A stretch of DNA of 64,000 nt from Pedobacter lusitanus (lineage in GTDB: Bacteria; Bacteroidota; Bacteroidia; Sphingobacteriales; Sphingobacteriaceae): assembly GCF_040026395.1 (NCBI RefSeq), contig NZ_CP157278.1, positions 2,790,001 to 2,854,000 on the forward strand, read 5' to 3'. This document shows positions 1 to 64,000 of this stretch, in pieces. Position 1 is the first letter of the stretch; each line of letters starts with the position of its first letter. The notes below the pieces were generated by a model that did no database searches, was not told the origin of the DNA, and saw only the letters and a program-made list of their open reading frames with translations. The position numbers and the translations under genes are program-made.

Positions 1-266
1 GTCACTTAAGTAATAAACAAGCTTTAGATCTGTTTATTACCTCCCGGCCGCTTAATCTGACACATTTATTACTCTCTCACTTATCGAAAGATAATAACAA
101 TCCTGCTCTGGTAGAAACTATGTTTAAAGAGCATGCACAAAATACGATGATCATAGTAGCTTCACGTGATATGGAAACACCAGTATTTACTATCGGCGGA
201 GCTTCAGGTTCATCTGCTGAAATTTTTCCATCAGCTGATTCAGCTCCTCAGCCTCAATATTCTTAA
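1..266 (+). CDS. MBL-fold metallo-hydrolase, C-terminal fragment
   Basis: This is the 3' end of a gene that enters from the left edge; the first complete codon starts at base 3 and TAA ends at 266. The 87 residues begin with HLSNKQA and continue with LLLSHLSKDNNNP. This matches, as I recall it, the end of YycJ/WalJ-like metallo-beta-lactamase-fold exonucleases of Bacteroidota, where a final metal-binding His is followed by LSHLSxDNN. The first half of the domain, including HxHxDH, lies outside the window, so activity cannot be judged. The last 77 bases overlap the convergent gene at 190-666. Confidence 0.7.
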   Translation, partial: HLSNKQALDLFITSRPLNLTHLLLSHLSKDNNNPALVETMFKEHAQNTMIIVASRDMETPVFTIGGASGSSAEIFPSADSAPQPQYS

Positions 267-666
267 GTGGTATGGCCATAAAAGTGGCCATACTATCAAT
301 ATCTCCCTCCCTGCCACCATTATAAGTCTGTACAATAACATCCTCCCCTTTTGTTCGTAATATTAATGTTCCAGATTGCAAGGTCCCACTATAGTCTATA
401 TCCTTGTATTTTAGAAAGTTAAAAGAGAAATACTCTATCTTTCCATTGCTTAAGAAACACTTGTAGCGACAAAATCCGGTGTTGGTAACATGTAACTCGT
501 ATTTCTTTATAAGTCCTCCTTTTGCCTCTGCATTATAATGATCATACAATTTTTGCTGCACATAAATAGCTTCCTCCTCAGTTGGCCCATAAGCTGAAAA
601 AGAAAGAAAAACGGCACATAACAGGGTATATGCAGCTATTTTTAAGAGGAATGTAAACTTTTTCAT
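190..666 (-). CDS. secreted protein of unknown function
   Basis: A 158-residue protein that I do not recognise. Residues 1-26 form a clear signal peptide (MKKFTF, then a hydrophobic stretch ending near SFSAYG), so the mature protein should be periplasmic or outside the cell. The mature part has alternating hydrophobic and polar residues typical of a small beta-rich domain, two cysteines (CRYKC), and a C-terminal amphipathic helix (EAEELNQLMEKFQQM). No lipobox was found. The 3' end overlaps the end of the convergent MBL-fold gene by 77 bases, which is long for a convergent pair. The signal peptide and the intact frame argue that the gene is real. Confidence 0.7.
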   Translation of the reverse strand: MKKFTFLLKIAAYTLLCAVFLSFSAYGPTEEEAIYVQQKLYDHYNAEAKGGLIKKYELHVTNTGFCRYKCFLSNGKIEYFSFNFLKYKDIDYSGTLQSGTLILRTKGEDVIVQTYNGGREGDIDSMATFMAIPLKNIEAEELNQLMEKFQQMNLKLRR

Positions 667-705
667 CTCAATTGCTATTTGGGTATATCAATTTAAATAA
701 AATGT

Positions 706-713
706 TAAATTTG
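706..713 (+). promoter_or_regulatory. -7 promoter box TAAATTTG
   Basis: Exact match to the Bacteroidota primary sigma -7 motif TAnnTTTG. Only four bases separate it from the ATG at 718, so the transcript should be leaderless or nearly so. A TTTG at 678-681 could be the -33 element, though its 24-base spacer is slightly long. Confidence 0.6.
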
Positions 714-717
714 TTAT

Positions 718-1197
718 ATGAGTTTTTCTCCACAATCAAAAGTTTGGATCTATCAGAGCGATCGTGAATTCAGTGACCAGGAGGTTAGTGCAATTCAGCA
801 ACAATTAGACGGTTTCACTACGCAATGGAAAGCCCATGGCCATCAGTTGCAGGCAAAAGCAGAAATCAGGTATAATTATTTTATTATTTTCACCGTAGAT
901 GAGTCTACTGCAGGTGCTACAGGCTGTTCTATTGATGCCTCAGTACGGGTAATTAAAGGAATTGAAAGCCAATATGGAGCCGACCTCTTTAACCGGTTCA
1001 ATATGGCCTATAAAGTTGATGGGAAAGTAAACGTAGTAAATAAAGAAGACTTCGAAACACTGATCAGCATTAAAAATATAACGCCGGATTCTATTGTTTT
1101 CAACAATATGGTTCAAACTCTGGAAGATTTTCAGACTAAGTGGGAAGTTCCTTTCAAAGATAGCTGGCATAATAAGGTCTTCGCAGATTTACTTTAA
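718..1197 (+). CDS. conserved Bacteroidota protein (often mislabelled ABC transporter ATPase)
   Basis: A 159-residue soluble protein with no signal peptide. The pattern KVWIYQSDREFSDQE at the start, VDESTAGATGCSID in the middle and IVFNNMVQT with KDSWH near the end match a conserved family of about 160 residues. As I recall, that family is annotated in many Bacteroidota genomes as an ABC transporter ATPase. No Walker A, signature or Walker B motif is present here, so that label is not supported. The function is unknown. The gene appears monocistronic, driven by the -7 box at 706-713. Confidence 0.75.
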   Translation: MSFSPQSKVWIYQSDREFSDQEVSAIQQQLDGFTTQWKAHGHQLQAKAEIRYNYFIIFTVDESTAGATGCSIDASVRVIKGIESQYGADLFNRFNMAYKVDGKVNVVNKEDFETLISIKNITPDSIVFNNMVQTLEDFQTKWEVPFKDSWHNKVFADLL

Positions 1198-1212
1198 TCT
1201 GCGGAAACCTGA

Positions 1213-1947
1213 TCAATCTTTAATAAATTTTAATGGCCCGAGATTTCTGATGTTTCTCATAATCAGATACTGTCTATGCCTGATATATAAGGTAGGGTGT
1301 GAAGGTGTCCAGCGTAAAGGATTAGGGAAACAGGCTACAATCAGTGCTGCCTCAGATCTGTTCAGCTTCCTGCATGACTTACCATAATAACTCTGTGAAG
1401 CAGCTTCGGCACCGTAAATACCATCTCCCATTTCTATTACATTAAGATAGACTTCTAATATCCGCTGTTTACTCCACAACATCTCGATAAGGATAGTAAA
1501 ATAAGCCTCAAAGCCTTTGCGTATCCAGGATCTACCCGGCCATAGAAAAACGTTCTTGGCCGTTTGTTGTGAAATAGTACTTCCACCTTTAATTTTCGTA
1601 CTATCTTCTTTATTTGCACTGTATGCCCTGCCAATTGCTTTCATATCAAAGCCCCAGTGGTGAATAAATTTCTGATCTTCACCGGCAATGGCAGCACGCT
1701 TAATCTGATCAGACATTTCACTGAGCTTTACCCAGTCTTTTTCTGTTTTGAACGTCTTTCCATCAGATTTACGTTCTATATTACGCAAGATCATTAATGA
1801 AGTAAAAGGAGGATTAATGAAGCGGTATGCCAGAACCCATAAGATGGTGCTCAGGAAAAACCATAATATACATTTCCCAATTAATATCGGTAAATTCCTG
1901 AAATCAAATCGTCTTGATTTACTGTTTTTGCTACGTTTTCTAGCCAT
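1213..1947 (-). CDS. mtgA: monofunctional biosynthetic peptidoglycan transglycosylase
   Basis: GT51 glycosyltransferase that polymerises lipid II into glycan strands at the outer face of the inner membrane. The 244-residue length is usual for MtgA. One membrane segment spans roughly residues 20-43. The GT51 motifs follow in order: AGEDQKFIHHWGFD with catalytic Glu90, KGGSTISQQ at 120-128, RKGFEAYFTILIE near 143-155, and the YLNVIEMGDGIYGAEAA block. No transpeptidase domain follows, which separates it from bifunctional PBPs. The start is supported by the -7 box just upstream, which would give a leaderless mRNA. The gene is convergent with the conserved gene at 718-1197. Confidence 0.92.
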   Translation of the reverse strand: MARKRSKNSKSRRFDFRNLPILIGKCILWFFLSTILWVLAYRFINPPFTSLMILRNIERKSDGKTFKTEKDWVKLSEMSDQIKRAAIAGEDQKFIHHWGFDMKAIGRAYSANKEDSTKIKGGSTISQQTAKNVFLWPGRSWIRKGFEAYFTILIEMLWSKQRILEVYLNVIEMGDGIYGAEAASQSYYGKSCRKLNRSEAALIVACFPNPLRWTPSHPTLYIRHRQYLIMRNIRNLGPLKFIKD

Positions 1948-1951
1948 CGCC

Positions 1952-1959
1952 CAAAGGTA
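1952..1959 (-). promoter_or_regulatory. -7 promoter box TACCTTTG for mtgA
   Basis: On the minus strand the sequence reads TACCTTTG, then four bases, then the mtgA ATG. It is an exact TAnnTTTG match and leaves room for almost no 5' leader. Confidence 0.6.
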
Positions 1960-2085
1960 ATAAAATTAGCTTTGTATAAATTCTGATCATCAAAATGTTT
2001 AAGGTGATTTGTCATGTGAGTGCATATATTTAAAGCGATATAAACATTCGGACTACTTACTTGTTTTTCAAAAAAACAGCACAAT

Positions 2086-3183
2086 ATGGAAGCGAGTAAA
2101 GTAAAAAAAATACATGATTATGGTCAGAGTATCTGGCTCGACTTTATTGATCGTGAAATCATCAAATCCGGAAAATTAAAAGAACTGATTGAAGTTGACG
2201 GAGTAAGAGGGTTAACTTCTAACCCCGCAATTTTTGAAAAAGCGATCAGTAGCAGTCCTGATTATGATGCCGATATCGCACAATTCTCAAAAGAAAAAAT
2301 AAGTAACGAAGATATTTTTTACCGCCTGGCCATCAAAGATATTCAGCAGGCAGCCGATTTATTACTACCCGTATATAATCAGGCAGTAAAAGGAAGTGAC
2401 GGATATGCCAGTCTTGAGGTCTCTCCCCTGTTAGCTCTGGACACAGAAGGCACTATCAAGCAGGCTTTACAACTTTGGGAAGAGGTAAACCGCAAAAATG
2501 TAATGATTAAGATTCCGGGTACTCAACCAGGATTAGCAGCAATCAGAAAAACTATCTCCGAAGGACTAAATATTAATGTGACTTTATTATTTGGACTGGA
2601 GCGTTATAAACAAGTGACTGACGCTTACATAGAAGGACTTGAAGAACGCGCAGCCAATGGAGAGAGTATAAAAGATATTGCTTCAGTAGCGAGCTTCTTT
2701 TTAAGCCGCATAGATGTTTTGATTGACCCCATACTGGAAGAAAGACATCTGGGCGAATTGAAAGGAGAAGTCGCTATTGCTTCTGCAAAAAAAGCGTACG
2801 AAATCTACAAGCAGGTCTTTAGTGGAGAACGATGGGAAAAACTTGCTGCTTTGGGGGCCAGACCACAACGTTTACTCTGGGCAAGCACAAGCAGTAAAAA
2901 TCCTGCATTTAAAGATACTAAGTATGTAGAGGCCCTGATTGGCCCTGACACAGTTGATACAATCCCTATGGAAACACTGGAAGCATACCGCGATCATGGT
3001 GATCCTGAAAACCGGCTTGAAATAGATCTTGATGGTGCATCAGCAATATTAGCACAATTGCGCCATGAGGAGATTGATCTGGCAAAACTTACGCAGCAAC
3101 TGGAAGATGAGGGAATAGAAAAATTCAACGCTCCTTATGAAAAATTATTAAATGCAATTGAAAAGCAAAAACAATTAGCTTAA
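2086..3183 (+). CDS. tal: transaldolase
   Basis: Transfers a dihydroxyacetone unit between sugar phosphates in the non-oxidative pentose phosphate pathway (cytoplasm). The family motifs are present: TSNPAIF at 44-50, the SLEVSP block near 109-114, and VMIKIPGTQPG with Lys142 as the expected Schiff-base lysine. At 365 residues it belongs to the longer transaldolase class found in actinobacteria and cyanobacteria, and it ends with a helical extension rich in Glu and Lys. The small gene at 3219 follows after 35 bases and may share the transcript. Confidence 0.93.
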   Translation: MEASKVKKIHDYGQSIWLDFIDREIIKSGKLKELIEVDGVRGLTSNPAIFEKAISSSPDYDADIAQFSKEKISNEDIFYRLAIKDIQQAADLLLPVYNQAVKGSDGYASLEVSPLLALDTEGTIKQALQLWEEVNRKNVMIKIPGTQPGLAAIRKTISEGLNINVTLLFGLERYKQVTDAYIEGLEERAANGESIKDIASVASFFLSRIDVLIDPILEERHLGELKGEVAIASAKKAYEIYKQVFSGERWEKLAALGARPQRLLWASTSSKNPAFKDTKYVEALIGPDTVDTIPMETLEAYRDHGDPENRLEIDLDGASAILAQLRHEEIDLAKLTQQLEDEGIEKFNAPYEKLLNAIEKQKQLA

Positions 3184-3218
3184 TAACTAGATTTGCCTTT
3201 ACATTCAGATTAAAGAAA

Positions 3219-3512
3219 ATGAAGTTTACAGCATCAAGGCTCTCAGAGGGAAACAAGGTTTTTCCGACGGAGATCTATTTAGAAGAAAATAGTGTGGAAA
3301 TAAAAGCACCCGGTTTATTTAGCGGAGACTCTAAATATCTGAACTATGAAGACATCACTTCAATTGAGGTTGATTCCCCAATGATCGGATTTGCAACCCT
3401 CCGTCTGTTTATGAACGGAAATAAGATCGAGGTTCATGGTTTCTCTAAAAAAGACATCAAAGAAATCAGAAGAATAATTGATGAAAACAGATCTAAAAGA
3501 AGAAGATTCTAA
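3219..3512 (+). CDS. small PH-like domain protein of unknown function
   Basis: A 97-residue cytoplasmic protein. The sequence reads as a chain of short beta strands (TEIYLEENSVEIKAP, YEDITSIEVDSP, ATLRLFMNGNKIEVHGF) followed by one C-terminal helix (KKDIKEIRRIIDENR). This is the layout of a bacterial PH-like fold. It ends with a basic tail (RSKRRRF). I do not recognise a specific family. It lies 35 bases behind the transaldolase gene, and the bidirectional terminator at 3572-3607 ends the unit. Confidence 0.7.
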   Translation: MKFTASRLSEGNKVFPTEIYLEENSVEIKAPGLFSGDSKYLNYEDITSIEVDSPMIGFATLRLFMNGNKIEVHGFSKKDIKEIRRIIDENRSKRRRF

Positions 3513-3571
3513 ATCATTGTTGCTATACTAAGGATTGGCATAAAGTCAAAGAGCCATAGTTAGTAAAGCAT

Positions 3572-3607
3572 AAAAAAAGCGTTCCGGAAACCGGAACGCT
3601 TTTTTTA
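3572..3607. terminator. bidirectional intrinsic terminator
   Basis: Perfect hairpin AAGCGTTCCGG / CCGGAACGCTT with a 3-base loop, flanked by an A run on the left and a T run on the right. It can stop both the plus-strand gene ending at 3512 and the ribosomal operon ending at 3625 on the minus strand. Confidence 0.9.
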
Positions 3608-3624
3608 TATCGTTTAAGATGAGA

Positions 3625-4068
3625 TTACTCAGCTACAACTGCGAAAGGAACTTTAACTTTCACTTCTTTGTGTAAGTTTAAGTTAGCGATATAATCACCA
3701 ACAAATTTAGGTTCAGTTTCGAAAGTGATACGGCGACGGTCAACATCAAAACCTTGTTGTTTTAATGCATCAGCAATCATAATAGTGTTTACTGCACCAA
3801 AGATTTTACCAGTTTCACCAGCTTTAGCACCGATACTCAATTTAACATCAGTTAAACGGGTTGCGATACCTTCAGCATCTTTCTTAATTTTATCTTGTTT
3901 AAACGCTGCTTGTTTTAAGTTCTCTGCTAATACTTTTTTAGCAGATGGAGTAGCTAAAGCACCAAATCCTTGTGGGATCAGGTAGTTACGTCCGTAACCT
4001 GGCTTTACGTTTACAATATCATCCTTCTCTCCAAGAGATTTGATGTCCTGTTTTAATATAATTTCCAT
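3625..4068 (-). CDS. rplI: 50S ribosomal protein L9
   Basis: Large-subunit protein of 147 residues, the usual bacterial length. The N-terminal domain shows the L9 signature MEIILKQDIKSLGEKDDIVNVKPGYGRNYLIP, here split across residues 1-32. A long connecting helix and a C-terminal domain with SIGAKAGETGKIFGAVNT follow. It is the last gene of the rpsF-rpsR-rplI operon, nine bases after rpsR, and ends at the bidirectional terminator at 3572-3607. Confidence 0.97.
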   Translation of the reverse strand: MEIILKQDIKSLGEKDDIVNVKPGYGRNYLIPQGFGALATPSAKKVLAENLKQAAFKQDKIKKDAEGIATRLTDVKLSIGAKAGETGKIFGAVNTIMIADALKQQGFDVDRRRITFETEPKFVGDYIANLNLHKEVKVKVPFAVVAE

Positions 4069-4077
4069 GTTCAGCTC

Positions 4078-4341
4078 TTATTTTAATTGGTCAGCAACGA
4101 AAGGTAACAAACCAATGTGGCGAGAACGTTTAACCGCTTGAGCCACTTTACGTTGAAATTTCAATGAAGTACCGGTTAAACGGCGAGGTAAAATTTTACC
4201 CTGATCATTGATGAATTTTAACAAAAAGTTTGCGTCTTTATAATCAATATATTTAATACCATTCTTTTTGAAACGGCAATATTTTTTTCTGTTATCGTCC
4301 ACTTTTGGAGCGGTAACATATTGTATTTGATCTTTAGCCAT
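4078..4341 (-). CDS. rpsR: 30S ribosomal protein S18
   Basis: Small-subunit protein of 87 residues that pairs with S6 on the platform of the 30S subunit. Typical features are [17 protein letters not shown] near the start and the basic block [29 protein letters not shown], quoted here as the region around residues 53-81. Its ATG overlaps the rpsF stop by one base (TAATG), which implies translational coupling. Confidence 0.97.
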
Positions 4342-4703
4342 TATGCTGCAGCCTCCTCTTTCTTAGGTTTTTTGTTAAAAGCACCACTGCGTTTCTTCTC
4401 ATTATAAGCAACCGCATGACGATCTAATCTAATGGTAAGGAAACGAAGAACACGCTCATCGCGTTTTAGTTCTAATTCCAATTTGTTAATTAATTCACCT
4501 GAAGATTTGTACTCTGTAAGGTGGAAAAATCCGCTTGCTTTTTTTTCAATCGGATACGCTAATTTTCTCAAACCCCAATTGTCCTCTTGAACAATTTCGG
4601 CACCGCTGTCAGTGATGATTTTGCTGAATTTCGCTAATGCTTCTTTCGCAACTTCTTCTGACAACAACGGGGTTAGAACGATAACAGTTTCGTACTGATT
4701 CAT
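4341..4703 (-). CDS. rpsF: 30S ribosomal protein S6
   Basis: Small-subunit protein S6, 120 residues. The S6 pattern is visible: [16 protein letters not shown] at the N-terminus, [19 protein letters not shown] in the middle, and [19 protein letters not shown]. The C-terminus carries a basic and then acidic tail ([17 protein letters not shown]) beyond the core fold. It is the first gene of the operon, with a well-matched promoter at 4747-4777 and a short hairpin in its leader. Confidence 0.97.
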
Positions 4704-4746
4704 TGTTATGATTATTTTATGTTAAATCCTGTATTAAACAGGGATG

Positions 4747-4777
4747 CAAACTTAGGAATAATTTTCTACAATTCAAA
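4747..4777 (-). promoter_or_regulatory. promoter of the rpsF-rpsR-rplI operon
   Basis: On the minus strand TTTG (4774-4777) is followed after 19 bases by TAAGTTTG (4747-4754). This is a full Bacteroidota promoter with both -33 and -7 elements at normal spacing. The predicted leader is about 35-40 bases and contains a small hairpin, CCTGT/ACAGG, around 4726-4741. Confidence 0.75.
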
Positions 4778-4781
4778 ACAT

Positions 4782-6032
4782 TTAAGGCTTGCCAAACAGG
4801 TAATTAACACCAATACGGTAACGTTGCATATGAATACTCGAGGTGCTGTAATCCGTAATAGGTGATGAGAAAGCATAACCAACTGATATCTCTATCTTTT
4901 TATTGAAGACAAGACCGGCCGTAAAAGGTAATGAGAAGTTGAATTTTTCCATCGTTATGGTATTTTCAGTAATCTCAGTTTCATTTCTGAAAGAGTTGTA
5001 TCTGGTTTCTTTGTTATTACTGTAGGCTGAGAAATTAAGCCCCACTCCCCCACCTAAAAAGCATTTCAAACGATTAGTATTATATAAGTTATATATTAAT
5101 TGAGGAGCAAAAGCAATAGTCACCTGATCAAAAGTATGCTTTGCATTAGCCATTGCGGCCTGATCCGTACTGATAGAAACTTCGTTTTTACTTGAAAGTA
5201 AGGATAGCTCACCTCTGTAGATTAATTTACCTATGGCCGGATTAGCAAACACATCAATACCAATCGATAATAAAGGGCTATAGGATGTCTTGGTAGTAGC
5301 TCCCGGTTGCGCATAGCTTATAGTTCCCTTATAAACCGCCTTACTAATATTTAAACCTGTACCTGCAAAAAATCTTACACCAGCATGTTTGGTCTTAGCT
5401 AATGACTGTCCATTAATTACAGCAACAATTTTCATCAGATCTTTTTCCCCGTAATACAGGCTCCCTAAACGCTGGCGTTCCTCTGCAGTACCAACATCTA
5501 ATTTGCTCATGATTATTGATAATTGTCTGATATATCCTGTTCCATTAACAAGAACATGCTCTTCATTAGACTTTAAAAATTGTTGGCTGATGAGTTCATA
5601 AGGTACAGAACTATTTTTTTCCAGAATATAAAATCTTTGTTTTAGTCCATCTATATAAGAAAACAAGGTAACATTTTTCCCGGTCTGCAACACTTTTAAA
5701 AATACAGCCTCTCTCTTTTTTGAAGTATCAGGGCCAACAGATAGTTGACTGATATTGATTTTACTCATGCTGATATCAACCAGATAATTCTGATAAAATT
5801 CAGCCCCATCCACAGACCAGGCCGAAGAATTATTTACTGTAAAATTTTGTGTCTCAGCATTAAGATTAGATTTAAAAATAATTGATACAGGATTCAGTTT
5901 CCACTCTTTATAATCAATATACCCTTTAAGAGTATCCTTGACATTAGTGACAACATATCCTTTCTGAAAATTGGATTGCGCAGAACATAGAACTGGGATG
6001 CCTAATAAAAGGCAAAATAGAAAGCGTTTCAT
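4782..6032 (-). CDS. outer membrane beta-barrel protein, secreted
   Basis: A 416-residue protein with a signal peptide (residues 1-19, ending LCSAQS). The first half (about 20-215) is a globular region I do not recognise. The second half (about 220-416) has repeated amphipathic strands with aromatic ends, such as HAGVRFFAGTGLNIS, YSPLLSIGIDVFANP and KIEISVGYAFSSPI, and ends in MQRYRIGVNYLFGKP. This is the layout of a small outer membrane barrel of the PorT/OmpA-like type common in Bacteroidota. It lies 72 bases behind the TonB receptor gene on the same strand, but a -7 box in between suggests its own promoter. Confidence 0.7.
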   Translation of the reverse strand: MKRFLFCLLLGIPVLCSAQSNFQKGYVVTNVKDTLKGYIDYKEWKLNPVSIIFKSNLNAETQNFTVNNSSAWSVDGAEFYQNYLVDISMSKINISQLSVGPDTSKKREAVFLKVLQTGKNVTLFSYIDGLKQRFYILEKNSSVPYELISQQFLKSNEEHVLVNGTGYIRQLSIIMSKLDVGTAEERQRLGSLYYGEKDLMKIVAVINGQSLAKTKHAGVRFFAGTGLNISKAVYKGTISYAQPGATTKTSYSPLLSIGIDVFANPAIGKLIYRGELSLLSSKNEVSISTDQAAMANAKHTFDQVTIAFAPQLIYNLYNTNRLKCFLGGGVGLNFSAYSNNKETRYNSFRNETEITENTITMEKFNFSLPFTAGLVFNKKIEISVGYAFSSPITDYSTSSIHMQRYRIGVNYLFGKP

Positions 6033-6060
6033 GAATTTATTTTAATTATAAATATTAACC

Positions 6061-6068
6061 CAAAGTTA
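6061..6068 (-). promoter_or_regulatory. -7 promoter box TAACTTTG
   Basis: Exact TAnnTTTG match on the minus strand in the 72-base gap between the TonB receptor and the barrel gene, about 28 bases from the barrel ATG. No -33 element at good spacing was seen. Confidence 0.45.
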
Positions 6069-6104
6069 ATCACAAAAAGACCAAAGTTGGTTAGTATTTG
6101 CTTA

Positions 6105-8576
6105 TTAAAATGAAAGAATAGCTCTAATTCCTATATTTCTTCCCATCCCCTGTAACCCTTTATATCCATTTGATGACTGTTCATAACTTTCAAGATACTT
6201 AAGTCTGCTCAGATTCGACTGATAAATCTCATTGAATAAATTATTGACCTGCAGCTGCAATTGTAAAGAATGTTTTTTTGAATAATTAAAGGTTGTACCG
6301 GCTGCCACATTAAAAAGCAGATAAGACGAGGTGGCAGTTTCTGTATTGTTTAAAGCTAAATAGCGATTTTGAGCTCCGTTATATTCTGCTTCTATCTTAA
6401 AGTTCATTAATGAAAACAGTCTTGAGTTTAGTCTGACATCCTGACTTACACTGCTAAGCAACCTGACCGGAGGAATAAGCGGCAGGTATTCACCAGCAGT
6501 CTTTTTATCCTTAAACATTGCCTTTCTATTATAGCCATGAATCACTGAGAATGAATTATCAAATGAAAAACCTTTCATAGACTCGGGATGCAGATTAAAT
6601 GTAGCTTCGAATCCGAAAAGCTGTGCGGAAGCCTGTTGATATTGATAAGTTTTATCTCCCTGGGCGCTGATGATAGGGTCACCCCCCGCATCTAATAACT
6701 GGCTCAGGTAAATATAGTTTTGAATGTTATTGTTAAAAATACTGAATGACATTGATAAATCTTTCCATGTTATATCTGCACCAATATCTTCCTGCAGGGA
6801 AAATTCAGGTTTAAACTCACGATTTCCAAGATAAATGATATGCGCGCCCGGATCTAATCCATTAGAAGCAAATTCTGTAATACTAGGTGCACGGTAACCT
6901 CTGGCAACATTCGCTTTCAAACTCACCTGATCATTTAGCTGATAAGTTGTACCCAGACTTAATGAAACACCACCAAATGACTTGCTGAATGAGGAGAATT
7001 GTAAGTATGCCTTTGGATCTTCTGCGAGCGAAACCTGCTGACCAAAACCTGTTTTCGGGTTAGTAGAAGTATAAAAGTCAGGTGCATTTAAATAGCGCAG
7101 ATCATATCTTACCCCACCACCAATTGTCCATCTTTCATATTTCCATTTAGCAAAAATATAGGCTCCCGCATCAAACAAATTATAATCGGGAATCGGGAAA
7201 TCTGTTGCATTCTTGTTCAGATTATTCTGATACATCCCGTTTACACCTAAAGTAAATTCAGTATTTAATATTTTAGGCGCATTATATTTCACTCCATAAT
7301 TTACCGTATTTAATCTCACAAACATTCCCGCCTGTTCGGGCATAGTCGGGTGATTATATTCCCTTCGAACGTTTTGCTGAAAAGCCAGCATAAAATCTAT
7401 ATCTCCTTCTCCAAGTGCATAATGGTTATTACTATAGATACGATAATGTTGAATATGCTGATGCAATGGACTAAGCTTATAAGAATTCAATAATGCATCA
7501 GAAACAACAGGACGATTTTTAATATCATCCAACTCTCCTTCCTGGGTCTGATACGTAAATTTCCTGGTCAGTGAATCACGGCTGCCATCGGGAATTCCCT
7601 GAATATTATCATATAGCGTAAGATTAAGTGTAGAATTTCCCTTAGCCCCCTGATAACGAACAGTTCCCGAAGCATTTGTCTCCCGGAATCCGGTATTATA
7701 TACTCTTCCATCTATAGCATTACTGTAGTTTTTAGCGATTCTGTAAGAACTGCGCAAGGCAAAAGACCAGCGGTCTTTGGCATAAAACAACCCAAGGCCA
7801 TTCCCAATCAAACCATTATTACTCTGGTACTCTGATAATATTTTACCATGTAAAAGACTATCATTAATACCCGGCATTGAAGACATCAGACTAACTACAC
7901 CAGCAAGGGCATCACTACCATACATTAAACTGGCAGGCCCTTTTATGACTTCTGACCGTTCAATATTATAAGCATCAACTTCTATCCCGTGTTCATCACC
8001 CCACTGCTGACCTTCCTGCCGGATTCCATCATATAATGTCAATACCCGGTTATATCCCAATCCCCTGATAAAGGGTTTTGAAATATTCGGCCCGGTTTTC
8101 ACAGCATTTAGTCCGGGAACATTCCTGACCAGTACATCTATAATATTACTTTCTGAAGATTGCTCGATCTTCTTTTTAGAAACAGACACAATAGGAACCG
8201 GATTTTCTTTTGTCAATGTAGCTCTGGAAACACCCGTAACAACAACTTCATTGAGTGCATCAGCTTTAGCATTCAACAGGATTTCATAAAATCTCTTATT
8301 GGTGTCGATTAATATTGTATCCGGTTTATATCCGATATAAGACACCAAAAGTCTTCCCCCATTTAATTGTTGAGGAACAGTCAATTTGAATTTGCCCTGC
8401 TTATCGGCAACAGTTGAACGCTTATGGTTTTTGAGTTTTACATTACTCCCACCTATAGCTTCATTAGTATTGATGTCTTTAATAATTCCTGATATTTCTA
8501 TCTCCTGGGCCATTAATCCAGTAGAAAAAAACAAAAATGAGATCAGCATCAGTTGTGTAAAAACGAGTTTCAGCAT
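6105..8576 (-). CDS. TonB-dependent outer membrane receptor, possibly for a metal ion
   Basis: An 823-residue receptor. A signal peptide (1-23, ending LMAQ) is followed by a carboxypeptidase-regulatory-like domain (about 24-112), a TonB plug (about 115-225) and a barrel to the end, which finishes GIRAILSF with the expected terminal Phe. The plug contains SKPFIRGLGYNRVLTLYDG and then RQEGQQWGDEHG. In my recollection that arrangement is common in receptors of the ZnuD/OprC metal class, so zinc or copper is a possible ligand; this part is inference. No SusD-like partner is adjacent. The barrel gene at 4782 lies just downstream. Confidence 0.85.
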   Translation of the reverse strand: MLKLVFTQLMLISFLFFSTGLMAQEIEISGIIKDINTNEAIGGSNVKLKNHKRSTVADKQGKFKLTVPQQLNGGRLLVSYIGYKPDTILIDTNKRFYEILLNAKADALNEVVVTGVSRATLTKENPVPIVSVSKKKIEQSSESNIIDVLVRNVPGLNAVKTGPNISKPFIRGLGYNRVLTLYDGIRQEGQQWGDEHGIEVDAYNIERSEVIKGPASLMYGSDALAGVVSLMSSMPGINDSLLHGKILSEYQSNNGLIGNGLGLFYAKDRWSFALRSSYRIAKNYSNAIDGRVYNTGFRETNASGTVRYQGAKGNSTLNLTLYDNIQGIPDGSRDSLTRKFTYQTQEGELDDIKNRPVVSDALLNSYKLSPLHQHIQHYRIYSNNHYALGEGDIDFMLAFQQNVRREYNHPTMPEQAGMFVRLNTVNYGVKYNAPKILNTEFTLGVNGMYQNNLNKNATDFPIPDYNLFDAGAYIFAKWKYERWTIGGGVRYDLRYLNAPDFYTSTNPKTGFGQQVSLAEDPKAYLQFSSFSKSFGGVSLSLGTTYQLNDQVSLKANVARGYRAPSITEFASNGLDPGAHIIYLGNREFKPEFSLQEDIGADITWKDLSMSFSIFNNNIQNYIYLSQLLDAGGDPIISAQGDKTYQYQQASAQLFGFEATFNLHPESMKGFSFDNSFSVIHGYNRKAMFKDKKTAGEYLPLIPPVRLLSSVSQDVRLNSRLFSLMNFKIEAEYNGAQNRYLALNNTETATSSYLLFNVAAGTTFNYSKKHSLQLQLQVNNLFNEIYQSNLSRLKYLESYEQSSNGYKGLQGMGRNIGIRAILSF

Positions 8577-8606
8577 AATTATATTAGATTATATTTTTAG
8601 TGTTCA

Positions 8607-8614
8607 CAAAACTA
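8607..8614 (-). promoter_or_regulatory. -7 promoter box TAGTTTTG for the TonB receptor
   Basis: Exact TAnnTTTG match on the minus strand, about 30 bases upstream of the ATG at 8576, inside the AT-rich divergent gap before dnaX. No clear operator was seen in the gap. Confidence 0.45.
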
Positions 8615-8791
8615 ATAAATTAGATTGAACTAATTTATAATATTATTTAATACTAATAACAAAAATACAACTACACTAATTAATGTAAATGATTCAATAA
8701 CAGCAGCAGCAGAGTATAACCGCAAGCTGTTTCATTTTATTTTACGCAAAATCTCTTCTGCTCCATAAAAATTTTCTAATTTCGCATTGAA

Positions 8792-10633
8792 ATGGAAAAT
8801 TTTATTGTCTCGGCCCGTAAGTATCGTCCAGCAACGTTTGAAACCGTTGTCGGACAAAACCACATTACCGGAACTCTAAAAAATGCGATCAAAAATAATC
8901 AGCTTGCCCAGGCATTCCTTTTTTGCGGTCCCAGAGGTGTAGGTAAAACGACTTGTGCAAGGATTCTTGCCAAAACAATTAACTGTACCAATTTAACCAA
9001 TGAGGTAGAAGCCTGTGGTACCTGCGAATCGTGTGTTTCTTTCCAAACTGGTCACTCCTTCAATTTCCATGAGCTGGATGCCGCATCCAATAACTCAGTA
9101 GACGATATTCGCAGCCTGATTGATCAGGTTCGTATTCCACCACAGGCAGGCAAGTATAAAATCTATATAATTGATGAGGTACACATGCTTTCGGCAAATG
9201 CATTTAATGCTTTCCTGAAAACACTGGAAGAACCACCTTCGTATGCCATATTTATACTGGCTACAACAGAAAAACATAAGATTTTACCAACCATACTTTC
9301 ACGTTGCCAGATTTTTGATTTTAACAGGATTCAGGTAGATGATATTTCCGGGCATCTGAATAAAATTGCTATCCGTGAACAAATTACTGTAGAAGCAGAT
9401 GGCTTACATATCATTGCTCAAAAGGCAGATGGTGGTTTACGTGATGCACTCTCTATGTTTGATCAGATTGTAAGTTATACCAATAAAAATCTGACTTATA
9501 AATCAGTAATTGATAATCTGAATATTTTGGATTATGATTACTATTTCAAATTAACACAATTCCTCAACAGTGCAGACGTAAGCTCAGCACTTGTTTTATT
9601 TGATGAAATTCTCAATAACGGTTTTGACGGGAATAACTTTATCAATGGATTAGCAAGCCATTTGCGAAACCTGTTGGTCAGTAAAGACCCGCAAACAGTT
9701 AAATTACTCGAAGTGAGTGAAAATATAAAGCAAAAATATATTACACAAAGTCAGCAGGTACAGGTATCGTTCATCCTTACGGCCCTAAATCTCGCAAATC
9801 AGTGTGATCTTACTTATAAAAACAGTAAAAACCAGCGATTACAGGTAGAACTGGCACTTATCAAAATGTGTCACATTCCATCGGTCCTCCAACTTGCCCA
9901 ACTACCCCATACAGCCTCTAAAACAGCAACTGACACAGATCAGACTAAAAAAAAAACTGATGTAAAAACTGAACCTGCGGCAAATACGGAAAGGCCTGAG
10001 CCTCTGCCACCTCCTGCAGGAAACTTCACTAAACCTACAGAAACAACGTCTAAACCTACACCATCAGAGGTACCTGTTGTTTTGCCACCTACAGAACGGG
10101 TTTCAATTACTCCGAATTTAAATTCTGTTAACAAGATTGCATTAAAACCAAATTCTGCAGGTAATGCTACCGGAGGAATGCTGATTCCGTCACTTACAGC
10201 AATTACTAATGCAGCAGGCGGAATAGATAGTGATGAACCAAAATTTATATTTGGAGAAGAGAAGGAGCCTTTTACTCATGAAGATCTGATGGTTTTATGG
10301 AGAGAGTATGTCCAGAAAGTTAAAGAAGAGAATAAAATAAATTTCTACACCATTCTTACCACTAATGAACCAGAGCTTACCAGACCTGATCAGATCACCG
10401 TATCGATAACTAATCTTGCACAGGAAAGTATTCTCCAGAATGAGCTGGTAGAGTTTTTAAATTTCCTAAGAACCAGATTAAAGAATTTCAGTGTCGGAAT
10501 TGTTACTAAAAGAGTAGAGAATAAAATTGAAAACCGTTTATATACCAGCATTGAAAAGTATCATTACCTTTTAGAGAAGAACCCTAAACTGGAAGAACTG
10601 CGTAAACGTCTTAATCTGGACTTATTACCTTAA
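8792..10633 (+). CDS. dnaX: DNA polymerase III subunit gamma/tau
   Basis: Clamp-loader ATPase subunit of the replicative polymerase, 613 residues. Visible features are Walker A GPRGVGKT at 46-53, the zinc-binding cysteines Cys65, Cys75, Cys78 and Cys81, Walker B DEVH at 128-131, and the SRC arginine-finger motif (LSRCQIF) near 170. A Pro/Thr-rich linker (about 375-450) leads to a C-terminal tau-like domain ending near the stop. I saw no obvious slippery site that would make a separate gamma form. A weak -7-like sequence, TAATTTCG, lies just upstream. The last nine bases overlap the convergent gene at 10625. Confidence 0.95.
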   Translation: MENFIVSARKYRPATFETVVGQNHITGTLKNAIKNNQLAQAFLFCGPRGVGKTTCARILAKTINCTNLTNEVEACGTCESCVSFQTGHSFNFHELDAASNNSVDDIRSLIDQVRIPPQAGKYKIYIIDEVHMLSANAFNAFLKTLEEPPSYAIFILATTEKHKILPTILSRCQIFDFNRIQVDDISGHLNKIAIREQITVEADGLHIIAQKADGGLRDALSMFDQIVSYTNKNLTYKSVIDNLNILDYDYYFKLTQFLNSADVSSALVLFDEILNNGFDGNNFINGLASHLRNLLVSKDPQTVKLLEVSENIKQKYITQSQQVQVSFILTALNLANQCDLTYKNSKNQRLQVELALIKMCHIPSVLQLAQLPHTASKTATDTDQTKKKTDVKTEPAANTERPEPLPPPAGNFTKPTETTSKPTPSEVPVVLPPTERVSITPNLNSVNKIALKPNSAGNATGGMLIPSLTAITNAAGGIDSDEPKFIFGEEKEPFTHEDLMVLWREYVQKVKEENKINFYTILTTNEPELTRPDQITVSITNLAQESILQNELVEFLNFLRTRLKNFSVGIVTKRVENKIENRLYTSIEKYHYLLEKNPKLEELRKRLNLDLLP

Positions 10634-11050
10634 TTTAGGTTCATCATTTATCGGATAACCTTCCTCATCCAGATCCGTTCTGTCATCTTCAGGTGTCCTG
10701 GCTAAAAATACGTCCTCAGCATTAACCTCTACAATACGTCCATGGTCAATATGCATTGCCTGATTATCTAATTCCGTTTTCCTTTTTTCGGCCCAGGTCG
10801 CATACTCATCACCAATATAAGGATTAGCCTCGTCGTAATCAGAGTTTTCATCACCACCGTTCTCTGCTGTAGTATCATATGGTAATGGGTGATCATATTC
10901 TTTATCTGCACCTTTTACATCAAGTTCGTAGCTGTTTTTCTCTTTATCAAAAGATAACTCGTTAAAATCTTTTGTTTCACCTAAGTCAGAATTATGAAGT
11001 TTATCTCCTGATCCTTTACCTTCACCCTTATTATTTGTATCTGTAACCAT
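10625..11050 (-). CDS. acidic hypothetical protein
   Basis: A 141-residue, strongly acidic, low-complexity protein with many Asp, Glu, Asn and Gly residues, no signal peptide and no membrane segment. The N-terminal half looks disordered (TNNKGEGKGSGDK, AENGGDENSDYDE). The C-terminal half has a somewhat more ordered segment (ATWAEKRKTELDNQAMHIDHGRIVEVNAEDVF). I do not recognise a family. It is convergent with dnaX, with a nine-base overlap. The intact frame across the whole length and the sensible start (ATG at 11050) support it. Confidence 0.65.
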   Translation of the reverse strand: MVTDTNNKGEGKGSGDKLHNSDLGETKDFNELSFDKEKNSYELDVKGADKEYDHPLPYDTTAENGGDENSDYDEANPYIGDEYATWAEKRKTELDNQAMHIDHGRIVEVNAEDVFLARTPEDDRTDLDEEGYPINDEPKLR

Positions 11051-11139
11051 GGCCGAATGTTTTATGTCAGTATAACGTTACTTAATCTTCATTTGTTTTG
11101 GTAATTTACACGAAAATGAGGCTATAAACTCAAAATTTA

Positions 11140-11147
11140 TATCTTTG
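11140..11147 (+). promoter_or_regulatory. -7 promoter box TATCTTTG for icd
   Basis: Exact TAnnTTTG match 32 bases upstream of the icd ATG, giving a leader of about 25 bases. Confidence 0.6.
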
Positions 11148-11179
11148 TTTTTTTATAAAGTTAAAATTGAAACCATAAT

Positions 11180-12415
11180 ATGTCTGTACAAAAAATTAAA
11201 GTAGACCAGCCAGTTGTAGAGTTAGATGGTGATGAGATGACCCGTATCATCTGGAAATTCATTAAGGATAAACTGATTTTACCTTATCTTGATCTTGATA
11301 TTAAATATTATGATCTTGGTATAGAATACCGCGATGAGACTAACGATCAGGTAACAATTGATTCAGCTGAAGCCATTAAAAAATATGGTGTAGGTATCAA
11401 ATGTGCTACAATCACTCCTGATGAAGAACGCGTAAAAGAATTCAATCTGAAACAAATGTGGAAATCACCAAACGGAACCATCCGTAATATTTTAGATGGT
11501 ACTGTTTTCCGTGAGCCAATCGTGATGAGTAACGTTCCTCGTTTAGTACCAAACTGGACTGCACCAATCTGTATCGGACGTCATGCTTTTGGAGACCAAT
11601 ACCGCGCTACTGATTTAGTAACAAAGGGTAAAGGTAAACTTACACTTACATTTACTCCGGAAGATGGTGGTGAAGTTCAGTCATTTGATGTATACAATTT
11701 TAAAGGTGACGGTGTTGCTTTAGCGATGTATAACACAGACGAAAGTATCCGCGGTTTTGCACATGCTTGTTTCAACCAGGCATTGATCAAAAAATGGCCT
11801 TTATACTTATCTACAAAAAATACAATTCTTAAAAAATATGATGGTCGTTTCAAAGATATCTTCCAGGAGATCTATGAGAATGACTTCTTAGCTAAATTCA
11901 AAGAAGCAGGTATTACTTATGAGCACCGTTTGATCGATGACATGGTAGCTTCTGCTTTAAAATGGAATGGTAACTTTGTTTGGGCTTGTAAAAACTATGA
12001 CGGAGACGTTCAGTCTGATACAGTTGCTCAGGGATTTGGTTCATTAGGCTTAATGACTTCAGTATTGGTTACTCCAGATGGAAAAACTATGGAAGCTGAA
12101 GCAGCACATGGTACTGTGACTCGTCACTACCGTGATCATCAGGCAGGAAAACCAACTTCAACAAACCCTATTGCTTCTATCTTTGCATGGACAAGAGGAT
12201 TGGAATTCCGTGGTGTATTAGATAACAATCAGGCATTAATCAACTTCTGTCATGCTTTAGAACAGGTTTGTATTGAAACTGTTGAAAGTGGAAAAATGAC
12301 TAAAGATTTAGCTGTTTGTATCCATGGCAATAAAGTTGAACATGGTAAACATTACTTATATACTGAAGAATTCTTAGCTGCAATTGACGAAAACTTACAG
12401 TCAAAACTAGCTTAA
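11180..12415 (+). CDS. icd: NADP-dependent isocitrate dehydrogenase, eukaryotic-type
   Basis: Oxidises isocitrate to 2-oxoglutarate in the TCA cycle. The 411-residue protein is of the homodimeric IDH1/IDH2-like class, not the E. coli Icd class. It shows SPNGTIRN at 96-103 and [13 protein letters not shown] at 133-145, in which Arg134 aligns with human IDH1 Arg132. The later segment [27 protein letters not shown], around residues 312-338, is also typical of that class. The gene stands alone with its own promoter and a strong terminator at 12435-12476. Confidence 0.95.
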
Positions 12416-12434
12416 TAATAACAATAAGTTTTTT

Positions 12435-12476
12435 AAAGAAAAGCCCTGTTCTTAACCGAACAGGGCTTTTCTTTTT
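12435..12476 (+). terminator. intrinsic terminator of icd
   Basis: A 17-bp perfect stem (AAAGAAAAGCCCTGTTC and its complement) with the 6-base loop TTAACC, ending in a T-rich tract. It lies 20 bases after the icd stop. Confidence 0.92.
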
Positions 12477-12634
12477 ATAAGTCATAAGGTAAAAAAACAT
12501 TTATACTATGCTAATACAAAATATATTTCAACCCAAACATCCTTTTAGCTAACTTGTTAGCTATTAGAAAAACATATTTCAAAGAAACATCACCATTAAA
12601 AACTTAAACACTACGAAAAAATAAATTTATACTG

Positions 12635-13954
12635 ATGAAAAAATATCTTTTACTGCTCAGCACCATGCCCTTCATTTTAGCCTGTAATTCACAGACCAAA
12701 ACAAATACGGCAAAGACAGATACGACGAATACTGATACTGCTAAAAACAGCACTTTAAATCTGCCTGCACCTGACACCGAAGCTTCGAAAACAAAATTCA
12801 GTAAAGTAATTGGGTGGACGGACGGAAAAACGCCAGTTGCCCCGGATGGATTCGCGGTTAGCAAATTTGCAGGAAATATCAAGAGTCCAAGAAATATTTA
12901 TATAGCTCCCAATGGTGACATTCTGGTAGTCCTTTCCAACTCCGAGCGTAATACTAAAGAGAAAATAGCTAACGCATTAAGCGGAAAAGACAAAGCTGAA
13001 GTAAGCGGTTTGAGTGCAAATACAGTCCTGTTGTACAGAGATAGTAACAAAGATGGTAAATTTGATTTGCAGACTACTTTCCTGTCAGGACTTGATCAGC
13101 CCTATGGCGTGTTGATCATTGGGAATTCATTTTATGTAGCTAACACCGATGGCCTTTATGTATATCCTTATAAAACCGGAGATACAAAGATTACAGGAAA
13201 AGGCAGGAAAATTGTTGAGCTTCCAGCCGGTGGATATAATAATCACTGGACAAGAAACCTGATTACCAATGCAGATCATTCTAAGATTTACATTACTGTA
13301 GGATCGGGAAGTAATGTAGGTGAAAATGGAATGGAGCATGAAGTGCGCCGTGCAAACATACTTGAAGTCAATCCTGATGGAACAGGAGAAAAGATATATG
13401 CTGCCGGACTGAGAAATCCGGTTGGTGTAGCCTGGGCTCCTGTCACAAATGTATTATGGACAGCGGTAAATGAAAGAGATGGTCTGGGAGATGATCTTGT
13501 ACCTGATTATATCACCAGTGTTAAACCGGGCGGCTTTTATGGCTGGCCTTATTCTTACTACGGCCAGAATGAAGATCCAAGATTAAAAGGACAACACCCT
13601 GAGTTAGTCAAATCTGCTATTGTACCAGACATTGCAGTTGGTTCTCATACGGCTTCTCTGGGCCTTGCTTTTTACACAGACAAAAAGTTCCCTGCAAAAT
13701 ACCAGGGAGGAGCATTCATTGGCCAGCACGGTTCCTGGAACAGATCAGAATTAGCGGGATATAAAGTAGCCTTCGTGCCGTTCAAAAATGGTAAACCTAC
13801 TGGTAAACCAGAAGATTTCTTAACAGGATTTATTGCTGACGATGCTAAAGGCGAAGTTTACGGCCGGCCAGTTGGAGTTGCTGTTACCAATGATGGAGCT
13901 TTACTGGTTGCAGATGACGTAAGCGGTACCATATGGAGAGTTGCAGCAAAATAA
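12635..13954 (+). CDS. PQQ-dependent sugar dehydrogenase family lipoprotein (sorbosone dehydrogenase-like)
   Basis: A 439-residue lipoprotein with signal peptide and lipobox (FILAC, Cys17), then a Thr-rich linker to about residue 50. The rest has the beta-propeller pattern of the soluble glucose/sorbosone dehydrogenase family: NHWTRNLITNADHSKIYITVGSGSN near 195-220, EVNPDGTGEKIYAAGLRNPVG and IGQHGSWNRSE. Such enzymes use pyrroloquinoline quinone to oxidise sugars or aldehydes in the periplasm. The exact substrate cannot be read from the sequence. The TonB receptor gene begins on the very next base after its stop, so the two are one unit. No pqq biosynthesis gene is in the window. Confidence 0.85.
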   Translation: MKKYLLLLSTMPFILACNSQTKTNTAKTDTTNTDTAKNSTLNLPAPDTEASKTKFSKVIGWTDGKTPVAPDGFAVSKFAGNIKSPRNIYIAPNGDILVVLSNSERNTKEKIANALSGKDKAEVSGLSANTVLLYRDSNKDGKFDLQTTFLSGLDQPYGVLIIGNSFYVANTDGLYVYPYKTGDTKITGKGRKIVELPAGGYNNHWTRNLITNADHSKIYITVGSGSNVGENGMEHEVRRANILEVNPDGTGEKIYAAGLRNPVGVAWAPVTNVLWTAVNERDGLGDDLVPDYITSVKPGGFYGWPYSYYGQNEDPRLKGQHPELVKSAIVPDIAVGSHTASLGLAFYTDKKFPAKYQGGAFIGQHGSWNRSELAGYKVAFVPFKNGKPTGKPEDFLTGFIADDAKGEVYGRPVGVAVTNDGALLVADDVSGTIWRVAAK

Positions 13955-16012
13955 ATGAAGAAAATAATTACGTTTGGATTACTGGCGCTTACTTTAAACT
14001 GCTTTAGCCAAATTAAACAGGATACTATAAAAAAACTTGATGAGGTCATTATTCGTCCTTATTTTTCTGCACAGCCCTTGTTAAGAACAACAGGGGCTGT
14101 TGCCGTTTTAGATAAAACACTATTGGAGCAGCAGCCAGGCAGTTCATTAGTACCTGCTATGAATACCATCGCCGGCGTTCGTATGGAGGAACGCTCACCT
14201 GGAAGTTATAGATTGTCTATACGTGGTAGTTTATTGCGTTCTCCATTTGGAATCAGGAATGTAAAAATATATTTTGGTGATTTCCCGCTAACTGATGCTG
14301 GTGGAAATAGTTACTTAAACGCACTCGATTTATCCGGAATTGGGAATATCCAAATTCTAAAGGGACCTCAAAGTAGTGTTTACGGTGCAAATTCAGGAGG
14401 AGTTATACTAATCACTCCAAATACTATCAGTACGGATAGCGCTCAGCTTGCCTTAAACCTTACCGGCGGTTCATTTGGCCTGTTCCAGGAAAACCTCAAT
14501 TTAAGCAGGCAATTGAAAAATTACAGTTTCAGCCTTAATCAATCTTATCAGAGAAGTGACGGATATCGCGATCATAGCGGGATGGAACGCAAATATCTGC
14601 AGTTACATCAAAATTGGAATTACTCGCCAAAGGCAAACCTCAGGGCATTATTATTTTATAGTGATCTGCATTATGAAACACCCGGAGGATTAACTGCCGA
14701 TCAGTACGAACTTGACCCCAAATCATCTAGACCAGCAGCTGGCAACATCAGAAGTGCAGCTGAACAACAAGCTGGAATTTACAGCAAAACATTCTATGCA
14801 GGTATCACAAATAACTGGCAATTCAATACCCGGTTCAAACATGTCCTTTCAGTTTTCACTTCCTATACAGACCTCAAAAATCCTTTCCTTACAAACTACG
14901 AACACAGGAAGGAATTCACATTCGGCATTCGCACTTATGTGGAATACTTTAAAAAGCTACAAGACATCACCTGGAGATTCAATATTGGGCTGGAAGCCTC
15001 CAGAACACGCTCCAACACGGTTAATTCAGATAACAATTATGGAATGCCCACTAATTTGCAAGCTTCAGACAAACTAAAAGCGACAACAGATTTTAGTTAT
15101 GCACATTTAAATGTGGATATCTTTCAAAGATTTCTTCTCGAATTATCAGTTAGCGGAAACTTATATCAGGTAGGTTATGAGAGAGTAGCACCCGTAGCTA
15201 TCGCCCCAAAAAACAGGAATTTCGAACTAAGGTTTATGCCAAGAGCAGCCCTTTCTTACTTACTCACAAAAGAGTGGTCTTTACATACTTCTGTCAGCAG
15301 AGGCTACTCTCCACCTACCCTCGCAGAAATCAGAGCTTCCGATAATCAGATAAACATTAATCTGCAGCCAGAAAATGGCTGGAATTACGAAACGGGAGTC
15401 AGGTATCAGAGTGTGAACAAGAGAATAACCCTGGATGTAAATGGGTTTTATTATCAGCTGAAAAATGCAATTGTCAGAAGATTAAATGAAAAAGCTACAG
15501 AGTATTTTATCAATTCAGGAGGTACAAAACAATGGGGAGTGGAAACTTCCATTTCAGCATGGCTGATTAAACCAAACACTTCTGCACCAATAAGAGGTCT
15601 GTCAATCAATAGTGCATACTCCCTGAGTCTCTTTAAATTTGATCATTACATAGACCGGAACTCAGATCTATCCGGCAAATATCTCACTGGTGTACCAAAA
15701 AATGTAATTGTTACCTCAGTAAATTTACAATTACCAAGGGGCTTTTATATTTTTCTTCAGCATAATTATACTGCAAAAATCCCATTGACAGATGCCAATA
15801 CAGAATATGCAAGGGAATACCATCTTGTCCAGAGCAAAATTGGCTGGAAAGGGCTTCGCATTGCAAATATTCCAGTTGAGATTTTTGCCGGCGCAGATAA
15901 CTTACTTAACCAGAAGTACAGTCTGGGTAACGATCTGAATGCTGCCGGTGGAAAATATTTCAATGCTGCCCCCACCCGGAATTATTATGGCGGTCTGAAT
16001 ATTCGTTTCTAA
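13955..16012 (+). CDS. TonB-dependent receptor, PqqU (YncD)-like
   Basis: A 685-residue outer membrane receptor with a short signal peptide (1-18, ending NCFSQ), plug (about 25-150) and barrel ending GGLNIRF. It lacks the N-terminal carboxypeptidase-like domain seen in most Bacteroidota receptors, including the one at 6105. Several segments resemble E. coli PqqU (YncD), the PQQ importer, as I recall its sequence: GYRDHSG in an early barrel strand, a PGGLT segment followed by a Pro/Ala-rich loop, and SRGYSPPTLAEI. The gene starts immediately after the stop of a PQQ-type dehydrogenase gene, which supports PQQ as ligand. The ligand call is inference. Confidence 0.8.
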   Translation: MKKIITFGLLALTLNCFSQIKQDTIKKLDEVIIRPYFSAQPLLRTTGAVAVLDKTLLEQQPGSSLVPAMNTIAGVRMEERSPGSYRLSIRGSLLRSPFGIRNVKIYFGDFPLTDAGGNSYLNALDLSGIGNIQILKGPQSSVYGANSGGVILITPNTISTDSAQLALNLTGGSFGLFQENLNLSRQLKNYSFSLNQSYQRSDGYRDHSGMERKYLQLHQNWNYSPKANLRALLFYSDLHYETPGGLTADQYELDPKSSRPAAGNIRSAAEQQAGIYSKTFYAGITNNWQFNTRFKHVLSVFTSYTDLKNPFLTNYEHRKEFTFGIRTYVEYFKKLQDITWRFNIGLEASRTRSNTVNSDNNYGMPTNLQASDKLKATTDFSYAHLNVDIFQRFLLELSVSGNLYQVGYERVAPVAIAPKNRNFELRFMPRAALSYLLTKEWSLHTSVSRGYSPPTLAEIRASDNQININLQPENGWNYETGVRYQSVNKRITLDVNGFYYQLKNAIVRRLNEKATEYFINSGGTKQWGVETSISAWLIKPNTSAPIRGLSINSAYSLSLFKFDHYIDRNSDLSGKYLTGVPKNVIVTSVNLQLPRGFYIFLQHNYTAKIPLTDANTEYAREYHLVQSKIGWKGLRIANIPVEIFAGADNLLNQKYSLGNDLNAAGGKYFNAAPTRNYYGGLNIRF

Positions 16013-16056
16013 TTTAACTATTCCCTCCAACACCTTTACCCGGAGGGAATAGCTGG

Positions 16057-16407
16057 TTATAACTCATATTTATCAACCACCTCCAGGTTATGGGTTACAA
16101 TTTCAGTCGAATACCGCTGATCACCGTTTTTATCAGTATAAGACTGGGTACTTAACTTACCTTCAATTCTTATAGCAGATCCTTTTTTCACAATGTTTTC
16201 CACCAGTTCCACTTTCTGATTCCAGAAAATCAGATTAAACCACTGGGTTTGATCCACTGCCTCTCCTAAACTATTTTTATAAAACTCATGCACGCCCAGG
16301 CTTAACCTGGCCATTTTTTTTCCTGTGGCAAAACACACAATTACCGGATCTGCAGCTGCATAACCTGTCAAACGGACATTATTTCTTACGCTATTCATAT
16401 TTTCCAT
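16057..16407 (-). CDS. ssb: single-stranded DNA-binding protein, short form
   Basis: A 116-residue OB-fold protein. It shows the SSB pattern SVRNNVRLTGYAAADP, ARLSLGVHEFYKN, QTQWFNLIFWNQKVELVENIVKKG in the middle and IRIEGKLSTQSYTDKNGDQRY toward the end. It stops right after the OB fold (LEVVDKYEL). The Gly/Pro-rich linker and acidic DDDIPF-like tip that recruit partner proteins in canonical SSB are missing. It is therefore probably a secondary SSB, and the genome should carry a full-length one elsewhere. Two in-frame ATGs (16407 and 16398) are possible starts. Confidence 0.88.
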   Translation of the reverse strand: MENMNSVRNNVRLTGYAAADPVIVCFATGKKMARLSLGVHEFYKNSLGEAVDQTQWFNLIFWNQKVELVENIVKKGSAIRIEGKLSTQSYTDKNGDQRYSTEIVTHNLEVVDKYEL

Positions 16408-16544
16408 TTAAAATTTAAAACGACATATTATTAAGCGTAAATATCAAAAACAGCATCTGGTTAATCGTTCATTAAACGTTTATAATCAGCTAAAACAAAA
16501 AAATATTTAACCATAAACTAAGCAGAACAAAGTAATTTAGTGCT

Positions 16545-16931
16545 ATGAAACATTGTCAGGATTGCGGAACTATACTCAGAGGACGAAGCGATAAAAAATT
16601 CTGTAATGATTACTGCAGATGCCATTATAACAATGCGGTCAATAAAGACCGCAATCTGAATTTTAAAGAAATCAATTGTATCCTGAAAAGAAACAATCAT
16701 ATTCTGGAAAAACTAATCCGGCAAAGTATTAATCATACAACAAAATCACTGCTTTCTCTAACCGGTTTCAATTTCACCTTTTTCACGCACCATTTATACG
16801 GTCAAAATGGAGAAATCTGCATCTGTTGCTACAATTATGGTTATATAAAAATAAATAAAGAGGAAATAATCGTAAAACAAGCTAATTATTTATCAGAAGA
16901 CAGGCCAAATATGCCCGTCTTTCACAAATAG
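16545..16931 (+). CDS. zinc-ribbon protein of unknown function
   Basis: A 128-residue protein. The N-terminus carries CQDCGTILRGRSDKKFC and then DYCRCHYNN, a four-cysteine zinc ribbon of a type (DUF2116-like) frequent in small Bacteroidota proteins. A charged helix follows (EINCILKRNNHILEKLIRQ). The C-terminal part has a second Cys pair (ICICCYNYGYIKI), which may form another small metal or redox site. The start at 16545 agrees with the family N-terminus. The function is unknown; nucleic-acid binding is plausible only by analogy. Confidence 0.75.
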   Translation: MKHCQDCGTILRGRSDKKFCNDYCRCHYNNAVNKDRNLNFKEINCILKRNNHILEKLIRQSINHTTKSLLSLTGFNFTFFTHHLYGQNGEICICCYNYGYIKINKEEIIVKQANYLSEDRPNMPVFHK

Positions 16932-17025
16932 TGAAATTCCAATGACAGGTTATTTCAACGTTAATACTTCATTATCGTTTACGTTTAGTATTTTGGCTTA
17001 TCAATCAATTTAGACCTAACCCTCA

Positions 17026-17739
17026 ATGAGTTTTTTAACCGCAGAATGGAGAAAATTAGCTATTGCTAATTATGCCATCGATCAAGAAATCCTACGCCCT
17101 TACCTGCCTGCAGGTACTGAGCTGGACATTTGGAATGATACCTGTTACGTGAGTTTAATAGGCTTTCTTTTTAAAAACACTAAACTATTGGGCTTCAGTG
17201 TTCCTTTTCATGCCAACTTTGAAGAGGTAAACCTGCGTTTTTATGTGAAGTACAAGGATGGAGACACCATTAAACGGGGTGTAGTCTTTATTAAAGAAAT
17301 CGTACCCAAGTTTGCGCTTTCTGTGGTAGCCAATACTGTTTACCATGAACATTATGAAGCTATGCCAATGACCCACCGCTGGTCTGAGACAGAAACCGAA
17401 AGAGAAGTGGAATATAGCTGGCGATGTAAAAATGAGTGGCAGACTTTCTCCGTAAAAGCGAACAAGGCACTGTCAGAAATTCTCCCAGGCAGCGAAGCTG
17501 AATTCATTACCGGACACTACTGGGGTTATACCAGGTGTAATGATACACAAACCAATGAATATGAGGTAAAACACCCTAAATGGGCACAGTATAAAGTAAA
17601 AGATTTTAAAATTGCTGTAGATTTCGCCCATACTTACGGAGCGGAATTTGACTGTCTGAATCGTCAGCAGCCAGTATCAGTTATGCTCGCCGAGGGTTCG
17701 GATATTTCGGTAGAAGGCAAAAAAGGAATTCAGGGCTAA
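17026..17739 (+). CDS. YqjF family protein (DUF2071)
   Basis: A 237-residue soluble protein with the DUF2071 layout: MSFLTAEWRKLAIANYAID at the start, then LRPYLPAGTELDIWNDTCYVSLIGFLF in the first third and EEVNLRFYVKYKDGDTIKRGVVF. The fold is related to acetoacetate decarboxylase. No enzymatic activity is established for this family as far as I know, so none is assigned. The gene is followed after 18 bases by an unrecognised gene in the same direction. Confidence 0.85.
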   Translation: MSFLTAEWRKLAIANYAIDQEILRPYLPAGTELDIWNDTCYVSLIGFLFKNTKLLGFSVPFHANFEEVNLRFYVKYKDGDTIKRGVVFIKEIVPKFALSVVANTVYHEHYEAMPMTHRWSETETEREVEYSWRCKNEWQTFSVKANKALSEILPGSEAEFITGHYWGYTRCNDTQTNEYEVKHPKWAQYKVKDFKIAVDFAHTYGAEFDCLNRQQPVSVMLAEGSDISVEGKKGIQG

Positions 17740-17757
17740 AACCCCTATTTAAATTAT

Positions 17758-18396
17758 ATGATCAATACAACAAATCTTCAATTGTTGCCAGACAACAAAA
17801 AACTACAATCCGCCTGCAAAGCTATGGCTGTACTGGATGCCATACTTTGCCAGGACTGGACTTATCGTTATTACTCTTACAACAGCCAGTGGAGCGAAGG
17901 AGAGGAATTCTTTGAAATGCGAAATGGAGAAGGAGACCAGTTACTTATTCTGTTCAGAAACGAAGGTGCAGTGATTAACGGATATTTTTCTGAGGCAGAA
18001 CAGGGAGAAAAAAACAAACTAACCGATCAGCTGCCGGAAGTTTTTCACGAGTTCATTTTTGGAGAACCCGTAAATTCTGTAGGGACTACATTTTCTGTCT
18101 GGCAATTAAATGATCAGCCATGGACAACTGGTATCCCCTCAGAACATGATGACCATGCTGAAGAACTGCTTAGCCCTCTGGACGCAGAACCCGCCACTTA
18201 TGTGAAATGGGCCTCAGTTTATTTCGAAGGAAGTTATAATGCAGATGGAATTCCACTCGAAACTGTAACGCGTATTTTTAACCAGGAACCATTAACCCGT
18301 GAAATGGTTTCATCAATAATCGGAGAACCTGAAGACTGGGATCAGCTTATAGAAGATCTCATAGAAATTTCATATCCGTATCATATAAATCTGTAA
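17758..18396 (+). CDS. hypothetical protein, acidic
   Basis: A 212-residue soluble, acidic protein with many Trp and Tyr residues (DWTYRYYSYNSQWSEGEEFFEMRNGEGDQ is the region near residues 34-62). It has no signal peptide or membrane segment. Its style suggests a protein-binding or immunity-like alpha/beta domain, but I cannot place it in a family. It follows the YqjF-family gene by 18 bases, so it is probably co-transcribed, and it ends before a separate promoter for the MFS gene. Confidence 0.7.
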   Translation: MINTTNLQLLPDNKKLQSACKAMAVLDAILCQDWTYRYYSYNSQWSEGEEFFEMRNGEGDQLLILFRNEGAVINGYFSEAEQGEKNKLTDQLPEVFHEFIFGEPVNSVGTTFSVWQLNDQPWTTGIPSEHDDHAEELLSPLDAEPATYVKWASVYFEGSYNADGIPLETVTRIFNQEPLTREMVSSIIGEPEDWDQLIEDLIEISYPYHINL

Positions 18397-18421
18397 ATCA
18401 GCTAATCGCCTCAAACAATCT

Positions 18422-18429
18422 TATCTTTG
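18422..18429 (+). promoter_or_regulatory. -7 promoter box TATCTTTG for the MFS gene
   Basis: Exact TAnnTTTG match ending eight bases before the ATG at 18438, so the mRNA is likely leaderless or has a leader of one or two bases. Confidence 0.6.
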
Positions 18430-18437
18430 CGGCCGAT

Positions 18438-19634
18438 ATGAAATTACTAAAGCTAATCACGAATACAAAAATAAGTCTGATCACACTTTGTCTGGGTGGC
18501 ATCAGCCTGGGAATGACAGAATTCATGATGATGGGGGTATTGCCAGATGTAGCCGGCACCCTCAAAATCAATATTCCTACTGCAGGAAATTTAATCTCTA
18601 TATATGCATTAGGTGTAATTATCGGAGCGCCCATCATGGTTGCTGTCCTTGGTAAATATCCGCCTAAAAAAGTACTGATCGGACTGATGATTATTGTTGC
18701 CATTGGTAACATATTGTTCAGTATCGCTCCTACCTACGAACTTCTGCTTGCCGCACGTTTTCTGGTTGGATTACCACATGGTGCCTTTTTCGGTATTGGA
18801 GCAGTTGTTGCCAGTCGGTTAGCCGATCCTGGAAGTGAAGCAAAGTCTGTATCTGTGATGTTTGCGGGTCTGACCATCGCTAATATTATAGGAGTTCCGC
18901 TGGGTACATTTATCGGTCATAATATCAGCTGGAGAATTTCATTTTCTCTGGTTTCTGTAATTGCCCTGATTACCGCAGCAAGTATAAAACTATGGTTACC
19001 CGTATTACCTTCACAGACTGAAACCAAATTCTCAGATACGCTTAAAGTGTTCAAAAAACCAGAGCTCTGGATTATTATAGGAATTTGTGCCATCGGTACA
19101 GGAGGTTTATTTGCCTGGATCAGTTATATCGCACCTCTAATGACAGAAGTTGCACATTTTAACAGTAATATGATTACCCCGATTATGGTCATTGCCGGTG
19201 TTGGAATGGCCGTTGGTAATTTTGTAGGGGGTCGTCTGGCAGACAAGTTTTCACCGTTAAAAACTACGACCTATTTATTAATGGCTATGATTATTACGTT
19301 AATACTTGTCGCACTGCTAAGTCATATTCAAATCGCAGCAATCTTATTAACCTTTATCACCGGTGCACTCGCATTCGCTGTGATTGCCCCTTTACAGATG
19401 CTGATGATCGGTGCAGCAAAAGGAGCCGAAATGCTGGCATCTTCTTCTATGCAGGCCAGTGCAAATACAGGAAATGCCCTTGGAGCTTTTTTAGGAGGAC
19501 TGCCAATTGCAGCTTACGGCTTTACCTCTCCGCAATATGTAGGTGCAGCACTCGCTTTCGGCGGGTTCCTGTTATGCATGCTGTTAACCTCACTATTAAG
19601 TAACCGAACAAAAGTAAAACCTGCTATGGCTTAG
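18438..19634 (+). CDS. MFS transporter, AraJ/DHA1-type exporter
   Basis: A 398-residue inner membrane protein with about 12 hydrophobic segments. The first part, GMTEFMMMGVLPDVAGTL, and the loop KYPPKKVLIGLMI match the drug:H+ antiporter-1 family that includes AraJ and YdhP. ARFLVGLPHGAFFGIGAV is the typical fourth-to-fifth helix motif. Substrates of such exporters (arabinose, drugs, purines) cannot be told from sequence. The gene has its own promoter, and its last 11 bases overlap the end of the convergent lgt gene. Confidence 0.88.
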   Translation: MKLLKLITNTKISLITLCLGGISLGMTEFMMMGVLPDVAGTLKINIPTAGNLISIYALGVIIGAPIMVAVLGKYPPKKVLIGLMIIVAIGNILFSIAPTYELLLAARFLVGLPHGAFFGIGAVVASRLADPGSEAKSVSVMFAGLTIANIIGVPLGTFIGHNISWRISFSLVSVIALITAASIKLWLPVLPSQTETKFSDTLKVFKKPELWIIIGICAIGTGGLFAWISYIAPLMTEVAHFNSNMITPIMVIAGVGMAVGNFVGGRLADKFSPLKTTTYLLMAMIITLILVALLSHIQIAAILLTFITGALAFAVIAPLQMLMIGAAKGAEMLASSSMQASANTGNALGAFLGGLPIAAYGFTSPQYVGAALAFGGFLLCMLLTSLLSNRTKVKPAMA

Positions 19635-20460
19635 CGGGTTTTACAGGCATACTTTCAGCATTTCCCCTTTTAAGATACATGATAAGTATACCTGTTAAAA
19701 TAAATGGGATACTCAGTAGCTGCCCCATATTTAAAAGCAGCCCTGCTTCAAAAGCAGACTGATCTTCTTTAATAAATTCAATCGCTATCCTGAAGCAGAA
19801 AATAAGGAAGATGACCATTCCGAAATAGAAACCAGAAGATCTCGGATATTTTTTCATCATCAGGTATACAAAACCAAATATCAGTAAGTAAGCAACAGCC
19901 TCATACAGCTGTGCAGGATGACGTGGAATATTATCGTCTTTCAAAAATATGAAGGCCCAGCTTACATCTGTTGGTTTACCAATAATCTCTGAATTCATCA
20001 GGTTTCCCAATCTGATGAAAGTCCCGGCCAGCGGAACTACCAGTGCAACCTGATCTAACAAAAACCACAGCTTTATCTTAAATTTCCTGCTGAATAAGAT
20101 CAGACTCAGCATAATACCTATTCCACCGCCATGACTGGCCAGTCCAAGAAAACCCGTAATGCGAAAATGTGGTGAAAAAGTAACAGGAAGAACAGCTTCC
20201 AGCGGATGCTGAGAGAAATAAGCAAAATCATAAAACAGAACATGACCAAGACGTGCCCCGATAAGTGTTCCTAAAACCGCATAAATAGTTAAGGAATCCA
20301 TTAATTCAACATCAATCCCATATTTTATAAATTGCTTTTTCACTACAATATAGCTTGAAACAAAAGCAAGTAGAAAAAACAGGGAATAATATTTCAACGA
20401 AAAAAAACCTAAATCTATGATTGAATCACCGGGGTTCCATATAATGGTAGCTATGCTCAT
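19624..20460 (-). CDS. lgt: prolipoprotein diacylglyceryl transferase
   Basis: Transfers the diacylglyceryl group from phosphatidylglycerol to the lipobox Cys of prolipoproteins in the inner membrane, an essential step for the many lipoproteins seen here. There are seven membrane segments. Family motifs include GARLGHVLFYD, HGGGIGIM, the Lgt signature GTFIRLGNLMNSEIIGKP and HPAQLYEA. The start MSIATIIWNP at 20460 is preferred over an in-frame ATG at 20511, because a -7 box at 20490-20497 lies between them; this gives 278 residues. Confidence 0.95.
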   Translation of the reverse strand: MSIATIIWNPGDSIIDLGFFSLKYYSLFFLLAFVSSYIVVKKQFIKYGIDVELMDSLTIYAVLGTLIGARLGHVLFYDFAYFSQHPLEAVLPVTFSPHFRITGFLGLASHGGGIGIMLSLILFSRKFKIKLWFLLDQVALVVPLAGTFIRLGNLMNSEIIGKPTDVSWAFIFLKDDNIPRHPAQLYEAVAYLLIFGFVYLMMKKYPRSSGFYFGMVIFLIFCFRIAIEFIKEDQSAFEAGLLLNMGQLLSIPFILTGILIMYLKRGNAESMPVKPAKP

Positions 20461-20489
20461 ATCTGTTCGAAAATTTGTATTAATGCCTG

Positions 20490-20497
20490 CAAATATA
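20490..20497 (-). promoter_or_regulatory. -7 promoter box TATATTTG for lgt
   Basis: Exact TAnnTTTG match on the minus strand, 29 bases upstream of the ATG at 20460. It decides the lgt start, since the upstream in-frame ATG would lie outside the transcript. Confidence 0.5.
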
Positions 20498-20549
20498 GAC
20501 CATATATACACATATCAATAACGTTGCAGAAATGCAATCAAATTAAGTT

Positions 20550-20557
20550 TATATTTG
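20550..20557 (+). promoter_or_regulatory. -7 promoter box TATATTTG for the 7TMR-DISM gene
   Basis: Exact TAnnTTTG match 37 bases upstream of the ATG at 20595. A TTG at 20524-20526 may be the -33 element (23-base spacer). It faces away from the lgt promoter, so the gap is a divergent promoter region. Confidence 0.5.
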
Positions 20558-20594
20558 CTTTCGTACCAAATGCCATAGGCCTCCCTAATTTTCT

Positions 20595-22502
20595 ATGTTT
20601 AACCGGTTCTCTCTCATCCCAGTATACTTTCTGCTGACAGCAGTATTAATTTTCACTTTTGGCCCGGGCAGTTATGCTCAAAAAGCAGTCGGAATAAATG
20701 ATAGCGTAGATCAGCACATTTTCAATTTCGGCGAGATAGAATGGTTAAAAGACACTCAAAACGATTTAAGTTTTGAAAAGATCAGCAGTAAAAGCTTTGA
20801 TAAGCATTTTAAGCCTAGTTTGAAGAGTACACCACAAACTACAGATCTGCAGGCAACCTACTGGTTCAGAATTAAAATCAAACATAACAGTAAAGCCGGT
20901 AAAAAATACTTACTGGAGTTCTTCGATCAGACCATAGATCATGTAACAGCCTACCTGCCCCTGAAAAACGGTCTTTATGAAGTTAAAGAATTCGGAGATC
21001 AGTTCAGCTTTGATAAACGGGAACTTCATCATAAAAATTTCGAATTGTATATCAACAATAATAATGATGAAACGCAACTTTACTATTTCAAATTTAAATC
21101 ATCACAAATTTCAGATGCAATTATTGTTTTGAGAAGTGTAGACTGGTTTATTTCCTACGCTCTTGATGAATATTTCTACTTCGGAATCTTTTATGGAATG
21201 ATCCTGGTCTTTAGTTTTTACAATCTGATCATGTTTATTGCCATACGGCAAAGGCAATACCTCTACTATGTGCTGTATAATCTAAGTGTCGGCTTTTTTG
21301 AAATGAGTACAGACGGTATTGCATATCAATACTTATGGTCTGCCGCACCTGCATGGAACCAGATTGCCTATGCCTTTGCCTTATATGCGACCAGTGTATT
21401 TGCTTTACTGTTCACCAAAGAGCTTTTACTCGTTAAATCAAAAGCCCCGAAATTAAACCAGTTTATCCTCTATATTATCGGCATACGCACTGCCCTTTTT
21501 CTGTACAGCCTGTTTATAGATCAGTCATTGTTCACTTATAAATTTCTTGAATTCATTCCTTTAGCAGTAGCTTTTTACACCGGTATTTATGTCTATAAGC
21601 AAGGTTATAAACCTGCCCGTTTTTTTGTCTTAGGCTATAGCTTCCTGTTTATAGGTTTTACCTTAAAATTCCTGATTATGCTGGGATTTTCCTGGTTAAA
21701 CTTTGGTGTGATCAGTTATTACAGCCTGAGTTTTTGTTTTGTTCTGGAAATGGTCTTTCTTTCTTTTGCCATTGGCGATAAAGTACGGATTCTGAAAACA
21801 AAGAAAGAAAAAGTACAACGTCAGATGATCCGTCAGATGGCAGAAAATGTGAAACTGAAAGATACCTTAAACCAGCAGTTGGAAACTAAAGTAGAAGAAC
21901 GCACCAAAGAGGTATTTCATAAATCACTAATCATTGAAGCCAAAAATGCAGAACTGCTTGAAGTTAATGACAGACTACAACAACAGGCAGAAGAAATATC
22001 AAGAATGAATATTCTGCTGGAACAGGATAACCAGGAGCTGCAGACTAATGTTGAAAAAGTTACCCGTGACCGTGTCATGTCTGCTGACGTAGATTTTGAA
22101 GAATTCAGCAAAATCTATCCAGACAAAGACAGCTGTAATCTTTTCCTTTCTGAACTGAAATGGAAAGATGGCTACAATTGCCGCAAATGCAAGAATACCC
22201 ACTACTATAATGGACATATTGCCTTTAGCAGACGATGCAGCAAATGTGGATATGAAGAATCAGTTACTGCCTATACCGTCTTTCAAAATACAAGGATCCC
22301 TATAAACAAAGCATTTTACATGATTTTTCTGATCTATTCCAGCAAAGGAAAAATCTCTTCCCATAAACTTGCTGAAATCCTTAATATCCGCCAGAGTACC
22401 TGCTGGACCTATGGCTCCAAGATTAAATTGCTGATGGAAGAAAGAAAAACAGTGCTAAAAAAAGCGAACAAAAATGGATGGAGCCAGCTTGTTCTTGATT
22501 AA
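20595..22502 (+). CDS. 7TMR-DISM receptor fused to an IS1595-type transposase DNA-binding domain; putative membrane-bound regulator
   Basis: A 635-residue protein with an unusual domain order. Residues 1-28 are a signal peptide (ending SYA). About 45-180 is a periplasmic 7TMR-DISMED2-like beta domain (ATYWFRIKI, KKYLLEFFDQTIDHVTAYL). About 193-395 holds seven membrane segments of the 7TMR-DISM type. About 400-495 is a long coiled coil. In the cytoplasm, about 500-620 matches the N-terminal part of IS1595/ISXO2 transposases: FEEFSKIYPDKDSC, a zinc ribbon with Cys529, Cys532, Cys548 and Cys551, TVFQNTRIPINKAF, and an HTH (KISSHKLAEILNIRQSTCW). The catalytic DDE domain is absent. No histidine kinase, GGDEF or LytTR output is present. 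The susC gene starts 321 bases downstream on the same strand, so a role as PUL regulator is a reasonable inference. Confidence 0.85.
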   Translation: MFNRFSLIPVYFLLTAVLIFTFGPGSYAQKAVGINDSVDQHIFNFGEIEWLKDTQNDLSFEKISSKSFDKHFKPSLKSTPQTTDLQATYWFRIKIKHNSKAGKKYLLEFFDQTIDHVTAYLPLKNGLYEVKEFGDQFSFDKRELHHKNFELYINNNNDETQLYYFKFKSSQISDAIIVLRSVDWFISYALDEYFYFGIFYGMILVFSFYNLIMFIAIRQRQYLYYVLYNLSVGFFEMSTDGIAYQYLWSAAPAWNQIAYAFALYATSVFALLFTKELLLVKSKAPKLNQFILYIIGIRTALFLYSLFIDQSLFTYKFLEFIPLAVAFYTGIYVYKQGYKPARFFVLGYSFLFIGFTLKFLIMLGFSWLNFGVISYYSLSFCFVLEMVFLSFAIGDKVRILKTKKEKVQRQMIRQMAENVKLKDTLNQQLETKVEERTKEVFHKSLIIEAKNAELLEVNDRLQQQAEEISRMNILLEQDNQELQTNVEKVTRDRVMSADVDFEEFSKIYPDKDSCNLFLSELKWKDGYNCRKCKNTHYYNGHIAFSRRCSKCGYEESVTAYTVFQNTRIPINKAFYMIFLIYSSKGKISSHKLAEILNIRQSTCWTYGSKIKLLMEERKTVLKKANKNGWSQLVLD

Positions 22503-22596
22503 AAACAGATAGAATCCAGTCTTTCACAGGTGCATTTCTCTTCCCTGGTCATATAATTTAAGATCAGTTAAGCAAAAAAACAAATTAATTTGCCAT

Positions 22597-22612
22597 GGTA
22601 TCAGAGCGTATC
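22597..22612 (+). promoter_or_regulatory. direct repeat, copy 1 of 2; candidate operator
   Basis: GGTATCAGAGCGTATC. It shares 13 of 16 bases with the copy at 22687-22702, and all differences fall in the central three positions. Within each copy a GTAT(C/T) half-site recurs after 10 bp, one helical turn, as expected for a dimer-bound site. Its assignment to the upstream regulator is inference. Confidence 0.45.
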
Positions 22613-22686
22613 GTTTATAGAACGCTACTGAAAGCATATCTTTTCCTATCCATTGTAAATCAGCGATAAACCCCTCCCTCCTTCAC

Positions 22687-22702
22687 GGTATTGAAGCGTA
22701 TC
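22687..22702 (+). promoter_or_regulatory. direct repeat, copy 2 of 2; candidate operator
   Basis: GGTATTGAAGCGTATC, 90 bp downstream of the first copy and 122 bases before the susC ATG, a suitable distance for an activator site upstream of the promoter. Confidence 0.45.
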
Positions 22703-22823
22703 AATATCGACATAACAATCTATATATCAGCTATTTATATAATAATTAATTACCTAGTATCTTATTTTTAACAGATATTAGACCATCAATTAGTAATCAA
22801 ATACAAACCTAAACAAGCAAATC

Positions 22824-25733
22824 ATGATTAAAAATTTTACTCTTTTTCTCATTTGTCTTTTATGTGGAATTTCTGTTGCCATAGCACAGGACATCACTAT
22901 AAAAGGGGAAGTGAAAGATCACCAGGGCCTTCCTTTACCTGGCGTTTCGGTAAAGGTTAAAGGCACTAATAATGGAGTAGTAACAAACGGAACCGGTTCC
23001 TTTGTTTTATCTGCACCAGCAAGCAGTACACTTACTTTTTCCTTTATAGGTTATAAAACAACAGAAGAAGCCGTAACTGGTCGTAAAAAACTGAATGTAA
23101 TCCTGACAGATGATAACCAGCAGCTGAATGAAGTAATTGTGGTTGGTTATGGCACTCAAACCAAAAAAGACCTGACTACAGCCGTAACTTCTATTTCTGC
23201 AAAAGATATTCAGAATCAACCCGTAACCAATGCATTGCAGGCTCTGCAAGGTAAAGCAGCAGGTGTGCAGGTAACTTCTCAGTCAGGTAAACCCGGGGCT
23301 GGAATTACGGTAAGTATCCGTGGTAATACTTCACTGACAGCTTCAAACAGCCCTTTGTATGTCATTAACGGTGTTACATCCAGAGATGCCAGTTTCATTA
23401 ATCCAAACGATATTGAAACGATGACCATATTAAAAGATGCATCAGCCGCCGCCATTTATGGTTCAAGCGGTGCAAACGGAGTTGTACTCATTACGACTAA
23501 AAAAGGTTCTGCAGGTAAAGTTAAAGTTGGTTTTAATGCATTCACCGGTATCTCTAACTTCTGGAGAAAACAAGATGTTTTAAACAGTGACCAGTACATC
23601 GCCCTGATGAAAGATCTTGGCTATACAGAATTTGGCGGCACACAGCATACAGACTGGCAAAAAGAAGCTTTTGGAACCGGACAGCAAAACAGTTATCAAT
23701 TATCGCTTTCCGGCGGAACAAAAGGAGGTCAGTACTACCTGTCTTCAGGTTATCAACAGGATAAAGGTGTTGTTGCACCGGCAAAACTAGACAGATACAG
23801 TTTAAATTTCAACGGTAGTCAGCGTATGACCAGCTGGCTTAAATTTAATGTTACTGCGGCTTTAACTTCCAATAAGTCTGTTGATGTATCAGATAATGCT
23901 GGAATTTCCAAAGGCGGTGTCATACTAGCTGCTTTAACTACACCACCTACTTTAACAATCTTTGAGCCAAATGGTAATTATACACCAGTACCAGGGGGAT
24001 ATGAAAACCCTATTGGTAATGCATTTGGCTCCAGAAATATGAGAAGACAGTTAAAATTCATCGGGGCTTTTGGAGGTGAGATTAATTTCACAAAAGACCT
24101 GGTATTCAAATCTACCATTAGTACCAATGTCAGAAATGAATATTACGACTATACACTCGATCCATATCAAACAGTTTATGGCCGTAACGAAAGAGGTATC
24201 TATAACAATAACAAAACCAACGATCATGTATGGCTCAATGAGAACATACTGAGTTATAATAAAACCATAGGTAAAAATGTTTTCGGAGCTATGGCTGGCT
24301 ATACGGTCCAGGAATCCGACTACACCTATCTCGAATACTCAGCTACCCGTTTTGTAGACCAGAAAGGTCTTCCAATCACTCCCTCTATTGCACCAAAAAT
24401 ACCACAGCGGTCTCAATGGTCCAAACAATCGTATCTGGCAAGAATAAACTATGCTTTTGATGGTAAATACTTACTGAGCTCTAATTTTAGAGCAGACGGA
24501 TCTTCCCGTTTCGCACCTGACCATAAGTTCGGTTATTTTCCTTCTGTTTCCGCAGGATGGAGAATATCAGGAGAAAACTTCTTGAAAGACAGTAAAACAA
24601 TCAATGACTTAAAGATTCGTGGAAGCTGGGGTAAAGTAGGTAACGATGAAGGTATTGGCGATTATGCTTATATGAAGCTGTACCAGATCACTGCGCAAAA
24701 CTCTTATATCCTTGATCAGCCGGCTAATGATCAGTTATCCTGGGAAAAAACTACGCAAACAAATATCGGTCTTGATTTAACCTTATTCAATAACAGGGTA
24801 ACTTTTACAGCCGATGCCTACCTGAAGAAAACCAATGATCTGCTGGTGAATGTTCAGTTACCTACATCATCAGGTTTGGGAACACAAGCCCTTAATGTCG
24901 GATCAATGGAAAATAAAGGTTTAGAATTTGCCCTTTCAACTAAAAACATAGAGAAAAGTAAGTTTACCTGGTCAACAGATTTAAATTTCTCCCTGAACAG
25001 AAATAAAGTAACCAGTTTGGGAAACAGTACAAAATCACTTGACTTTGGTGGAATTTTTGAACGTGATGCGGCGATAAAAGTTGTAGTTGGCCGTCCGCTT
25101 GGAAGTTTTTATGGCTATGTATTCACAGGTGTTGATCCTCAGACCGGTAATGCTACTTATCAGGATACCAATAACAATGGTCAGAGAGATAATGATGACC
25201 GCCAGTTTATCGGGTCGGCACAACCTAAGTTTACGTATGGTGTCAACAATAATTTCACCTATGGAAACTTTGGGCTGTCAGTATTCTTCCAGGGTGTACA
25301 GGGCAACCAGCTATTTAATGCCTCAAAAATTGAGCTGGAAGGAATGTATGATGCTAAAAATCAATCTGCCAATGTCTTAAACAGATGGACAACCCCTGGT
25401 CAGATTACTGATATCCCGAGAGCCCAGCTAACCACATCTTCATTCACAAATACTAATTCACTAACCTCCAGCAGATTTGTTGAAAATGCTTCTTACCTTA
25501 GACTAAAGACTGCAACCCTGTCTTATAACTTTGGGAAAACAGCACTGGGAAAACTAAAAATGGATAAGCTGATGATATTTGCGACAGGATATAACCTCCT
25601 GACTTTCACCAAATATAGCGGCCTGGATCCGGAAGTAAATCGTTATGGCGCCAATGGCCCGGACATGGGAGTAGACTATGGAACCTACCCACAATCAAGA
25701 AGTTTCTTACTAGGTATTAATGTTGGCTTTTAA
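22824..25733 (+). CDS. susC: SusC/RagA family TonB-linked outer membrane transporter
   Basis: A 969-residue outer membrane importer that takes up oligosaccharides together with SusD. Signal peptide 1-22 (ending IAQD), carboxypeptidase-like domain about 23-100 (ITIKGEVKDHQGLPLPGVSV), TonB-box region and plug about 100-230 (NEVIVVGYGTQTKKDLT, SPLYVINGVTSR), then a 22-strand-type barrel ending LGINVGF. No STN domain precedes the plug, so it is not a FecA-like signalling receptor working through an anti-sigma factor. The susD gene follows after 12 bases. Confidence 0.95.
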   Translation: MIKNFTLFLICLLCGISVAIAQDITIKGEVKDHQGLPLPGVSVKVKGTNNGVVTNGTGSFVLSAPASSTLTFSFIGYKTTEEAVTGRKKLNVILTDDNQQLNEVIVVGYGTQTKKDLTTAVTSISAKDIQNQPVTNALQALQGKAAGVQVTSQSGKPGAGITVSIRGNTSLTASNSPLYVINGVTSRDASFINPNDIETMTILKDASAAAIYGSSGANGVVLITTKKGSAGKVKVGFNAFTGISNFWRKQDVLNSDQYIALMKDLGYTEFGGTQHTDWQKEAFGTGQQNSYQLSLSGGTKGGQYYLSSGYQQDKGVVAPAKLDRYSLNFNGSQRMTSWLKFNVTAALTSNKSVDVSDNAGISKGGVILAALTTPPTLTIFEPNGNYTPVPGGYENPIGNAFGSRNMRRQLKFIGAFGGEINFTKDLVFKSTISTNVRNEYYDYTLDPYQTVYGRNERGIYNNNKTNDHVWLNENILSYNKTIGKNVFGAMAGYTVQESDYTYLEYSATRFVDQKGLPITPSIAPKIPQRSQWSKQSYLARINYAFDGKYLLSSNFRADGSSRFAPDHKFGYFPSVSAGWRISGENFLKDSKTINDLKIRGSWGKVGNDEGIGDYAYMKLYQITAQNSYILDQPANDQLSWEKTTQTNIGLDLTLFNNRVTFTADAYLKKTNDLLVNVQLPTSSGLGTQALNVGSMENKGLEFALSTKNIEKSKFTWSTDLNFSLNRNKVTSLGNSTKSLDFGGIFERDAAIKVVVGRPLGSFYGYVFTGVDPQTGNATYQDTNNNGQRDNDDRQFIGSAQPKFTYGVNNNFTYGNFGLSVFFQGVQGNQLFNASKIELEGMYDAKNQSANVLNRWTTPGQITDIPRAQLTTSSFTNTNSLTSSRFVENASYLRLKTATLSYNFGKTALGKLKMDKLMIFATGYNLLTFTKYSGLDPEVNRYGANGPDMGVDYGTYPQSRSFLLGINVGF

Positions 25734-25745
25734 TCTCAGAAAAAA

Positions 25746-27164
25746 ATGAACTTAAAAATATATTCACTTATTGCAGCCGGGGCTTTTCTCTTTACCATTC
25801 AAACAGGTTGTAAAAAAGACTTTCTAAAAAAAGATCCGATTGACAAGATCACCGGAGACATCGTACTGTCTAATGCTGAAGGTGCAAATAAATTAATGAA
25901 AGGTGTCTACGATGGCATGTACAATGATTACCATATCTGGGATTTTATGACCAATGGTGATGTAACTTCTGATAATGCCTATGCCGGTGGTGATAATCCT
26001 GCAAATATTCAGATAGATCTCTTTACAACCAATTCAACCAACGGAAACGTTGACCGTGACTGGACTGCTCTTTATAAAGATATTAAGAATGCAAACGAGA
26101 TTTTGGAAAACATCCCTAAAGTACCAGATCCTTCATTAGATGCCAGTGGCAGAAGAAATCAGATTCTCGGAGAAGCAAGCGGAATACGTGCTTACATGTA
26201 TTTCAACCTGGTACGTTTGTACGGAGCTGTGCCCCTGATCCTGAAAACTCCTTCGAATCTCACGGAGACTCAGCAGCCAAAGGCCACCATAGATCAGCTG
26301 TATGCACAGATTATCAAAGATCTTGAGTTTGCCGCAGCAAATGCCGGTGCTACAGCAGCAAACAAGGGCATTTTTACCAAAGGTGCAGCTAACGGATTAC
26401 TTGCTAAAGTCTATGCATCCAAACCCTCACCAGACTGGGCAAAAGTTCTCCAGTACTGTGATGCAACTATAGCCGGCGGTTATTCCCTATTCTTTGATTT
26501 CAATGGACTATTTGATATCGCCAATAAGAATAATTCAGAATCTATCTGGGAACTGCAATTTCAGGGAAATGGTGGTGAGCATGGTAACTGGATGCCTGGT
26601 ATTATTACAGGAACAGGCTGGAAAAGATTTAACACCCCATCCAACGACCTGGTCAAAGCTTATGACGATGAAGGAGATTTGATCCGGAAAAACTCCAGCA
26701 TTCTGTTTAAAAATGTAAGTACAGACGGCTGGTCAGACAGTTACTGGTCAAAAGCCAATTATCCGTTTATTAATAAATACAGAGCAGATGATAAAAGTGA
26801 TAATTACATTTTACGTCTTGCTGATATTTTACTGTTAAAAGCAGAAGCACTGAATGAGGCGGGAACCTCAGGCTGGGCACAATCAAAAATCATAGTCGAT
26901 CAGATCAGAGCCAGGGTAAAACTTGCTGGTACACCTGCTGCAGATCAGGCAGCTATGCGTCTTGCCCTGGAGAAAGAACGCAGACTGGAGCTTGCGTTTG
27001 AAGGCCACCGCTGGTTCGATCTGTTAAGAACAAACAGAGCTATTACGGTTATGAACGCGCAGCTTGATGGCAAAGGTACCCCGTTAAACTACAATGTTAC
27101 CCCTGCAAAATTACTTTTCCCTATTCCTCAAAAAGAAATAGACAGGAATCCGAATATCAGATAA
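25746..27164 (+). CDS. susD: RagB/SusD family nutrient-binding outer membrane lipoprotein
   Basis: A 472-residue surface lipoprotein that caps the SusC barrel and binds glycans. Signal peptide with lipobox ending IQTGC (Cys22). SusD features are the N-terminal segment LSNAEGANKLMKGVYDGMY, the TPR-like helices with EASGIRAYMYFNLVRLYGAVPL near 140-165, and the C-terminal RADDKSDNYILRLADILLLKAEAL followed by EKERRLELAFEGHRWFDLLR, which is the family signature. Its closeness to susC and the glycosidases defines the PUL. Confidence 0.95.
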   Translation: MNLKIYSLIAAGAFLFTIQTGCKKDFLKKDPIDKITGDIVLSNAEGANKLMKGVYDGMYNDYHIWDFMTNGDVTSDNAYAGGDNPANIQIDLFTTNSTNGNVDRDWTALYKDIKNANEILENIPKVPDPSLDASGRRNQILGEASGIRAYMYFNLVRLYGAVPLILKTPSNLTETQQPKATIDQLYAQIIKDLEFAAANAGATAANKGIFTKGAANGLLAKVYASKPSPDWAKVLQYCDATIAGGYSLFFDFNGLFDIANKNNSESIWELQFQGNGGEHGNWMPGIITGTGWKRFNTPSNDLVKAYDDEGDLIRKNSSILFKNVSTDGWSDSYWSKANYPFINKYRADDKSDNYILRLADILLLKAEALNEAGTSGWAQSKIIVDQIRARVKLAGTPAADQAAMRLALEKERRLELAFEGHRWFDLLRTNRAITVMNAQLDGKGTPLNYNVTPAKLLFPIPQKEIDRNPNIR

Positions 27165-27224
27165 CCAATTTTGAATCCCTGAAGGCAGCACACCCTGCCT
27201 TCATTGTAATTAACTAAAAATAAA

Positions 27225-29525
27225 ATGTATTTAAAAAAACCACTCTCCGTACTGTTATTGCTGGTCTCTTATGGGATGGCAAATGCCCAGACAAAGAACA
27301 ATGCTAAAGTAGAAAGCCTGCTTCAAAAAATGACTCTGGAAGAAAAGGTAGGTCAAATGGCTCAGATCACACTGGATGTTATCGGCGCCGGTAATGACCG
27401 GTATACCAGTACTGAGCCATTCTCACTAGATCAGCAGGCAATGGAAAAGGCGCTGATCCGGTACAAACTGGGTTCAGTATTAAATACTTCAAATAACAGA
27501 GCAAGGACACCTCAGGTCTGGTATGAAATCATCAGCAAAATCCAGCAAACAGCCATGAAAGGAACCAAAAATGGTATTCCGGTTTTATATGGTATTGATG
27601 CTATTCACGGAGAGACCTATACTGCCGGTGCAACCATGTTCCCGCAGCAAATCGGGCAGGCTGCAACTTTTAACAGAAGCCTTGTGCGTAAAGGAGCTGA
27701 AATTACGGCTTATGAAACCCGTGCAAGTTCTATTCCATGGGCTTTCTCTCCTTTACTGGATCTGGGTGCTGACCCTCGTTTTCCACGTCAGTGGGAAAGT
27801 TTCGGAGAAGATCCTTATTTGGTAAGTCAAATGGGAGTTCAGGCTGTAAAAGGTTTGGAAGGAGAAAATAATGACGTAGCTAACCCTTACCATGTAGCTT
27901 CTTCCATCAAACACTTTTTAGGTTATCAGGTACCAGTTTCAGGAAAGGACAGAACACCGGCATTCATTTCTGATCAGGCACTGAGAGAGTATCACCTGCC
28001 TTCTTTCCGTGCAGCTATTCAGGCTGGCGCAAAAACTATTATGATTAACTCCGGAATCATTAATGGTGTTCCTGTACATGCCAATTATAACCTGCTCACC
28101 AAATTACTAAAAGAAGAACTGGGTTTTAAAGGTTTAGCCGTTACTGACTGGGGAGATATAGAAAATCTTTATAAAAGGGATCATGTAGCCAAAGACAATA
28201 AAGATGCCGTTCGGATTGCAATCAATGCCGGTATTGATATGTCTATGGTAGCCTATAACTATGAGCCTTTCTGTGACGATCTGATTGCCCTGGTTAAAGA
28301 AGGTAAAGTAAAAGAAAGCCGTATTGATGATGCAGTACGAAGAATTCTGCTGGTAAAATATGACCTGGATCTTTTTAATAAACCAACTACCAACCCTAAA
28401 GACTATCCTAAGTTTGGCAGTAAGGAATTTGAGCTGGCCTCTTATCAGGCAGCAGCAGAATCGATTACGCTGTTGAAAAACACAGATCAGACATTACCAT
28501 TGAATAAATCAATGAAAATCCTGGTTACCGGCCCCAATGCCAATTCAATGAGAACATTGAATGGTGCATGGACATATTCATGGCAGGGAGAAAAGGTTGA
28601 AGAATTTGCTGCAAAATACAATACTATTGTAAAAGCTCTTGAACTTAAGGCCGGTAAACAAAACGTAACTTATGTACCGGGCGTGAGCTATAAAATGGAT
28701 GGCAGATACTTTGAAGAATATGCAGACCAGCTGGATGCAGCAATTGCAGCAGCAAAAGAAGCAGATGTGGTTGTATTATGTTTAGGTGAAAACTCTTATA
28801 CAGAAACCCCTGGTAATTTAAGTGACCTTTATCTTTCAGATCTTCAGACTGAGCTTGCACAAAAACTTGCTGCAACTGGCAAAAAGATCATCCTGGTATT
28901 AAATGAAGGCAGGCCACGTATCATTTCTAAATTTGAGCAAAAGATGAGTGCTGTTGTACAAAGTTACTTACCTGGTAATTTTGGAGGTGATGCCATTGCT
29001 GATGTTCTTTTAGGTACAGTGAATCCATCGGGTAAATTGCCTTATACCTATCCGCAATTCCCAAATGCACTATTTACCTATTACCATAAACCATCAGAAT
29101 CACGTTCAACTACAGAAGGTGTTTATAACTATGATGCAGATTACAATCCTCAGTATGTTTTCGGCTTTGGTCTAAGCTATACTACTTTTAAATACAGTCC
29201 GGTTAAACTAAGCACTGCTACTTTGAAAAAAGGAGAAACTTTAACAGTTTCTGCAGATGTAACCAATACTGGTAAAGTTGCAGGTAAAGAAAGTGTACTG
29301 CTGTTTACATCAGACCTGGTCGCTACATTGGTTAGTCCTGATGTAAAACGCTTAAGAGGTTTTGAGAAAATTGATCTTAAAGCTGGTGAAACTAAAACAG
29401 TAACCTTTAAAATTACGGCAGATGACTTAGGGTTTATTAACCCTGAAGGTCAGAAAATAACAGAAGACGGAGACTTTACCATACAAATAGCCGATCAGAA
29501 AATCAATTTCACGTACAATCAGTAA
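27225..29525 (+). CDS. bglX: GH3 beta-glucosidase
   Basis: A 766-residue periplasmic enzyme (signal peptide 1-21, ending ANAQ) that releases glucose from the non-reducing end of beta-glucans. GH3 domains in order: TIM barrel about 25-380 with YGIDAIHGE, RFPRQWESFGEDP, SIKHFLGYQ and the nucleophile motif AVTDWGD (Asp308); alpha/beta sandwich about 395-620 with VLCLGENSYTETPG; and a C-terminal fibronectin III-like domain from about 660. The length agrees with BglX-type enzymes. The linkage it cuts cannot be fixed from sequence. It lies 60 bases after susD and two bases before the GH30 gene. Confidence 0.93.
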   Translation: MYLKKPLSVLLLLVSYGMANAQTKNNAKVESLLQKMTLEEKVGQMAQITLDVIGAGNDRYTSTEPFSLDQQAMEKALIRYKLGSVLNTSNNRARTPQVWYEIISKIQQTAMKGTKNGIPVLYGIDAIHGETYTAGATMFPQQIGQAATFNRSLVRKGAEITAYETRASSIPWAFSPLLDLGADPRFPRQWESFGEDPYLVSQMGVQAVKGLEGENNDVANPYHVASSIKHFLGYQVPVSGKDRTPAFISDQALREYHLPSFRAAIQAGAKTIMINSGIINGVPVHANYNLLTKLLKEELGFKGLAVTDWGDIENLYKRDHVAKDNKDAVRIAINAGIDMSMVAYNYEPFCDDLIALVKEGKVKESRIDDAVRRILLVKYDLDLFNKPTTNPKDYPKFGSKEFELASYQAAAESITLLKNTDQTLPLNKSMKILVTGPNANSMRTLNGAWTYSWQGEKVEEFAAKYNTIVKALELKAGKQNVTYVPGVSYKMDGRYFEEYADQLDAAIAAAKEADVVVLCLGENSYTETPGNLSDLYLSDLQTELAQKLAATGKKIILVLNEGRPRIISKFEQKMSAVVQSYLPGNFGGDAIADVLLGTVNPSGKLPYTYPQFPNALFTYYHKPSESRSTTEGVYNYDADYNPQYVFGFGLSYTTFKYSPVKLSTATLKKGETLTVSADVTNTGKVAGKESVLLFTSDLVATLVSPDVKRLRGFEKIDLKAGETKTVTFKITADDLGFINPEGQKITEDGDFTIQIADQKINFTYNQ

Positions 29526-29527
29526 TC

Positions 29528-30946
29528 ATGAAGAAGAATATTTTATTTGCTTTTGCTATTGCACTATCGGCATGTTCAGCAAAAAGAGATGCTACGGGAC
29601 CTGCAAGGTCTGCAGCATCTAATGGCGGGGTGAAATACTGGATCACCAAAGGCGACAAAACAGCGCTGCTGGAAGAGCAGCCTGCTGTTTTGAAATTTGG
29701 CACAGCTCAAGCCACTAATGCAATAATTACTGTTGATGACACGCAGAAATTCCAGACTATTGATGGTTTCGGCTATACTTTAACCGGTGGCAGCGCAAGT
29801 TTAATTAATGCATTGGATGAAAAAGCCAAAGATACATTACTACAGGAGCTATTCTCTACCAAAAAAAACAGTATTGGTGTAAGTTATCTGAGAATCAGTA
29901 TCGGAGGTTCAGATCTGAGTGCAGAAACCTTTACCTACAATGAATTGCCAGCAGGACAGACAGACATTAATCAGGATAAATTCTCTATGTCTAAAGAAAT
30001 GACAGACCTGGTGCCGGTATTGAAAAGAATTCTGGCTATTAATCCTGATTTGAAAATTTTAGGTTCTCCATGGACTGCTCCTACCTGGATGAAAACCAAT
30101 CACAGCTTTAAAGGCGGAAGTCTGAAACCGGAATATTATGAATCTTATGCGAAATACCTGGTTAAATATGTCTATGCAATGAAAACTCAGGGAATCACAA
30201 TTGATGCCATTACAATTCAGAATGAGCCTTTACATCCTGGAAATGTGCCAAGCATGTATATGGAAGCAAAAGATCAGGCAATATTTATCAAAACGGCTTT
30301 AGGCCCGGTGTTTAAATCAGCAGGAGTCAAAACAAAAATTATCATTTATGATCATAATGCAGACCGCCCGGATTATCCGATAACTATTCTGGACGACCCG
30401 CAGGCAAACCAATATGCAGATGGCTCAGCTTTCCATTTATATGGCGGCCAGATCACTGCCTTATCTAAAGTTCACGAAGCTCATCCGGATAAGAACCTTT
30501 ACTTTACAGAACAATGGGTTGGCGGCCCCGGAAAATTCGATGAAGATTTAAAGTGGCATGTTTCTACTTTAATCATCGGAGCAACCCGCAATTGGAGCAG
30601 AAATGTTTTGGAGTGGAATTTAGCTGCCGACCCGTTATACAGACCACATACTGCAGGTGGCTGTACAACTTGCTTAGGAGCGATTACAATAGCCCCTGAG
30701 GTCACAAGAAATGTTGCTTACTATATCATTGGTCATGCGTCAAAATTTGTAAGACCGGGATCATACAGAATCGGTTCCAATATTACTGAGGGCTTGCAGA
30801 ACGTTGCTTTCAGAACTCCTGACGGAAAGACTGCGCTGATTGTTGTGAATGAAAACCCCGCTGAAAAAAACTTTAATATCAATTATAATGGAAAAGAAGT
30901 GAGTACTTCGCTGGCTGGTGGTGCCGTTGCTACTTATGTCTGGTAG
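29528..30946 (+). CDS. GH30 glycoside hydrolase lipoprotein (glucosylceramidase / beta-1,6-glucanase type)
   Basis: A 472-residue lipoprotein (lipobox ALSAC, Cys16), probably surface-exposed or periplasmic. GH30 features are QTIDGFGYTLTGGSA at 76-90, SPWTAPTWMKTN, the acid/base motif TIQNEP with Glu233, the nucleophile in YFTEQW with Glu328, and a small C-terminal beta domain after about residue 395. GH30 subfamily 3 enzymes cut beta-1,6-glucan, and other GH30 members act on glucosylceramide or xylan. The neighbouring GH3 and the lack of xylanase-type genes favour a glucan. It is the last gene of the PUL, closed by the terminator at 30971-31007. Confidence 0.9.
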   Translation: MKKNILFAFAIALSACSAKRDATGPARSAASNGGVKYWITKGDKTALLEEQPAVLKFGTAQATNAIITVDDTQKFQTIDGFGYTLTGGSASLINALDEKAKDTLLQELFSTKKNSIGVSYLRISIGGSDLSAETFTYNELPAGQTDINQDKFSMSKEMTDLVPVLKRILAINPDLKILGSPWTAPTWMKTNHSFKGGSLKPEYYESYAKYLVKYVYAMKTQGITIDAITIQNEPLHPGNVPSMYMEAKDQAIFIKTALGPVFKSAGVKTKIIIYDHNADRPDYPITILDDPQANQYADGSAFHLYGGQITALSKVHEAHPDKNLYFTEQWVGGPGKFDEDLKWHVSTLIIGATRNWSRNVLEWNLAADPLYRPHTAGGCTTCLGAITIAPEVTRNVAYYIIGHASKFVRPGSYRIGSNITEGLQNVAFRTPDGKTALIVVNENPAEKNFNINYNGKEVSTSLAGGAVATYVW

Positions 30947-30970
30947 CAATCATCAGGATTAATCCATTCT

Positions 30971-31007
30971 AAAAAGAGATAAGCTTATACAGCTTATCTC
31001 TTTTTTA
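30971..31007 (+). terminator. intrinsic terminator at the end of the PUL
   Basis: A 15-bp stem (AAAAAGAGATAAGCT and complement) with the 5-base loop TATAC, followed by a T run. It lies 25 bases after the GH30 stop and sets the right end of the susC-susD-GH3-GH30 transcript. Confidence 0.9.
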
Positions 31008-31084
31008 TTTTCTGGCCAGACTCTTGTGCTAAACCATACATATAGCTAATTTAGCCTCATCACCAACAGAGAAAAATCACATCA

Positions 31085-31549
31085 ATGAAAAATATTATTT
31101 TATCCATAACAGTACTGGCCGGTTTAATGACTGCCTGCAGGAGCAATAGTACCACAGAGCAGAAAATAGACAGTCTGGCTGCTGCCCCTGATACCAGTGT
31201 TTCCAAAGCAAAAACATGTTACGCTTATATTAAAAATAAAGACACCGTTTCTTTATCATTAAATATGGCAGGAAATGCAGTTGCAGGAAATCTGAATTAC
31301 AACTTTTATGAAAAAGATAAAAATTCAGGTACGATTTCAGGGATAGTCAAAGGAGATACCATTATTGCAGATTACACCTTTAACTCAGAAGGAAAAACCT
31401 CTTACAGACAAGTTGCATTTGTAAAGAAAGGTGATCAGTTGCTGGAAGGTTACGGCCCTACCCAGGAAACAGACGGAAGAAGAGTGTTCACCAATTTAGC
31501 CGGACTAAAATTCGGTGATATCACCCTATCAGCTATAGCCTGTAAATAA
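31085..31549 (+). CDS. small lipoprotein of unknown function
   Basis: A 154-residue lipoprotein with signal peptide and lipobox (LMTAC, Cys18). The mature part starts with a Ser/Thr/Ala-rich linker, then a beta-rich domain: TCYAYIKNKDTVSLSLNMAGNAVAGNLNY is the region near residues 41-69, and IADYTFNSEGKTSYRQVAFV comes further on. The repeated pattern of kinase-independent beta strands resembles lipocalin-like or META-like small domains, but I cannot name the family. The gene is monocistronic, between two terminator-like hairpins. Confidence 0.75.
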   Translation: MKNIILSITVLAGLMTACRSNSTTEQKIDSLAAAPDTSVSKAKTCYAYIKNKDTVSLSLNMAGNAVAGNLNYNFYEKDKNSGTISGIVKGDTIIADYTFNSEGKTSYRQVAFVKKGDQLLEGYGPTQETDGRRVFTNLAGLKFGDITLSAIACK

Positions 31550-31553
31550 TAAA

Positions 31554-31586
31554 GCGTTTCGAATCCCTAAAAGGATTCGAAACGTT
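31554..31586. terminator. terminator-like hairpin overlapping the rluA-type stop codon
   Basis: Inverted repeat CGTTTCGAATCC / GGATTCGAAACG with the loop CTAAAA. It serves the lipoprotein gene ending at 31549. On the minus strand one arm is coding: it specifies the last residues (ERFES) of the pseudouridine synthase, whose stop lies in the loop. The T tracts are short on both sides. Confidence 0.65.
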
Positions 31587-32253
31587 CCCAGAATCCATCT
31601 ACAGGAAGTTTGGCAAAAATATTTACCGGTTCCTTTTTGACAGGATGAATAAATTGTAACCTTCTGGCATGAAGACAAATACTTCCTTTACGACTGCCAC
31701 GGGGATAACCATATTTATTATCACCAACAATCGGACAGCCCAAAGTAGAAAGCTGTACCCTGATCTGATGAGAACGACCAGTTAACGGGTCAACCTCAAT
31801 CAGGTAATATCCGCCCAGTTCTCCAAGCAATCTGTAGCTTAATTCAGCCCGCTGGCTACCCGGAACCTCAGTATTATGTGGAGTAACAATATTGGTTTTG
31901 GGGTTTTTAACCAGCCAGTGCACCAGCGTTCCTGAAATATTTGCCGGACGGTTACGTACAACCGCCCAGTAAGTTTTCTTCACCTCCCTGTTTTTAAAGA
32001 TGGCATTCATTCTTTCCAGCGCCTTACTTGTTTTAGCAAATAAGATAACCCCGCTTACCGGGCGGTCTAAACGATGTACCACACCTAAAAACGCACTGTT
32101 AGGCTTATTATATTTTTTAGCGATATATCTTTTCACCATATCTTCCAATGGTTCGTCACGGGTTTCATCAACCTGGACAATATCACCTGCACGTTTGCAA
32201 ATTGCAATCAGGTGATTATCTTCGAAAAGAACATCTTTATCAGTTACCGGCAT
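31567..32253 (-). CDS. RluA-family pseudouridine synthase
   Basis: A 228-residue RNA-modifying enzyme that converts specific uridines to pseudouridine in rRNA or tRNA. The RluA motif HRLDRPVSGVILFAKTSKA at about 60-78 holds the catalytic Asp (HRLDR). GRSHQIRVQLSTLGCPIVGDNKYG at about 161-184 is the second family motif. There is no N-terminal S4 domain, so it is closer to short RluA/TruC-type enzymes. The target site is not predictable. It starts two bases after the panB stop, so the two are co-transcribed. Confidence 0.92.
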   Translation of the reverse strand: MPVTDKDVLFEDNHLIAICKRAGDIVQVDETRDEPLEDMVKRYIAKKYNKPNSAFLGVVHRLDRPVSGVILFAKTSKALERMNAIFKNREVKKTYWAVVRNRPANISGTLVHWLVKNPKTNIVTPHNTEVPGSQRAELSYRLLGELGGYYLIEVDPLTGRSHQIRVQLSTLGCPIVGDNKYGYPRGSRKGSICLHARRLQFIHPVKKEPVNIFAKLPVDGFWERFESF

Positions 32254-32255
32254 TT

Positions 32256-33071
32256 TTAGTATTGCTCCTTTTCATTTGGAAAGTCATTCGCTTTCACATC
32301 TTTAATATATGCTTTTGCAGCACCTAAAATTCCATCATACAGATTAATGTACTGACGTAAAAAACGTGGTTTAAACCCTTTGGTTAGTCCAATCATGTCA
32401 TTTACCACTAAAACCTGTCCGTCACAATGCGGACCCGCACCTATCCCGATAACCGGAATATGCAGACTTTCAGCTACCTCTTTTGCTAATGCCGCAGGTA
32501 TTTTTTCCAGTACAATAGCAAAGCAGCCTGCATCCTGCAAAGCTTTAGCATCAACTTTTAATTTCTCAGCTTCTTCTTCTCCTTTAGCTCTTACTGTATA
32601 AGTTCCAAATTTATAGATTGACTGAGGAGTTAAACCTAAATGGCCCATTACGGGAATTCCGGCAGTAATAATACGTGAAATAGAATCCACAACTTCAGTT
32701 CCGCCTTCCAGTTTTACACCGTGAGCACCTGATTCTTTCATGATCCTGATCGCAGAACTTAAAGCTTCTTTTGAATTACCCTGGTAAGAACCAAAAGGAA
32801 GATCCACTACGACAAAAGCACGCGTTGCGCCTCTAACGACACCCTGTGCATGATATATCATCTGATCCAGTGTAATCGGCAATGTAGTTTCATGACCCGC
32901 CATTACATTTGAAGCTGAATCTCCAACCAGTAAAACATCAAGTCCCGCATCATCCAGAACAGTAGCCATGGAATAATCATAAGCAGTCAACATCGATATT
33001 TTTTCACCACTCTGTTTCATCTCTTGCAGAATGTGGGTTGTAATACGCTTTACTTCTTTGTGTATAGACAT
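32256..33071 (-). CDS. panB: 3-methyl-2-oxobutanoate hydroxymethyltransferase
   Basis: First committed enzyme of pantothenate biosynthesis; adds a hydroxymethyl group to 2-oxoisovalerate using 5,10-methylene-THF. The 271-residue length is normal. Motifs are [26 protein letters not shown] (residues about 23-48), [40 protein letters not shown] and [17 protein letters not shown]. It is the first gene of a two-gene unit with the pseudouridine synthase, and shares a divergent intergenic region with carA. Confidence 0.96.
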
Positions 33072-33114
33072 AAATTTATGCTTTTAGGGGGGTAAAATTA
33101 GGGTATTCAATTGA

Positions 33115-33122
33115 CAAAATTA
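33115..33122 (-). promoter_or_regulatory. -7 promoter box TAATTTTG for panB
   Basis: Exact TAnnTTTG match on the minus strand, 43 bases upstream of the panB ATG. Confidence 0.45.
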
Positions 33123-33205
33123 CCCTTACTTCTTATATTATGGGGGATATGTTACATAACATTGTAATCCTGATAAAAAAAATATGGATTTAAGGATGAA
33201 AAAAC

Positions 33206-33213
33206 TATCTTTG
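33206..33213 (+). promoter_or_regulatory. -7 promoter box TATCTTTG for carA
   Basis: Exact TAnnTTTG match. The predicted leader before the carA ATG at 33332 is long, about 110 bases, which leaves room for post-transcriptional control. I did not recognise a known riboswitch or PyrR-type structure in it. Confidence 0.55.
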
Positions 33214-33331
33214 TATCCCGAAATGAACGGGTTAAACAACAGCACATTTGTTAATCACTATAGCGACATCAAAACCGCAAATCTTCATTCATTAATCCCT
33301 TTTTTAAACTTTATTTTTCATTTTAATTACG

Positions 33332-34444
33332 ATGACTAACTACACCAAGTTACCTGCTATCCTGTTATTGGCTGACGGTACTGTTTACCACGGTAAAGCT
33401 GCCGGAAAGATTGGTACAACAACAGGAGAGATTTGTTTCAACACAGGAATGACAGGTTATCAGGAAATTTTTACTGATCCATCTTATTTCGGACAAATCA
33501 TGGTCACTACGAATGCCCATATTGGTAATTATGGAATTCATAAAGAAGAAATCGAATCAGATTCGATTAAGATTGCAGGTCTGGTTTGCAAAAATTACAG
33601 TATTGGTTATAGCCGTAAAGAAGCTAGTGAATCTATACAGGACTATTTCCAGGATGAGAATATCGTTGGAATATCTGACATTGACACACGTGCATTAGTA
33701 AGGAAGATCAGAGATCAGGGAGCTATGAATGCGATCATCTCTTCAGAAATTACTGACATTGAAGAATTAAAAGCTAAACTGGCGCAGGTACCTTCTATGG
33801 ACGGTCTTGAGTTATCCTCACAGGTTTCTACCAAAGAACCTTATTTCTATGGTTCACCAGATGCTACCTATAAAGTGGCTACCCTGGACTTCGGTATTAA
33901 GAAAAATACCTTGCGTAATTTTGACCAGAGAGATTTATACGTACAGGTTTTTCCTGCAAAAACTACTTTTGAGGAAATGGATAAATGGGGTGCAGATGCT
34001 TACTTTGTATCTAACGGCCCTGGTGATCCATCGGCTATGCCATATGCTATTGAAACTGTAAAACAAATTCTTGCTTCAGACAAACCTCTTTTTGGGATTT
34101 GTTTAGGTCACCAGTTATTAGCACAGGCTAATGGAATCGGAACCATGAAAATGTTTAACGGCCACAGGGGATTAAATCACCCGGTAAAAAATATTATTAA
34201 AAACCACTGCGAAGTAACTTCACAGAATCACGGTTTCGGTGTAATCCCTGAAGAAGTGAGAAAGTCTGACAAAGTGGAAATCACCCATATCAACTTAAAT
34301 GATCAGTCTATCGAAGGAATTCGTGTGAAAGGCAAAAAAGCATTCTCGGTACAATATCACCCGGAATCTTCACCTGGCCCGCATGATTCACGTTATTTAT
34401 TTGATGATTTCGTGAGCCTGATCAAAGGCGAATTAAGCTGGTAA
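33332..34444 (+). CDS. carA: carbamoyl-phosphate synthase small subunit
   Basis: Glutaminase subunit that feeds ammonia to CarB for arginine and pyrimidine synthesis. The 370-residue protein has an N-terminal CPSase small-chain domain (LLLADGTVYHGKAAGKIGTTTGE, around residues 11-33, and GMTGYQEIFTDPSYFGQIM) and a C-terminal class I glutamine amidotransferase domain. In the latter, FGICLGHQLLA carries the nucleophilic Cys and YHPESSPGPHD the catalytic His-Glu. The carB gene is not adjacent here; the next gene is an ABC transporter ATPase. Confidence 0.97.
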   Translation: MTNYTKLPAILLLADGTVYHGKAAGKIGTTTGEICFNTGMTGYQEIFTDPSYFGQIMVTTNAHIGNYGIHKEEIESDSIKIAGLVCKNYSIGYSRKEASESIQDYFQDENIVGISDIDTRALVRKIRDQGAMNAIISSEITDIEELKAKLAQVPSMDGLELSSQVSTKEPYFYGSPDATYKVATLDFGIKKNTLRNFDQRDLYVQVFPAKTTFEEMDKWGADAYFVSNGPGDPSAMPYAIETVKQILASDKPLFGICLGHQLLAQANGIGTMKMFNGHRGLNHPVKNIIKNHCEVTSQNHGFGVIPEEVRKSDKVEITHINLNDQSIEGIRVKGKKAFSVQYHPESSPGPHDSRYLFDDFVSLIKGELSW

Positions 34445-34543
34445 ACTGGTAATCACCGGTTCTAAACATCATTTTACCGACATTTTAAGAAAGGATTGAG
34501 TCACATCAATCCTTTTTACATTAAACCTTATTACATTTATCTC

Positions 34544-35311
34544 ATGGATAAAACGAATACCATTATCAGTGTCCGTAATCTGGTAAAAAACTACGCCGAT
34601 TTTCCGGCAGTCAAAGGGATTAGTTTCGATGTCTATGAAAATGAGATTTTCGGACTGCTGGGCCCCAATGGTGCCGGCAAAACTACTACATTGGAAATCA
34701 TCGAAACACTCCGTGATAAAACTTCAGGAGAGATTACTGTAGATGGCCTTTCAGCAGATAAAGATGCCAGCGAAATCAAAAGAATTATTGGCGTACAGCT
34801 GCAGGCTGCGGGTTATTACCCTAACCTGAACCTGGTGGAGCTGATGGAGCTTTTTGCCGGATTATATGGTGTAAACATCAAACCGATGGAAATGCTGGAG
34901 AAAGTAAATCTCCAGGATAAGGCCAAAGCAAAATACAAAGCACTTTCAGGTGGGCAGAAACAACGCTTTTCTATCGCTACAACCCTATTGAATTCTCCAA
35001 AAATCATATTTCTTGATGAACCTACCACAGGACTGGACCCTCAGGCACGCCGTAATTTATGGGATCTGATTATTGATATCAGGAACAATGGGACTACAGT
35101 TGTGCTGACTACGCACTATATGGATGAGGCAGAGCAGCTTTGTGATCGTGTGGCCTTTGTGGAACATGGAGAGATCATTGCCCTGGATACCCCTGATAAT
35201 CTGATTGACCAGTTAATCAGCAGCGGATTTGAAAGAAAAAAAGAAGTAAAAAAAGCTAACCTCGAAGATGTATTTATCAATCTCACAGGCCAGGAATGGC
35301 GTGAAGGCTAA
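34544..35311 (+). CDS. ABC transporter ATP-binding protein
   Basis: Nucleotide-binding subunit of an ABC-2 type exporter, 255 residues from the ATG at 34544 (MDKTNT). An in-frame ATG at 34496 would add 16 residues that do not fit the family, so it was not chosen. Motifs are Walker A GPNGAGKTT, signature LSGGQKQR, Walker B KIIFLDEPTTGLDP and the H-loop TTHYMDEAE. The cytoplasmic ATPase pairs with the permease whose gene starts on the next base after its stop. Substrates of DrrA-like systems include drugs and lipids; this one is unknown. Confidence 0.92.
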   Translation: MDKTNTIISVRNLVKNYADFPAVKGISFDVYENEIFGLLGPNGAGKTTTLEIIETLRDKTSGEITVDGLSADKDASEIKRIIGVQLQAAGYYPNLNLVELMELFAGLYGVNIKPMEMLEKVNLQDKAKAKYKALSGGQKQRFSIATTLLNSPKIIFLDEPTTGLDPQARRNLWDLIIDIRNNGTTVVLTTHYMDEAEQLCDRVAFVEHGEIIALDTPDNLIDQLISSGFERKKEVKKANLEDVFINLTGQEWREG

Positions 35312-36415
35312 ATGAGCTCAAAAATGAATAAACCTTATAATAATATCAAAGCCACACTGGCACTGGCCAAAGCAAGTTTCAGATCTATCACACGCAGTCC
35401 TTCGGCAGTAGTCTTTACTCTTGCATTTCCACTGATCTTTATTCTTGTATTTGGATTTCTGGGAGGAGGAGGTGTAAAATTAGATCTTGCCGTAGCACCA
35501 GGTTCCGATTTGCAGAATCCTGTTATTATTGCCTTGCAGCATACGCCTGTCATCCATCTTATGACAGATAAAGGTGATGTTGAAATTCAGCAGTGTTTAG
35601 AAAAAGGAACTATTGCCGGGGTAATTAACGTACATAAAAATACAGTCCCGCAGCCGGCATACTTAGCCGATGTAAAATATACTTCTGCATCGATGGACAA
35701 GGGAAATATCCTGAAATCGATTTTAAACAACCTGATGTATACGCTGAATACCAGGGATCTGAAGCCTTCGGTAGCAGAACTGAAAGAAAGTACCGTTCAT
35801 GGCAGAACTTACCGCACAATTGACTTTATCCTGCCCGGACAGCTGGGTTTCTCTTTACTGAGCACGGGTGTTTTCGGAACAGCTTTTGTTTTTTTCAGTC
35901 TGAGACAAACACTGGTTATCAAACGTTTTTTTGCCACTCCGGTAAAAAGATCGAGTATTATCCTGGGTGAAGGACTGGCCAGAATAGGCTTTGCTTTAAT
36001 CGGTGCTTTATTTATCATCCTGGTTGGTCATTTCTTTTTCCATTTCACGCTGATACACGGGGCTGCGACAGTCTTAAATATGCTCATCCTTTCTACGATT
36101 GGCGTAATAGTTTTCATGGGCTTCGGTTTTGTCGTTTCTGGCATAGCAAAAAGTGAAAGTACCATCCCACCTATCTCAAATATTATTACCTTACCACAAT
36201 TTTTATTATCTGGTACGTTCTTTTCTATAGAAAACTTTCCAAACTGGCTGCAACCAATTAGCAGGGCTTTACCGCTGACCTATTTAAACGATGCGATGAG
36301 ACAGGTTGCTTTTGAAGGCGCCGGACTATGGGATGTAAAACAACAGATTTTAATCATGGTGATCTGGGGGTTAGGAATATACGCAATAGCGGTGAAGGTA
36401 TTCAAGTGGGAATAA
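35312..36415 (+). CDS. ABC-2 type transporter permease
   Basis: A 367-residue inner membrane protein with an N-terminal membrane segment (about 27-47), a large periplasmic domain (about 50-175) and five further membrane segments from about 178 to 365. The pattern LPGQLGFSLLSTGVFGTAF and PLTYLNDAMRQVAFEG is typical of the YhgE/DrrB/NodJ-like ABC-2 family. It forms the exporter with the preceding ATPase gene, to which it is directly joined (TAA followed by ATG). Confidence 0.9.
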   Translation: MSSKMNKPYNNIKATLALAKASFRSITRSPSAVVFTLAFPLIFILVFGFLGGGGVKLDLAVAPGSDLQNPVIIALQHTPVIHLMTDKGDVEIQQCLEKGTIAGVINVHKNTVPQPAYLADVKYTSASMDKGNILKSILNNLMYTLNTRDLKPSVAELKESTVHGRTYRTIDFILPGQLGFSLLSTGVFGTAFVFFSLRQTLVIKRFFATPVKRSSIILGEGLARIGFALIGALFIILVGHFFFHFTLIHGAATVLNMLILSTIGVIVFMGFGFVVSGIAKSESTIPPISNIITLPQFLLSGTFFSIENFPNWLQPISRALPLTYLNDAMRQVAFEGAGLWDVKQQILIMVIWGLGIYAIAVKVFKWE

Positions 36416-36455
36416 AATTATAGGAAAATCAATCTTTATAATTTAAATTTTATTT

Positions 36456-36463
36456 TAACTTTG
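36456..36463 (+). promoter_or_regulatory. -7 promoter box TAACTTTG for eno
   Basis: Exact TAnnTTTG match about 60 bases upstream of the eno ATG. The leader holds an AAGGAG sequence about 25 bases before the start, too far to act as a normal ribosome binding site. Confidence 0.55.
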
Positions 36464-36464
36464 A

Positions 36465-37817
<1,353 letters not shown>

Positions 37818-37836
37818 GCTGGTTTTCCAGTACGCA

Positions 37837-37874
37837 AAAAAAGACACAGTCATAATGGCTGTGTCTTTTTTTTA
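37837..37874. terminator. bidirectional intrinsic terminator
   Basis: Stem AAAGACACAG / CTGTGTCTTT extended by an A run on the left and a T run on the right, loop TCATAATGG. It stops eno on the plus strand and the RHS-like gene ending at 37903 on the minus strand. Confidence 0.92.
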
Positions 37875-37902
37875 GTTAAGATTTCTCTTGCCTGCTAAAG
37901 GC

Positions 37903-40900
37903 TTAATGCTTGTAATTGTAATTCATGCTTTTGATTATATTACCTTCCTGATCTTTAACCAGCTTTAATCTTTGAAAACCGTCATATTCATAGGTTGTAG
38001 TATTGCCTTTCGCATCTGTCATACTTGACACACCAGTTGGCGGGTCGTAAGTATAAGTAGTTATATGAGTATCTGAAGGACGAATGCAGACATCGTCGTA
38101 GGCAGTCCCTCCGGTTAATACAAAGGAAGTACCAGTGTATGCTTTCAGGCCAGAATATTTCCATCCCTTATCATCCAGATACCAATAACTAACTACATAA
38201 TTACGATCATTCGGCTTTGTCCAATTTACAGTATAAGCACCATTATTGTATTTGGTTCCTGTATGGCCTTTACCAATCATAGCAGTTGGGTCTTCCTCAA
38301 AATTTTCATAAAAAAATTCTTTGACACCTTTCGAGATAGTTCTGCGAACAGAATAACGGATCGTCATTCTTTTATTACTCGTTGGCCCAGCTTCGTTTGC
38401 AATATTAAGCGTATAATCACCAGCCGGCATATCAGGAAAAGTAATGCTACTTGGATAGTTACATGTTGTTGTACTTCTTGATACACACAAAATCCCCTCT
38501 TTAGTAACTGGTCCGGTCAATGAATAGCGAAGGCTAAAAGTCTGTCCTGGTTCCCCATCCACATTAAGTCGGATATCTCCCCTAACACTGGTAGTAATTT
38601 TTTTGGACGGTTCTTTATCCATCGATGCATAGGTGCTTAATTCCTCCTCAGCTAATTCTGTAATAACAGTATTTTCTGCATTATCAATTTTAACAACAGG
38701 ATACATCTGGTTATAGCCCCATTGAAAAGAACTAATCAGCCCATTTTCCTGAGCCATACTTAAGAGATTTCCCTTATTATCATAGGCTTTGTACCTTAAG
38801 CGGATTTCAGGAGTCTCATTTTTGTATTGTGTTGCTGTATTTTGCGGTAGAATTAGATAAGGGTCAGTCGTATTTTGTTTTGTATAATTTGTTATCGATT
38901 TTTCTTGCAAGGCTTCATCTACCAACTGCTCCTGCTCAATTACAGGATTAATTAGATTCCTTTTAACCATTTCATCATATATTTTATTTGGATCACGATT
39001 TTGAGATACCATATCATAAGGATAAATGTATCGTGTTTTTATCTTTTTAAGATCACTGCCCACAGTCCTGCTATCAATCTTTTGTCTGAAAGATCTATCA
39101 TAGGTAAATTCATTCACTGTTGTAATAGGATTCAACCCATTAACATCAAAAAGACTATCGGTCTGTTTGATTAATAACCTTGGAAAAGTAAAAATCAAAT
39201 ATGCTGTTATCCTAGCATCAACATAAGCACTAAGCCTATCCCTGGGAAAGGTTCTGGAAAATGAAGCAATACTCCTTACAGCTTCTCTTTCCCGATCAAC
39301 AGATTCATCATACTCAAATTTTGTATGTTTCAATAAAGTATTTGACGGATTATAAACCCTTTGCTCTAATATTTTACCTCTATCAAGAGCCATACTAATA
39401 TCCGGATCTAAAACCCATTTCTTTGTTATCGAATAATCTCCATTAAGTGGCTTTCTATCTCTATATTTTGGTTGATCATGATTTGAATAATTATAAATCG
39501 TATATCCTCCGTCTCTATTTTTTTCTACTACTTCACTATAGGTTATATGATTTCCATTTGTAAAGCTGAGTTGTTCAACAGGAAAGGAATAGGTAAAACT
39601 ATAATTATAACTGTCTGTAGCTCCAGCATCAGTATAAACGGGAATACCTGCTAAAATCCCACTCGACTTGGTACCTCCTAACTGATAATCTTTAACATAG
39701 AAATATTCAACAACTCTGTTTTCTTTCGAAATTCCATCGTTATGAGTTATCTTTCTTATACGAACTCCGCCTGCGTCTGTATTAGATGTAGAGATTAGTT
39801 CATATAGTGGATCGCTCCTTTTTACAATATTTGAATATCGGTGTGGTTCATATTCAAATTGGGTACTTCCCCCCGTCGGATATACAATGGAAGTCAATAT
39901 CCCTGCCTGCATATAATCAGGGTTGGGTTCTCTGCTCCTCTCAAAATATCCGGAAGCATTATCACTCCATTTATTTGCATTGTAAAATCCCCAGTGATCT
40001 GTTTCACCAGAATTATATTTAGGTAATACAATTGGATTATAAAAGAATTTATAAGGTGAATTGTATTGCCCATCTTGCCCTTTTTGCTGAATACGTTCTA
40101 AAAACAAACGCGAAGATGTGTTCTGAGTATAAGAAAAGATAATCTTTTTTAATTCAACCTTGTTGGATTGAAAAGAAATAGAATCAAGCTTAAATTCCTT
40201 AACAGAACCATTTGTCAAATATTGTAATAAAGGAATTCTACTGGGATGTACAGTACTCGAATTAGCTGTTGGCCCTTCTAACTCAGTACTTTTCGATCTG
40301 TAGAATTTAATAATCTGATTTGGGGCAACTATTTCAGAAAGATATGATCCTGTTATCAAACTCAAATTATCGGTGGCAGAACTTGAGCTTGCGCCCGCCT
40401 GATTCCCCAAATTGTAACTACTTAAAACCCTCGTCTCTTGTATTTCCTTAGTTAAACCATCACTTTCATATTTAAAATTTACCTCTTTTCCGTTTCTGGT
40501 TATAATCTTGCTTAAGTACCACGCTGTTGAATTAAACTCAGGATTATAACCACTGCTATTATTGAATGTACCTGTTGCTGTAAATTCAACAGCCTCCGGA
40601 CTTCCACCAAAAATATAATTTGTGCCATCTGGTGTTACGATCGTAAATTTATAAAAAGTACGTTTAGTCGAAAAAATATACCCCAAACCAGGATATTTAA
40701 AATCACTCGCTGTTTCTTCCTGAATTGATAATTTTAATGGACTCTCTGATTTAACCTGCCATTTACCATAATGATCGTAAAGAAAAGAGCCTGTATAACC
40801 TCCAAAATTAAAAATAAATTCATCTGGCCCCGGTAAAGGACGGACATCTTTAGCAGGGACTGTAGTCATATATTTGACAATTGACTCCTTGGTAAACCAC

Positions 40901-41319
40901 TGTTCATTATTTAATTCTCCAAAATTTTTATAATAACTCAACAAATCCGGAACAGGTGGGTTTCTTATCAGTTCCACATTTTCCATCTCATCGATTTGTC
41001 CATTAGTTCTTCTGGTAATTACTCCACCTGCAAAGAGATTAAATCCAACTCCAGTCCAGCTGGCATGATTATCTGGCCGAACGCCTCCTCCATAATAATT
41101 CATTGCAATAGGTATACTAACATCCTCGATCGATACATTTCCCAAAGGGATTTCTACCGAAGGTACCCCAGTAAACATAGACACAGGAATCTGCCCATAG
41201 ACACCTAACAATGAGGCAATCGGACTGGAAGGAATAACCCGTTGAACACCATTCTGGGCCTTAAGATCAAATTTAAAAACCAGGACTAAGCTTAAAATTA
41301 AAATAGATATTTTCTTCAT
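37903..41319 (-). CDS. large secreted RHS/YD-repeat-related protein without an RHS core
   Basis: A 1138-residue protein with a signal peptide (1-21, ending LKAQ). The N-terminal third begins SSPIASLLGVYGQIPVSMFTGVPSVEIPLG (near residues 31-60) and contains MNYYGGGVRPDNHASWTGVGFNL. This is a conserved opening of large Bacteroidota surface proteins that often stand next to RHS proteins. The middle has scattered YD-like strands such as TTVNEFTYDRSF and IKTRYIYPYD. About residues 940-1000 form a beta-sandwich-like insert. The end has clear YD repeats (TTTYEYDGFQRLKLVKDQEGN). It stops without the RHS-associated core or a toxin tip, so it is not itself a complete polymorphic toxin. It may be a shell or partner protein for the RHS protein at 43234-46518, or have lost its own partner downstream. 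Confidence 0.75.
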   Translation of the reverse strand: MKKISILILSLVLVFKFDLKAQNGVQRVIPSSPIASLLGVYGQIPVSMFTGVPSVEIPLGNVSIEDVSIPIAMNYYGGGVRPDNHASWTGVGFNLFAGGVITRRTNGQIDEMENVELIRNPPVPDLLSYYKNFGELNNEQWFTKESIVKYMTTVPAKDVRPLPGPDEFIFNFGGYTGSFLYDHYGKWQVKSESPLKLSIQEETASDFKYPGLGYIFSTKRTFYKFTIVTPDGTNYIFGGSPEAVEFTATGTFNNSSGYNPEFNSTAWYLSKIITRNGKEVNFKYESDGLTKEIQETRVLSSYNLGNQAGASSSSATDNLSLITGSYLSEIVAPNQIIKFYRSKSTELEGPTANSSTVHPSRIPLLQYLTNGSVKEFKLDSISFQSNKVELKKIIFSYTQNTSSRLFLERIQQKGQDGQYNSPYKFFYNPIVLPKYNSGETDHWGFYNANKWSDNASGYFERSREPNPDYMQAGILTSIVYPTGGSTQFEYEPHRYSNIVKRSDPLYELISTSNTDAGGVRIRKITHNDGISKENRVVEYFYVKDYQLGGTKSSGILAGIPVYTDAGATDSYNYSFTYSFPVEQLSFTNGNHITYSEVVEKNRDGGYTIYNYSNHDQPKYRDRKPLNGDYSITKKWVLDPDISMALDRGKILEQRVYNPSNTLLKHTKFEYDESVDREREAVRSIASFSRTFPRDRLSAYVDARITAYLIFTFPRLLIKQTDSLFDVNGLNPITTVNEFTYDRSFRQKIDSRTVGSDLKKIKTRYIYPYDMVSQNRDPNKIYDEMVKRNLINPVIEQEQLVDEALQEKSITNYTKQNTTDPYLILPQNTATQYKNETPEIRLRYKAYDNKGNLLSMAQENGLISSFQWGYNQMYPVVKIDNAENTVITELAEEELSTYASMDKEPSKKITTSVRGDIRLNVDGEPGQTFSLRYSLTGPVTKEGILCVSRSTTTCNYPSSITFPDMPAGDYTLNIANEAGPTSNKRMTIRYSVRRTISKGVKEFFYENFEEDPTAMIGKGHTGTKYNNGAYTVNWTKPNDRNYVVSYWYLDDKGWKYSGLKAYTGTSFVLTGGTAYDDVCIRPSDTHITTYTYDPPTGVSSMTDAKGNTTTYEYDGFQRLKLVKDQEGNIIKSMNYNYKH

Positions 41320-41325
41320 AAATTA

Positions 41326-41490
41326 TTAAATGCCAATTACATGGCTTGTTTTTCTTATAATATTGGGTGCTAAAAAGGTAGTGATAAATACAGACCCGTG
41401 ATCATCCTCTTCAAATAGATGAATTAAGTTTAACTTCTCCATCATCAAGTCACAGGAGATAATCAGACATTCTACAGATTTGCTTAAATT
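41326..41490 (-). pseudogene. probable remnant of a small gene, possibly immunity-type
   Basis: The minus strand is open for 54 codons directly after the stop of the small gene ending at 41491. The translation is protein-like (SVECLIISCDLMMEKLNLI, then HLFEEDDHGSVFITTFLAP) and ends seven bases before the ATG of the 1138-residue gene. The only ATG pair, at 41445, would give just 39 residues. It reads like the C-terminal piece of a larger protein whose front has been lost. A real 39-residue gene is possible but less likely. Confidence 0.4.
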
Positions 41491-41619
41491 TTAGCTCTTA
41501 TTGGACCCTTTCTTATATATTTCCACAAGAAGAGAAGATATAACTGTAAAGCAGATCAAAAAGTAAATTAGAAAACTTAAACCAATTGAGATGGTCACAA
41601 TCCCGACATTTTCCATCAT
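41491..41619 (-). CDS. small one-helix membrane protein
   Basis: A 42-residue ORF (MMENVGIVTISIGLSF, then LIYFLICFTVISSLLVEIYK) with one strong membrane helix and a short basic tail. Its start overlaps the stop of the preceding small membrane ORF (ATGA), as in translationally coupled genes. The two may instead be one two-helix protein of about 95 residues split by a frameshift. No family is recognised. The position among immunity-like genes suggests a membrane immunity protein, but this is a guess. Confidence 0.45.
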   Translation of the reverse strand: MMENVGIVTISIGLSFLIYFLICFTVISSLLVEIYKKGSNKS

Positions 41620-41780
41620 GATGCTGAAAGAAAACTTAACCGATCAAATCCATCAGTCATACCTTTTAATGAACTCAGAAATATTAACGCAACCATAAAA
41701 ATCACAGTTGTTAAAATTATTTTTGCTTTAAAGTTGCTATAGATAATTGTATTTTTGATATCACTCCCATTAATCTCCAT
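41616..41780 (-). CDS. small one-helix membrane protein
   Basis: A 54-residue ORF starting six bases after the stop of the DUF4279-like gene. It has a polar N-terminus (MEINGSDIKNTIIYSNFKAK), one membrane helix (IILTTVIFMVALIFLSSL) and a short tail. Tight spacing on both sides fits an operon. It may be the front half of a frameshifted two-helix protein together with the ORF at 41491-41619. Confidence 0.45.
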   Translation of the reverse strand: MEINGSDIKNTIIYSNFKAKIILTTVIFMVALIFLSSLKGMTDGFDRLSFLSAS

Positions 41781-41786
41781 CAACAG

Positions 41787-42119
41787 CTATTTTTCCCAAC
41801 AACTAATACATAAGATAACCCCTAAATCGCCTATTTTCTTAGTGATTTCCGGCCAAAACTCCATATTGCATTCCTGCTCATATTCATACAAATACCAAAA
41901 AGTTATCATTTCAGTTTTAATTCCAACACTATTTAACTTCGGAAGGTTATTTGATATTAAATCAAAAAAAATACTCAAAGCATCTGAAAATTGGGGAGAA
42001 TTCTCTTCAATTGTCAAACTCCACCCCATTGAAGAATCATCACTGGATAACCCTAAAACATCTTCAACTTTTTTTTCCTGCTCATTGCAGTTAATCCTTA
42101 TTTCATAGGCTGTGCCCAT
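41787..42119 (-). CDS. DUF4279-like protein, probable immunity protein
   Basis: A 110-residue soluble protein. The pattern GTAYEIRINCNEQEKKVEDVLGL near the start (about residues 2-24), SSMGWSLTIEENSPQFSDAL in the middle and CNMEFWPEITKKIGDLGVIL followed by CISC at the end fits DUF4279. Members of that family are often found next to polymorphic toxins as immunity-type genes. It is the third small gene behind the RHS gene on the same strand. Family call from memory; toxin partner unknown. Confidence 0.6.
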   Translation of the reverse strand: MGTAYEIRINCNEQEKKVEDVLGLSSDDSSMGWSLTIEENSPQFSDALSIFFDLISNNLPKLNSVGIKTEMITFWYLYEYEQECNMEFWPEITKKIGDLGVILCISCWEK

Positions 42120-42125
42120 ATATTT

Positions 42126-42224
42126 TTACTTTTGCTTTAAATATCCCGAAGCTTTAAGGCTGGTTTGGAAAATTTCCCCCTTAAACGGACCATTACCAAT
42201 TAACTTTAAATTGCCTGCAACATT
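42126..42224 (-). pseudogene. possible orphan toxin-tip remnant
   Basis: Between the 211-residue gene and the DUF4279-like gene the minus strand carries a 32-codon open stretch with no start codon. It ends IGNGPFKGEIFQTSL and then KASGYLKQK, followed by a stop. The sequence is protein-like and resembles the last residues of an RHS or toxin C-terminus rather than random intergenic DNA. It overlaps the end of the 211-residue gene in another frame. This is what a displaced toxin cassette leaves behind, but the piece is short and the call is uncertain. Confidence 0.35.
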
Positions 42225-42841
42225 TCATTCTTTAATACTTCCAATTTATTACAGAAACGATCATACATTTCTCTCAAAGAGATGGAAACATTCACAAAGT
42301 TTAATTCATCAATCGTAATGCCTTCATTCTTCTTTTCCCGAAAATAATTATCATAGATAAAATCCTTTAGATTAATAATCGAAGGGTTTTCACAAGCAAT
42401 ATCTATTTGACTATCATTAATTTGAATAAAAAAATCCCGAATTAAATTTATAGAGTGCAAAATATCTAATGAAGATTTCTTATCATTCAATAAGTTTAGA
42501 TTAAAATCTGCCAACAAACTCATATTGTTAAAATTATACACTCTCTTTAAACTCTCTTCATTTACCCATCTTTTAAAATTCCGTTTGTCTTTAAAAGGAT
42601 GGTCTAATGTTTTAAGGAAACTCTCTAGTAGATCCAGAGATTCAAACACCATTAATTTTGTCTCATTCACTAAAAATTTATCGTTTTCACCATCCACCAT
42701 ATCCGTGCCCCAAACTGTATAAAGATCAGTTTCTTTAAATTGTAGTCCAATTACATATTTTCTATACTCTTCTGATTTATCAAAATTCATAGGTTTACTG
42801 ATTGGAGTTTTTTCGTTTGATATTCTACTTTTAAGGTGCAA
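42206..42841 (-). CDS. hypothetical protein, possible immunity protein
   Basis: A 211-residue soluble protein, rich in Asn, Lys, Glu and Phe, in visibly more AT-rich DNA than the housekeeping genes around it. An N-terminal alpha/beta part (YVIGLQFKETDLYTVWGTDM, FESLDLLESFLKTLDHPF) is followed by a helical C-terminal half (DILHSINLIRDFFIQINDS, SLREMYDRFCNKLEVLKNE). I do not recognise the family. Its place in the row of small genes behind the RHS gene is the only hint of an immunity role. Confidence 0.6.
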   Translation of the reverse strand: MHLKSRISNEKTPISKPMNFDKSEEYRKYVIGLQFKETDLYTVWGTDMVDGENDKFLVNETKLMVFESLDLLESFLKTLDHPFKDKRNFKRWVNEESLKRVYNFNNMSLLADFNLNLLNDKKSSLDILHSINLIRDFFIQINDSQIDIACENPSIINLKDFIYDNYFREKKNEGITIDELNFVNVSISLREMYDRFCNKLEVLKNEMLQAI

Positions 42842-42854
42842 AACTATGAACGGT

Positions 42855-43244
42855 TTATTGCCATTTTACATCTGGAGCTTTTGTACTGACAATGTCAATA
42901 ATGCCATCTGCATGCTTAATAACATAATGACTCTTTGGTTCGTTCTCAATTATCTTATAACTCTGTTTTACTAACCAATCAATATAATTTGAATCATCGC
43001 AAATAAACAGAGGCCAGGCCGATTTCAGTACCAAATGATCATCTAAGTTTTTAAGTATACACGTCTCGGTAGTACTTTGGTAAGACAAAACAAACAAACC
43101 AAACTGTATAAAAATCATATCGTCACTATCTTCACCTCTTAAAGCAATAGCTAAACCATTATGATCATCTGTTATACTATCTAGAAATAGTTCTGAAGGT
43201 ATATTATTTATTGGCTCCCATTTTTTAAAATTTTCACTTTTCAT
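42855..43244 (-). CDS. probable immunity protein for the RHS toxin
   Basis: A 129-residue soluble protein that starts 11 bases inside the end of the RHS gene (ATG at 43244, RHS stop at 43234). This is the arrangement expected for a toxin's cognate immunity gene. The sequence has beta-rich segments (GLAIALRGEDSDDMIFIQFG, TCILKNLDDHLVLKSAWPLF) and ends in KAPDVKWQ. It fits no family I can name with certainty. The assignment rests on position and overlap. Confidence 0.65.
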   Translation of the reverse strand: MKSENFKKWEPINNIPSELFLDSITDDHNGLAIALRGEDSDDMIFIQFGLFVLSYQSTTETCILKNLDDHLVLKSAWPLFICDDSNYIDWLVKQSYKIIENEPKSHYVIKHADGIIDIVSTKAPDVKWQ

Positions 43245-46200
43245 ATCTCCATTTTATTGTACTACCATCTGGGTTCGTTACATGTAATGTTGGATCATCT
43301 CCCGGGGTACTGCTCCCATTTCTAACATTAATTTTTCTACCATCTGGCAATGTACCCATTCTACCTTTTTTTTCAGGAATTGTACCTGTAACACTGGAGC
43401 CTAAAGCATCATAATCTTTATCAGCTTGAGTCATCCCACCCTTTCTCTTGTAAAATTTATTATTTTTCTTATTTTTTATCTTGATTGGTTCTGATTCTGC
43501 TTCCAAATCTTCCACTGTTTTCTCAGTATAAACAATAGGGTCTCGAGTTATGCGGTCACTCGATTGGTCATTCATATTTGTTGGCCACAATAACAAACCA
43601 ACAAATATAAAAAATGGGTTTGGTAAAGCGGGAGCACTTATTTTTGATCCTGGAAGAGAAATCGGCCTAGTCAGAGGAAGTGCAATACTAGCAGTACTTG
43701 CTATTCTTGAAGCTGTTATATTCACTTCCTTCAACTGAATCGTTTTCTTTTTAGGAGGCTCCTCCTGCTGATCCTCGACAGCCATACCATCAGGATCAGT
43801 AAACCGTATTGGATTATTTATCCCGTAGTTATATGGCGACAAATGATCATACATATCAGCTAAAGGATCCGGAATACCCCACCTTCCAATCACCGGGTCA
43901 TAGAACCTAGCGCCGTAATCATACTCTCCTAACTCTTCCTGTAATTCTTTCTTATTATAAAGATACTTATTATCATTTGCTCCTATTTGAATCGGTTTCC
44001 TTAATCCAAATGCAAAATAATCATCCCTTTGCAGGATTTCAATACCTCCACTTGGGTTCCTATAGAATGTCGCTCTATTATTTCCCAGATGATCAGTCAA
44101 TGTATATTCATAGCTATAAATACCTTTGTTATTTCTTGCCAATCCTTCCTCAGTCGTAATAATATCTATTTTTCCACCCAGGTACTGGATACCATCAACA
44201 TAATCTGTGGTTCCTTCTGTTTTACTGACTTTTCTTAGCTTTCTTCCGGTAGCATCATAAATATAACTTATAGTCTGAGCACCAGTAATCTGATCCGGTA
44301 AGTTCAGGCTATTATAGCTTATTTTAATTCCTTTCCCTTCATCACTCGTTAAATTACCATTATCATTATAGATATAAGTACTATTAGTAAAACCCTCTAT
44401 TTTTGTAAGTTGATTACCTGTATAACCAGTATACTTATTTGTTCCATACCCATCTCTGGTCAGGCTGGTAATATTCCCCATTACATCATAAACAATGCTT
44501 TCCCCGAGATTTGCAGAAGAGGCAAGTGTCAATCTGTTCAGCTTATCATAAGTATAATTAAAATTATTCCTTAAATCGCTCTTCGAACCCCACAATTGGT
44601 TAGCAATATTACCATTCCATTGAGGTGTATTCCCATCATTATATTTCAACTGCAGACTGAACTGATCACTTGAACTTTTATTCAGCCATCCCCTCTCATT
44701 ATATTCATAATCTGTTTTCTGAAGAAAGCTTTTTTCTCTATCTGTACTATGCAATTGCTTACGAACCAATTGTCCGGTCTCTGTATAATCAGACCTACTC
44801 AGCACTACTTCATCCTGCCCGTTAATACTTTCCATTACAGCACTCTTACGTCCCATATGATCATAAGTATAACGCATAGCAATCGTAGTTGCTGCTCCGG
44901 TGCTACTTCCCGTATGGCTACGTGTACTGATCTTCAGTTCTCCTACAAAATTATATGTGTTATCTACAACATCTTTACCACCTAAATGATTAAAACTTTT
45001 AGTTTGAACGACACGCCCCTCACTGTCATAATAGTGAACTGATAATAAGGTATCTTTAGTCCCCAGAGTATTCACCTTGGTTCCCGTCAGCAACGACATG
45101 GTACGGCCAGCCCCCACCTGATCACCTGTCGCAGAGCCAAAAGTATTGCCTGGAAAATTATAATCGTCATAATAATTGATCACATAATATGTATCAATAA
45201 CCTGTGGAAACGAAGAGTTATCATAGCCTATACCAGTAGCTACTCTTTTTTCAACAAAAGTATTTTGACTATCCACTTTAGCCTGTAAAGCAGCGCGGTC
45301 ACCAGTATCTTTGCATACTCCTGTACTTACTACTCTTCCAAAGGCATCATATTTGGTGAAGATCCATTCTTTACCTTGTTGGTTCACATCCTGGCGCAAA
45401 ACTAATTGATCTAATTTGTTATAGACCATCGATTCCCAGCCTTTACCAGGCACTTTCTTTTCTATCAGGCGTTTACGTCCGTCATAATGATAACCATAAA
45501 TAAATTGCTTGTAAACATCATTGCTTTCATCAAAGGTATTTACAGTATTCAATCCATTTTCATTTACTGCAGGAGGTAATACATAATTCAGGTTACCCTG
45601 GTCATCATAAACATAATAAATTGAGAGACTTTTAGTATTACTTTCCCAATTCCGCTTTAAAACAATACGACCAGCAAGATCCTTGTACTCGTCTGTAGTT
45701 CCTGCCTTTAGGTCAGTTGAAATCCAGTTTTCATCTTTTGTTGTCGTTTTATACAATTTTCCAGCATCATAGTAGGTCGATTTTGCACCGTTTCCACTAA
45801 TAGTCCAGAGCTTAACATCATTTGCAATATTTGTTCCGTACTCTATTTTTTGCGTATGTCCTGAAGCTAAGTTCCATGAAGCGCCGGGTGCACTCATCTC
45901 TGTTACCCTATTCAAAGGCGAAAACTCATAAGATGTCTGACTAAAAGGGAAAGCTGTGTTGGTTAATCCTGTCTGGTTACCATTATAAAAAGTAGATTGC
46001 CCCTTTATTGCATCTTTACGATAAGTTCCACCATTACTGGTAACCGCATAAGGCAGATATTTTATAGATTCTCTTCCAAAAGCATCATAAATCACAGGCT
46101 GTACTACATCTGCAAATCCCGGGCTTCCCTGTACCAAAACAGTTTGTAACGGACGCCCCAGTCCATCAAAATATTGAATCGTCTGGTTTACCTCACAAGT

Positions 46201-46518
46201 ACTACGCGCATTTGAATTAGCATCCTTATCAGTAAGCACTTTCGGTATCTTAAAAACCCTTGTACTGATATAATTTTGATCATTACTAGGATTACTGGCC
46301 AAAGGAATGCATGTCTGTGAATTTGGCACTATAAAAATACGGACCTTTTTACCTGAAGGAATATAAAACCCTGATGATAGTGTAATTCTTCTACTTGCGG
46401 TGATTTCACTCTGTCCAGTATAAACATTCAACGTAGTATCCTGCTGGGCAGAGGAACTATTGATACCAAAAAACAAGGCACAAAAAAAAGAGATAGCGTA
46501 ATTTAGAAGGGATTTCAT
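43234..46518 (-). CDS. RHS repeat protein with DUF6443 domain and variable C-terminal toxin-like tail
   Basis: A 1094-residue secreted protein from the ATG at 46518, which places the signal peptide MKSLLNYAISFFCALF at the N-terminus; an upstream in-frame ATG at 46563 would bury it. Order: DUF6443 domain (about 85-225, QTIQYFDGLGRPLQTVLVQG), many YD repeats (about 230-860), and the RHS-associated core ending DYGARFYDPVIGRWGIPDPL and NPIRFTDPDGM near residue 912. The last 182 residues are a variable tail with a hydrophobic stretch (NPFFIFVGLLLWP) and a compact end with LPDGRKINVRNGSS and DPTLHVTNPDGS. RHS shells enclose and deliver C-terminal toxins. The toxic activity here is not known, but the overlapping small gene supports toxin/immunity pairing. 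Confidence 0.85.
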   Translation of the reverse strand: MKSLLNYAISFFCALFFGINSSSAQQDTTLNVYTGQSEITASRRITLSSGFYIPSGKKVRIFIVPNSQTCIPLASNPSNDQNYISTRVFKIPKVLTDKDANSNARSTCEVNQTIQYFDGLGRPLQTVLVQGSPGFADVVQPVIYDAFGRESIKYLPYAVTSNGGTYRKDAIKGQSTFYNGNQTGLTNTAFPFSQTSYEFSPLNRVTEMSAPGASWNLASGHTQKIEYGTNIANDVKLWTISGNGAKSTYYDAGKLYKTTTKDENWISTDLKAGTTDEYKDLAGRIVLKRNWESNTKSLSIYYVYDDQGNLNYVLPPAVNENGLNTVNTFDESNDVYKQFIYGYHYDGRKRLIEKKVPGKGWESMVYNKLDQLVLRQDVNQQGKEWIFTKYDAFGRVVSTGVCKDTGDRAALQAKVDSQNTFVEKRVATGIGYDNSSFPQVIDTYYVINYYDDYNFPGNTFGSATGDQVGAGRTMSLLTGTKVNTLGTKDTLLSVHYYDSEGRVVQTKSFNHLGGKDVVDNTYNFVGELKISTRSHTGSSTGAATTIAMRYTYDHMGRKSAVMESINGQDEVVLSRSDYTETGQLVRKQLHSTDREKSFLQKTDYEYNERGWLNKSSSDQFSLQLKYNDGNTPQWNGNIANQLWGSKSDLRNNFNYTYDKLNRLTLASSANLGESIVYDVMGNITSLTRDGYGTNKYTGYTGNQLTKIEGFTNSTYIYNDNGNLTSDEGKGIKISYNSLNLPDQITGAQTISYIYDATGRKLRKVSKTEGTTDYVDGIQYLGGKIDIITTEEGLARNNKGIYSYEYTLTDHLGNNRATFYRNPSGGIEILQRDDYFAFGLRKPIQIGANDNKYLYNKKELQEELGEYDYGARFYDPVIGRWGIPDPLADMYDHLSPYNYGINNPIRFTDPDGMAVEDQQEEPPKKKTIQLKEVNITASRIASTASIALPLTRPISLPGSKISAPALPNPFFIFVGLLLWPTNMNDQSSDRITRDPIVYTEKTVEDLEAESEPIKIKNKKNNKFYKRKGGMTQADKDYDALGSSVTGTIPEKKGRMGTLPDGRKINVRNGSSTPGDDPTLHVTNPDGSTIKWRYEK

Positions 46519-46700
46519 GAGATCTTTGATTCTTACTTTAATAAACAGCATTTCAACTTTCAAAAGAATGCTACTATTTACCTCTCATCAAAACCTCAAT
46601 TAATCTAATATAACCTGCTAATTAAATGACAGTTACAGATATAAAAAAATCTAATAAAATATAATATTTAACACCTGAAAACGATATAAAATACAGAATA

Positions 46701-46708
46701 CAAATATA
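46701..46708 (-). promoter_or_regulatory. -7 promoter box TATATTTG, possible RHS operon promoter
   Basis: Exact TAnnTTTG match on the minus strand. It would give a leader of roughly 175 bases before the RHS start. The surrounding AT-rich sequence makes a chance match possible. Confidence 0.35.
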
Positions 46709-46850
46709 ATATTTTTCAAATAGAAACTCATTAAACATAAAGCAGATAATAAAAACAAATAGATAAAGTTTTTCAATAAACCCTGAATACTCTAATTTCC
46801 AGAACGTTTACACCAAAAAACTCCCCTACCTTTTTTTGTATTATAATTCC

Positions 46851-46858
46851 TATCTTTG
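46851..46858 (+). promoter_or_regulatory. -7 promoter box TATCTTTG for the divIC-like gene
   Basis: Exact TAnnTTTG match ending five bases before the ATG at 46864, again implying a leaderless transcript. Confidence 0.6.
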
Positions 46859-46863
46859 TTTAT

Positions 46864-47163
46864 ATGAACAGATTACTGGAAATCTTTCGCAACAAATACT
46901 TTCTGTCAGCTGCAGCATTTGCGGTATGGATGTTATTCTTTGATAAGAATGATATGCTCTCTCAGTATGAGTATCGTACAGAAGTACACAAACTGCAGGA
47001 AGAGAAAGATTTCTATGAGAAGCAAACTGCCCAGGTAAAGAAAGATCTTAACGAACTGAATACCAATCTGAATACCGCAGAAAAATTTGCCAGAGAAAAA
47101 TACTTCATGAAAAAAGATAATGAAGATGTTTTTGTCATCATTAAAGCAAGTCCTAAAGACTAA
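46864..47163 (+). CDS. FtsB/DivIC-like septum formation initiator
   Basis: A 99-residue bitopic membrane protein: short cytoplasmic N-terminus (MNRLLEIFRNK), one membrane helix (YFLSAAAFAVWMLFFD), then a periplasmic coiled coil (about 35-80) and a C-terminal segment AEKFAREKYFMKKDNEDVFVI, which is typical of the FtsB/DivIC family. Such proteins link the early and late divisome proteins in cell division. In Bacteroidota this gene commonly lies near eno; here the RHS locus sits between the two, which suggests that locus was inserted. Confidence 0.88.
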   Translation: MNRLLEIFRNKYFLSAAAFAVWMLFFDKNDMLSQYEYRTEVHKLQEEKDFYEKQTAQVKKDLNELNTNLNTAEKFAREKYFMKKDNEDVFVIIKASPKD

Positions 47164-47176
47164 TAATCAGCCCAGT

Positions 47177-47788
47177 CTAATAGCCGAATCTCGGTAAAGT
47201 CAGTTTATATCTTACTACGATTACTCTCAATGTAAAAATAAACCCGATAACCAGCACTTTCGCTATATCTGCTTTCAAATTAAAAAACAATAAAGTGAAG
47301 TACAGGATTCCGCCCAGAATACAGGCTGTGGCATAGATCTCCTTTTTAAAGATTAAAGGAATAGTATTCAGTAAAGTATCTCTGATTACCCCGCCAAAAC
47401 AACCTGTAATTGTCCCTAGTGCAATACAAATTCCCGGGCTCAGGCCAAAGGCGATTCCCTTTTGGATTCCCAGTATAGTAAATAATCCCAGTCCCATGGA
47501 GTCAAACAGAAACAAGGTAACTGTAAATCTCTTTCTATGTCTTTTCAGAAAGATAGTCAGTAGTGAAGTTACCAGGATCAGCAGACAGTAGTTTACATCC
47601 CTCATCCACTTAACCGGCGTATCACCCAAAAGCAAATCGCGGACAGTACCCCCTCCAATAGAAGTAACAAAGGCAATAATTAATACGCCAAAAGGGTCAA
47701 GCCGCCGCTGTATAGCAGAAAATGAACCAGAGATCGCAAAAGCAATAGTCCCTAAAATTTCTATAACCTGAGAGGTAGTGAATTCCAT
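47177..47788 (-). CDS. trimeric intracellular cation channel family protein (UPF0126)
   Basis: A 203-residue inner membrane protein with seven hydrophobic segments arranged as two similar glycine-rich halves. The first half has ILGTIAFAISGSFSAIQRRLDPFG and GGGTVRDLLLGDTPV; the second has LGTITGCFGGVIRDTLLNTIP. Each is quoted from about residues 10-60 and 115-150. These are the hallmarks of bacterial TRIC channels (YicG/YadS), which conduct K+ or small molecules. The physiological role is unclear. It is convergent with the divIC-like gene and 14 bases downstream of the VWA gene, so it is probably transcribed with it. Confidence 0.9.
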   Translation of the reverse strand: MEFTTSQVIEILGTIAFAISGSFSAIQRRLDPFGVLIIAFVTSIGGGTVRDLLLGDTPVKWMRDVNYCLLILVTSLLTIFLKRHRKRFTVTLFLFDSMGLGLFTILGIQKGIAFGLSPGICIALGTITGCFGGVIRDTLLNTIPLIFKKEIYATACILGGILYFTLLFFNLKADIAKVLVIGFIFTLRVIVVRYKLTLPRFGY

Positions 47789-47801
47789 AAATTAACCTTA
47801 A

Positions 47802-49883
47802 TTACAGCGCCGAATTTCTTTTACGTACAAACCATTCTATACTGAGCAATATCAAAATCAGTATAAATAAACTTTTTAAATTAATTAATTCCTCATACTT
47901 ACGGTCTTCATAACTCAGTGTTTTTAACTGGTTACTTTTAAGCAGATCATCTTTAATTTTTAAAATCTGGTCTGGAAGATACAATTTTCCATTGGTCTGA
48001 TTAGCTAACTGATATAATAATTGATGATTTGCCAGTGTTTGCTGAAATTCGGCAGTCAAGGTATTGACAAAAAAGGAACCTTTATCCTGATAACGCTGGT
48101 TACCCAACGTCGTATTTGCTACAAAACTATAATTACCCGGAGGCAGTATACCCGCATCCAGCTGGTAGGAAGATTCAAATCTGGAAAAAGCAAAATTATA
48201 GGTTTTTCCCTTTTCATCCTTCAGCACAAAATTAACGTCAGGTGTATTGACAGGCTGATAACTATCATTGTATAAGGTTGCATTCAAGAGCACGCGGTCA
48301 TTTTCTTCGAAGGTATTTTTAATCGGCCTGACTTTGAACTTCCTTTTATCGTCCTTAACAGAAAGATATTGTACCACTTTTCCTATCAGCTCATTAAAAA
48401 CAGGGGTCTGAGGATTTTCACGGGCCTCAGACAATTTCCATTTCCATAGCCCTTCTCCAATCAAATAACCCGTTTTACGTCCGTTATCATTCATAAAAAA
48501 TAGCTGGGGACGATCCGTTTTCATTTTCCCATTACGCTGATCCAGTACGACCTGCTGGCTGCCCAGCACTTTAAACTGTCCGGAAGGCGCCTGTAAAGGG
48601 TCAAAGTTTTCAATGACTTTACGCGAAGCCGGACTTAAATCAAAAACAGATAAATTTTGATCCACATCACTATACTGATATTGCAAAGCAGTATTTCCCG
48701 AAAAATTAACCTGCTGCTGTACCTGGTTAAATCTGCTCAGATTACTTTGTGCTCCTGTAATATACCATACCGGAACTTTTTCAGCTTTAACTTTAGTTAA
48801 AAAGGCATTCGCGTCAAACTGATTATCCGGTAACTGATACAAAATGATCAGTCCATATCCCTTAAGGTCAGTTTTCAGCAGATCATCATTCAGGATCACA
48901 GAAACTTCGTGATGTTTATTCAATCCTATCGCCTGTTTCAATACAGCCAGATCAGGGTGAGGGCCTGCAGCAGCAATCAATACTTTCTGACGTTCATCAA
49001 TAACCTCTACTAAAGTCTGGAAAATATTATTTTTTACTGAGACCTCCTTTTCAACCGGAGATACGGAAATGATATATTTATGCTGCCCGGTTTTGGTCGC
49101 TTTCAAATTGACAGGAATGTTTTTCAAAAACTGTTCAGCATTAACAGCAATCCCCTGTTCAAAAACTTTCTTCCCATCTTCCTGCACAGTTAATCTAACC
49201 GCAGCCCCATTACACTGATAAGCCTGTACCTGCACTTCCATCCTGAAATCATTATCCAGATAAACCAGATCGTTCACATTTACAGAACTGATCAGTATAT
49301 CTTTTTTAGGAATCGTATCCCCCAGCGCAATGGTATAAACAGGAGCTTTCAGCAAAGCCAGATCCTGAACAGGATTTCCTCCCCGGTTGAAAATACCATC
49401 AGTAGCCATAATTACTGCTCCGACATTTTTATTCATCAGCTCATCATTGAGCTGACTGATCAGCTGGACTGCATTGGTTGTTTTTCCTTTATAGCTAAAA
49501 TCAAGCCCGCTGATCACCTTATCACTAAAGCTATACATCTTAACCTGATATTTTTCTGATAAGTCAGCCTGGAGCTTCTGAAGGTTTTTTCTATACTGAA
49601 GACTATCAAATCCTGCCGGCGTAAAAGCACCAACAGATTCAGAATTATCCTGAGCTATAATTATGATAGGTTTTTCCAGGGTATAACTAACCTGTCTGAT
49701 CAATGGTGCAAATAAAAACCATAAAATCAGTGTTAGCGTTATGGCTCTGATTACTGCTAAAGCTATACTTACCGGACGGGTTAAACCAGATTTCTTTCCA
49801 TAGAGCAACCATGCAAAAAATAATCCCGCTGCTAAGCAGCCGGTAAATGCAAGAAAGCTATAAAAGTTAAAGTGATCACTCAT
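47802..49883 (-). CDS. membrane-anchored VWA-domain protein
   Basis: A 693-residue protein from the ATG at 49883; 12 extra residues from 49919 are basic and not family-like. Two N-terminal membrane helices (about 9-28 and 38-62) precede a periplasmic region that begins as a von Willebrand A domain (IIIIAQDNSESV, a DxSxS-type MIDAS, then VIMATDGIFNRGGNP). Beta-rich domains follow (about 225-650), and a final membrane helix near 665-685 ends in RKRNSAL. The layout resembles Bat-like or glutamine-amidotransferase-like membrane proteins of Bacteroidota. The function is unknown, possibly protein assembly at the envelope. Confidence 0.8.
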   Translation of the reverse strand: MSDHFNFYSFLAFTGCLAAGLFFAWLLYGKKSGLTRPVSIALAVIRAITLTLILWFLFAPLIRQVSYTLEKPIIIIAQDNSESVGAFTPAGFDSLQYRKNLQKLQADLSEKYQVKMYSFSDKVISGLDFSYKGKTTNAVQLISQLNDELMNKNVGAVIMATDGIFNRGGNPVQDLALLKAPVYTIALGDTIPKKDILISSVNVNDLVYLDNDFRMEVQVQAYQCNGAAVRLTVQEDGKKVFEQGIAVNAEQFLKNIPVNLKATKTGQHKYIISVSPVEKEVSVKNNIFQTLVEVIDERQKVLIAAAGPHPDLAVLKQAIGLNKHHEVSVILNDDLLKTDLKGYGLIILYQLPDNQFDANAFLTKVKAEKVPVWYITGAQSNLSRFNQVQQQVNFSGNTALQYQYSDVDQNLSVFDLSPASRKVIENFDPLQAPSGQFKVLGSQQVVLDQRNGKMKTDRPQLFFMNDNGRKTGYLIGEGLWKWKLSEARENPQTPVFNELIGKVVQYLSVKDDKRKFKVRPIKNTFEENDRVLLNATLYNDSYQPVNTPDVNFVLKDEKGKTYNFAFSRFESSYQLDAGILPPGNYSFVANTTLGNQRYQDKGSFFVNTLTAEFQQTLANHQLLYQLANQTNGKLYLPDQILKIKDDLLKSNQLKTLSYEDRKYEELINLKSLFILILILLSIEWFVRKRNSAL

Positions 49884-50081
49884 AGGTCTTCGTAAAGATG
49901 CTGATTTTTTAAAAAACATGATAGTTTATCAGGAAAAATCAAATTCATGAATCTGTTTGTTAAAAATCCTGAAGTGATTTCCCCAAATTTTCAGACCATT
50001 TCGAAGCGATTTTCAGGTGCAAAAAAAGACCAAAATACGTCTCTTGTAACACACTATGAATCAACACCTTAAAAGGACTTT

Positions 50082-50134
50082 GTTCAGACATCGTTCAGAC
50101 ACTCTCCACTTATTGTTCAGACAACGTTCACTCA
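50082..50134 (+). repeat. 11-bp phased short direct repeats (GTTCAGACA)
   Basis: GTTCAGACA occurs at 50082, 50093 and 50115, and GTTCACTCA at 50126. The spacings are 11, 22 and 11 bp, so all lie in one 11-bp register with one degenerate slot at 50104. The cluster lies upstream of the VWA gene and downstream of fabG. Confidence 0.7.
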
Positions 50135-50230
50135 AACCTGAATAAAGCCTTAATAAGCACTGGAAACAACATTTATCGGGGCTTTTCGACGAGTCTTTTA
50201 AGACCAGTCTGAGCATATCTTAGTTCCAGC

Positions 50231-50277
50231 AAAAAAGGGTAAAAAACCCATCCTTTAACAGGTGGTTTTTTACCCTT
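50231..50277 (-). terminator. intrinsic terminator of fabG
   Basis: Stem AAGGGTAAAAAACC / GGTTTTTTACCCTT with a one-base bulge and a 12-base loop. On the minus strand it is followed by a T run, 30 bases past the fabG stop. Confidence 0.85.
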
Positions 50278-50306
50278 CAAATAATTTTGTATTTAATAAA
50301 TTTGTC

Positions 50307-51050
50307 TTATAGCATACCGCCGCAAACAGACAGTACCTGTCCGGTCACATATGCGCTCATATCAGAAGCAAGGAATACACAAACATTAGCTACATCTTCA
50401 GGTTCACCTGCACGTTTCAATGGAATACCTTCTTCCCAGCCTTTTACAACTTTAGGATCCAGTACGTCAGTCATTTCAGTGCGGATAAATCCAGGAGCAA
50501 CTACATTAGTACGGATATTTCTTGATCCCAGTTCTTTAGCAACAGATTTGGAGAAACCAATAATACCTGCTTTTGAAGCCGCGTAATTAGCCTGACCAGC
50601 ATTTCCCTGTACACCTACAACCGAGCTCAGGTTAATGAAAGATCCTTTACGGTTTTTCATCATGATCTTTGAAGCCGCTTTAGTTACGTTGAAAACAGAT
50701 TTCAGGTTTACGTTAATCACGTCATCCCAGTTTTCTTCACTCATACGCATCAATAAACCATCTTTAGTGATACCGGCATTGTTAACAACGATATCAATAG
50801 TACCAAATTCAGCAACGATATCACTAATTAGTTTTTCTGCTTCATCAAATTTAGAAGCGTCAGAACGGTATCCTTTCACTTTAGTTCCGAAAGCTTGCAA
50901 TTCCTGTTCTAATGCTTCTCCCTTCTCTACTGAAGACAGATAAGTGAAAGCAACATTTGCACCCTGTTCCGCAAATTTCTCCGCTATTTTGCGGCCTATT
51001 CCTTTTGAAGCACCAGTAACTAATGCTGTTTTTCCTTCTAATAGTTTCAT
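50307..51050 (-). CDS. fabG: 3-oxoacyl-[acyl-carrier-protein] reductase
   Basis: NADPH-dependent short-chain dehydrogenase of fatty acid elongation, 247 residues. Motifs are the Rossmann TGASKGIGR at 12-20, VNNAGIT near 87-93, catalytic Ser in NLSSVVG, YAASKAG with Tyr and Lys, and the closing VTGQVLSVCGGML. The consensus last motif is usually GQTL(H/N)VDGG; here VCGG replaces VDGG. Other SDR oxidoreductases share the pattern, but length and motifs favour FabG. It ends at the terminator at 50231-50277. Confidence 0.9.
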   Translation of the reverse strand: MKLLEGKTALVTGASKGIGRKIAEKFAEQGANVAFTYLSSVEKGEALEQELQAFGTKVKGYRSDASKFDEAEKLISDIVAEFGTIDIVVNNAGITKDGLLMRMSEENWDDVINVNLKSVFNVTKAASKIMMKNRKGSFINLSSVVGVQGNAGQANYAASKAGIIGFSKSVAKELGSRNIRTNVVAPGFIRTEMTDVLDPKVVKGWEEGIPLKRAGEPEDVANVCVFLASDMSAYVTGQVLSVCGGML

Positions 51051-51218
51051 CTGTTTATATATTGTTTTTTTGTGAGAGGAGCCTTTGATGATTAATTAAT
51101 TATTGCCCTGCGGGTTTAAATAATTATTTTAATCATGCCGGATTCATTTAGTTGTTGTCTATTTTTTTAATAATGGTTATTTCATATCCGGTCTGCCAGG
51201 CAAACCTGAATTCAGGTT

Positions 51219-52274
51219 TTATATAGCTGGTTCCTGCTGACTCAGACAATGGAAACTGCCCAATCCCCAGATAATATCTGTAGAATCTATTCCAACTACT
51301 TTCCGGTCAGGGAAAGCACCTCTGATAATATCCAGTGCAATTTCATCATTTACATCTCTGAAAGTAGGTACAATTACAGCTTCATTTGCAATATAAAAAT
51401 TAGCGTATGAGGCTGGCAGGCGCGTATCTTCGTGGATAACCGGCGATGGCATAGGTAACTGGATAATGTTCAAAGGTTCTCCGTTTAACAAACGCATTGC
51501 TTTCAGCTCTTCCAGATTTTCCTTTAAAAGGATATAATTTTCATCCAGCGGATTTGATTCCACTACAGTTAAGACCGTATTCGCATTTACAAAACGGGTG
51601 ATATCATCGATATGGCCATCAGTATCATCACCAACGATACCATCTCCTACCCATAAAACCTGTTCTGCACCATAACACTCTTTCAGATATTCTTCAATCT
51701 GCTCCTGATTAAGATGAGGATTTCTGTTTTTATTTAACAGACAGGCTCTGGAAGTTAAAATAGTACCCGCACCATTAAACTCTACCGATCCGCCTTCCAT
51801 CACAATACCCGGATTAAATACCGGCAAACCAAAGTGATCCGCAATACGCGTAGGAATTACATCATCCAGTTCATAAGGAGGATATTTTCCGCCCCAGGCA
51901 TTATAGCCCCAGTCAATAACTACTTTTTTCTGTTCTGCGTTCAGGTTTAATAAAAAAGCAGGGCCGTGATCGCGGCACCAGGCATCATTACTTGGGTTGA
52001 AATAAAACTCAATCTGTGTTAAATCAGCACCTGCTTCCTGCAATCTAGTAATTGCAAAAGCTTTGGTTGCTTCATCATTCACATTGATCCTTACCTTTTC
52101 TCCCTGAGCTACGATTTTGATAAATTCACAATAGGGTGCATAGATCATATCGATTTTACCAGGCCATGAAGCCTCTTTATGAGGCCATGTTAACCAGGTT
52201 GCCTCATGTTTTGCCCATTCAGCAGGAAAGCGATATCCGGCTTTCTTCGGAGAGTTATCAAATAGACTCGTCAT
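51219..52274 (-). CDS. aguA: agmatine deiminase
   Basis: Hydrolyses agmatine to N-carbamoylputrescine and ammonia, 351 residues. The guanidine-modifying enzyme features are WLTWPHKEASWPG at the start, NDAWCRDHGPAF with catalytic acidic and His positions, DWGYNAWGGKYPPYELDD, DDTDGHIDD, and the catalytic Cys in LGSFHCLSQQEPA at the C-terminus. Its first 17 bases overlap the end of aguB, which encodes the next enzyme, so the pair works as one putrescine-forming unit from arginine-derived agmatine. Confidence 0.95.
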   Translation of the reverse strand: MTSLFDNSPKKAGYRFPAEWAKHEATWLTWPHKEASWPGKIDMIYAPYCEFIKIVAQGEKVRINVNDEATKAFAITRLQEAGADLTQIEFYFNPSNDAWCRDHGPAFLLNLNAEQKKVVIDWGYNAWGGKYPPYELDDVIPTRIADHFGLPVFNPGIVMEGGSVEFNGAGTILTSRACLLNKNRNPHLNQEQIEEYLKECYGAEQVLWVGDGIVGDDTDGHIDDITRFVNANTVLTVVESNPLDENYILLKENLEELKAMRLLNGEPLNIIQLPMPSPVIHEDTRLPASYANFYIANEAVIVPTFRDVNDEIALDIIRGAFPDRKVVGIDSTDIIWGLGSFHCLSQQEPAI

Positions 52275-53133
52275 CTATATATCTTTTGGTAATTTGTGAA
52301 TAACTATCAATTCTTCTGTCACGTAAAAAAGGCCAGTGTGTTCTGTAACTGTCAGATTTAGACAAGTCAAGTTCTACTACTTTTAATTCTTCTTTATCAT
52401 GTGAAGCCTGGTATAAAAGTGACCCAAAAGGATTAGACACGAACGATCCGCCCCAGAAAGCCACACCAGCTTCTTCACCTACGCGGTTAATACTAACTAC
52501 AGGTACTCCATTTGCAATGGAATGAGAACGCTGGATAGTCTGCCATGCATTATACTGTTCTTTATTGGTTTCTTCATCCTGTGTAGTTGCCCATCCTATT
52601 GCAGTCGGGTAAACCAGGAAATCAGCTCCCATTAATGAAGTTAATCTTGCAGCCTCAGGATACCACTGATCCCAGCAGATCAGCACTCCTATTTTAGCAT
52701 ATTTGGTTTTGAAAACTTTATAACCCAGATCACCAGGAGTAAAATAGAATTTTTCATAGAAGCCAGGATCATCCGGGATATGCATTTTACGGTATTTACC
52801 TAAATATGCACCGTCTGCATCCAGAACTGCAGTAGTATTATGATATAGTCCTTCCGCTCTTTTTTCAAACAGAGAGGCAACTATTACTACATTCAATTCT
52901 TTGGCAACAGCCGATAAAACATCGGTTGATGGTCCGGGAATAGTTTCTGCTAATTTGAAGTTTTCATAATCTTCCACATCACAGAAATATAATGAGGTGA
53001 AAAGCTCCTGCAGACAAACCACCTGGGCACCCTGTGCCGCAACTTCACGGATCTTTGCAATCGCCTTATCTAAATTTTCTTGTTTGTTACCGGAGCAGGT
53101 CATCTGCACCAATCCAACTTGTACTTTAGCCAT
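52258..53133 (-). CDS. aguB: N-carbamoylputrescine amidase
   Basis: Nitrilase-superfamily enzyme that converts N-carbamoylputrescine to putrescine, CO2 and ammonia, 291 residues. The Glu-Lys-Cys triad is visible: Glu in CLQELFTSLYF, Lys in KYRKMHIPDDP and Cys in VLICWDQWYPEAARL. Residues SYSQITKRY near the end are typical of the AguB branch. It is the first gene of the aguB-aguA unit. A -7 box lies 20 bases upstream of the start. Confidence 0.95.
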   Translation of the reverse strand: MAKVQVGLVQMTCSGNKQENLDKAIAKIREVAAQGAQVVCLQELFTSLYFCDVEDYENFKLAETIPGPSTDVLSAVAKELNVVIVASLFEKRAEGLYHNTTAVLDADGAYLGKYRKMHIPDDPGFYEKFYFTPGDLGYKVFKTKYAKIGVLICWDQWYPEAARLTSLMGADFLVYPTAIGWATTQDEETNKEQYNAWQTIQRSHSIANGVPVVSINRVGEEAGVAFWGGSFVSNPFGSLLYQASHDKEELKVVELDLSKSDSYRTHWPFLRDRRIDSYSQITKRYIDDESI

Positions 53134-53153
53134 TCTTTGAATTTTTGTGAATG

Positions 53154-53161
53154 CAAAGTTA
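53154..53161 (-). promoter_or_regulatory. -7 promoter box TAACTTTG for aguB-aguA
   Basis: Exact TAnnTTTG match on the minus strand, 20 bases upstream of the aguB ATG. Confidence 0.55.
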
Positions 53162-53254
53162 GCAGAAAAAAAATTCTGTAGTTCATTATTCTGAAAAGGA
53201 GCTCTCAGATAGAAACAGGGGCCTAAAATCAGGCAAACAGGGAGTGGGAAATGC

Positions 53255-53473
53255 TTAAGAAGAAGTAGTTGTCCTGGTTAGCGTATCTCTGTATTCCTGT
53301 TGCAGTTCAAACAGACATTTGGCACATAAACAACTATCATAATGCTCACTGATATACTGCACCTCGTTCAGGTCAAGGTGCACTGCACTACACTGACATT
53401 TAGTGTAAGAGTTAGCCTTGCACTCAATCGGCACACCGCAACGTTCACATGGTATAATTTCGTGTTTTGCCAT
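53255..53473 (-). CDS. small cysteine-rich CWC-type protein
   Basis: A 72-residue protein with seven cysteines arranged CERCGVPIECKANSYTKCQC in the first half and SCLCAKCLFELQQEY in the second. This matches small cysteine-rich CWC-type (Cys_rich_CWC) zinc-binding proteins. It has no signal peptide and is probably cytoplasmic. The function is unknown. It lies downstream of nrdA on the same strand but has its own -7 box embedded in the nrdA terminator hairpin. Confidence 0.75.
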   Translation of the reverse strand: MAKHEIIPCERCGVPIECKANSYTKCQCSAVHLDLNEVQYISEHYDSCLCAKCLFELQQEYRDTLTRTTTSS

Positions 53474-53492
53474 TAAAGGGGGGATAATACAA

Positions 53493-53500
53493 CAAAAGTA
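53493..53500 (-). promoter_or_regulatory. -7 promoter box TACTTTTG inside a terminator hairpin
   Basis: Exact TAnnTTTG match on the minus strand, 20 bases upstream of the ATG of the CWC-type gene. It coincides with the descending arm of the inverted repeat at 53495-53524. Confidence 0.5.
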
Positions 53501-53524
53501 CGGTAATTTGAATTACCGTACTTT
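53495..53524 (-). terminator. perfect inverted repeat, probable nrdA terminator
   Basis: AAAGTACGGTAATT and its exact complement separated by two bases, 27 bases after the nrdA stop. The following T tract is short (TTTTGTTG), so termination may be partial and let some transcripts run into the CWC-type gene. Confidence 0.7.
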
Positions 53525-53550
53525 ATGCCTTTCATTTTATGAGATTTAGA

Positions 53551-55929
53551 TTATCCTGAACAGCTGATACAGCCTTCTTCCATAGAACAAACAGGACCGT
53601 CTGTGATTTCTTCAGCTACCTGCTCAATATGCTCCGGAATTACCGGCTCCATATTTTTACCTGCCTGATTCTCTACAGTGAATTTCACCGCCTGAGAAGC
53701 AGCCTGTGTACGCAGATAATACATACCTGTTTTCAAACCTTTTTTCCATGCATAGAAGTGCATTGAAGTCAGTTTAGAAGTATTAGGTGCATTAATAAAC
53801 AGGTTCAGAGATTGCGACTGGCAGATGTAGGCACCACGATCTGCTGCCATGTCAATAATACTGCGCATTTTAATCTCCCAGACTGTTTTATACAGTTCTT
53901 TGATATAATCAGGAATTTCAGCGATGTCCTGGATAGAACCGTTAGCTAAAATAATTCTGTCTTTCATTGCTGGTGTCCATAAACCTAAAGCTACCAGGTC
54001 TTTCAATAAGTGTTTGTTAACCACGATGAATTCACCGCTCAATACACGTCTTGTATAGATATTTGAAGTATAAGGCTCGAAACACTCATTGTTACCCAGA
54101 ATCTGAGAAGTTGAAGCAGTAGGCATAGGTGCAACCAGTAAAGAGTTACGTACACCGTCTTTCACTACTTTTTTACGTAAAGTTTCCCAGTCCCAGCGGT
54201 TGCTCGATGGAGTTACATTCCAAAGATCAAACTGGAATTTACCTTTTGATAAAGGAGAACCTTTGAAAGTTTCATAGGCTCCGTCTTTAACCGCAAGATC
54301 ATGCGAAGCACTCATTGCAGCAAAATAGATCGTTTCAAAGATTTCTTTGTTCAGTTCTCTTGCGCCATCGCTTTCAAACGGTAAACGCATTAAGATAAAT
54401 GCATCGGCCAATCCCTGTACACCTAAACCAACTGGTCTGTGGCGCATATTGGAATTTCTTGCTTCTTCTACAGGGTAGTAGTTATAATCAATGATTTTAT
54501 TCAGGTTTAAAGTAGCCTGATAAGTCACATCATATAATTTCTGATGATCAAACTCTCCGTTAACTACATATCTTGGTAAAGCAAGCGAAGCCAGGTTACA
54601 TACTGCAACTTCATCTTTAGAGGTATACTCTATGATTTCGGTACACAGGTTAGAACTTTTGATCGTTCCCAGGTTTTGCTGATTGGATTTACCATTGGCA
54701 GCGTCTTTATATAACAGATAAGGTGTACCGGTTTCAATCTGTGAATCCAGGATGGCGAACCATAATTCCTGAGCCTTGATTGTTTTACGCGCACGACCTT
54801 CTTTTTCATAACGGGTATATAATTCGTTAAATTCTTCTCCCCAGCAATCTGCCAGCCCCGGTGCTTCATGCGGACAGAAAAGACTCCATTCGCCATTTTC
54901 TTCTACACGCTGCATGAATAAATCACAAACCCAAAGTGCATAGAATAAATCACGGGCACGCATTTCTTCTTTACCATGATTTTTACGTAAATCAAGGAAA
55001 GCAAGAACGTCAGCATGCCATGGTTCTAAATAGATAGCAAAGGCACCTTTACGTTTACCTCCGCCCTGATCTACATAACGTGCTGTATCATTAAATACCT
55101 TTAACATCGGTACGATACCATTACTTGTTCCGTTAGTTCCGCTGATATAAGAACCTGTGGCTCTTACATTGTGGATGCTCAGACCAATACCACCAGCACT
55201 CTGTGAGATTTTAGCAGTTTGTTTTAAGGTATCATAAATCCCTTCGATACTATCATCCTGCATAGACAACAGGAAGCACGAAGACATTTGAGGTTTAGGT
55301 GTGGCTGCATTGAATAAAGTAGGTGTGGCATGCGTAAACCAACGCTCACTCATCAGGTTATAGGTAGCAATTACGCTATCAATATCACCTTTGTGAATCC
55401 CTACCGATACACGCATAAACAAATGCTGAGGGCGTTCTACGATTTCACCATTAATTTTAAGCAGGTAAGATTTTTCAAGAGTCTTGAATCCGAAATAATC
55501 AAAGCCAAAATCCCTGTCATAGATAATTGTGCTGTCCAGTAAATCAGCATGCTCCTGAATTACTTCCCAAACATCTTCAGCAATTAAAGAAGCTGATTTT
55601 TCAGTTTTAGGATCTATATATCTATATAACATCTCCATCGTCTTAGAAAACGACTTCGTTGTATTCTTATGCAAATTTGACACGGCTATCCTTGACGCCA
55701 GTAAAGCATAATCCGGGTGTTTAGTGGTTAAAGAGGCAGCCGTTTCAGCAGCAAGGTTATCTAATTCTGAGGTTGTAACCCCATCATATAATCCTTCAAT
55801 TACTTTCTTGGCTACATCTATAGGATCAACAAGTTCCACATTAAAGCCATAACATAACTTTTCGATGCGGGCAGTGATCTTATCAAACCGCACCGCTTCT
55901 TTGCGACCATCTCTTTTTTCTACAAACAT
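53551..55929 (-). CDS. nrdA: ribonucleoside-diphosphate reductase, alpha subunit (class I)
   Basis: Catalytic subunit that reduces ribonucleotides to deoxyribonucleotides, 792 residues. The ATP-cone domain occupies about 1-95 ([20 protein letters not shown]). The barrel contains [40 protein letters not shown] with an active-site Cys, and [22 protein letters not shown] in the region near residues 605-626. The C-terminal swinging-arm cysteines are in EEGCISCSG. It follows nrdB by 77 bases and is transcribed with it. Confidence 0.97.
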
Positions 55930-56006
55930 ATTTTCTTAGGTTTAAAGCTGCATATTCTTATTGTTCAAGGCAATTCAGAACATAGGCAACAGTTTATATT
56001 CTTTTA

Positions 56007-56978
56007 TTAAAAATCATCATCCAGAGAGAAAGCTGAAGCTTTATCTTCTGTAGATGTTAAAACACCACTTTTCTGGTAATCGCCAACACGTTTTTCAAAG
56101 AAGTTGGTTTTTCCCTGTAATGAAATCATTTCCATGAAGTCAAACGGATTAGTAGCGTTATATATTTTATCATATCCCAGTTCACTTGACCATCTGTCTG
56201 CTACAAATTCGATGTATTGAGACATTAGTTTTGCATTCATACCGATCAGAGCAACTGGCAGTGCATCTGTTACAAATTCTTTTTCTATTTCAACAGCATC
56301 TTTGATAATACCATGAACTGCTTCCTGAGAAAGTTTGTTTTTCAGCATTTTGTAAAGCAGGCAGGCAAATTCACAGTGCATACCTTCATCTCTTGAGATC
56401 AGCTCATTGCTAAAGGTTAAACCTGGCATTAATCCACGTTTCTTTAACCAGAAAATAGAGCAGAAACTTCCGCTAAAGAAAATACCTTCTACTGCAGCAA
56501 AAGCAACCAGACGTTCTGCGAAGTTTCCTCCGTCAATCCAGCGTAATGCCCATTCTGCTTTTCTCTTTACACAAGGTACAGTCTCAATTGCGTGAAACAG
56601 TCTGTCTTTTTCTGCTTCATCCTTGATATAAGTGTCAATCAGTAAAGCGTAAGTCTCAGAGTGGATATTCTCCATCATAATCTGGAAACCATAAAAGCAA
56701 CGTGCTTCCGGCAACTGGACTTCACTCATAAAGTTGACTGCAAGGTTCTCATTCACTATTCCGTCGCTGGCTGAGAAAAATGCCAGGATATGAGAGATAA
56801 AATGGCGCTCTCCATCATTAAGATTATCCCAGTGTTTCTGATCATCAGATAAATCAATCTCTTCTGCTGTCCAAAAACTAGCTTCACTCTTTTTGTACAT
56901 TTCCCAGATTGCCGGATACTTAATTGGCAAAAGTACAAAGCGATCTTTGTTCTCTTTCAGTAATACTTCTTCTTCCAT
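56007..56978 (-). CDS. nrdB: ribonucleoside-diphosphate reductase, beta subunit (class I)
   Basis: Radical-generating subunit, 323 residues. Metal ligands lie in [10 protein letters not shown], in the helix [18 protein letters not shown] (ExxH and the Tyr that may carry the radical) and in [21 protein letters not shown] (EGMH...). It is the first gene of the nrdBA operon, the reverse of the E. coli order. Upstream is a 385-base region with a DnaA-box-like 9-mer and a possible distant promoter. Confidence 0.96.
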
Positions 56979-57168
56979 GGGGTATATTATAAGGGTAATA
57001 AAACGATGTCAATAGGTATAAATTCTCTTAAACGGTCTTTTTTAGCAGAAAGCTTTAACAAATCAAAATATTTAAATAAAACAGGGCTTAATATTTAAAC
57101 ATAAAATATTAACTACTAAACATTTAACCAACAAATTATTGATAATAATGCCAGAATTTTTACTAAAA

Positions 57169-57176
57169 CAAATATA
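57169..57176 (-). promoter_or_regulatory. -7 promoter box TATATTTG, possible nrdBA promoter
   Basis: Exact TAnnTTTG match on the minus strand, 190 bases upstream of nrdB. The region is AT-rich, so a chance match is possible. Confidence 0.35.
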
Positions 57177-57226
57177 AACTTTGAGGCTTTTAAACGTTAG
57201 CAATAGTTCTTAACAAGAGGACGTAG

Positions 57227-57235
57227 TTATCCACA
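57227..57235 (+). promoter_or_regulatory. DnaA-box-like 9-mer TTATCCACA
   Basis: A perfect match to the strong DnaA box consensus, about 250 bases upstream of nrdB and 50 bases upstream of the possible -7 box. In E. coli, DnaA binds upstream of nrdAB; whether that holds here is unknown. A single site can occur by chance. Confidence 0.4.
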
Positions 57236-57363
57236 CTGCGGAACAAAAATTACAGTTAATTTACTTTGTAAAGTTGTTATTGATTTCTGTTGTTATCAAA
57301 GAAGCTTGAAAAAACTGTTAATAACATTTGCAAATTTGACTATTGCTACCTGATATTCAGGAT

Positions 57364-57762
57364 TTAAGAAGATTTATCGTAGCTGATCTTTACTTTCGAT
57401 TGTCCTTTTCTGAAAAAACCAAGGTCTTTGGCTGCCTGTTCGGATACGTCGATTATATATCTTTTGGTAAAGGGGCCTCTGTCATTGATTTCGACATCTA
57501 CTGATTTGCCATTGGCGACGTTGGTAACAGTTACGATTGTGCCAAAGGGAAGTGTGCGATGAGCTGCCGTTAATTTTTTGCGGCGGTATCTGGCTCCGCT
57601 TGTAGTTCTTCTGCCTTCAAACTTCCTATGATAATAGGTTGCCATTCCTGTTTTTATTTGTGCAGCGCTATCTAACAATGTACTGTCTGACGCTGTAGTA
57701 TCTCCCTGTGCGTCAGCCCGCAAGAACAGGAACATACTCAATAAAAGCAAACAATATTTCAT
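57364..57762 (-). CDS. rlpA: RlpA-like septal ring lytic transglycosylase / DPBB protein
   Basis: A 132-residue secreted protein (signal peptide 1-18, ending RADAQ) with a double-psi beta-barrel. The domain features are GMATYYHRKFEGRRTTSGARY, LTAAHRTLPFGTIVTVTN, and NDRGPFTKRYIIDVSEQAAKDLGF, spread over about residues 39-115, with the catalytic-type Asp in NDRGPF. It lacks the SPOR domain of long RlpA proteins. Such proteins cut glycan strands lacking stem peptides, but activity of short forms is not assured. It has a strong promoter. Confidence 0.9.
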   Translation of the reverse strand: MKYCLLLLSMFLFLRADAQGDTTASDSTLLDSAAQIKTGMATYYHRKFEGRRTTSGARYRRKKLTAAHRTLPFGTIVTVTNVANGKSVDVEINDRGPFTKRYIIDVSEQAAKDLGFFRKGQSKVKISYDKSS

Positions 57763-57785
57763 ATTTAATTTTGTTGGTGAACTTT

Positions 57786-57818
57786 CAAAGGTAAGTAAAA
57801 AAAGTATATACTCCCAAA
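57786..57818 (-). promoter_or_regulatory. promoter of rlpA
   Basis: On the minus strand TTTG (57815-57818) is followed after 21 bases by TACCTTTG (57786-57793), a complete -33/-7 pair. The -7 box is about 24 bases upstream of the ATG. Confidence 0.7.
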
Positions 57819-57820
57819 CT

Positions 57821-57854
57821 AAAAATGCCCAACGAACTGATCATCGGGCATTTA
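57821..57854 (-). terminator. intrinsic terminator of msrB
   Basis: Stem AAATGCCC / GGGCATTT with a 15-base loop; on the minus strand it is followed by a T run, 45 bases after the msrB stop and just ahead of the rlpA promoter. Confidence 0.75.
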
Positions 57855-57898
57855 CATAAAACAAAGGGGTTATAACTGAGCTTAAATTATCTTAAAAG

Positions 57899-58375
57899 CT
57901 ATTTATCAGGAACAAAATTCATTGAAATTGAGTTTACACAATTTCTTGTATTTTTTGCAGTAAAACCTTCCCCGAGGAACACATGACCCAGGTGTGCTTT
58001 ACAATTTGCGCACACGATTTCGGTACGTGATCCATCAGCATCCGGAATCCGTATTACAGCTCCTTTAATTTCGTCATCAAAGCTTGGCCAGCCGCATGAA
58101 GATTCAAATTTTGACTCTGACCGGTAAAGAGGTGCGTTACATCGTTTACAGATATAAGTACCTTTTGCTGTGTTTTTAAGTAGTGTACCAGTTCCGGGGT
58201 ATTCTGTACCCTTATGGACAATTACATCTTCTTCCTCTGCAGTTAGTTTATTCCATTCCATTTTGCCTGTGTTTTTTGATGATGGTTCTTTTTCATGTTT
58301 CTGAGCGCAGGCTAAGAGGCTGCAAATACAGACCAGCCCGGCTATTAATATCGATTTACCAATGATCGTTCTCAT
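57899..58375 (-). CDS. msrB: peptide-methionine (R)-S-oxide reductase, lipoprotein form
   Basis: Repairs methionine-R-sulfoxide in oxidised proteins, 158 residues. The N-terminus is a lipoprotein signal (SLLACAQK, lipobox Cys22), so this copy acts in the periplasm. Zinc-binding pairs CKRC and CANC and the motif SCGWPSFDD are present, with the catalytic Cys in RNCVNSISMNF near the C-terminus. The start follows the signal peptide; no upstream box was found. Confidence 0.93.
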   Translation of the reverse strand: MRTIIGKSILIAGLVCICSLLACAQKHEKEPSSKNTGKMEWNKLTAEEEDVIVHKGTEYPGTGTLLKNTAKGTYICKRCNAPLYRSESKFESSCGWPSFDDEIKGAVIRIPDADGSRTEIVCANCKAHLGHVFLGEGFTAKNTRNCVNSISMNFVPDK

Positions 58376-58448
58376 AGTTGTATATACGATTAACGGTGAC
58401 CTGTAGTTTTTAGCACAGGAAGAATTTAAGCTGACAAATACATGATAT

Positions 58449-58484
58449 AAAAAAAGAGGCTCGTTTTTACGCGAGCCTCTTTTA
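58449..58484 (-). terminator. intrinsic terminator of sucD
   Basis: Stem AAAAGAGGCTCG / CGAGCCTCTTTT with an 8-base loop and T run on the minus strand, 18 bases after the sucD stop. Confidence 0.9.
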
Positions 58485-58501
58485 TATTGATTTAAGAAGG
58501 A

Positions 58502-59374
58502 TTATTTCTTTAATAATTCTGCCATAGCTTCACCGATTTCAGCAGGACTTTCTACTACACGGATTCCGCATTCTGCCATAATTTTCATTTTAGCAGCAGC
58601 TGTATCATCAGCACCACCAACGATAGCACCGGCATGGCCCATTCTACGTCCCGCAGGAGCAGTCTGGCCAGCGATAAATCCTACAACTGGTTTTGTACCA
58701 TTTTCTTTGATCCAAAGGGCAGCTTCAGCTTCCATACCACCACCGATTTCACCGATCATGATGATACCTTCAGTTTCAGGGTCGTTCATTAATAATTCAA
58801 CAGCTTCTTTAGTTGTTGTTCCGATGATCGGGTCTCCACCGATACCGATTGCAGTAGTTATACCTAAACCAGCTTTTACTACCTGGTCAACTGCTTCGTA
58901 AGTTAATGTTCCTGATTTAGAAACAACACCTACTGTACCTTTTTTGAAGATAAATCCTGGCATGATACCAACTTTAGCTTCATCAGCAGTGATTACACCC
59001 GGGCAGTTAGGACCGATTAAACGGCAATCTCTTCCAGAAATATATTCTTTTACCTGAATCATATCCTTTGTAGGGATACCTTCAGTAATACATACAATAA
59101 CTTTAATTCCAGCTTCAGCAGCTTCCATAATGGCATCTGCAGCAAATGCAGGTGGAACAAAGATAATAGATACATTAGCTCCAGCTTGATCAACCGCATC
59201 TTTAACCGTGTTAAAAACCGGTTTATCTAAATGAGTTTGTCCGCCTTTACCAGGAGTAACCCCGCCAACTACGTCAGTTCCGTATTCTATCATTTGTGAA
59301 GCATGGTAAGTACCTTCATTTCCGGTAAAACCTTGTACAATTACTTTTGAATCTTTATTTACTAAAACACTCAT
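58502..59374 (-). CDS. sucD: succinyl-CoA ligase (ADP/GDP-forming), alpha subunit
   Basis: TCA-cycle enzyme subunit that binds CoA and carries the phospho-histidine, 290 residues. Motifs are [23 protein letters not shown] near the start, [45 protein letters not shown], and the active-site His in [12 protein letters not shown]. The beta-subunit gene sucC is not adjacent, so the two subunits are encoded apart. A full promoter precedes the gene. Confidence 0.97.
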
Positions 59375-59393
59375 GTATCTATAATTTTTTATG

Positions 59394-59424
59394 CAAATCT
59401 AAGATTATTGAATGGAATGGCAAA
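59394..59424 (-). promoter_or_regulatory. promoter of sucD
   Basis: On the minus strand TTTG (59421-59424), a 19-base spacer and TAGATTTG (59394-59401) form a complete promoter about 20 bases upstream of the ATG. Confidence 0.7.
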
Positions 59425-59524
59425 TGCATTTCCAATTATAATGAAAAGAATGTTTTTCAGGAGACTTTGAACGGCTTAAGAATGTTGTAAAAACAGAAAC
59501 ATCAGCTGCTGACTTCAAGCATAA

Positions 59525-60196
59525 GCAAAAGGTATAAACACCAGGGATCAGCAAAAGACATAAACATCAAGCATCAGCAAAAGGCATGAACACCAAGCAT
59601 CAGCAAAAGGCATAAACACCAAGCATCAGCAAAAGGCATAAACATCAAGCATCAGCAAAAGGCATGAACACCAAGCATCAGCAAAAGGCATAAACATCAA
59701 GCATCAGCAAAAGGCATAAACACCAAACATCAGCAAAAGGCATAAACATCAAACATCAGCAAAAGGCATGAACACCAAGCATCAGCAAAAGGCATGAACA
59801 CCAAGCATCAGCAAAAGGCATAAACATCAAGCATCAGCAAAAGGCATAAACATCAAGCATCAGCAAAAGGCATGAACACCAAGCATCAGCAAAAGGCATA
59901 AACATCAAGCATCAGCAAAAGGCATGAACACCAAGCATCAGCAAAAGGCATAAACATCAAGCATCAGCAAAAGGCATAAACACCAAGCATCAGCAAAAGG
60001 CATGAACACCAAGCATCAGCAAAAGGCATAAACATCAAGCATCAGCAAAAGGCATGAACACCAAGCATCAGCAAAAGGCATAAACATCAAGCATCAGCAA
60101 AAGGCATGAACACCAAGCATCAGCAAAAGGCATGAACACCAAGCATCAGCAAAAGGCATGAACACCTGGTTAAGGCAAAAGACATGAACACCAACC
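59525..60196 (+). repeat. 26-bp tandem repeat array, 26 copies
   Basis: The core GCAAAAGGCAT recurs every 26 bp from 59525 to 60175 without a single insertion or deletion, giving 26 copies; the first and last two are degenerate. Two main versions differ at two linked positions: one has GCATAAACATCAAG, the other GCATGAACACCAAG; a few copies mix them. The unit is not a multiple of three and stops occur in every frame, so it is not coding. Together with its flanks it fills the gap between sucD and the ABC exporter gene (59375-60331), which holds no gene. Confidence 0.95.
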
Positions 60197-60231
60197 AGCA
60201 CATGAGCGCCCAAAGGGTTACAAAAAGTATT

Positions 60232-60316
60232 ATACTAAAAAAAGTGCAACAGGTGTATCCGGGCATCAGCTCCCTTAGGAGCGTAGGCCGGATACACCTG
60301 TTGCACTTTTTAGTAT
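60232..60316 (-). terminator. long two-stem hairpin, terminator of the ABC exporter gene
   Basis: A 24-bp perfect stem (60239-60262 with 60288-60311; it includes GTGCAACAGGTGTATCCGG) encloses a second small hairpin GCTCC/GGAGC with the loop CTTA. On the minus strand it follows the exporter stop by 20 bases and is followed by a T run. The stem is about twice as long as the other terminators here, so it may also be an extragenic repeat element. Confidence 0.75.
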
Positions 60317-60331
60317 CCCTTTAGAAAAGCC

Positions 60332-62101
60332 TCACTTAGCGATACCAACAGAGTTAAACTGCAAATCGTACAACCTTTTGTAATACCCATCCAGTCTGAG
60401 CAACTCCTGGTGACTACCAATTTCCTTAATCTCTCCCTTATCCAGCACAATAATCTGATCAGCTTTCTGAATAGTAGACAAACGGTGAGCAATTACTATA
60501 GAAGTACGTCCCTTCATCAACTTATCAATAGCTGTCTGAATCAGCATTTCAGTTTCCGTATCAACTGACGAAGTTGCTTCATCCAAAACAAGAATCGACG
60601 GATTATAAACCAGAGCCCTGATAAATGAAATCAACTGGGCCTGCCCTGCAGAAAGTGTAGCCCCGCGTTCCATTACATTATACTGGTATCCTCCCGGAAG
60701 TCTTTCAATAAAATCGTGGGCTCCTACTTTTTGTGCAGCATCCACCACTTCATCCATCGTAATTGCCGGATTATTCAGCGTAATATTATTATAAATAGTA
60801 TCAGAAAACAGAAAAACATCCTGCAAAACAGTGGCAATATTATGCCTTAAATAATTCAGTTCATAATCATCAATACTGACACCGTCGACTTTGATTTCTC
60901 CTTTCTGAATTGCATAAAAACGATTAAGTATATTTATCGTAGAAGATTTCCCTGCACCTGTTGCCCCAACCATCGCTACTGTCTGACCTGCTTTAACCTC
61001 AAATGAGATATTCTTCAGTACAAAGTTCTCCTCATTATAAGCAAACCAGACTTTATCAAAAGTGATATTACCAGCCATTTTTTCAGGCTTGTAAACTCCG
61101 TTATCAGGGGTCAGTTCTCTGGTATCAAGCACTTTGAATACCCGTTCAGCTCCTACCATTCCCATTTGCAGCGTATTGAATTTATCTGCAAGCTCTCTGA
61201 TTGGTCTGAAAAGCATACTGATATAGAGAATAAATTCGGCAATAGTACCCGGAGTTACATCCAGAGGTTTGGCCAGAATACTTTTAGCCCCGTACCAAAC
61301 CAAAAGCCCCAGTGACATGGCAGATATAATTTCTACAACAGGAAAAAATATAGAATAATACCAGTTGGAACGAATATTTGCATCCCGGTAACGTGCATTG
61401 ATTTTTTTGAATTTACGATATTCCTGCTCTTCTCTTGCAAAATACTGAATGATTGAAATCCCGGTAATATGTTCCTGTAAATAAGTATTCAGATTAGCAA
61501 CCTCAGTTCTGATTTCCTGAAATGCTGATTTAATGGATTTCTGAAATATAGAAGTTGCCATAATCAATAAAGGCATTGGCAGTAACACAATTACAGTCAG
61601 TTCCCAGTCTGCATAAAACATAACCGCTATAATAGCAATGACCTGTAGTATATCTCCGATAATGACGATCAGGCCTTCAGAAAAAATATCAGAGATAGTT
61701 TCCAGATCAGAAACCGTTCTGGTGATCAGCTGTCCTATGGGTGTTTTATCAAAATACTGTAGTCTGAGTTTGGTAATATGATTAAACACATTAATTCTCA
61801 GATCCCTGATTGCCGATTGCCCCAGCGTATTGGTTAATAAAGTATGACTGTATTGAATAACACTTTGTACAACCAATAAAAAAAGCATGACCATGGTCAT
61901 CATAACCAATCCATTATACTGCCCTTTAAGAATATAATTATCCAGGGTATATTTGATCAGAAAAGGCCTTACCGGTGCAATTAATGCAAGTAAAATCGTT
62001 AAAACAACTGACCAGATAAATATGCTGCGATAAGGTTTTACATACTGAAATACTCTTTTCAACAAGCCAACATTTAACGCATCACCAGTAATTTTCGACA
62101 T
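60332..62101 (-). CDS. ABC transporter, fused permease and ATPase (MsbA/MDR-like exporter)
   Basis: A 589-residue half-transporter that should act as a homo- or heterodimer in the inner membrane. The start MSKITGD at 62101 is chosen, three bases after the truA stop; the longer frame would run into truA. The membrane domain (about 1-320) has six helices. The ATPase domain (about 340-589) has Walker A VGATGAGKSS, signature LSAGQAQ (with Ala instead of the usual second Gly), Walker B SILVLDEATSSVD and H-loop IAHRLST. The substrate is unknown (lipid, drug or peptide). It is co-transcribed with truA. Confidence 0.93.
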   Translation of the reverse strand: MSKITGDALNVGLLKRVFQYVKPYRSIFIWSVVLTILLALIAPVRPFLIKYTLDNYILKGQYNGLVMMTMVMLFLLVVQSVIQYSHTLLTNTLGQSAIRDLRINVFNHITKLRLQYFDKTPIGQLITRTVSDLETISDIFSEGLIVIIGDILQVIAIIAVMFYADWELTVIVLLPMPLLIMATSIFQKSIKSAFQEIRTEVANLNTYLQEHITGISIIQYFAREEQEYRKFKKINARYRDANIRSNWYYSIFFPVVEIISAMSLGLLVWYGAKSILAKPLDVTPGTIAEFILYISMLFRPIRELADKFNTLQMGMVGAERVFKVLDTRELTPDNGVYKPEKMAGNITFDKVWFAYNEENFVLKNISFEVKAGQTVAMVGATGAGKSSTINILNRFYAIQKGEIKVDGVSIDDYELNYLRHNIATVLQDVFLFSDTIYNNITLNNPAITMDEVVDAAQKVGAHDFIERLPGGYQYNVMERGATLSAGQAQLISFIRALVYNPSILVLDEATSSVDTETEMLIQTAIDKLMKGRTSIVIAHRLSTIQKADQIIVLDKGEIKEIGSHQELLRLDGYYKRLYDLQFNSVGIAK

Positions 62102-62103
62102 AA

Positions 62104-62856
62104 TTATTTTACAAAAGGATAAATAATATTGACCAGATAAAGACCACATGCAGGCACAGATTGTCCTGCATTACTCCGGTTTTTACTTTCTATAATTTCT
62201 TCCAGCTGTGTCAGTCCTATTTCTTTTCTTCCAATCAGGATTAAGGTTCCTACAATTGCCCTTACCATATTTCTCAGAAAGCGGTCTGCAGAGATAGTAA
62301 ATATAAGCCCGTTATCCGTTTCACGGAAATAAGCTTCGGTAATTTTACAATTATTAGTGGCTGTATTGGTATTGGACTTACTAAAACTTGTAAAATCAAT
62401 ATAGTTTAAAAGTTGTGCAGCTGCAATATTCATAGCTTCGATATCCAGTGCACCCTTATATAACCATGATCTGTTTAATTTAAACGGATCTTTATGGAAA
62501 TGAAAATGATATTCATAGGATCTGGCTGTTGCATCAAAACGCGCATGAGCAGACGGTGAAACCAAAAAAATTCTTTTCACGGCAATCTGATAGGGCAAAA
62601 GAGCGTTTACTCCCCCCACTGCATTTATAGCTGCAGTCTCTGTGATTCCCCGTAAATCTGCATGGGCAAAAAACTTGCTTGCGTGCACACCTGCATCTGT
62701 TCTGCCACAGCCCAATGATTCAACCGGCTGTCTGAAGAAAACAGATAATGCCTTATCCAGTTCCTGCTGAACAGTTATCGCATTGGGTTGCGTCTGCCAG
62801 CCATGGTAAGCAGTTCCGTCGTAGGCTAATTCTATAAAAAAACGTTGTGTATCCAA
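62104..62856 (-). CDS. truA: tRNA pseudouridine(38-40) synthase
   Basis: Makes pseudouridine at positions 38-40 of the tRNA anticodon stem. From a TTG start at 62856 it is 250 residues, beginning MDTQRFFIELAYDGTAYHGW. Motifs are the catalytic Asp in GCGRTDAGVHA, HARFDATARSYEYHF, and FLRNMVRAIVGTL near the end. There is no ATG near the family N-terminus. A farther TTG at 62889 would lie upstream of the -7 box at 62864-62871 and is less likely. It is first in a unit with the ABC exporter gene. Confidence 0.92.
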   Translation of the reverse strand: MDTQRFFIELAYDGTAYHGWQTQPNAITVQQELDKALSVFFRQPVESLGCGRTDAGVHASKFFAHADLRGITETAAINAVGGVNALLPYQIAVKRIFLVSPSAHARFDATARSYEYHFHFHKDPFKLNRSWLYKGALDIEAMNIAAAQLLNYIDFTSFSKSNTNTATNNCKITEAYFRETDNGLIFTISADRFLRNMVRAIVGTLILIGRKEIGLTQLEEIIESKNRSNAGQSVPACGLYLVNIIYPFVK

Positions 62857-62863
62857 TATAATG

Positions 62864-62871
62864 CAAAAATA
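62864..62871 (-). promoter_or_regulatory. -7 promoter box TATTTTTG for truA
   Basis: TAnnTTTG match on the minus strand, ending seven bases before the TTG start at 62856. It implies a leaderless or near-leaderless mRNA and decides between the two TTG starts. Confidence 0.5.
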
Positions 62872-62912
62872 CTTTTTTCCGCTTAACAAGACAGACGTTT
62901 AATGTCTTTTAA

Positions 62913-62920
62913 TATATTTG
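62913..62920 (+). promoter_or_regulatory. -7 promoter box TATATTTG for the DUF4293 gene
   Basis: Exact TAnnTTTG match 20 bases upstream of the ATG at 62941. Confidence 0.5.
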
Positions 62921-62940
62921 TTGGAAATTATTAAATTGAT

Positions 62941-63393
62941 ATGATACAAAGGGTTCAATCCATCTGGTTGTTTTTAGCAGCACTTACGCTGTTTTTATTA
63001 CTGATTTCACCTATACTAAGTACTGGTAATCCTCCGGCTGGTTTAACCTACCAGATCGGCGGTGTTTATAGTAAAACAGATGGTGCAAAAGTAGAATCCT
63101 TTACTGCCCTTTTTGGCGGTACAATCGTTGTTGGATTAATTTGCCTGGTAAATATTTTCAGTTTCAGAAACAGATCCTTACAAAAACGTATCATTCTGCT
63201 GACTATAATTTTAATTCTCATTTTAATTGGATGGACCGCAGCTAACCTGCTTAACATCCCTAACATTTTACAGGAATTTAAGCTGAGTATAGGTGCATTT
63301 TTACCAATTCTTTCAATTATTTTCTGTTTACTGGCAATAAGGGGCATTAATAACGATGACAAACTGATTCGCTCGGCTGACAGATTAAGATAG
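62941..63393 (+). CDS. DUF4293 family membrane protein
   Basis: A 150-residue inner membrane protein with four membrane helices. The opening MIQRVQSIWLFLAALTLFLL is characteristic of DUF4293, a family I know only from Bacteroidota. Helices are near 8-25, 58-76, 84-102 and 117-136. The short extracytoplasmic loop (TGNPPAGLTYQIGGVYSK) lies between the first two. The function is unknown. It is divergent from truA and monocistronic. Confidence 0.88.
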   Translation: MIQRVQSIWLFLAALTLFLLLISPILSTGNPPAGLTYQIGGVYSKTDGAKVESFTALFGGTIVVGLICLVNIFSFRNRSLQKRIILLTIILILILIGWTAANLLNIPNILQEFKLSIGAFLPILSIIFCLLAIRGINNDDKLIRSADRLR

Positions 63394-63556
63394 AGGGTTT
63401 AATTGGCTGTGACATCGTAATTTCCATTATCCGGTGACATCCTCTTCTCCTCCTGTTTTCTCAATTAAGGCCAGACATCCTTACCATTAACACTCAAAAA
63501 GTTAAGCTTATAACGATTATTTGGTTATGTACCAAACAAATACCGAAAATTAAGCG

Positions 63557-63564
63557 TACCTTTG
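63557..63564 (+). promoter_or_regulatory. -7 promoter box TACCTTTG for the DEAD-box helicase gene
   Basis: Exact TAnnTTTG match 22 bases upstream of the ATG at 63587. Confidence 0.55.
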
Positions 63565-63586
63565 CGGCTTAATAAATAAAGTTAAA

Positions 63587-64000
63587 ATGATAAACCCATT
63601 TAAATTATTGGGGATAAGTGATGACGTTGTTAATGCCGTAAAGGATTTAGGTTTCGAAAATCCAACACCTATTCAGGAGCAAGCTATTCCTGTGCTGTTA
63701 GAGGGCAATAATGATTTTGTTGGTTTGGCCCAAACAGGAACAGGAAAAACAGCAGCATTTGGTTTGCCGCTAATTGAACTGATTGACTTCAAGATGAATA
63801 AGCCTCAGGCTTTAATTCTATGCCCTACCCGGGAGCTTTGCTTGCAAATTGCCAGCGACATCAAAAATTACTCAAAAAACACGCCTGGTGCTAGTGTTGT
63901 TGCCGTTTATGGCGGTGCAAACATTGTGCAGCAATTGCGTGAGATCAGAAACGGTGTACAAGTAGTTGTAGCTACACCGGGTCGTATGTTAGACATTATC
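63587..64000 (+). CDS. DEAD/DEAH-box RNA helicase, N-terminal fragment
   Basis: The first 138 residues of a gene that runs off the right edge. Visible superfamily 2 motifs are the Q motif (GFENPTPIQEQAIP), motif I AQTGTGKTAAF, motif Ia PTRELCLQI, the GG motif (YGGANI) and motif Ib TPGRMLDI. Motif II (DEAD) is beyond the window. The protein should be an ATP-dependent RNA helicase of the RhlE/CshA kind acting in ribosome assembly or RNA decay; the precise paralogue cannot be told from this part. Confidence 0.92.
   Translation, partial: MINPFKLLGISDDVVNAVKDLGFENPTPIQEQAIPVLLEGNNDFVGLAQTGTGKTAAFGLPLIELIDFKMNKPQALILCPTRELCLQIASDIKNYSKNTPGASVVAVYGGANIVQQLREIRNGVQVVVATPGRMLDII

Follow-up and report, generated by a model that had tools for sequence, protein, structure and literature searches.

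Accounts of PUL regulation in the Bacteroidetes usually name SusR, HTCS and ECF sigma/anti-sigma systems (PMC3878776, available excerpt). In the same excerpt, SusR is a membrane-bound protein whose predicted motif is a direct repeat, the sites being 67 or 77 bp apart, and BT3309 (SusR3) governs the Bacteroides GH30_3/GH3 beta-1,6-glucan locus (PMC3878776 and PMC5481569, excerpts); BT3312, a Bacteroides GH30_3 endo-beta-1,6-glucanase, is described in the excerpt of PMC5481569. The hybrid two-component and ECF sigma/anti-sigma systems of PULs also control transcription from a membrane sensor (PMC3878776 and PMC10766802, excerpts). In Proteobacteria, the available part of PMC8092284 lists 7TMR-DISM among the architectures in which the ChiS-family DNA-binding domain occurs, which gives a precedent for 7TMR-DISM with a DNA-binding output.

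The window, that is, the whole 64,000-nucleotide stretch of Pedobacter lusitanus DNA analysed here (host genome, 6.05 Mb), encodes a regulator that is apparently of the membrane-bound one-component kind, that combines its parts in a new way and that forms a separate family. The typical outputs of 7TMR-DISM receptors are kinase, GGDEF and phosphodiesterase domains. The regulator shares the DISMED2 periplasmic domain and the 7TM domain with such receptors (RetS and others), whereas its output is a putative DNA-binding domain. With the IS1595-family transposases (ISXO2-like) it shares a zinc ribbon, an HTH and an RQKTCW-like recognition helix; unlike them, it has no DDE nuclease, is fused behind a receptor and lies beside PULs. 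It differs from the ChiS-family proteins in the family of the DNA-binding domain and in the phylum, and from the hybrid two-component and ECF systems in having no kinase, receiver, AraC or sigma domain. The closest likeness is to the SusR-like regulators (BT3705; SusR3), which are also inner-membrane one-component regulators of SusCD loci with a C-terminal putative HTH and long-spacer direct repeats; the operators are predicted in both cases, with 67 or 77 bp for SusR and 90-93 bp in the clade of the window. The search of the open full-text PMC literature (subscription papers and preprints were outside its scope) found neither a 7TMR-DISM/IS1595 fusion nor a 7TMR PUL regulator. Judged from sequence comparison, the regulator is very probably a one-component membrane transcription factor with an IS1595-derived DNA-binding end, which would activate susC-susD-GH3-GH30 via paired candidate sites.

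Domain architecture of the regulator

The gene and its domains are as follows.

20595..22502, + strand: regulator gene, 635 aa, ATG start; 7TMR-DISM receptor fused to an IS1595-type zinc ribbon and HTH
20733..21125, + strand: periplasmic 7TMR-DISMED2 (PF07696), residues 47-177 (Pfam, E 3e-26)
21168..21782, + strand: 7TMR-DISM_7TM (PF07695) membrane domain, residues 192-396 (Pfam, E 2e-42)
21789..22085, + strand: predicted cytoplasmic coiled coil, residues 399-497, without Pro/Gly and weakly heptad-like
22122..22253, + strand: IS1595-type zinc ribbon (PF12760), residues 510-553, Cys529/532/548/551 (Pfam, alignments, AlphaFold2 model)
22287..22448, + strand: helix-turn-helix, residues 565-618, recognition helix IRQSTCW (NCBIfam NF033547, model helices)

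The sequence-only reading of this DNA had described the ORF as DISMED2, 7TMR-DISM_7TM, a coiled coil and an IS1595 zinc ribbon/HTH without DDE, and this architecture was confirmed with Pfam and NCBIfam. Both 7TMR-DISM families, PF07696 and PF07695, were matched in the profile search, and the DISMED2 family profile matched three solved sensor domains including that of RetS (2xbz) with E values of 3e-5 to 4e-5. As for the seven membrane helices of that reading, the 7TM model of Pfam was covered in full, but a crude hydropathy scan gave one N-terminal hydrophobic segment and five above-threshold windows in the 7TM region, not seven. Similarly, the coiled coil of about 95 residues corresponds to a Pro/Gly-free stretch (residues 399-497), but its heptad periodicity was weak (p 0.03).

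The C-terminal region matched Zn_ribbon_IS1595 of Pfam with an E value of 1e-5 in the whole regulator and of 1e-6 in the C-terminal 141 aa alone (28.7 bits, with a cut-off of 25.4 bits), as that reading had expected. The HTH part of NF033547, the NCBIfam IS1595-transposase model, was also matched: of the 215 profile positions, only 1-55, which correspond to the HTH, aligned with residues 565-618 (E 7e-7 and 29 bits on the C-terminus alone, which is below the whole-protein cut-off of 75 for this model). No other zinc ribbon in Pfam, whether of a non-DNA-binding type or not, outscored that of IS1595. The four cysteines were invariant in both the 19-row and the 51-row alignments (the window row is in both), and the AlphaFold2 model of residues 480-635 gave pLDDT block means of 89-96 over the zinc ribbon and the three-helix HTH, with residues 1-17 of the fragment below 50. 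DDE_Tnp_IS1595 (PF12762) had no Pfam match up to E 10 in the window regulator and none in the five other fused members scanned. Neither kinase, GGDEF, receiver, AraC nor sigma domains were found in the regulator with Pfam (up to E 10 for histidine kinase, receiver and AraC). The comparison with ToxR/CadC made earlier had to be given up: Trans_reg_C, the ToxR/CadC winged helix, had no Pfam match in the regulator, a 7TM domain stands in place of the single TM, and the closest functional analogue is SusR.

Probable transposase origin and distribution of the family

Free-standing relatives of about 300 aa matched the C-terminus of the regulator with identities up to 44% (E 1e-31), and all four of those scanned matched both the zinc ribbon and the DDE_Tnp_IS1595 models, two of these matches (the zinc ribbon of L066 and the DDE of L272) being below the cut-off. 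Three of the four aligned transposases had the recognition helix RQKTCW; among the 81 regulator ORFs (the window and 80 named loci), 76 had RQSTC. In the tree of 70 domains, a branch with a support of 100/96 separated 26 transposases from 43 fused domains (picked below 70% identity from 179) and one free 162-aa domain. Thus, the zinc ribbon/HTH is homologous to that of IS1595 transposases, the DDE domain has been lost and the fused domains form one clade, which is consistent with a single capture that happened long ago. The chain of the fused proteins ends with a conserved W-x-x-L-x-L tail after the HTH, which appears to sit about where the transposases have VEVDE. The free domain (L263, 784-1269, - strand), a zinc ribbon/HTH protein nested in the fused clade, may have become a soluble DNA-binding domain secondarily, or may be a fragment.

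The C-terminus was matched in 44 of 121 genomes of the same taxonomic family, and with an ORF of at least 450 aa in 35 of them (52-100% identity). Matches at E <= 1e-15 were found in 25 of 346 genomes of the class sample, some through transposases only, and in the family samples f15 and f47 in 63 of 118 and 46 of 120 genomes, respectively, most rows having ORFs longer than 600 aa. The search with a distant member gave 97 proteins, all listed with the 7TM domain; since this search was limited to 0.55-1.75 of the query length, free transposases were unable to appear in it. The holders include Pedobacter, Mucilaginibacter, Chitinophaga, Dyadobacter, Siphonobacter and Albibacterium, and further Roseivirga, Fulvivirga, Ekhidna, Echinicola, Flammeovirga, Persicobacter and Aureibacter. 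The survey proposed in the sequence-only reading therefore found the architecture in many genera: the family is large and old within the Bacteroidia, not a rare oddity. In the source databases, the members are labelled 'transposase', 'chromosome partitioning protein ParA', 'sensor histidine kinase LadS' or '7TM diverse intracellular signaling domain-containing protein'. Regulator genes were also seen in tandem (L140, 7974-11891; G144 C150; G135 C127).

That some databases call members transposases could suggest that a recent insertion or a mis-assembly joined a transposase fragment to a 7TMR receptor and that the product has no function. This is hardly credible, because the long-ORF matches in 35 of 121 genomes and the 97 proteins with a 7TM domain indicate that the fusion is neither a chance event nor a recent insertion. 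One architecture recurs from genus to genus, the cysteines do not vary, the tail behind the HTH is conserved, the fused domains form one clade, and the long-ORF rows have no internal stop, except for two rows with one TAA each. The fused homologues are not intact transposases that only appear joined, and a recent insertion or mis-assembly without function is refuted by the conservation across genera.

Candidate operator pair and predicted target genes

The candidate operator, which was absent from the earlier reading, is a direct repeat of GGTAnnnAAGCGTATCA ahead of susC, the two copies lying 90-93 bp apart. The sites and the genes that follow in the window are listed below.

22597..22613, + strand: candidate operator site 1, GGTATCAGAGCGTATCG, 17 bp
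22687..22703, + strand: candidate operator site 2, GGTATTGAAGCGTATCA, 90 bp after site 1
22725..22730, + strand: accessory TATCAG element downstream of site 2, conserved in the site profile
22824..25733, + strand: susC, TonB-dependent receptor, predicted target (Pfam)
25746..27164, + strand: susD, predicted target operon (Pfam)
27225..29525, + strand: GH3 enzyme (Pfam; nearest solved relative, beta-glucosidase BoGH3B)
29528..30946, + strand: GH30 enzyme (Pfam; nearest solved relative, 5ngk)

Against PDB, the GH30 of the window scored 293 bits with 5ngk and 171 bits with the runner-up. We take 5ngk to be BT3312, the GH30_3 endo-beta-1,6-glucanase of Bacteroides. Since the GH30 is closest to 5ngk, the substrate of the locus is probably a beta-1,6-glucan such as that in fungal walls.

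The gene linkage was analysed in 81 loci (80 named loci and the window), a few of which were shortened by contig ends; note that the 80 named loci were the best 80 of at least 555 relatives and are kin to each other, and thus are not independent trials. The neighbouring genes were grouped by BLAST, with a Pfam scan of the representatives. At 79 of the 81 loci (the exceptions being L109 and L141) a GH30-cluster gene lay within about 8 kb of the regulator, as did SusD at 65 and SusC at 60, and the next same-strand gene was susC in 59 of the 80 loci with a recovered regulator ORF (it was missed in L123). Twenty extra loci, in which distant families and the paralogue of the own genome were included, mostly had SusCD with GH3, GH5, GH16 or GH30. 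The neighbours of the regulator were SusCD, GH3 and GH16 in Persicobacter, and genes for a sulfatase, GH97, GH43 and BglX in Aureibacter; in Flammeovirga a ribokinase and a sugar transporter adjoin it, with SusCD 5 kb off on the other strand.

Matches to GGTATnnAAGCGTATCA, defined as at least 11 of 15 positions, numbered two or more in 57 of 59 regulator-susC gaps and at least one in 58 of 59. The 59 gaps contained 122 forward matches and three reverse ones, with a mean of 2.0 after shuffling (20 mononucleotide shuffles). The best direct-repeat spacing, sought within 86-97 bp in 58 loci, was 92 bp (n = 25), 90 bp (n = 15), 91 bp (n = 12) or 93 bp (n = 6). In the scan with a pair matrix, which was trained on 57 of the 81 scanned loci, 69 of the 81 were positive: the pair was ahead of susC in 60 (L137 was counted here by position, since the called ORF overlapped the site) and ahead of GH30 in nine (L134-L136, L139, L142, L145-L147 and L151). 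The same scan gave no pair in 704 kb of shuffled DNA, and in the 64-kb window it gave one pair only, that upstream of susC. In the own genome, single sites were as common as the reversed control (67 and 73, respectively), and among the matches listed there was one same-strand pair within 200 bp, i.e., the pair upstream of susC.

After the motif was fixed, it was examined in other contexts. In operons that end with the regulator gene, a search at a lowered threshold located the pair ahead of susC in all five readable cases, at a distance of 11-14 kb from the regulator (scores, 28.9, 28.7, 22.3, 15.1 and 13.5). A strict pair pattern was found in 17 of the 35 regulator-bearing genomes, with one match each, and in none of the 86 others (Fisher p 2e-11, with the genomes taken as independent despite their kinship); the reversed strict pattern, as a control, was found in none of the 121 genomes. 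In G148, a lone GH30 with the pair is on a contig other than that of the one regulator found, and in G084 the pair preceded a row of SusCD-GH16-GH3 genes, with the regulator about 18 kb away. The matrix pair was absent from 20 GH30 loci without the regulator (the second GH30 of the own genome was included), 13 of which show susC with upstream DNA. Among the loci of the family search, 18 of 30 had a pair within 1.5 kb, some being of the same species as the training set. The paired sites thus follow the target genes and co-occur with the regulator. With the IS1595 homology, the single clade and the linkage to SusCD and GH genes, this upholds the proposal of the sequence-only reading that the protein is a putative membrane one-component regulator of the adjacent sus genes. 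Apart from this, the paired site of L321 (G148 C20), about 100 bp upstream of the lone GH30, has the appearance of control in trans.

The consensus of the Bacteroidota -7 box is TAnnTTT[G/A]. Counted from the start of site 2, this box started at 98-100 bp in 37 of 57 loci and at 87-89 bp in 15 of 57, the two main classes being one helical turn apart; five loci, the window among them, had no such box between 80 and 106 bp. A minor cluster was at offset 58 (seven loci), and the background, with this cluster and the peaks omitted, was a mean of 0.09 per offset. For 18 matches in f47, the -7 box and the corresponding site were 99-100 bp apart. The distance between the sites and the promoter is fixed and helically phased, which would fit an activator. 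The promoter of the window itself (22767-22792) has no TAnnTTT[G/A] at the offsets kept in 52 of the 57 loci.

Drift of the operator was examined in the distant families f15 and f47. AAG[CT]GTAT was kept in 19 of 30 downstream regions of f47 (shuffled, 0.4) and in one of 30 of f15 (shuffled, 0.6). Pairs like TGTTTTTTAAGCG occurred in 10 of 30 regions of f15, nine of them at 64-66 bp (shuffled, 0.2), and in 14 of 30 regions of f47, twelve of them at 74-78 bp; these counts are exploratory, because the TGTTTTTTAAGCG consensus was derived from the same f15 and f47 regions. When all fused domains were pooled, the recognition helices RQGTCW, RRATCW and RxNTxW were found beside RQSTC, for example xxNT[V/L]W in the six f15 helices listed and RQGTCW in the six f47 helices listed.

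These data also bear on the alternative that the zinc ribbon/HTH is a protein-binding adaptor and that the paired sites belong to another co-conserved regulator. Transposase zinc ribbons can mediate protein contacts, and the best structural matches of the zinc ribbon/HTH were weak. We regard this alternative as quite unlikely, given that the recognition helix of most regulators (RQSTC) resembles that of the transposases (RQKTCW), that the AAG[CT]GTAT core was kept in f47 and not in f15 while the helix types vary (pooled, not paired per locus), and that the pair was absent from the 86 genomes (strict pattern) and the 20 GH30 loci (matrix) that are without the regulator.

Proposed mode of regulation and related loci

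For the regulator as a membrane transcription factor, we propose the following mechanism. The periplasmic DISMED2 domain would sense a product of target-glycan degradation (in this locus probably a beta-1,6-gluco-oligosaccharide), and the signal would pass from the seven-helix domain through a dimeric coiled coil to the zinc ribbon and HTH, which were presumably captured once from an IS1595-family transposase. A dimer, or two dimers, would then bind from the membrane to the two 17-bp direct-repeat sites 90-93 bp apart, which would lie about 75 bp upstream of the -33 element ahead of susC, and the bound regulator may recruit polymerase and switch on susC-susD-GH3-GH30. We infer the binding to the sites, the activation, the ligand and the stoichiometry in this scheme from the computed architecture, gene linkage, conserved paired sites and fixed promoter distance. 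The locus is a convenient test system for two questions: which protein reads the sites, and by what means a dimer anchored in the membrane can contact sites about 90 bp apart.

Whether the regulator might be a divergent member of the SusR-like family, and not of a new one, has to be considered in the light of the membrane location, the putative C-terminal HTH and the predicted direct-repeat operators of the SusR-like proteins. SusR3 governs a GH30_3/GH3 locus in Bacteroides, so that gene position, locus kind and operator geometry are similar; the spacings of about 65 and 76 bp in the distant families f15 and f47 are near those of SusR; and with all filters off the family profiles scored weakly against the SusR-position proteins, reaching 12 bits over the coiled coil and 7 bits over the HTH. 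However, the proteins before susC in four of the 20 GH30 loci without the regulator (L386, L387, L388 and L392), which are presumed to be of the SusR type, have the order TPR-TM-coiled coil-DUF6377-HTH (PF19904 E <= 1.4e-78 in five proteins) and no match to DISMED2, 7TM or the zinc ribbon; BT3705 and BT3309 were compared by description. The regulator and the DUF6377 proteins have no Pfam domain in common, and in 396 class genomes no ORF of 450-600 aa with the domain was among the matches listed (E to about 1e-9, up to nine candidates per genome). Membership of the SusR-like family is therefore unlikely. Since different proteins occupy the same place before susC, lineages seem to use different membrane regulators for the same kind of locus. 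In two other loci of the 20 this place is occupied by beta-propeller (Reg_prop/Y_Y_Y) proteins beside GH30 (L385, 16800-19901; L390, 333-3383), which have a C-terminal HTH-like region and no kinase or receiver, and are possibly another type of one-component PUL regulator.

For the regulator as a family of its own, sequence comparison makes it likely that the fused proteins are an undescribed class of PUL regulators of the Bacteroidia, which would have arisen by one IS1595 capture, would serve many glycans (beta-glucans, sulfated polysaccharides and others) and would have shifted the operator sequence and spacing stepwise as the helix diverged, the spacing steps being about 65, 76 and 87-94 bp, each about one helical turn. 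This would be a further PUL-regulator class, apparently overlooked, across many environmental genera, and a clear case of a signalling receptor that captured a transposase DNA-binding domain; moreover, a predicted DNA site at each locus predicts co-regulated loci.

Some minor observations were made in the surrounding loci. In the own genome, a SusCD locus (L173, C1:1016000-1035500, 10172-19501) that encodes two sulfatases, a PL14 lyase and a thioredoxin/rhodanese protein ends with the paralogue of the regulator (63-64% C-terminal identity), and a pair-like site with a spacing of 87 is ahead of the PL14 gene. A multihaem cytochrome-like gene was found in eight loci (cluster c24; L128, 5282-6535), and in Mucilaginibacter it lies upstream of the regulator, adjoining genes for GH30 and GH5. 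In the window, a 128-aa ORF (16545-16931) has a treble-clef-like N-terminus with a weak match to DUF2116 (E 0.0097).
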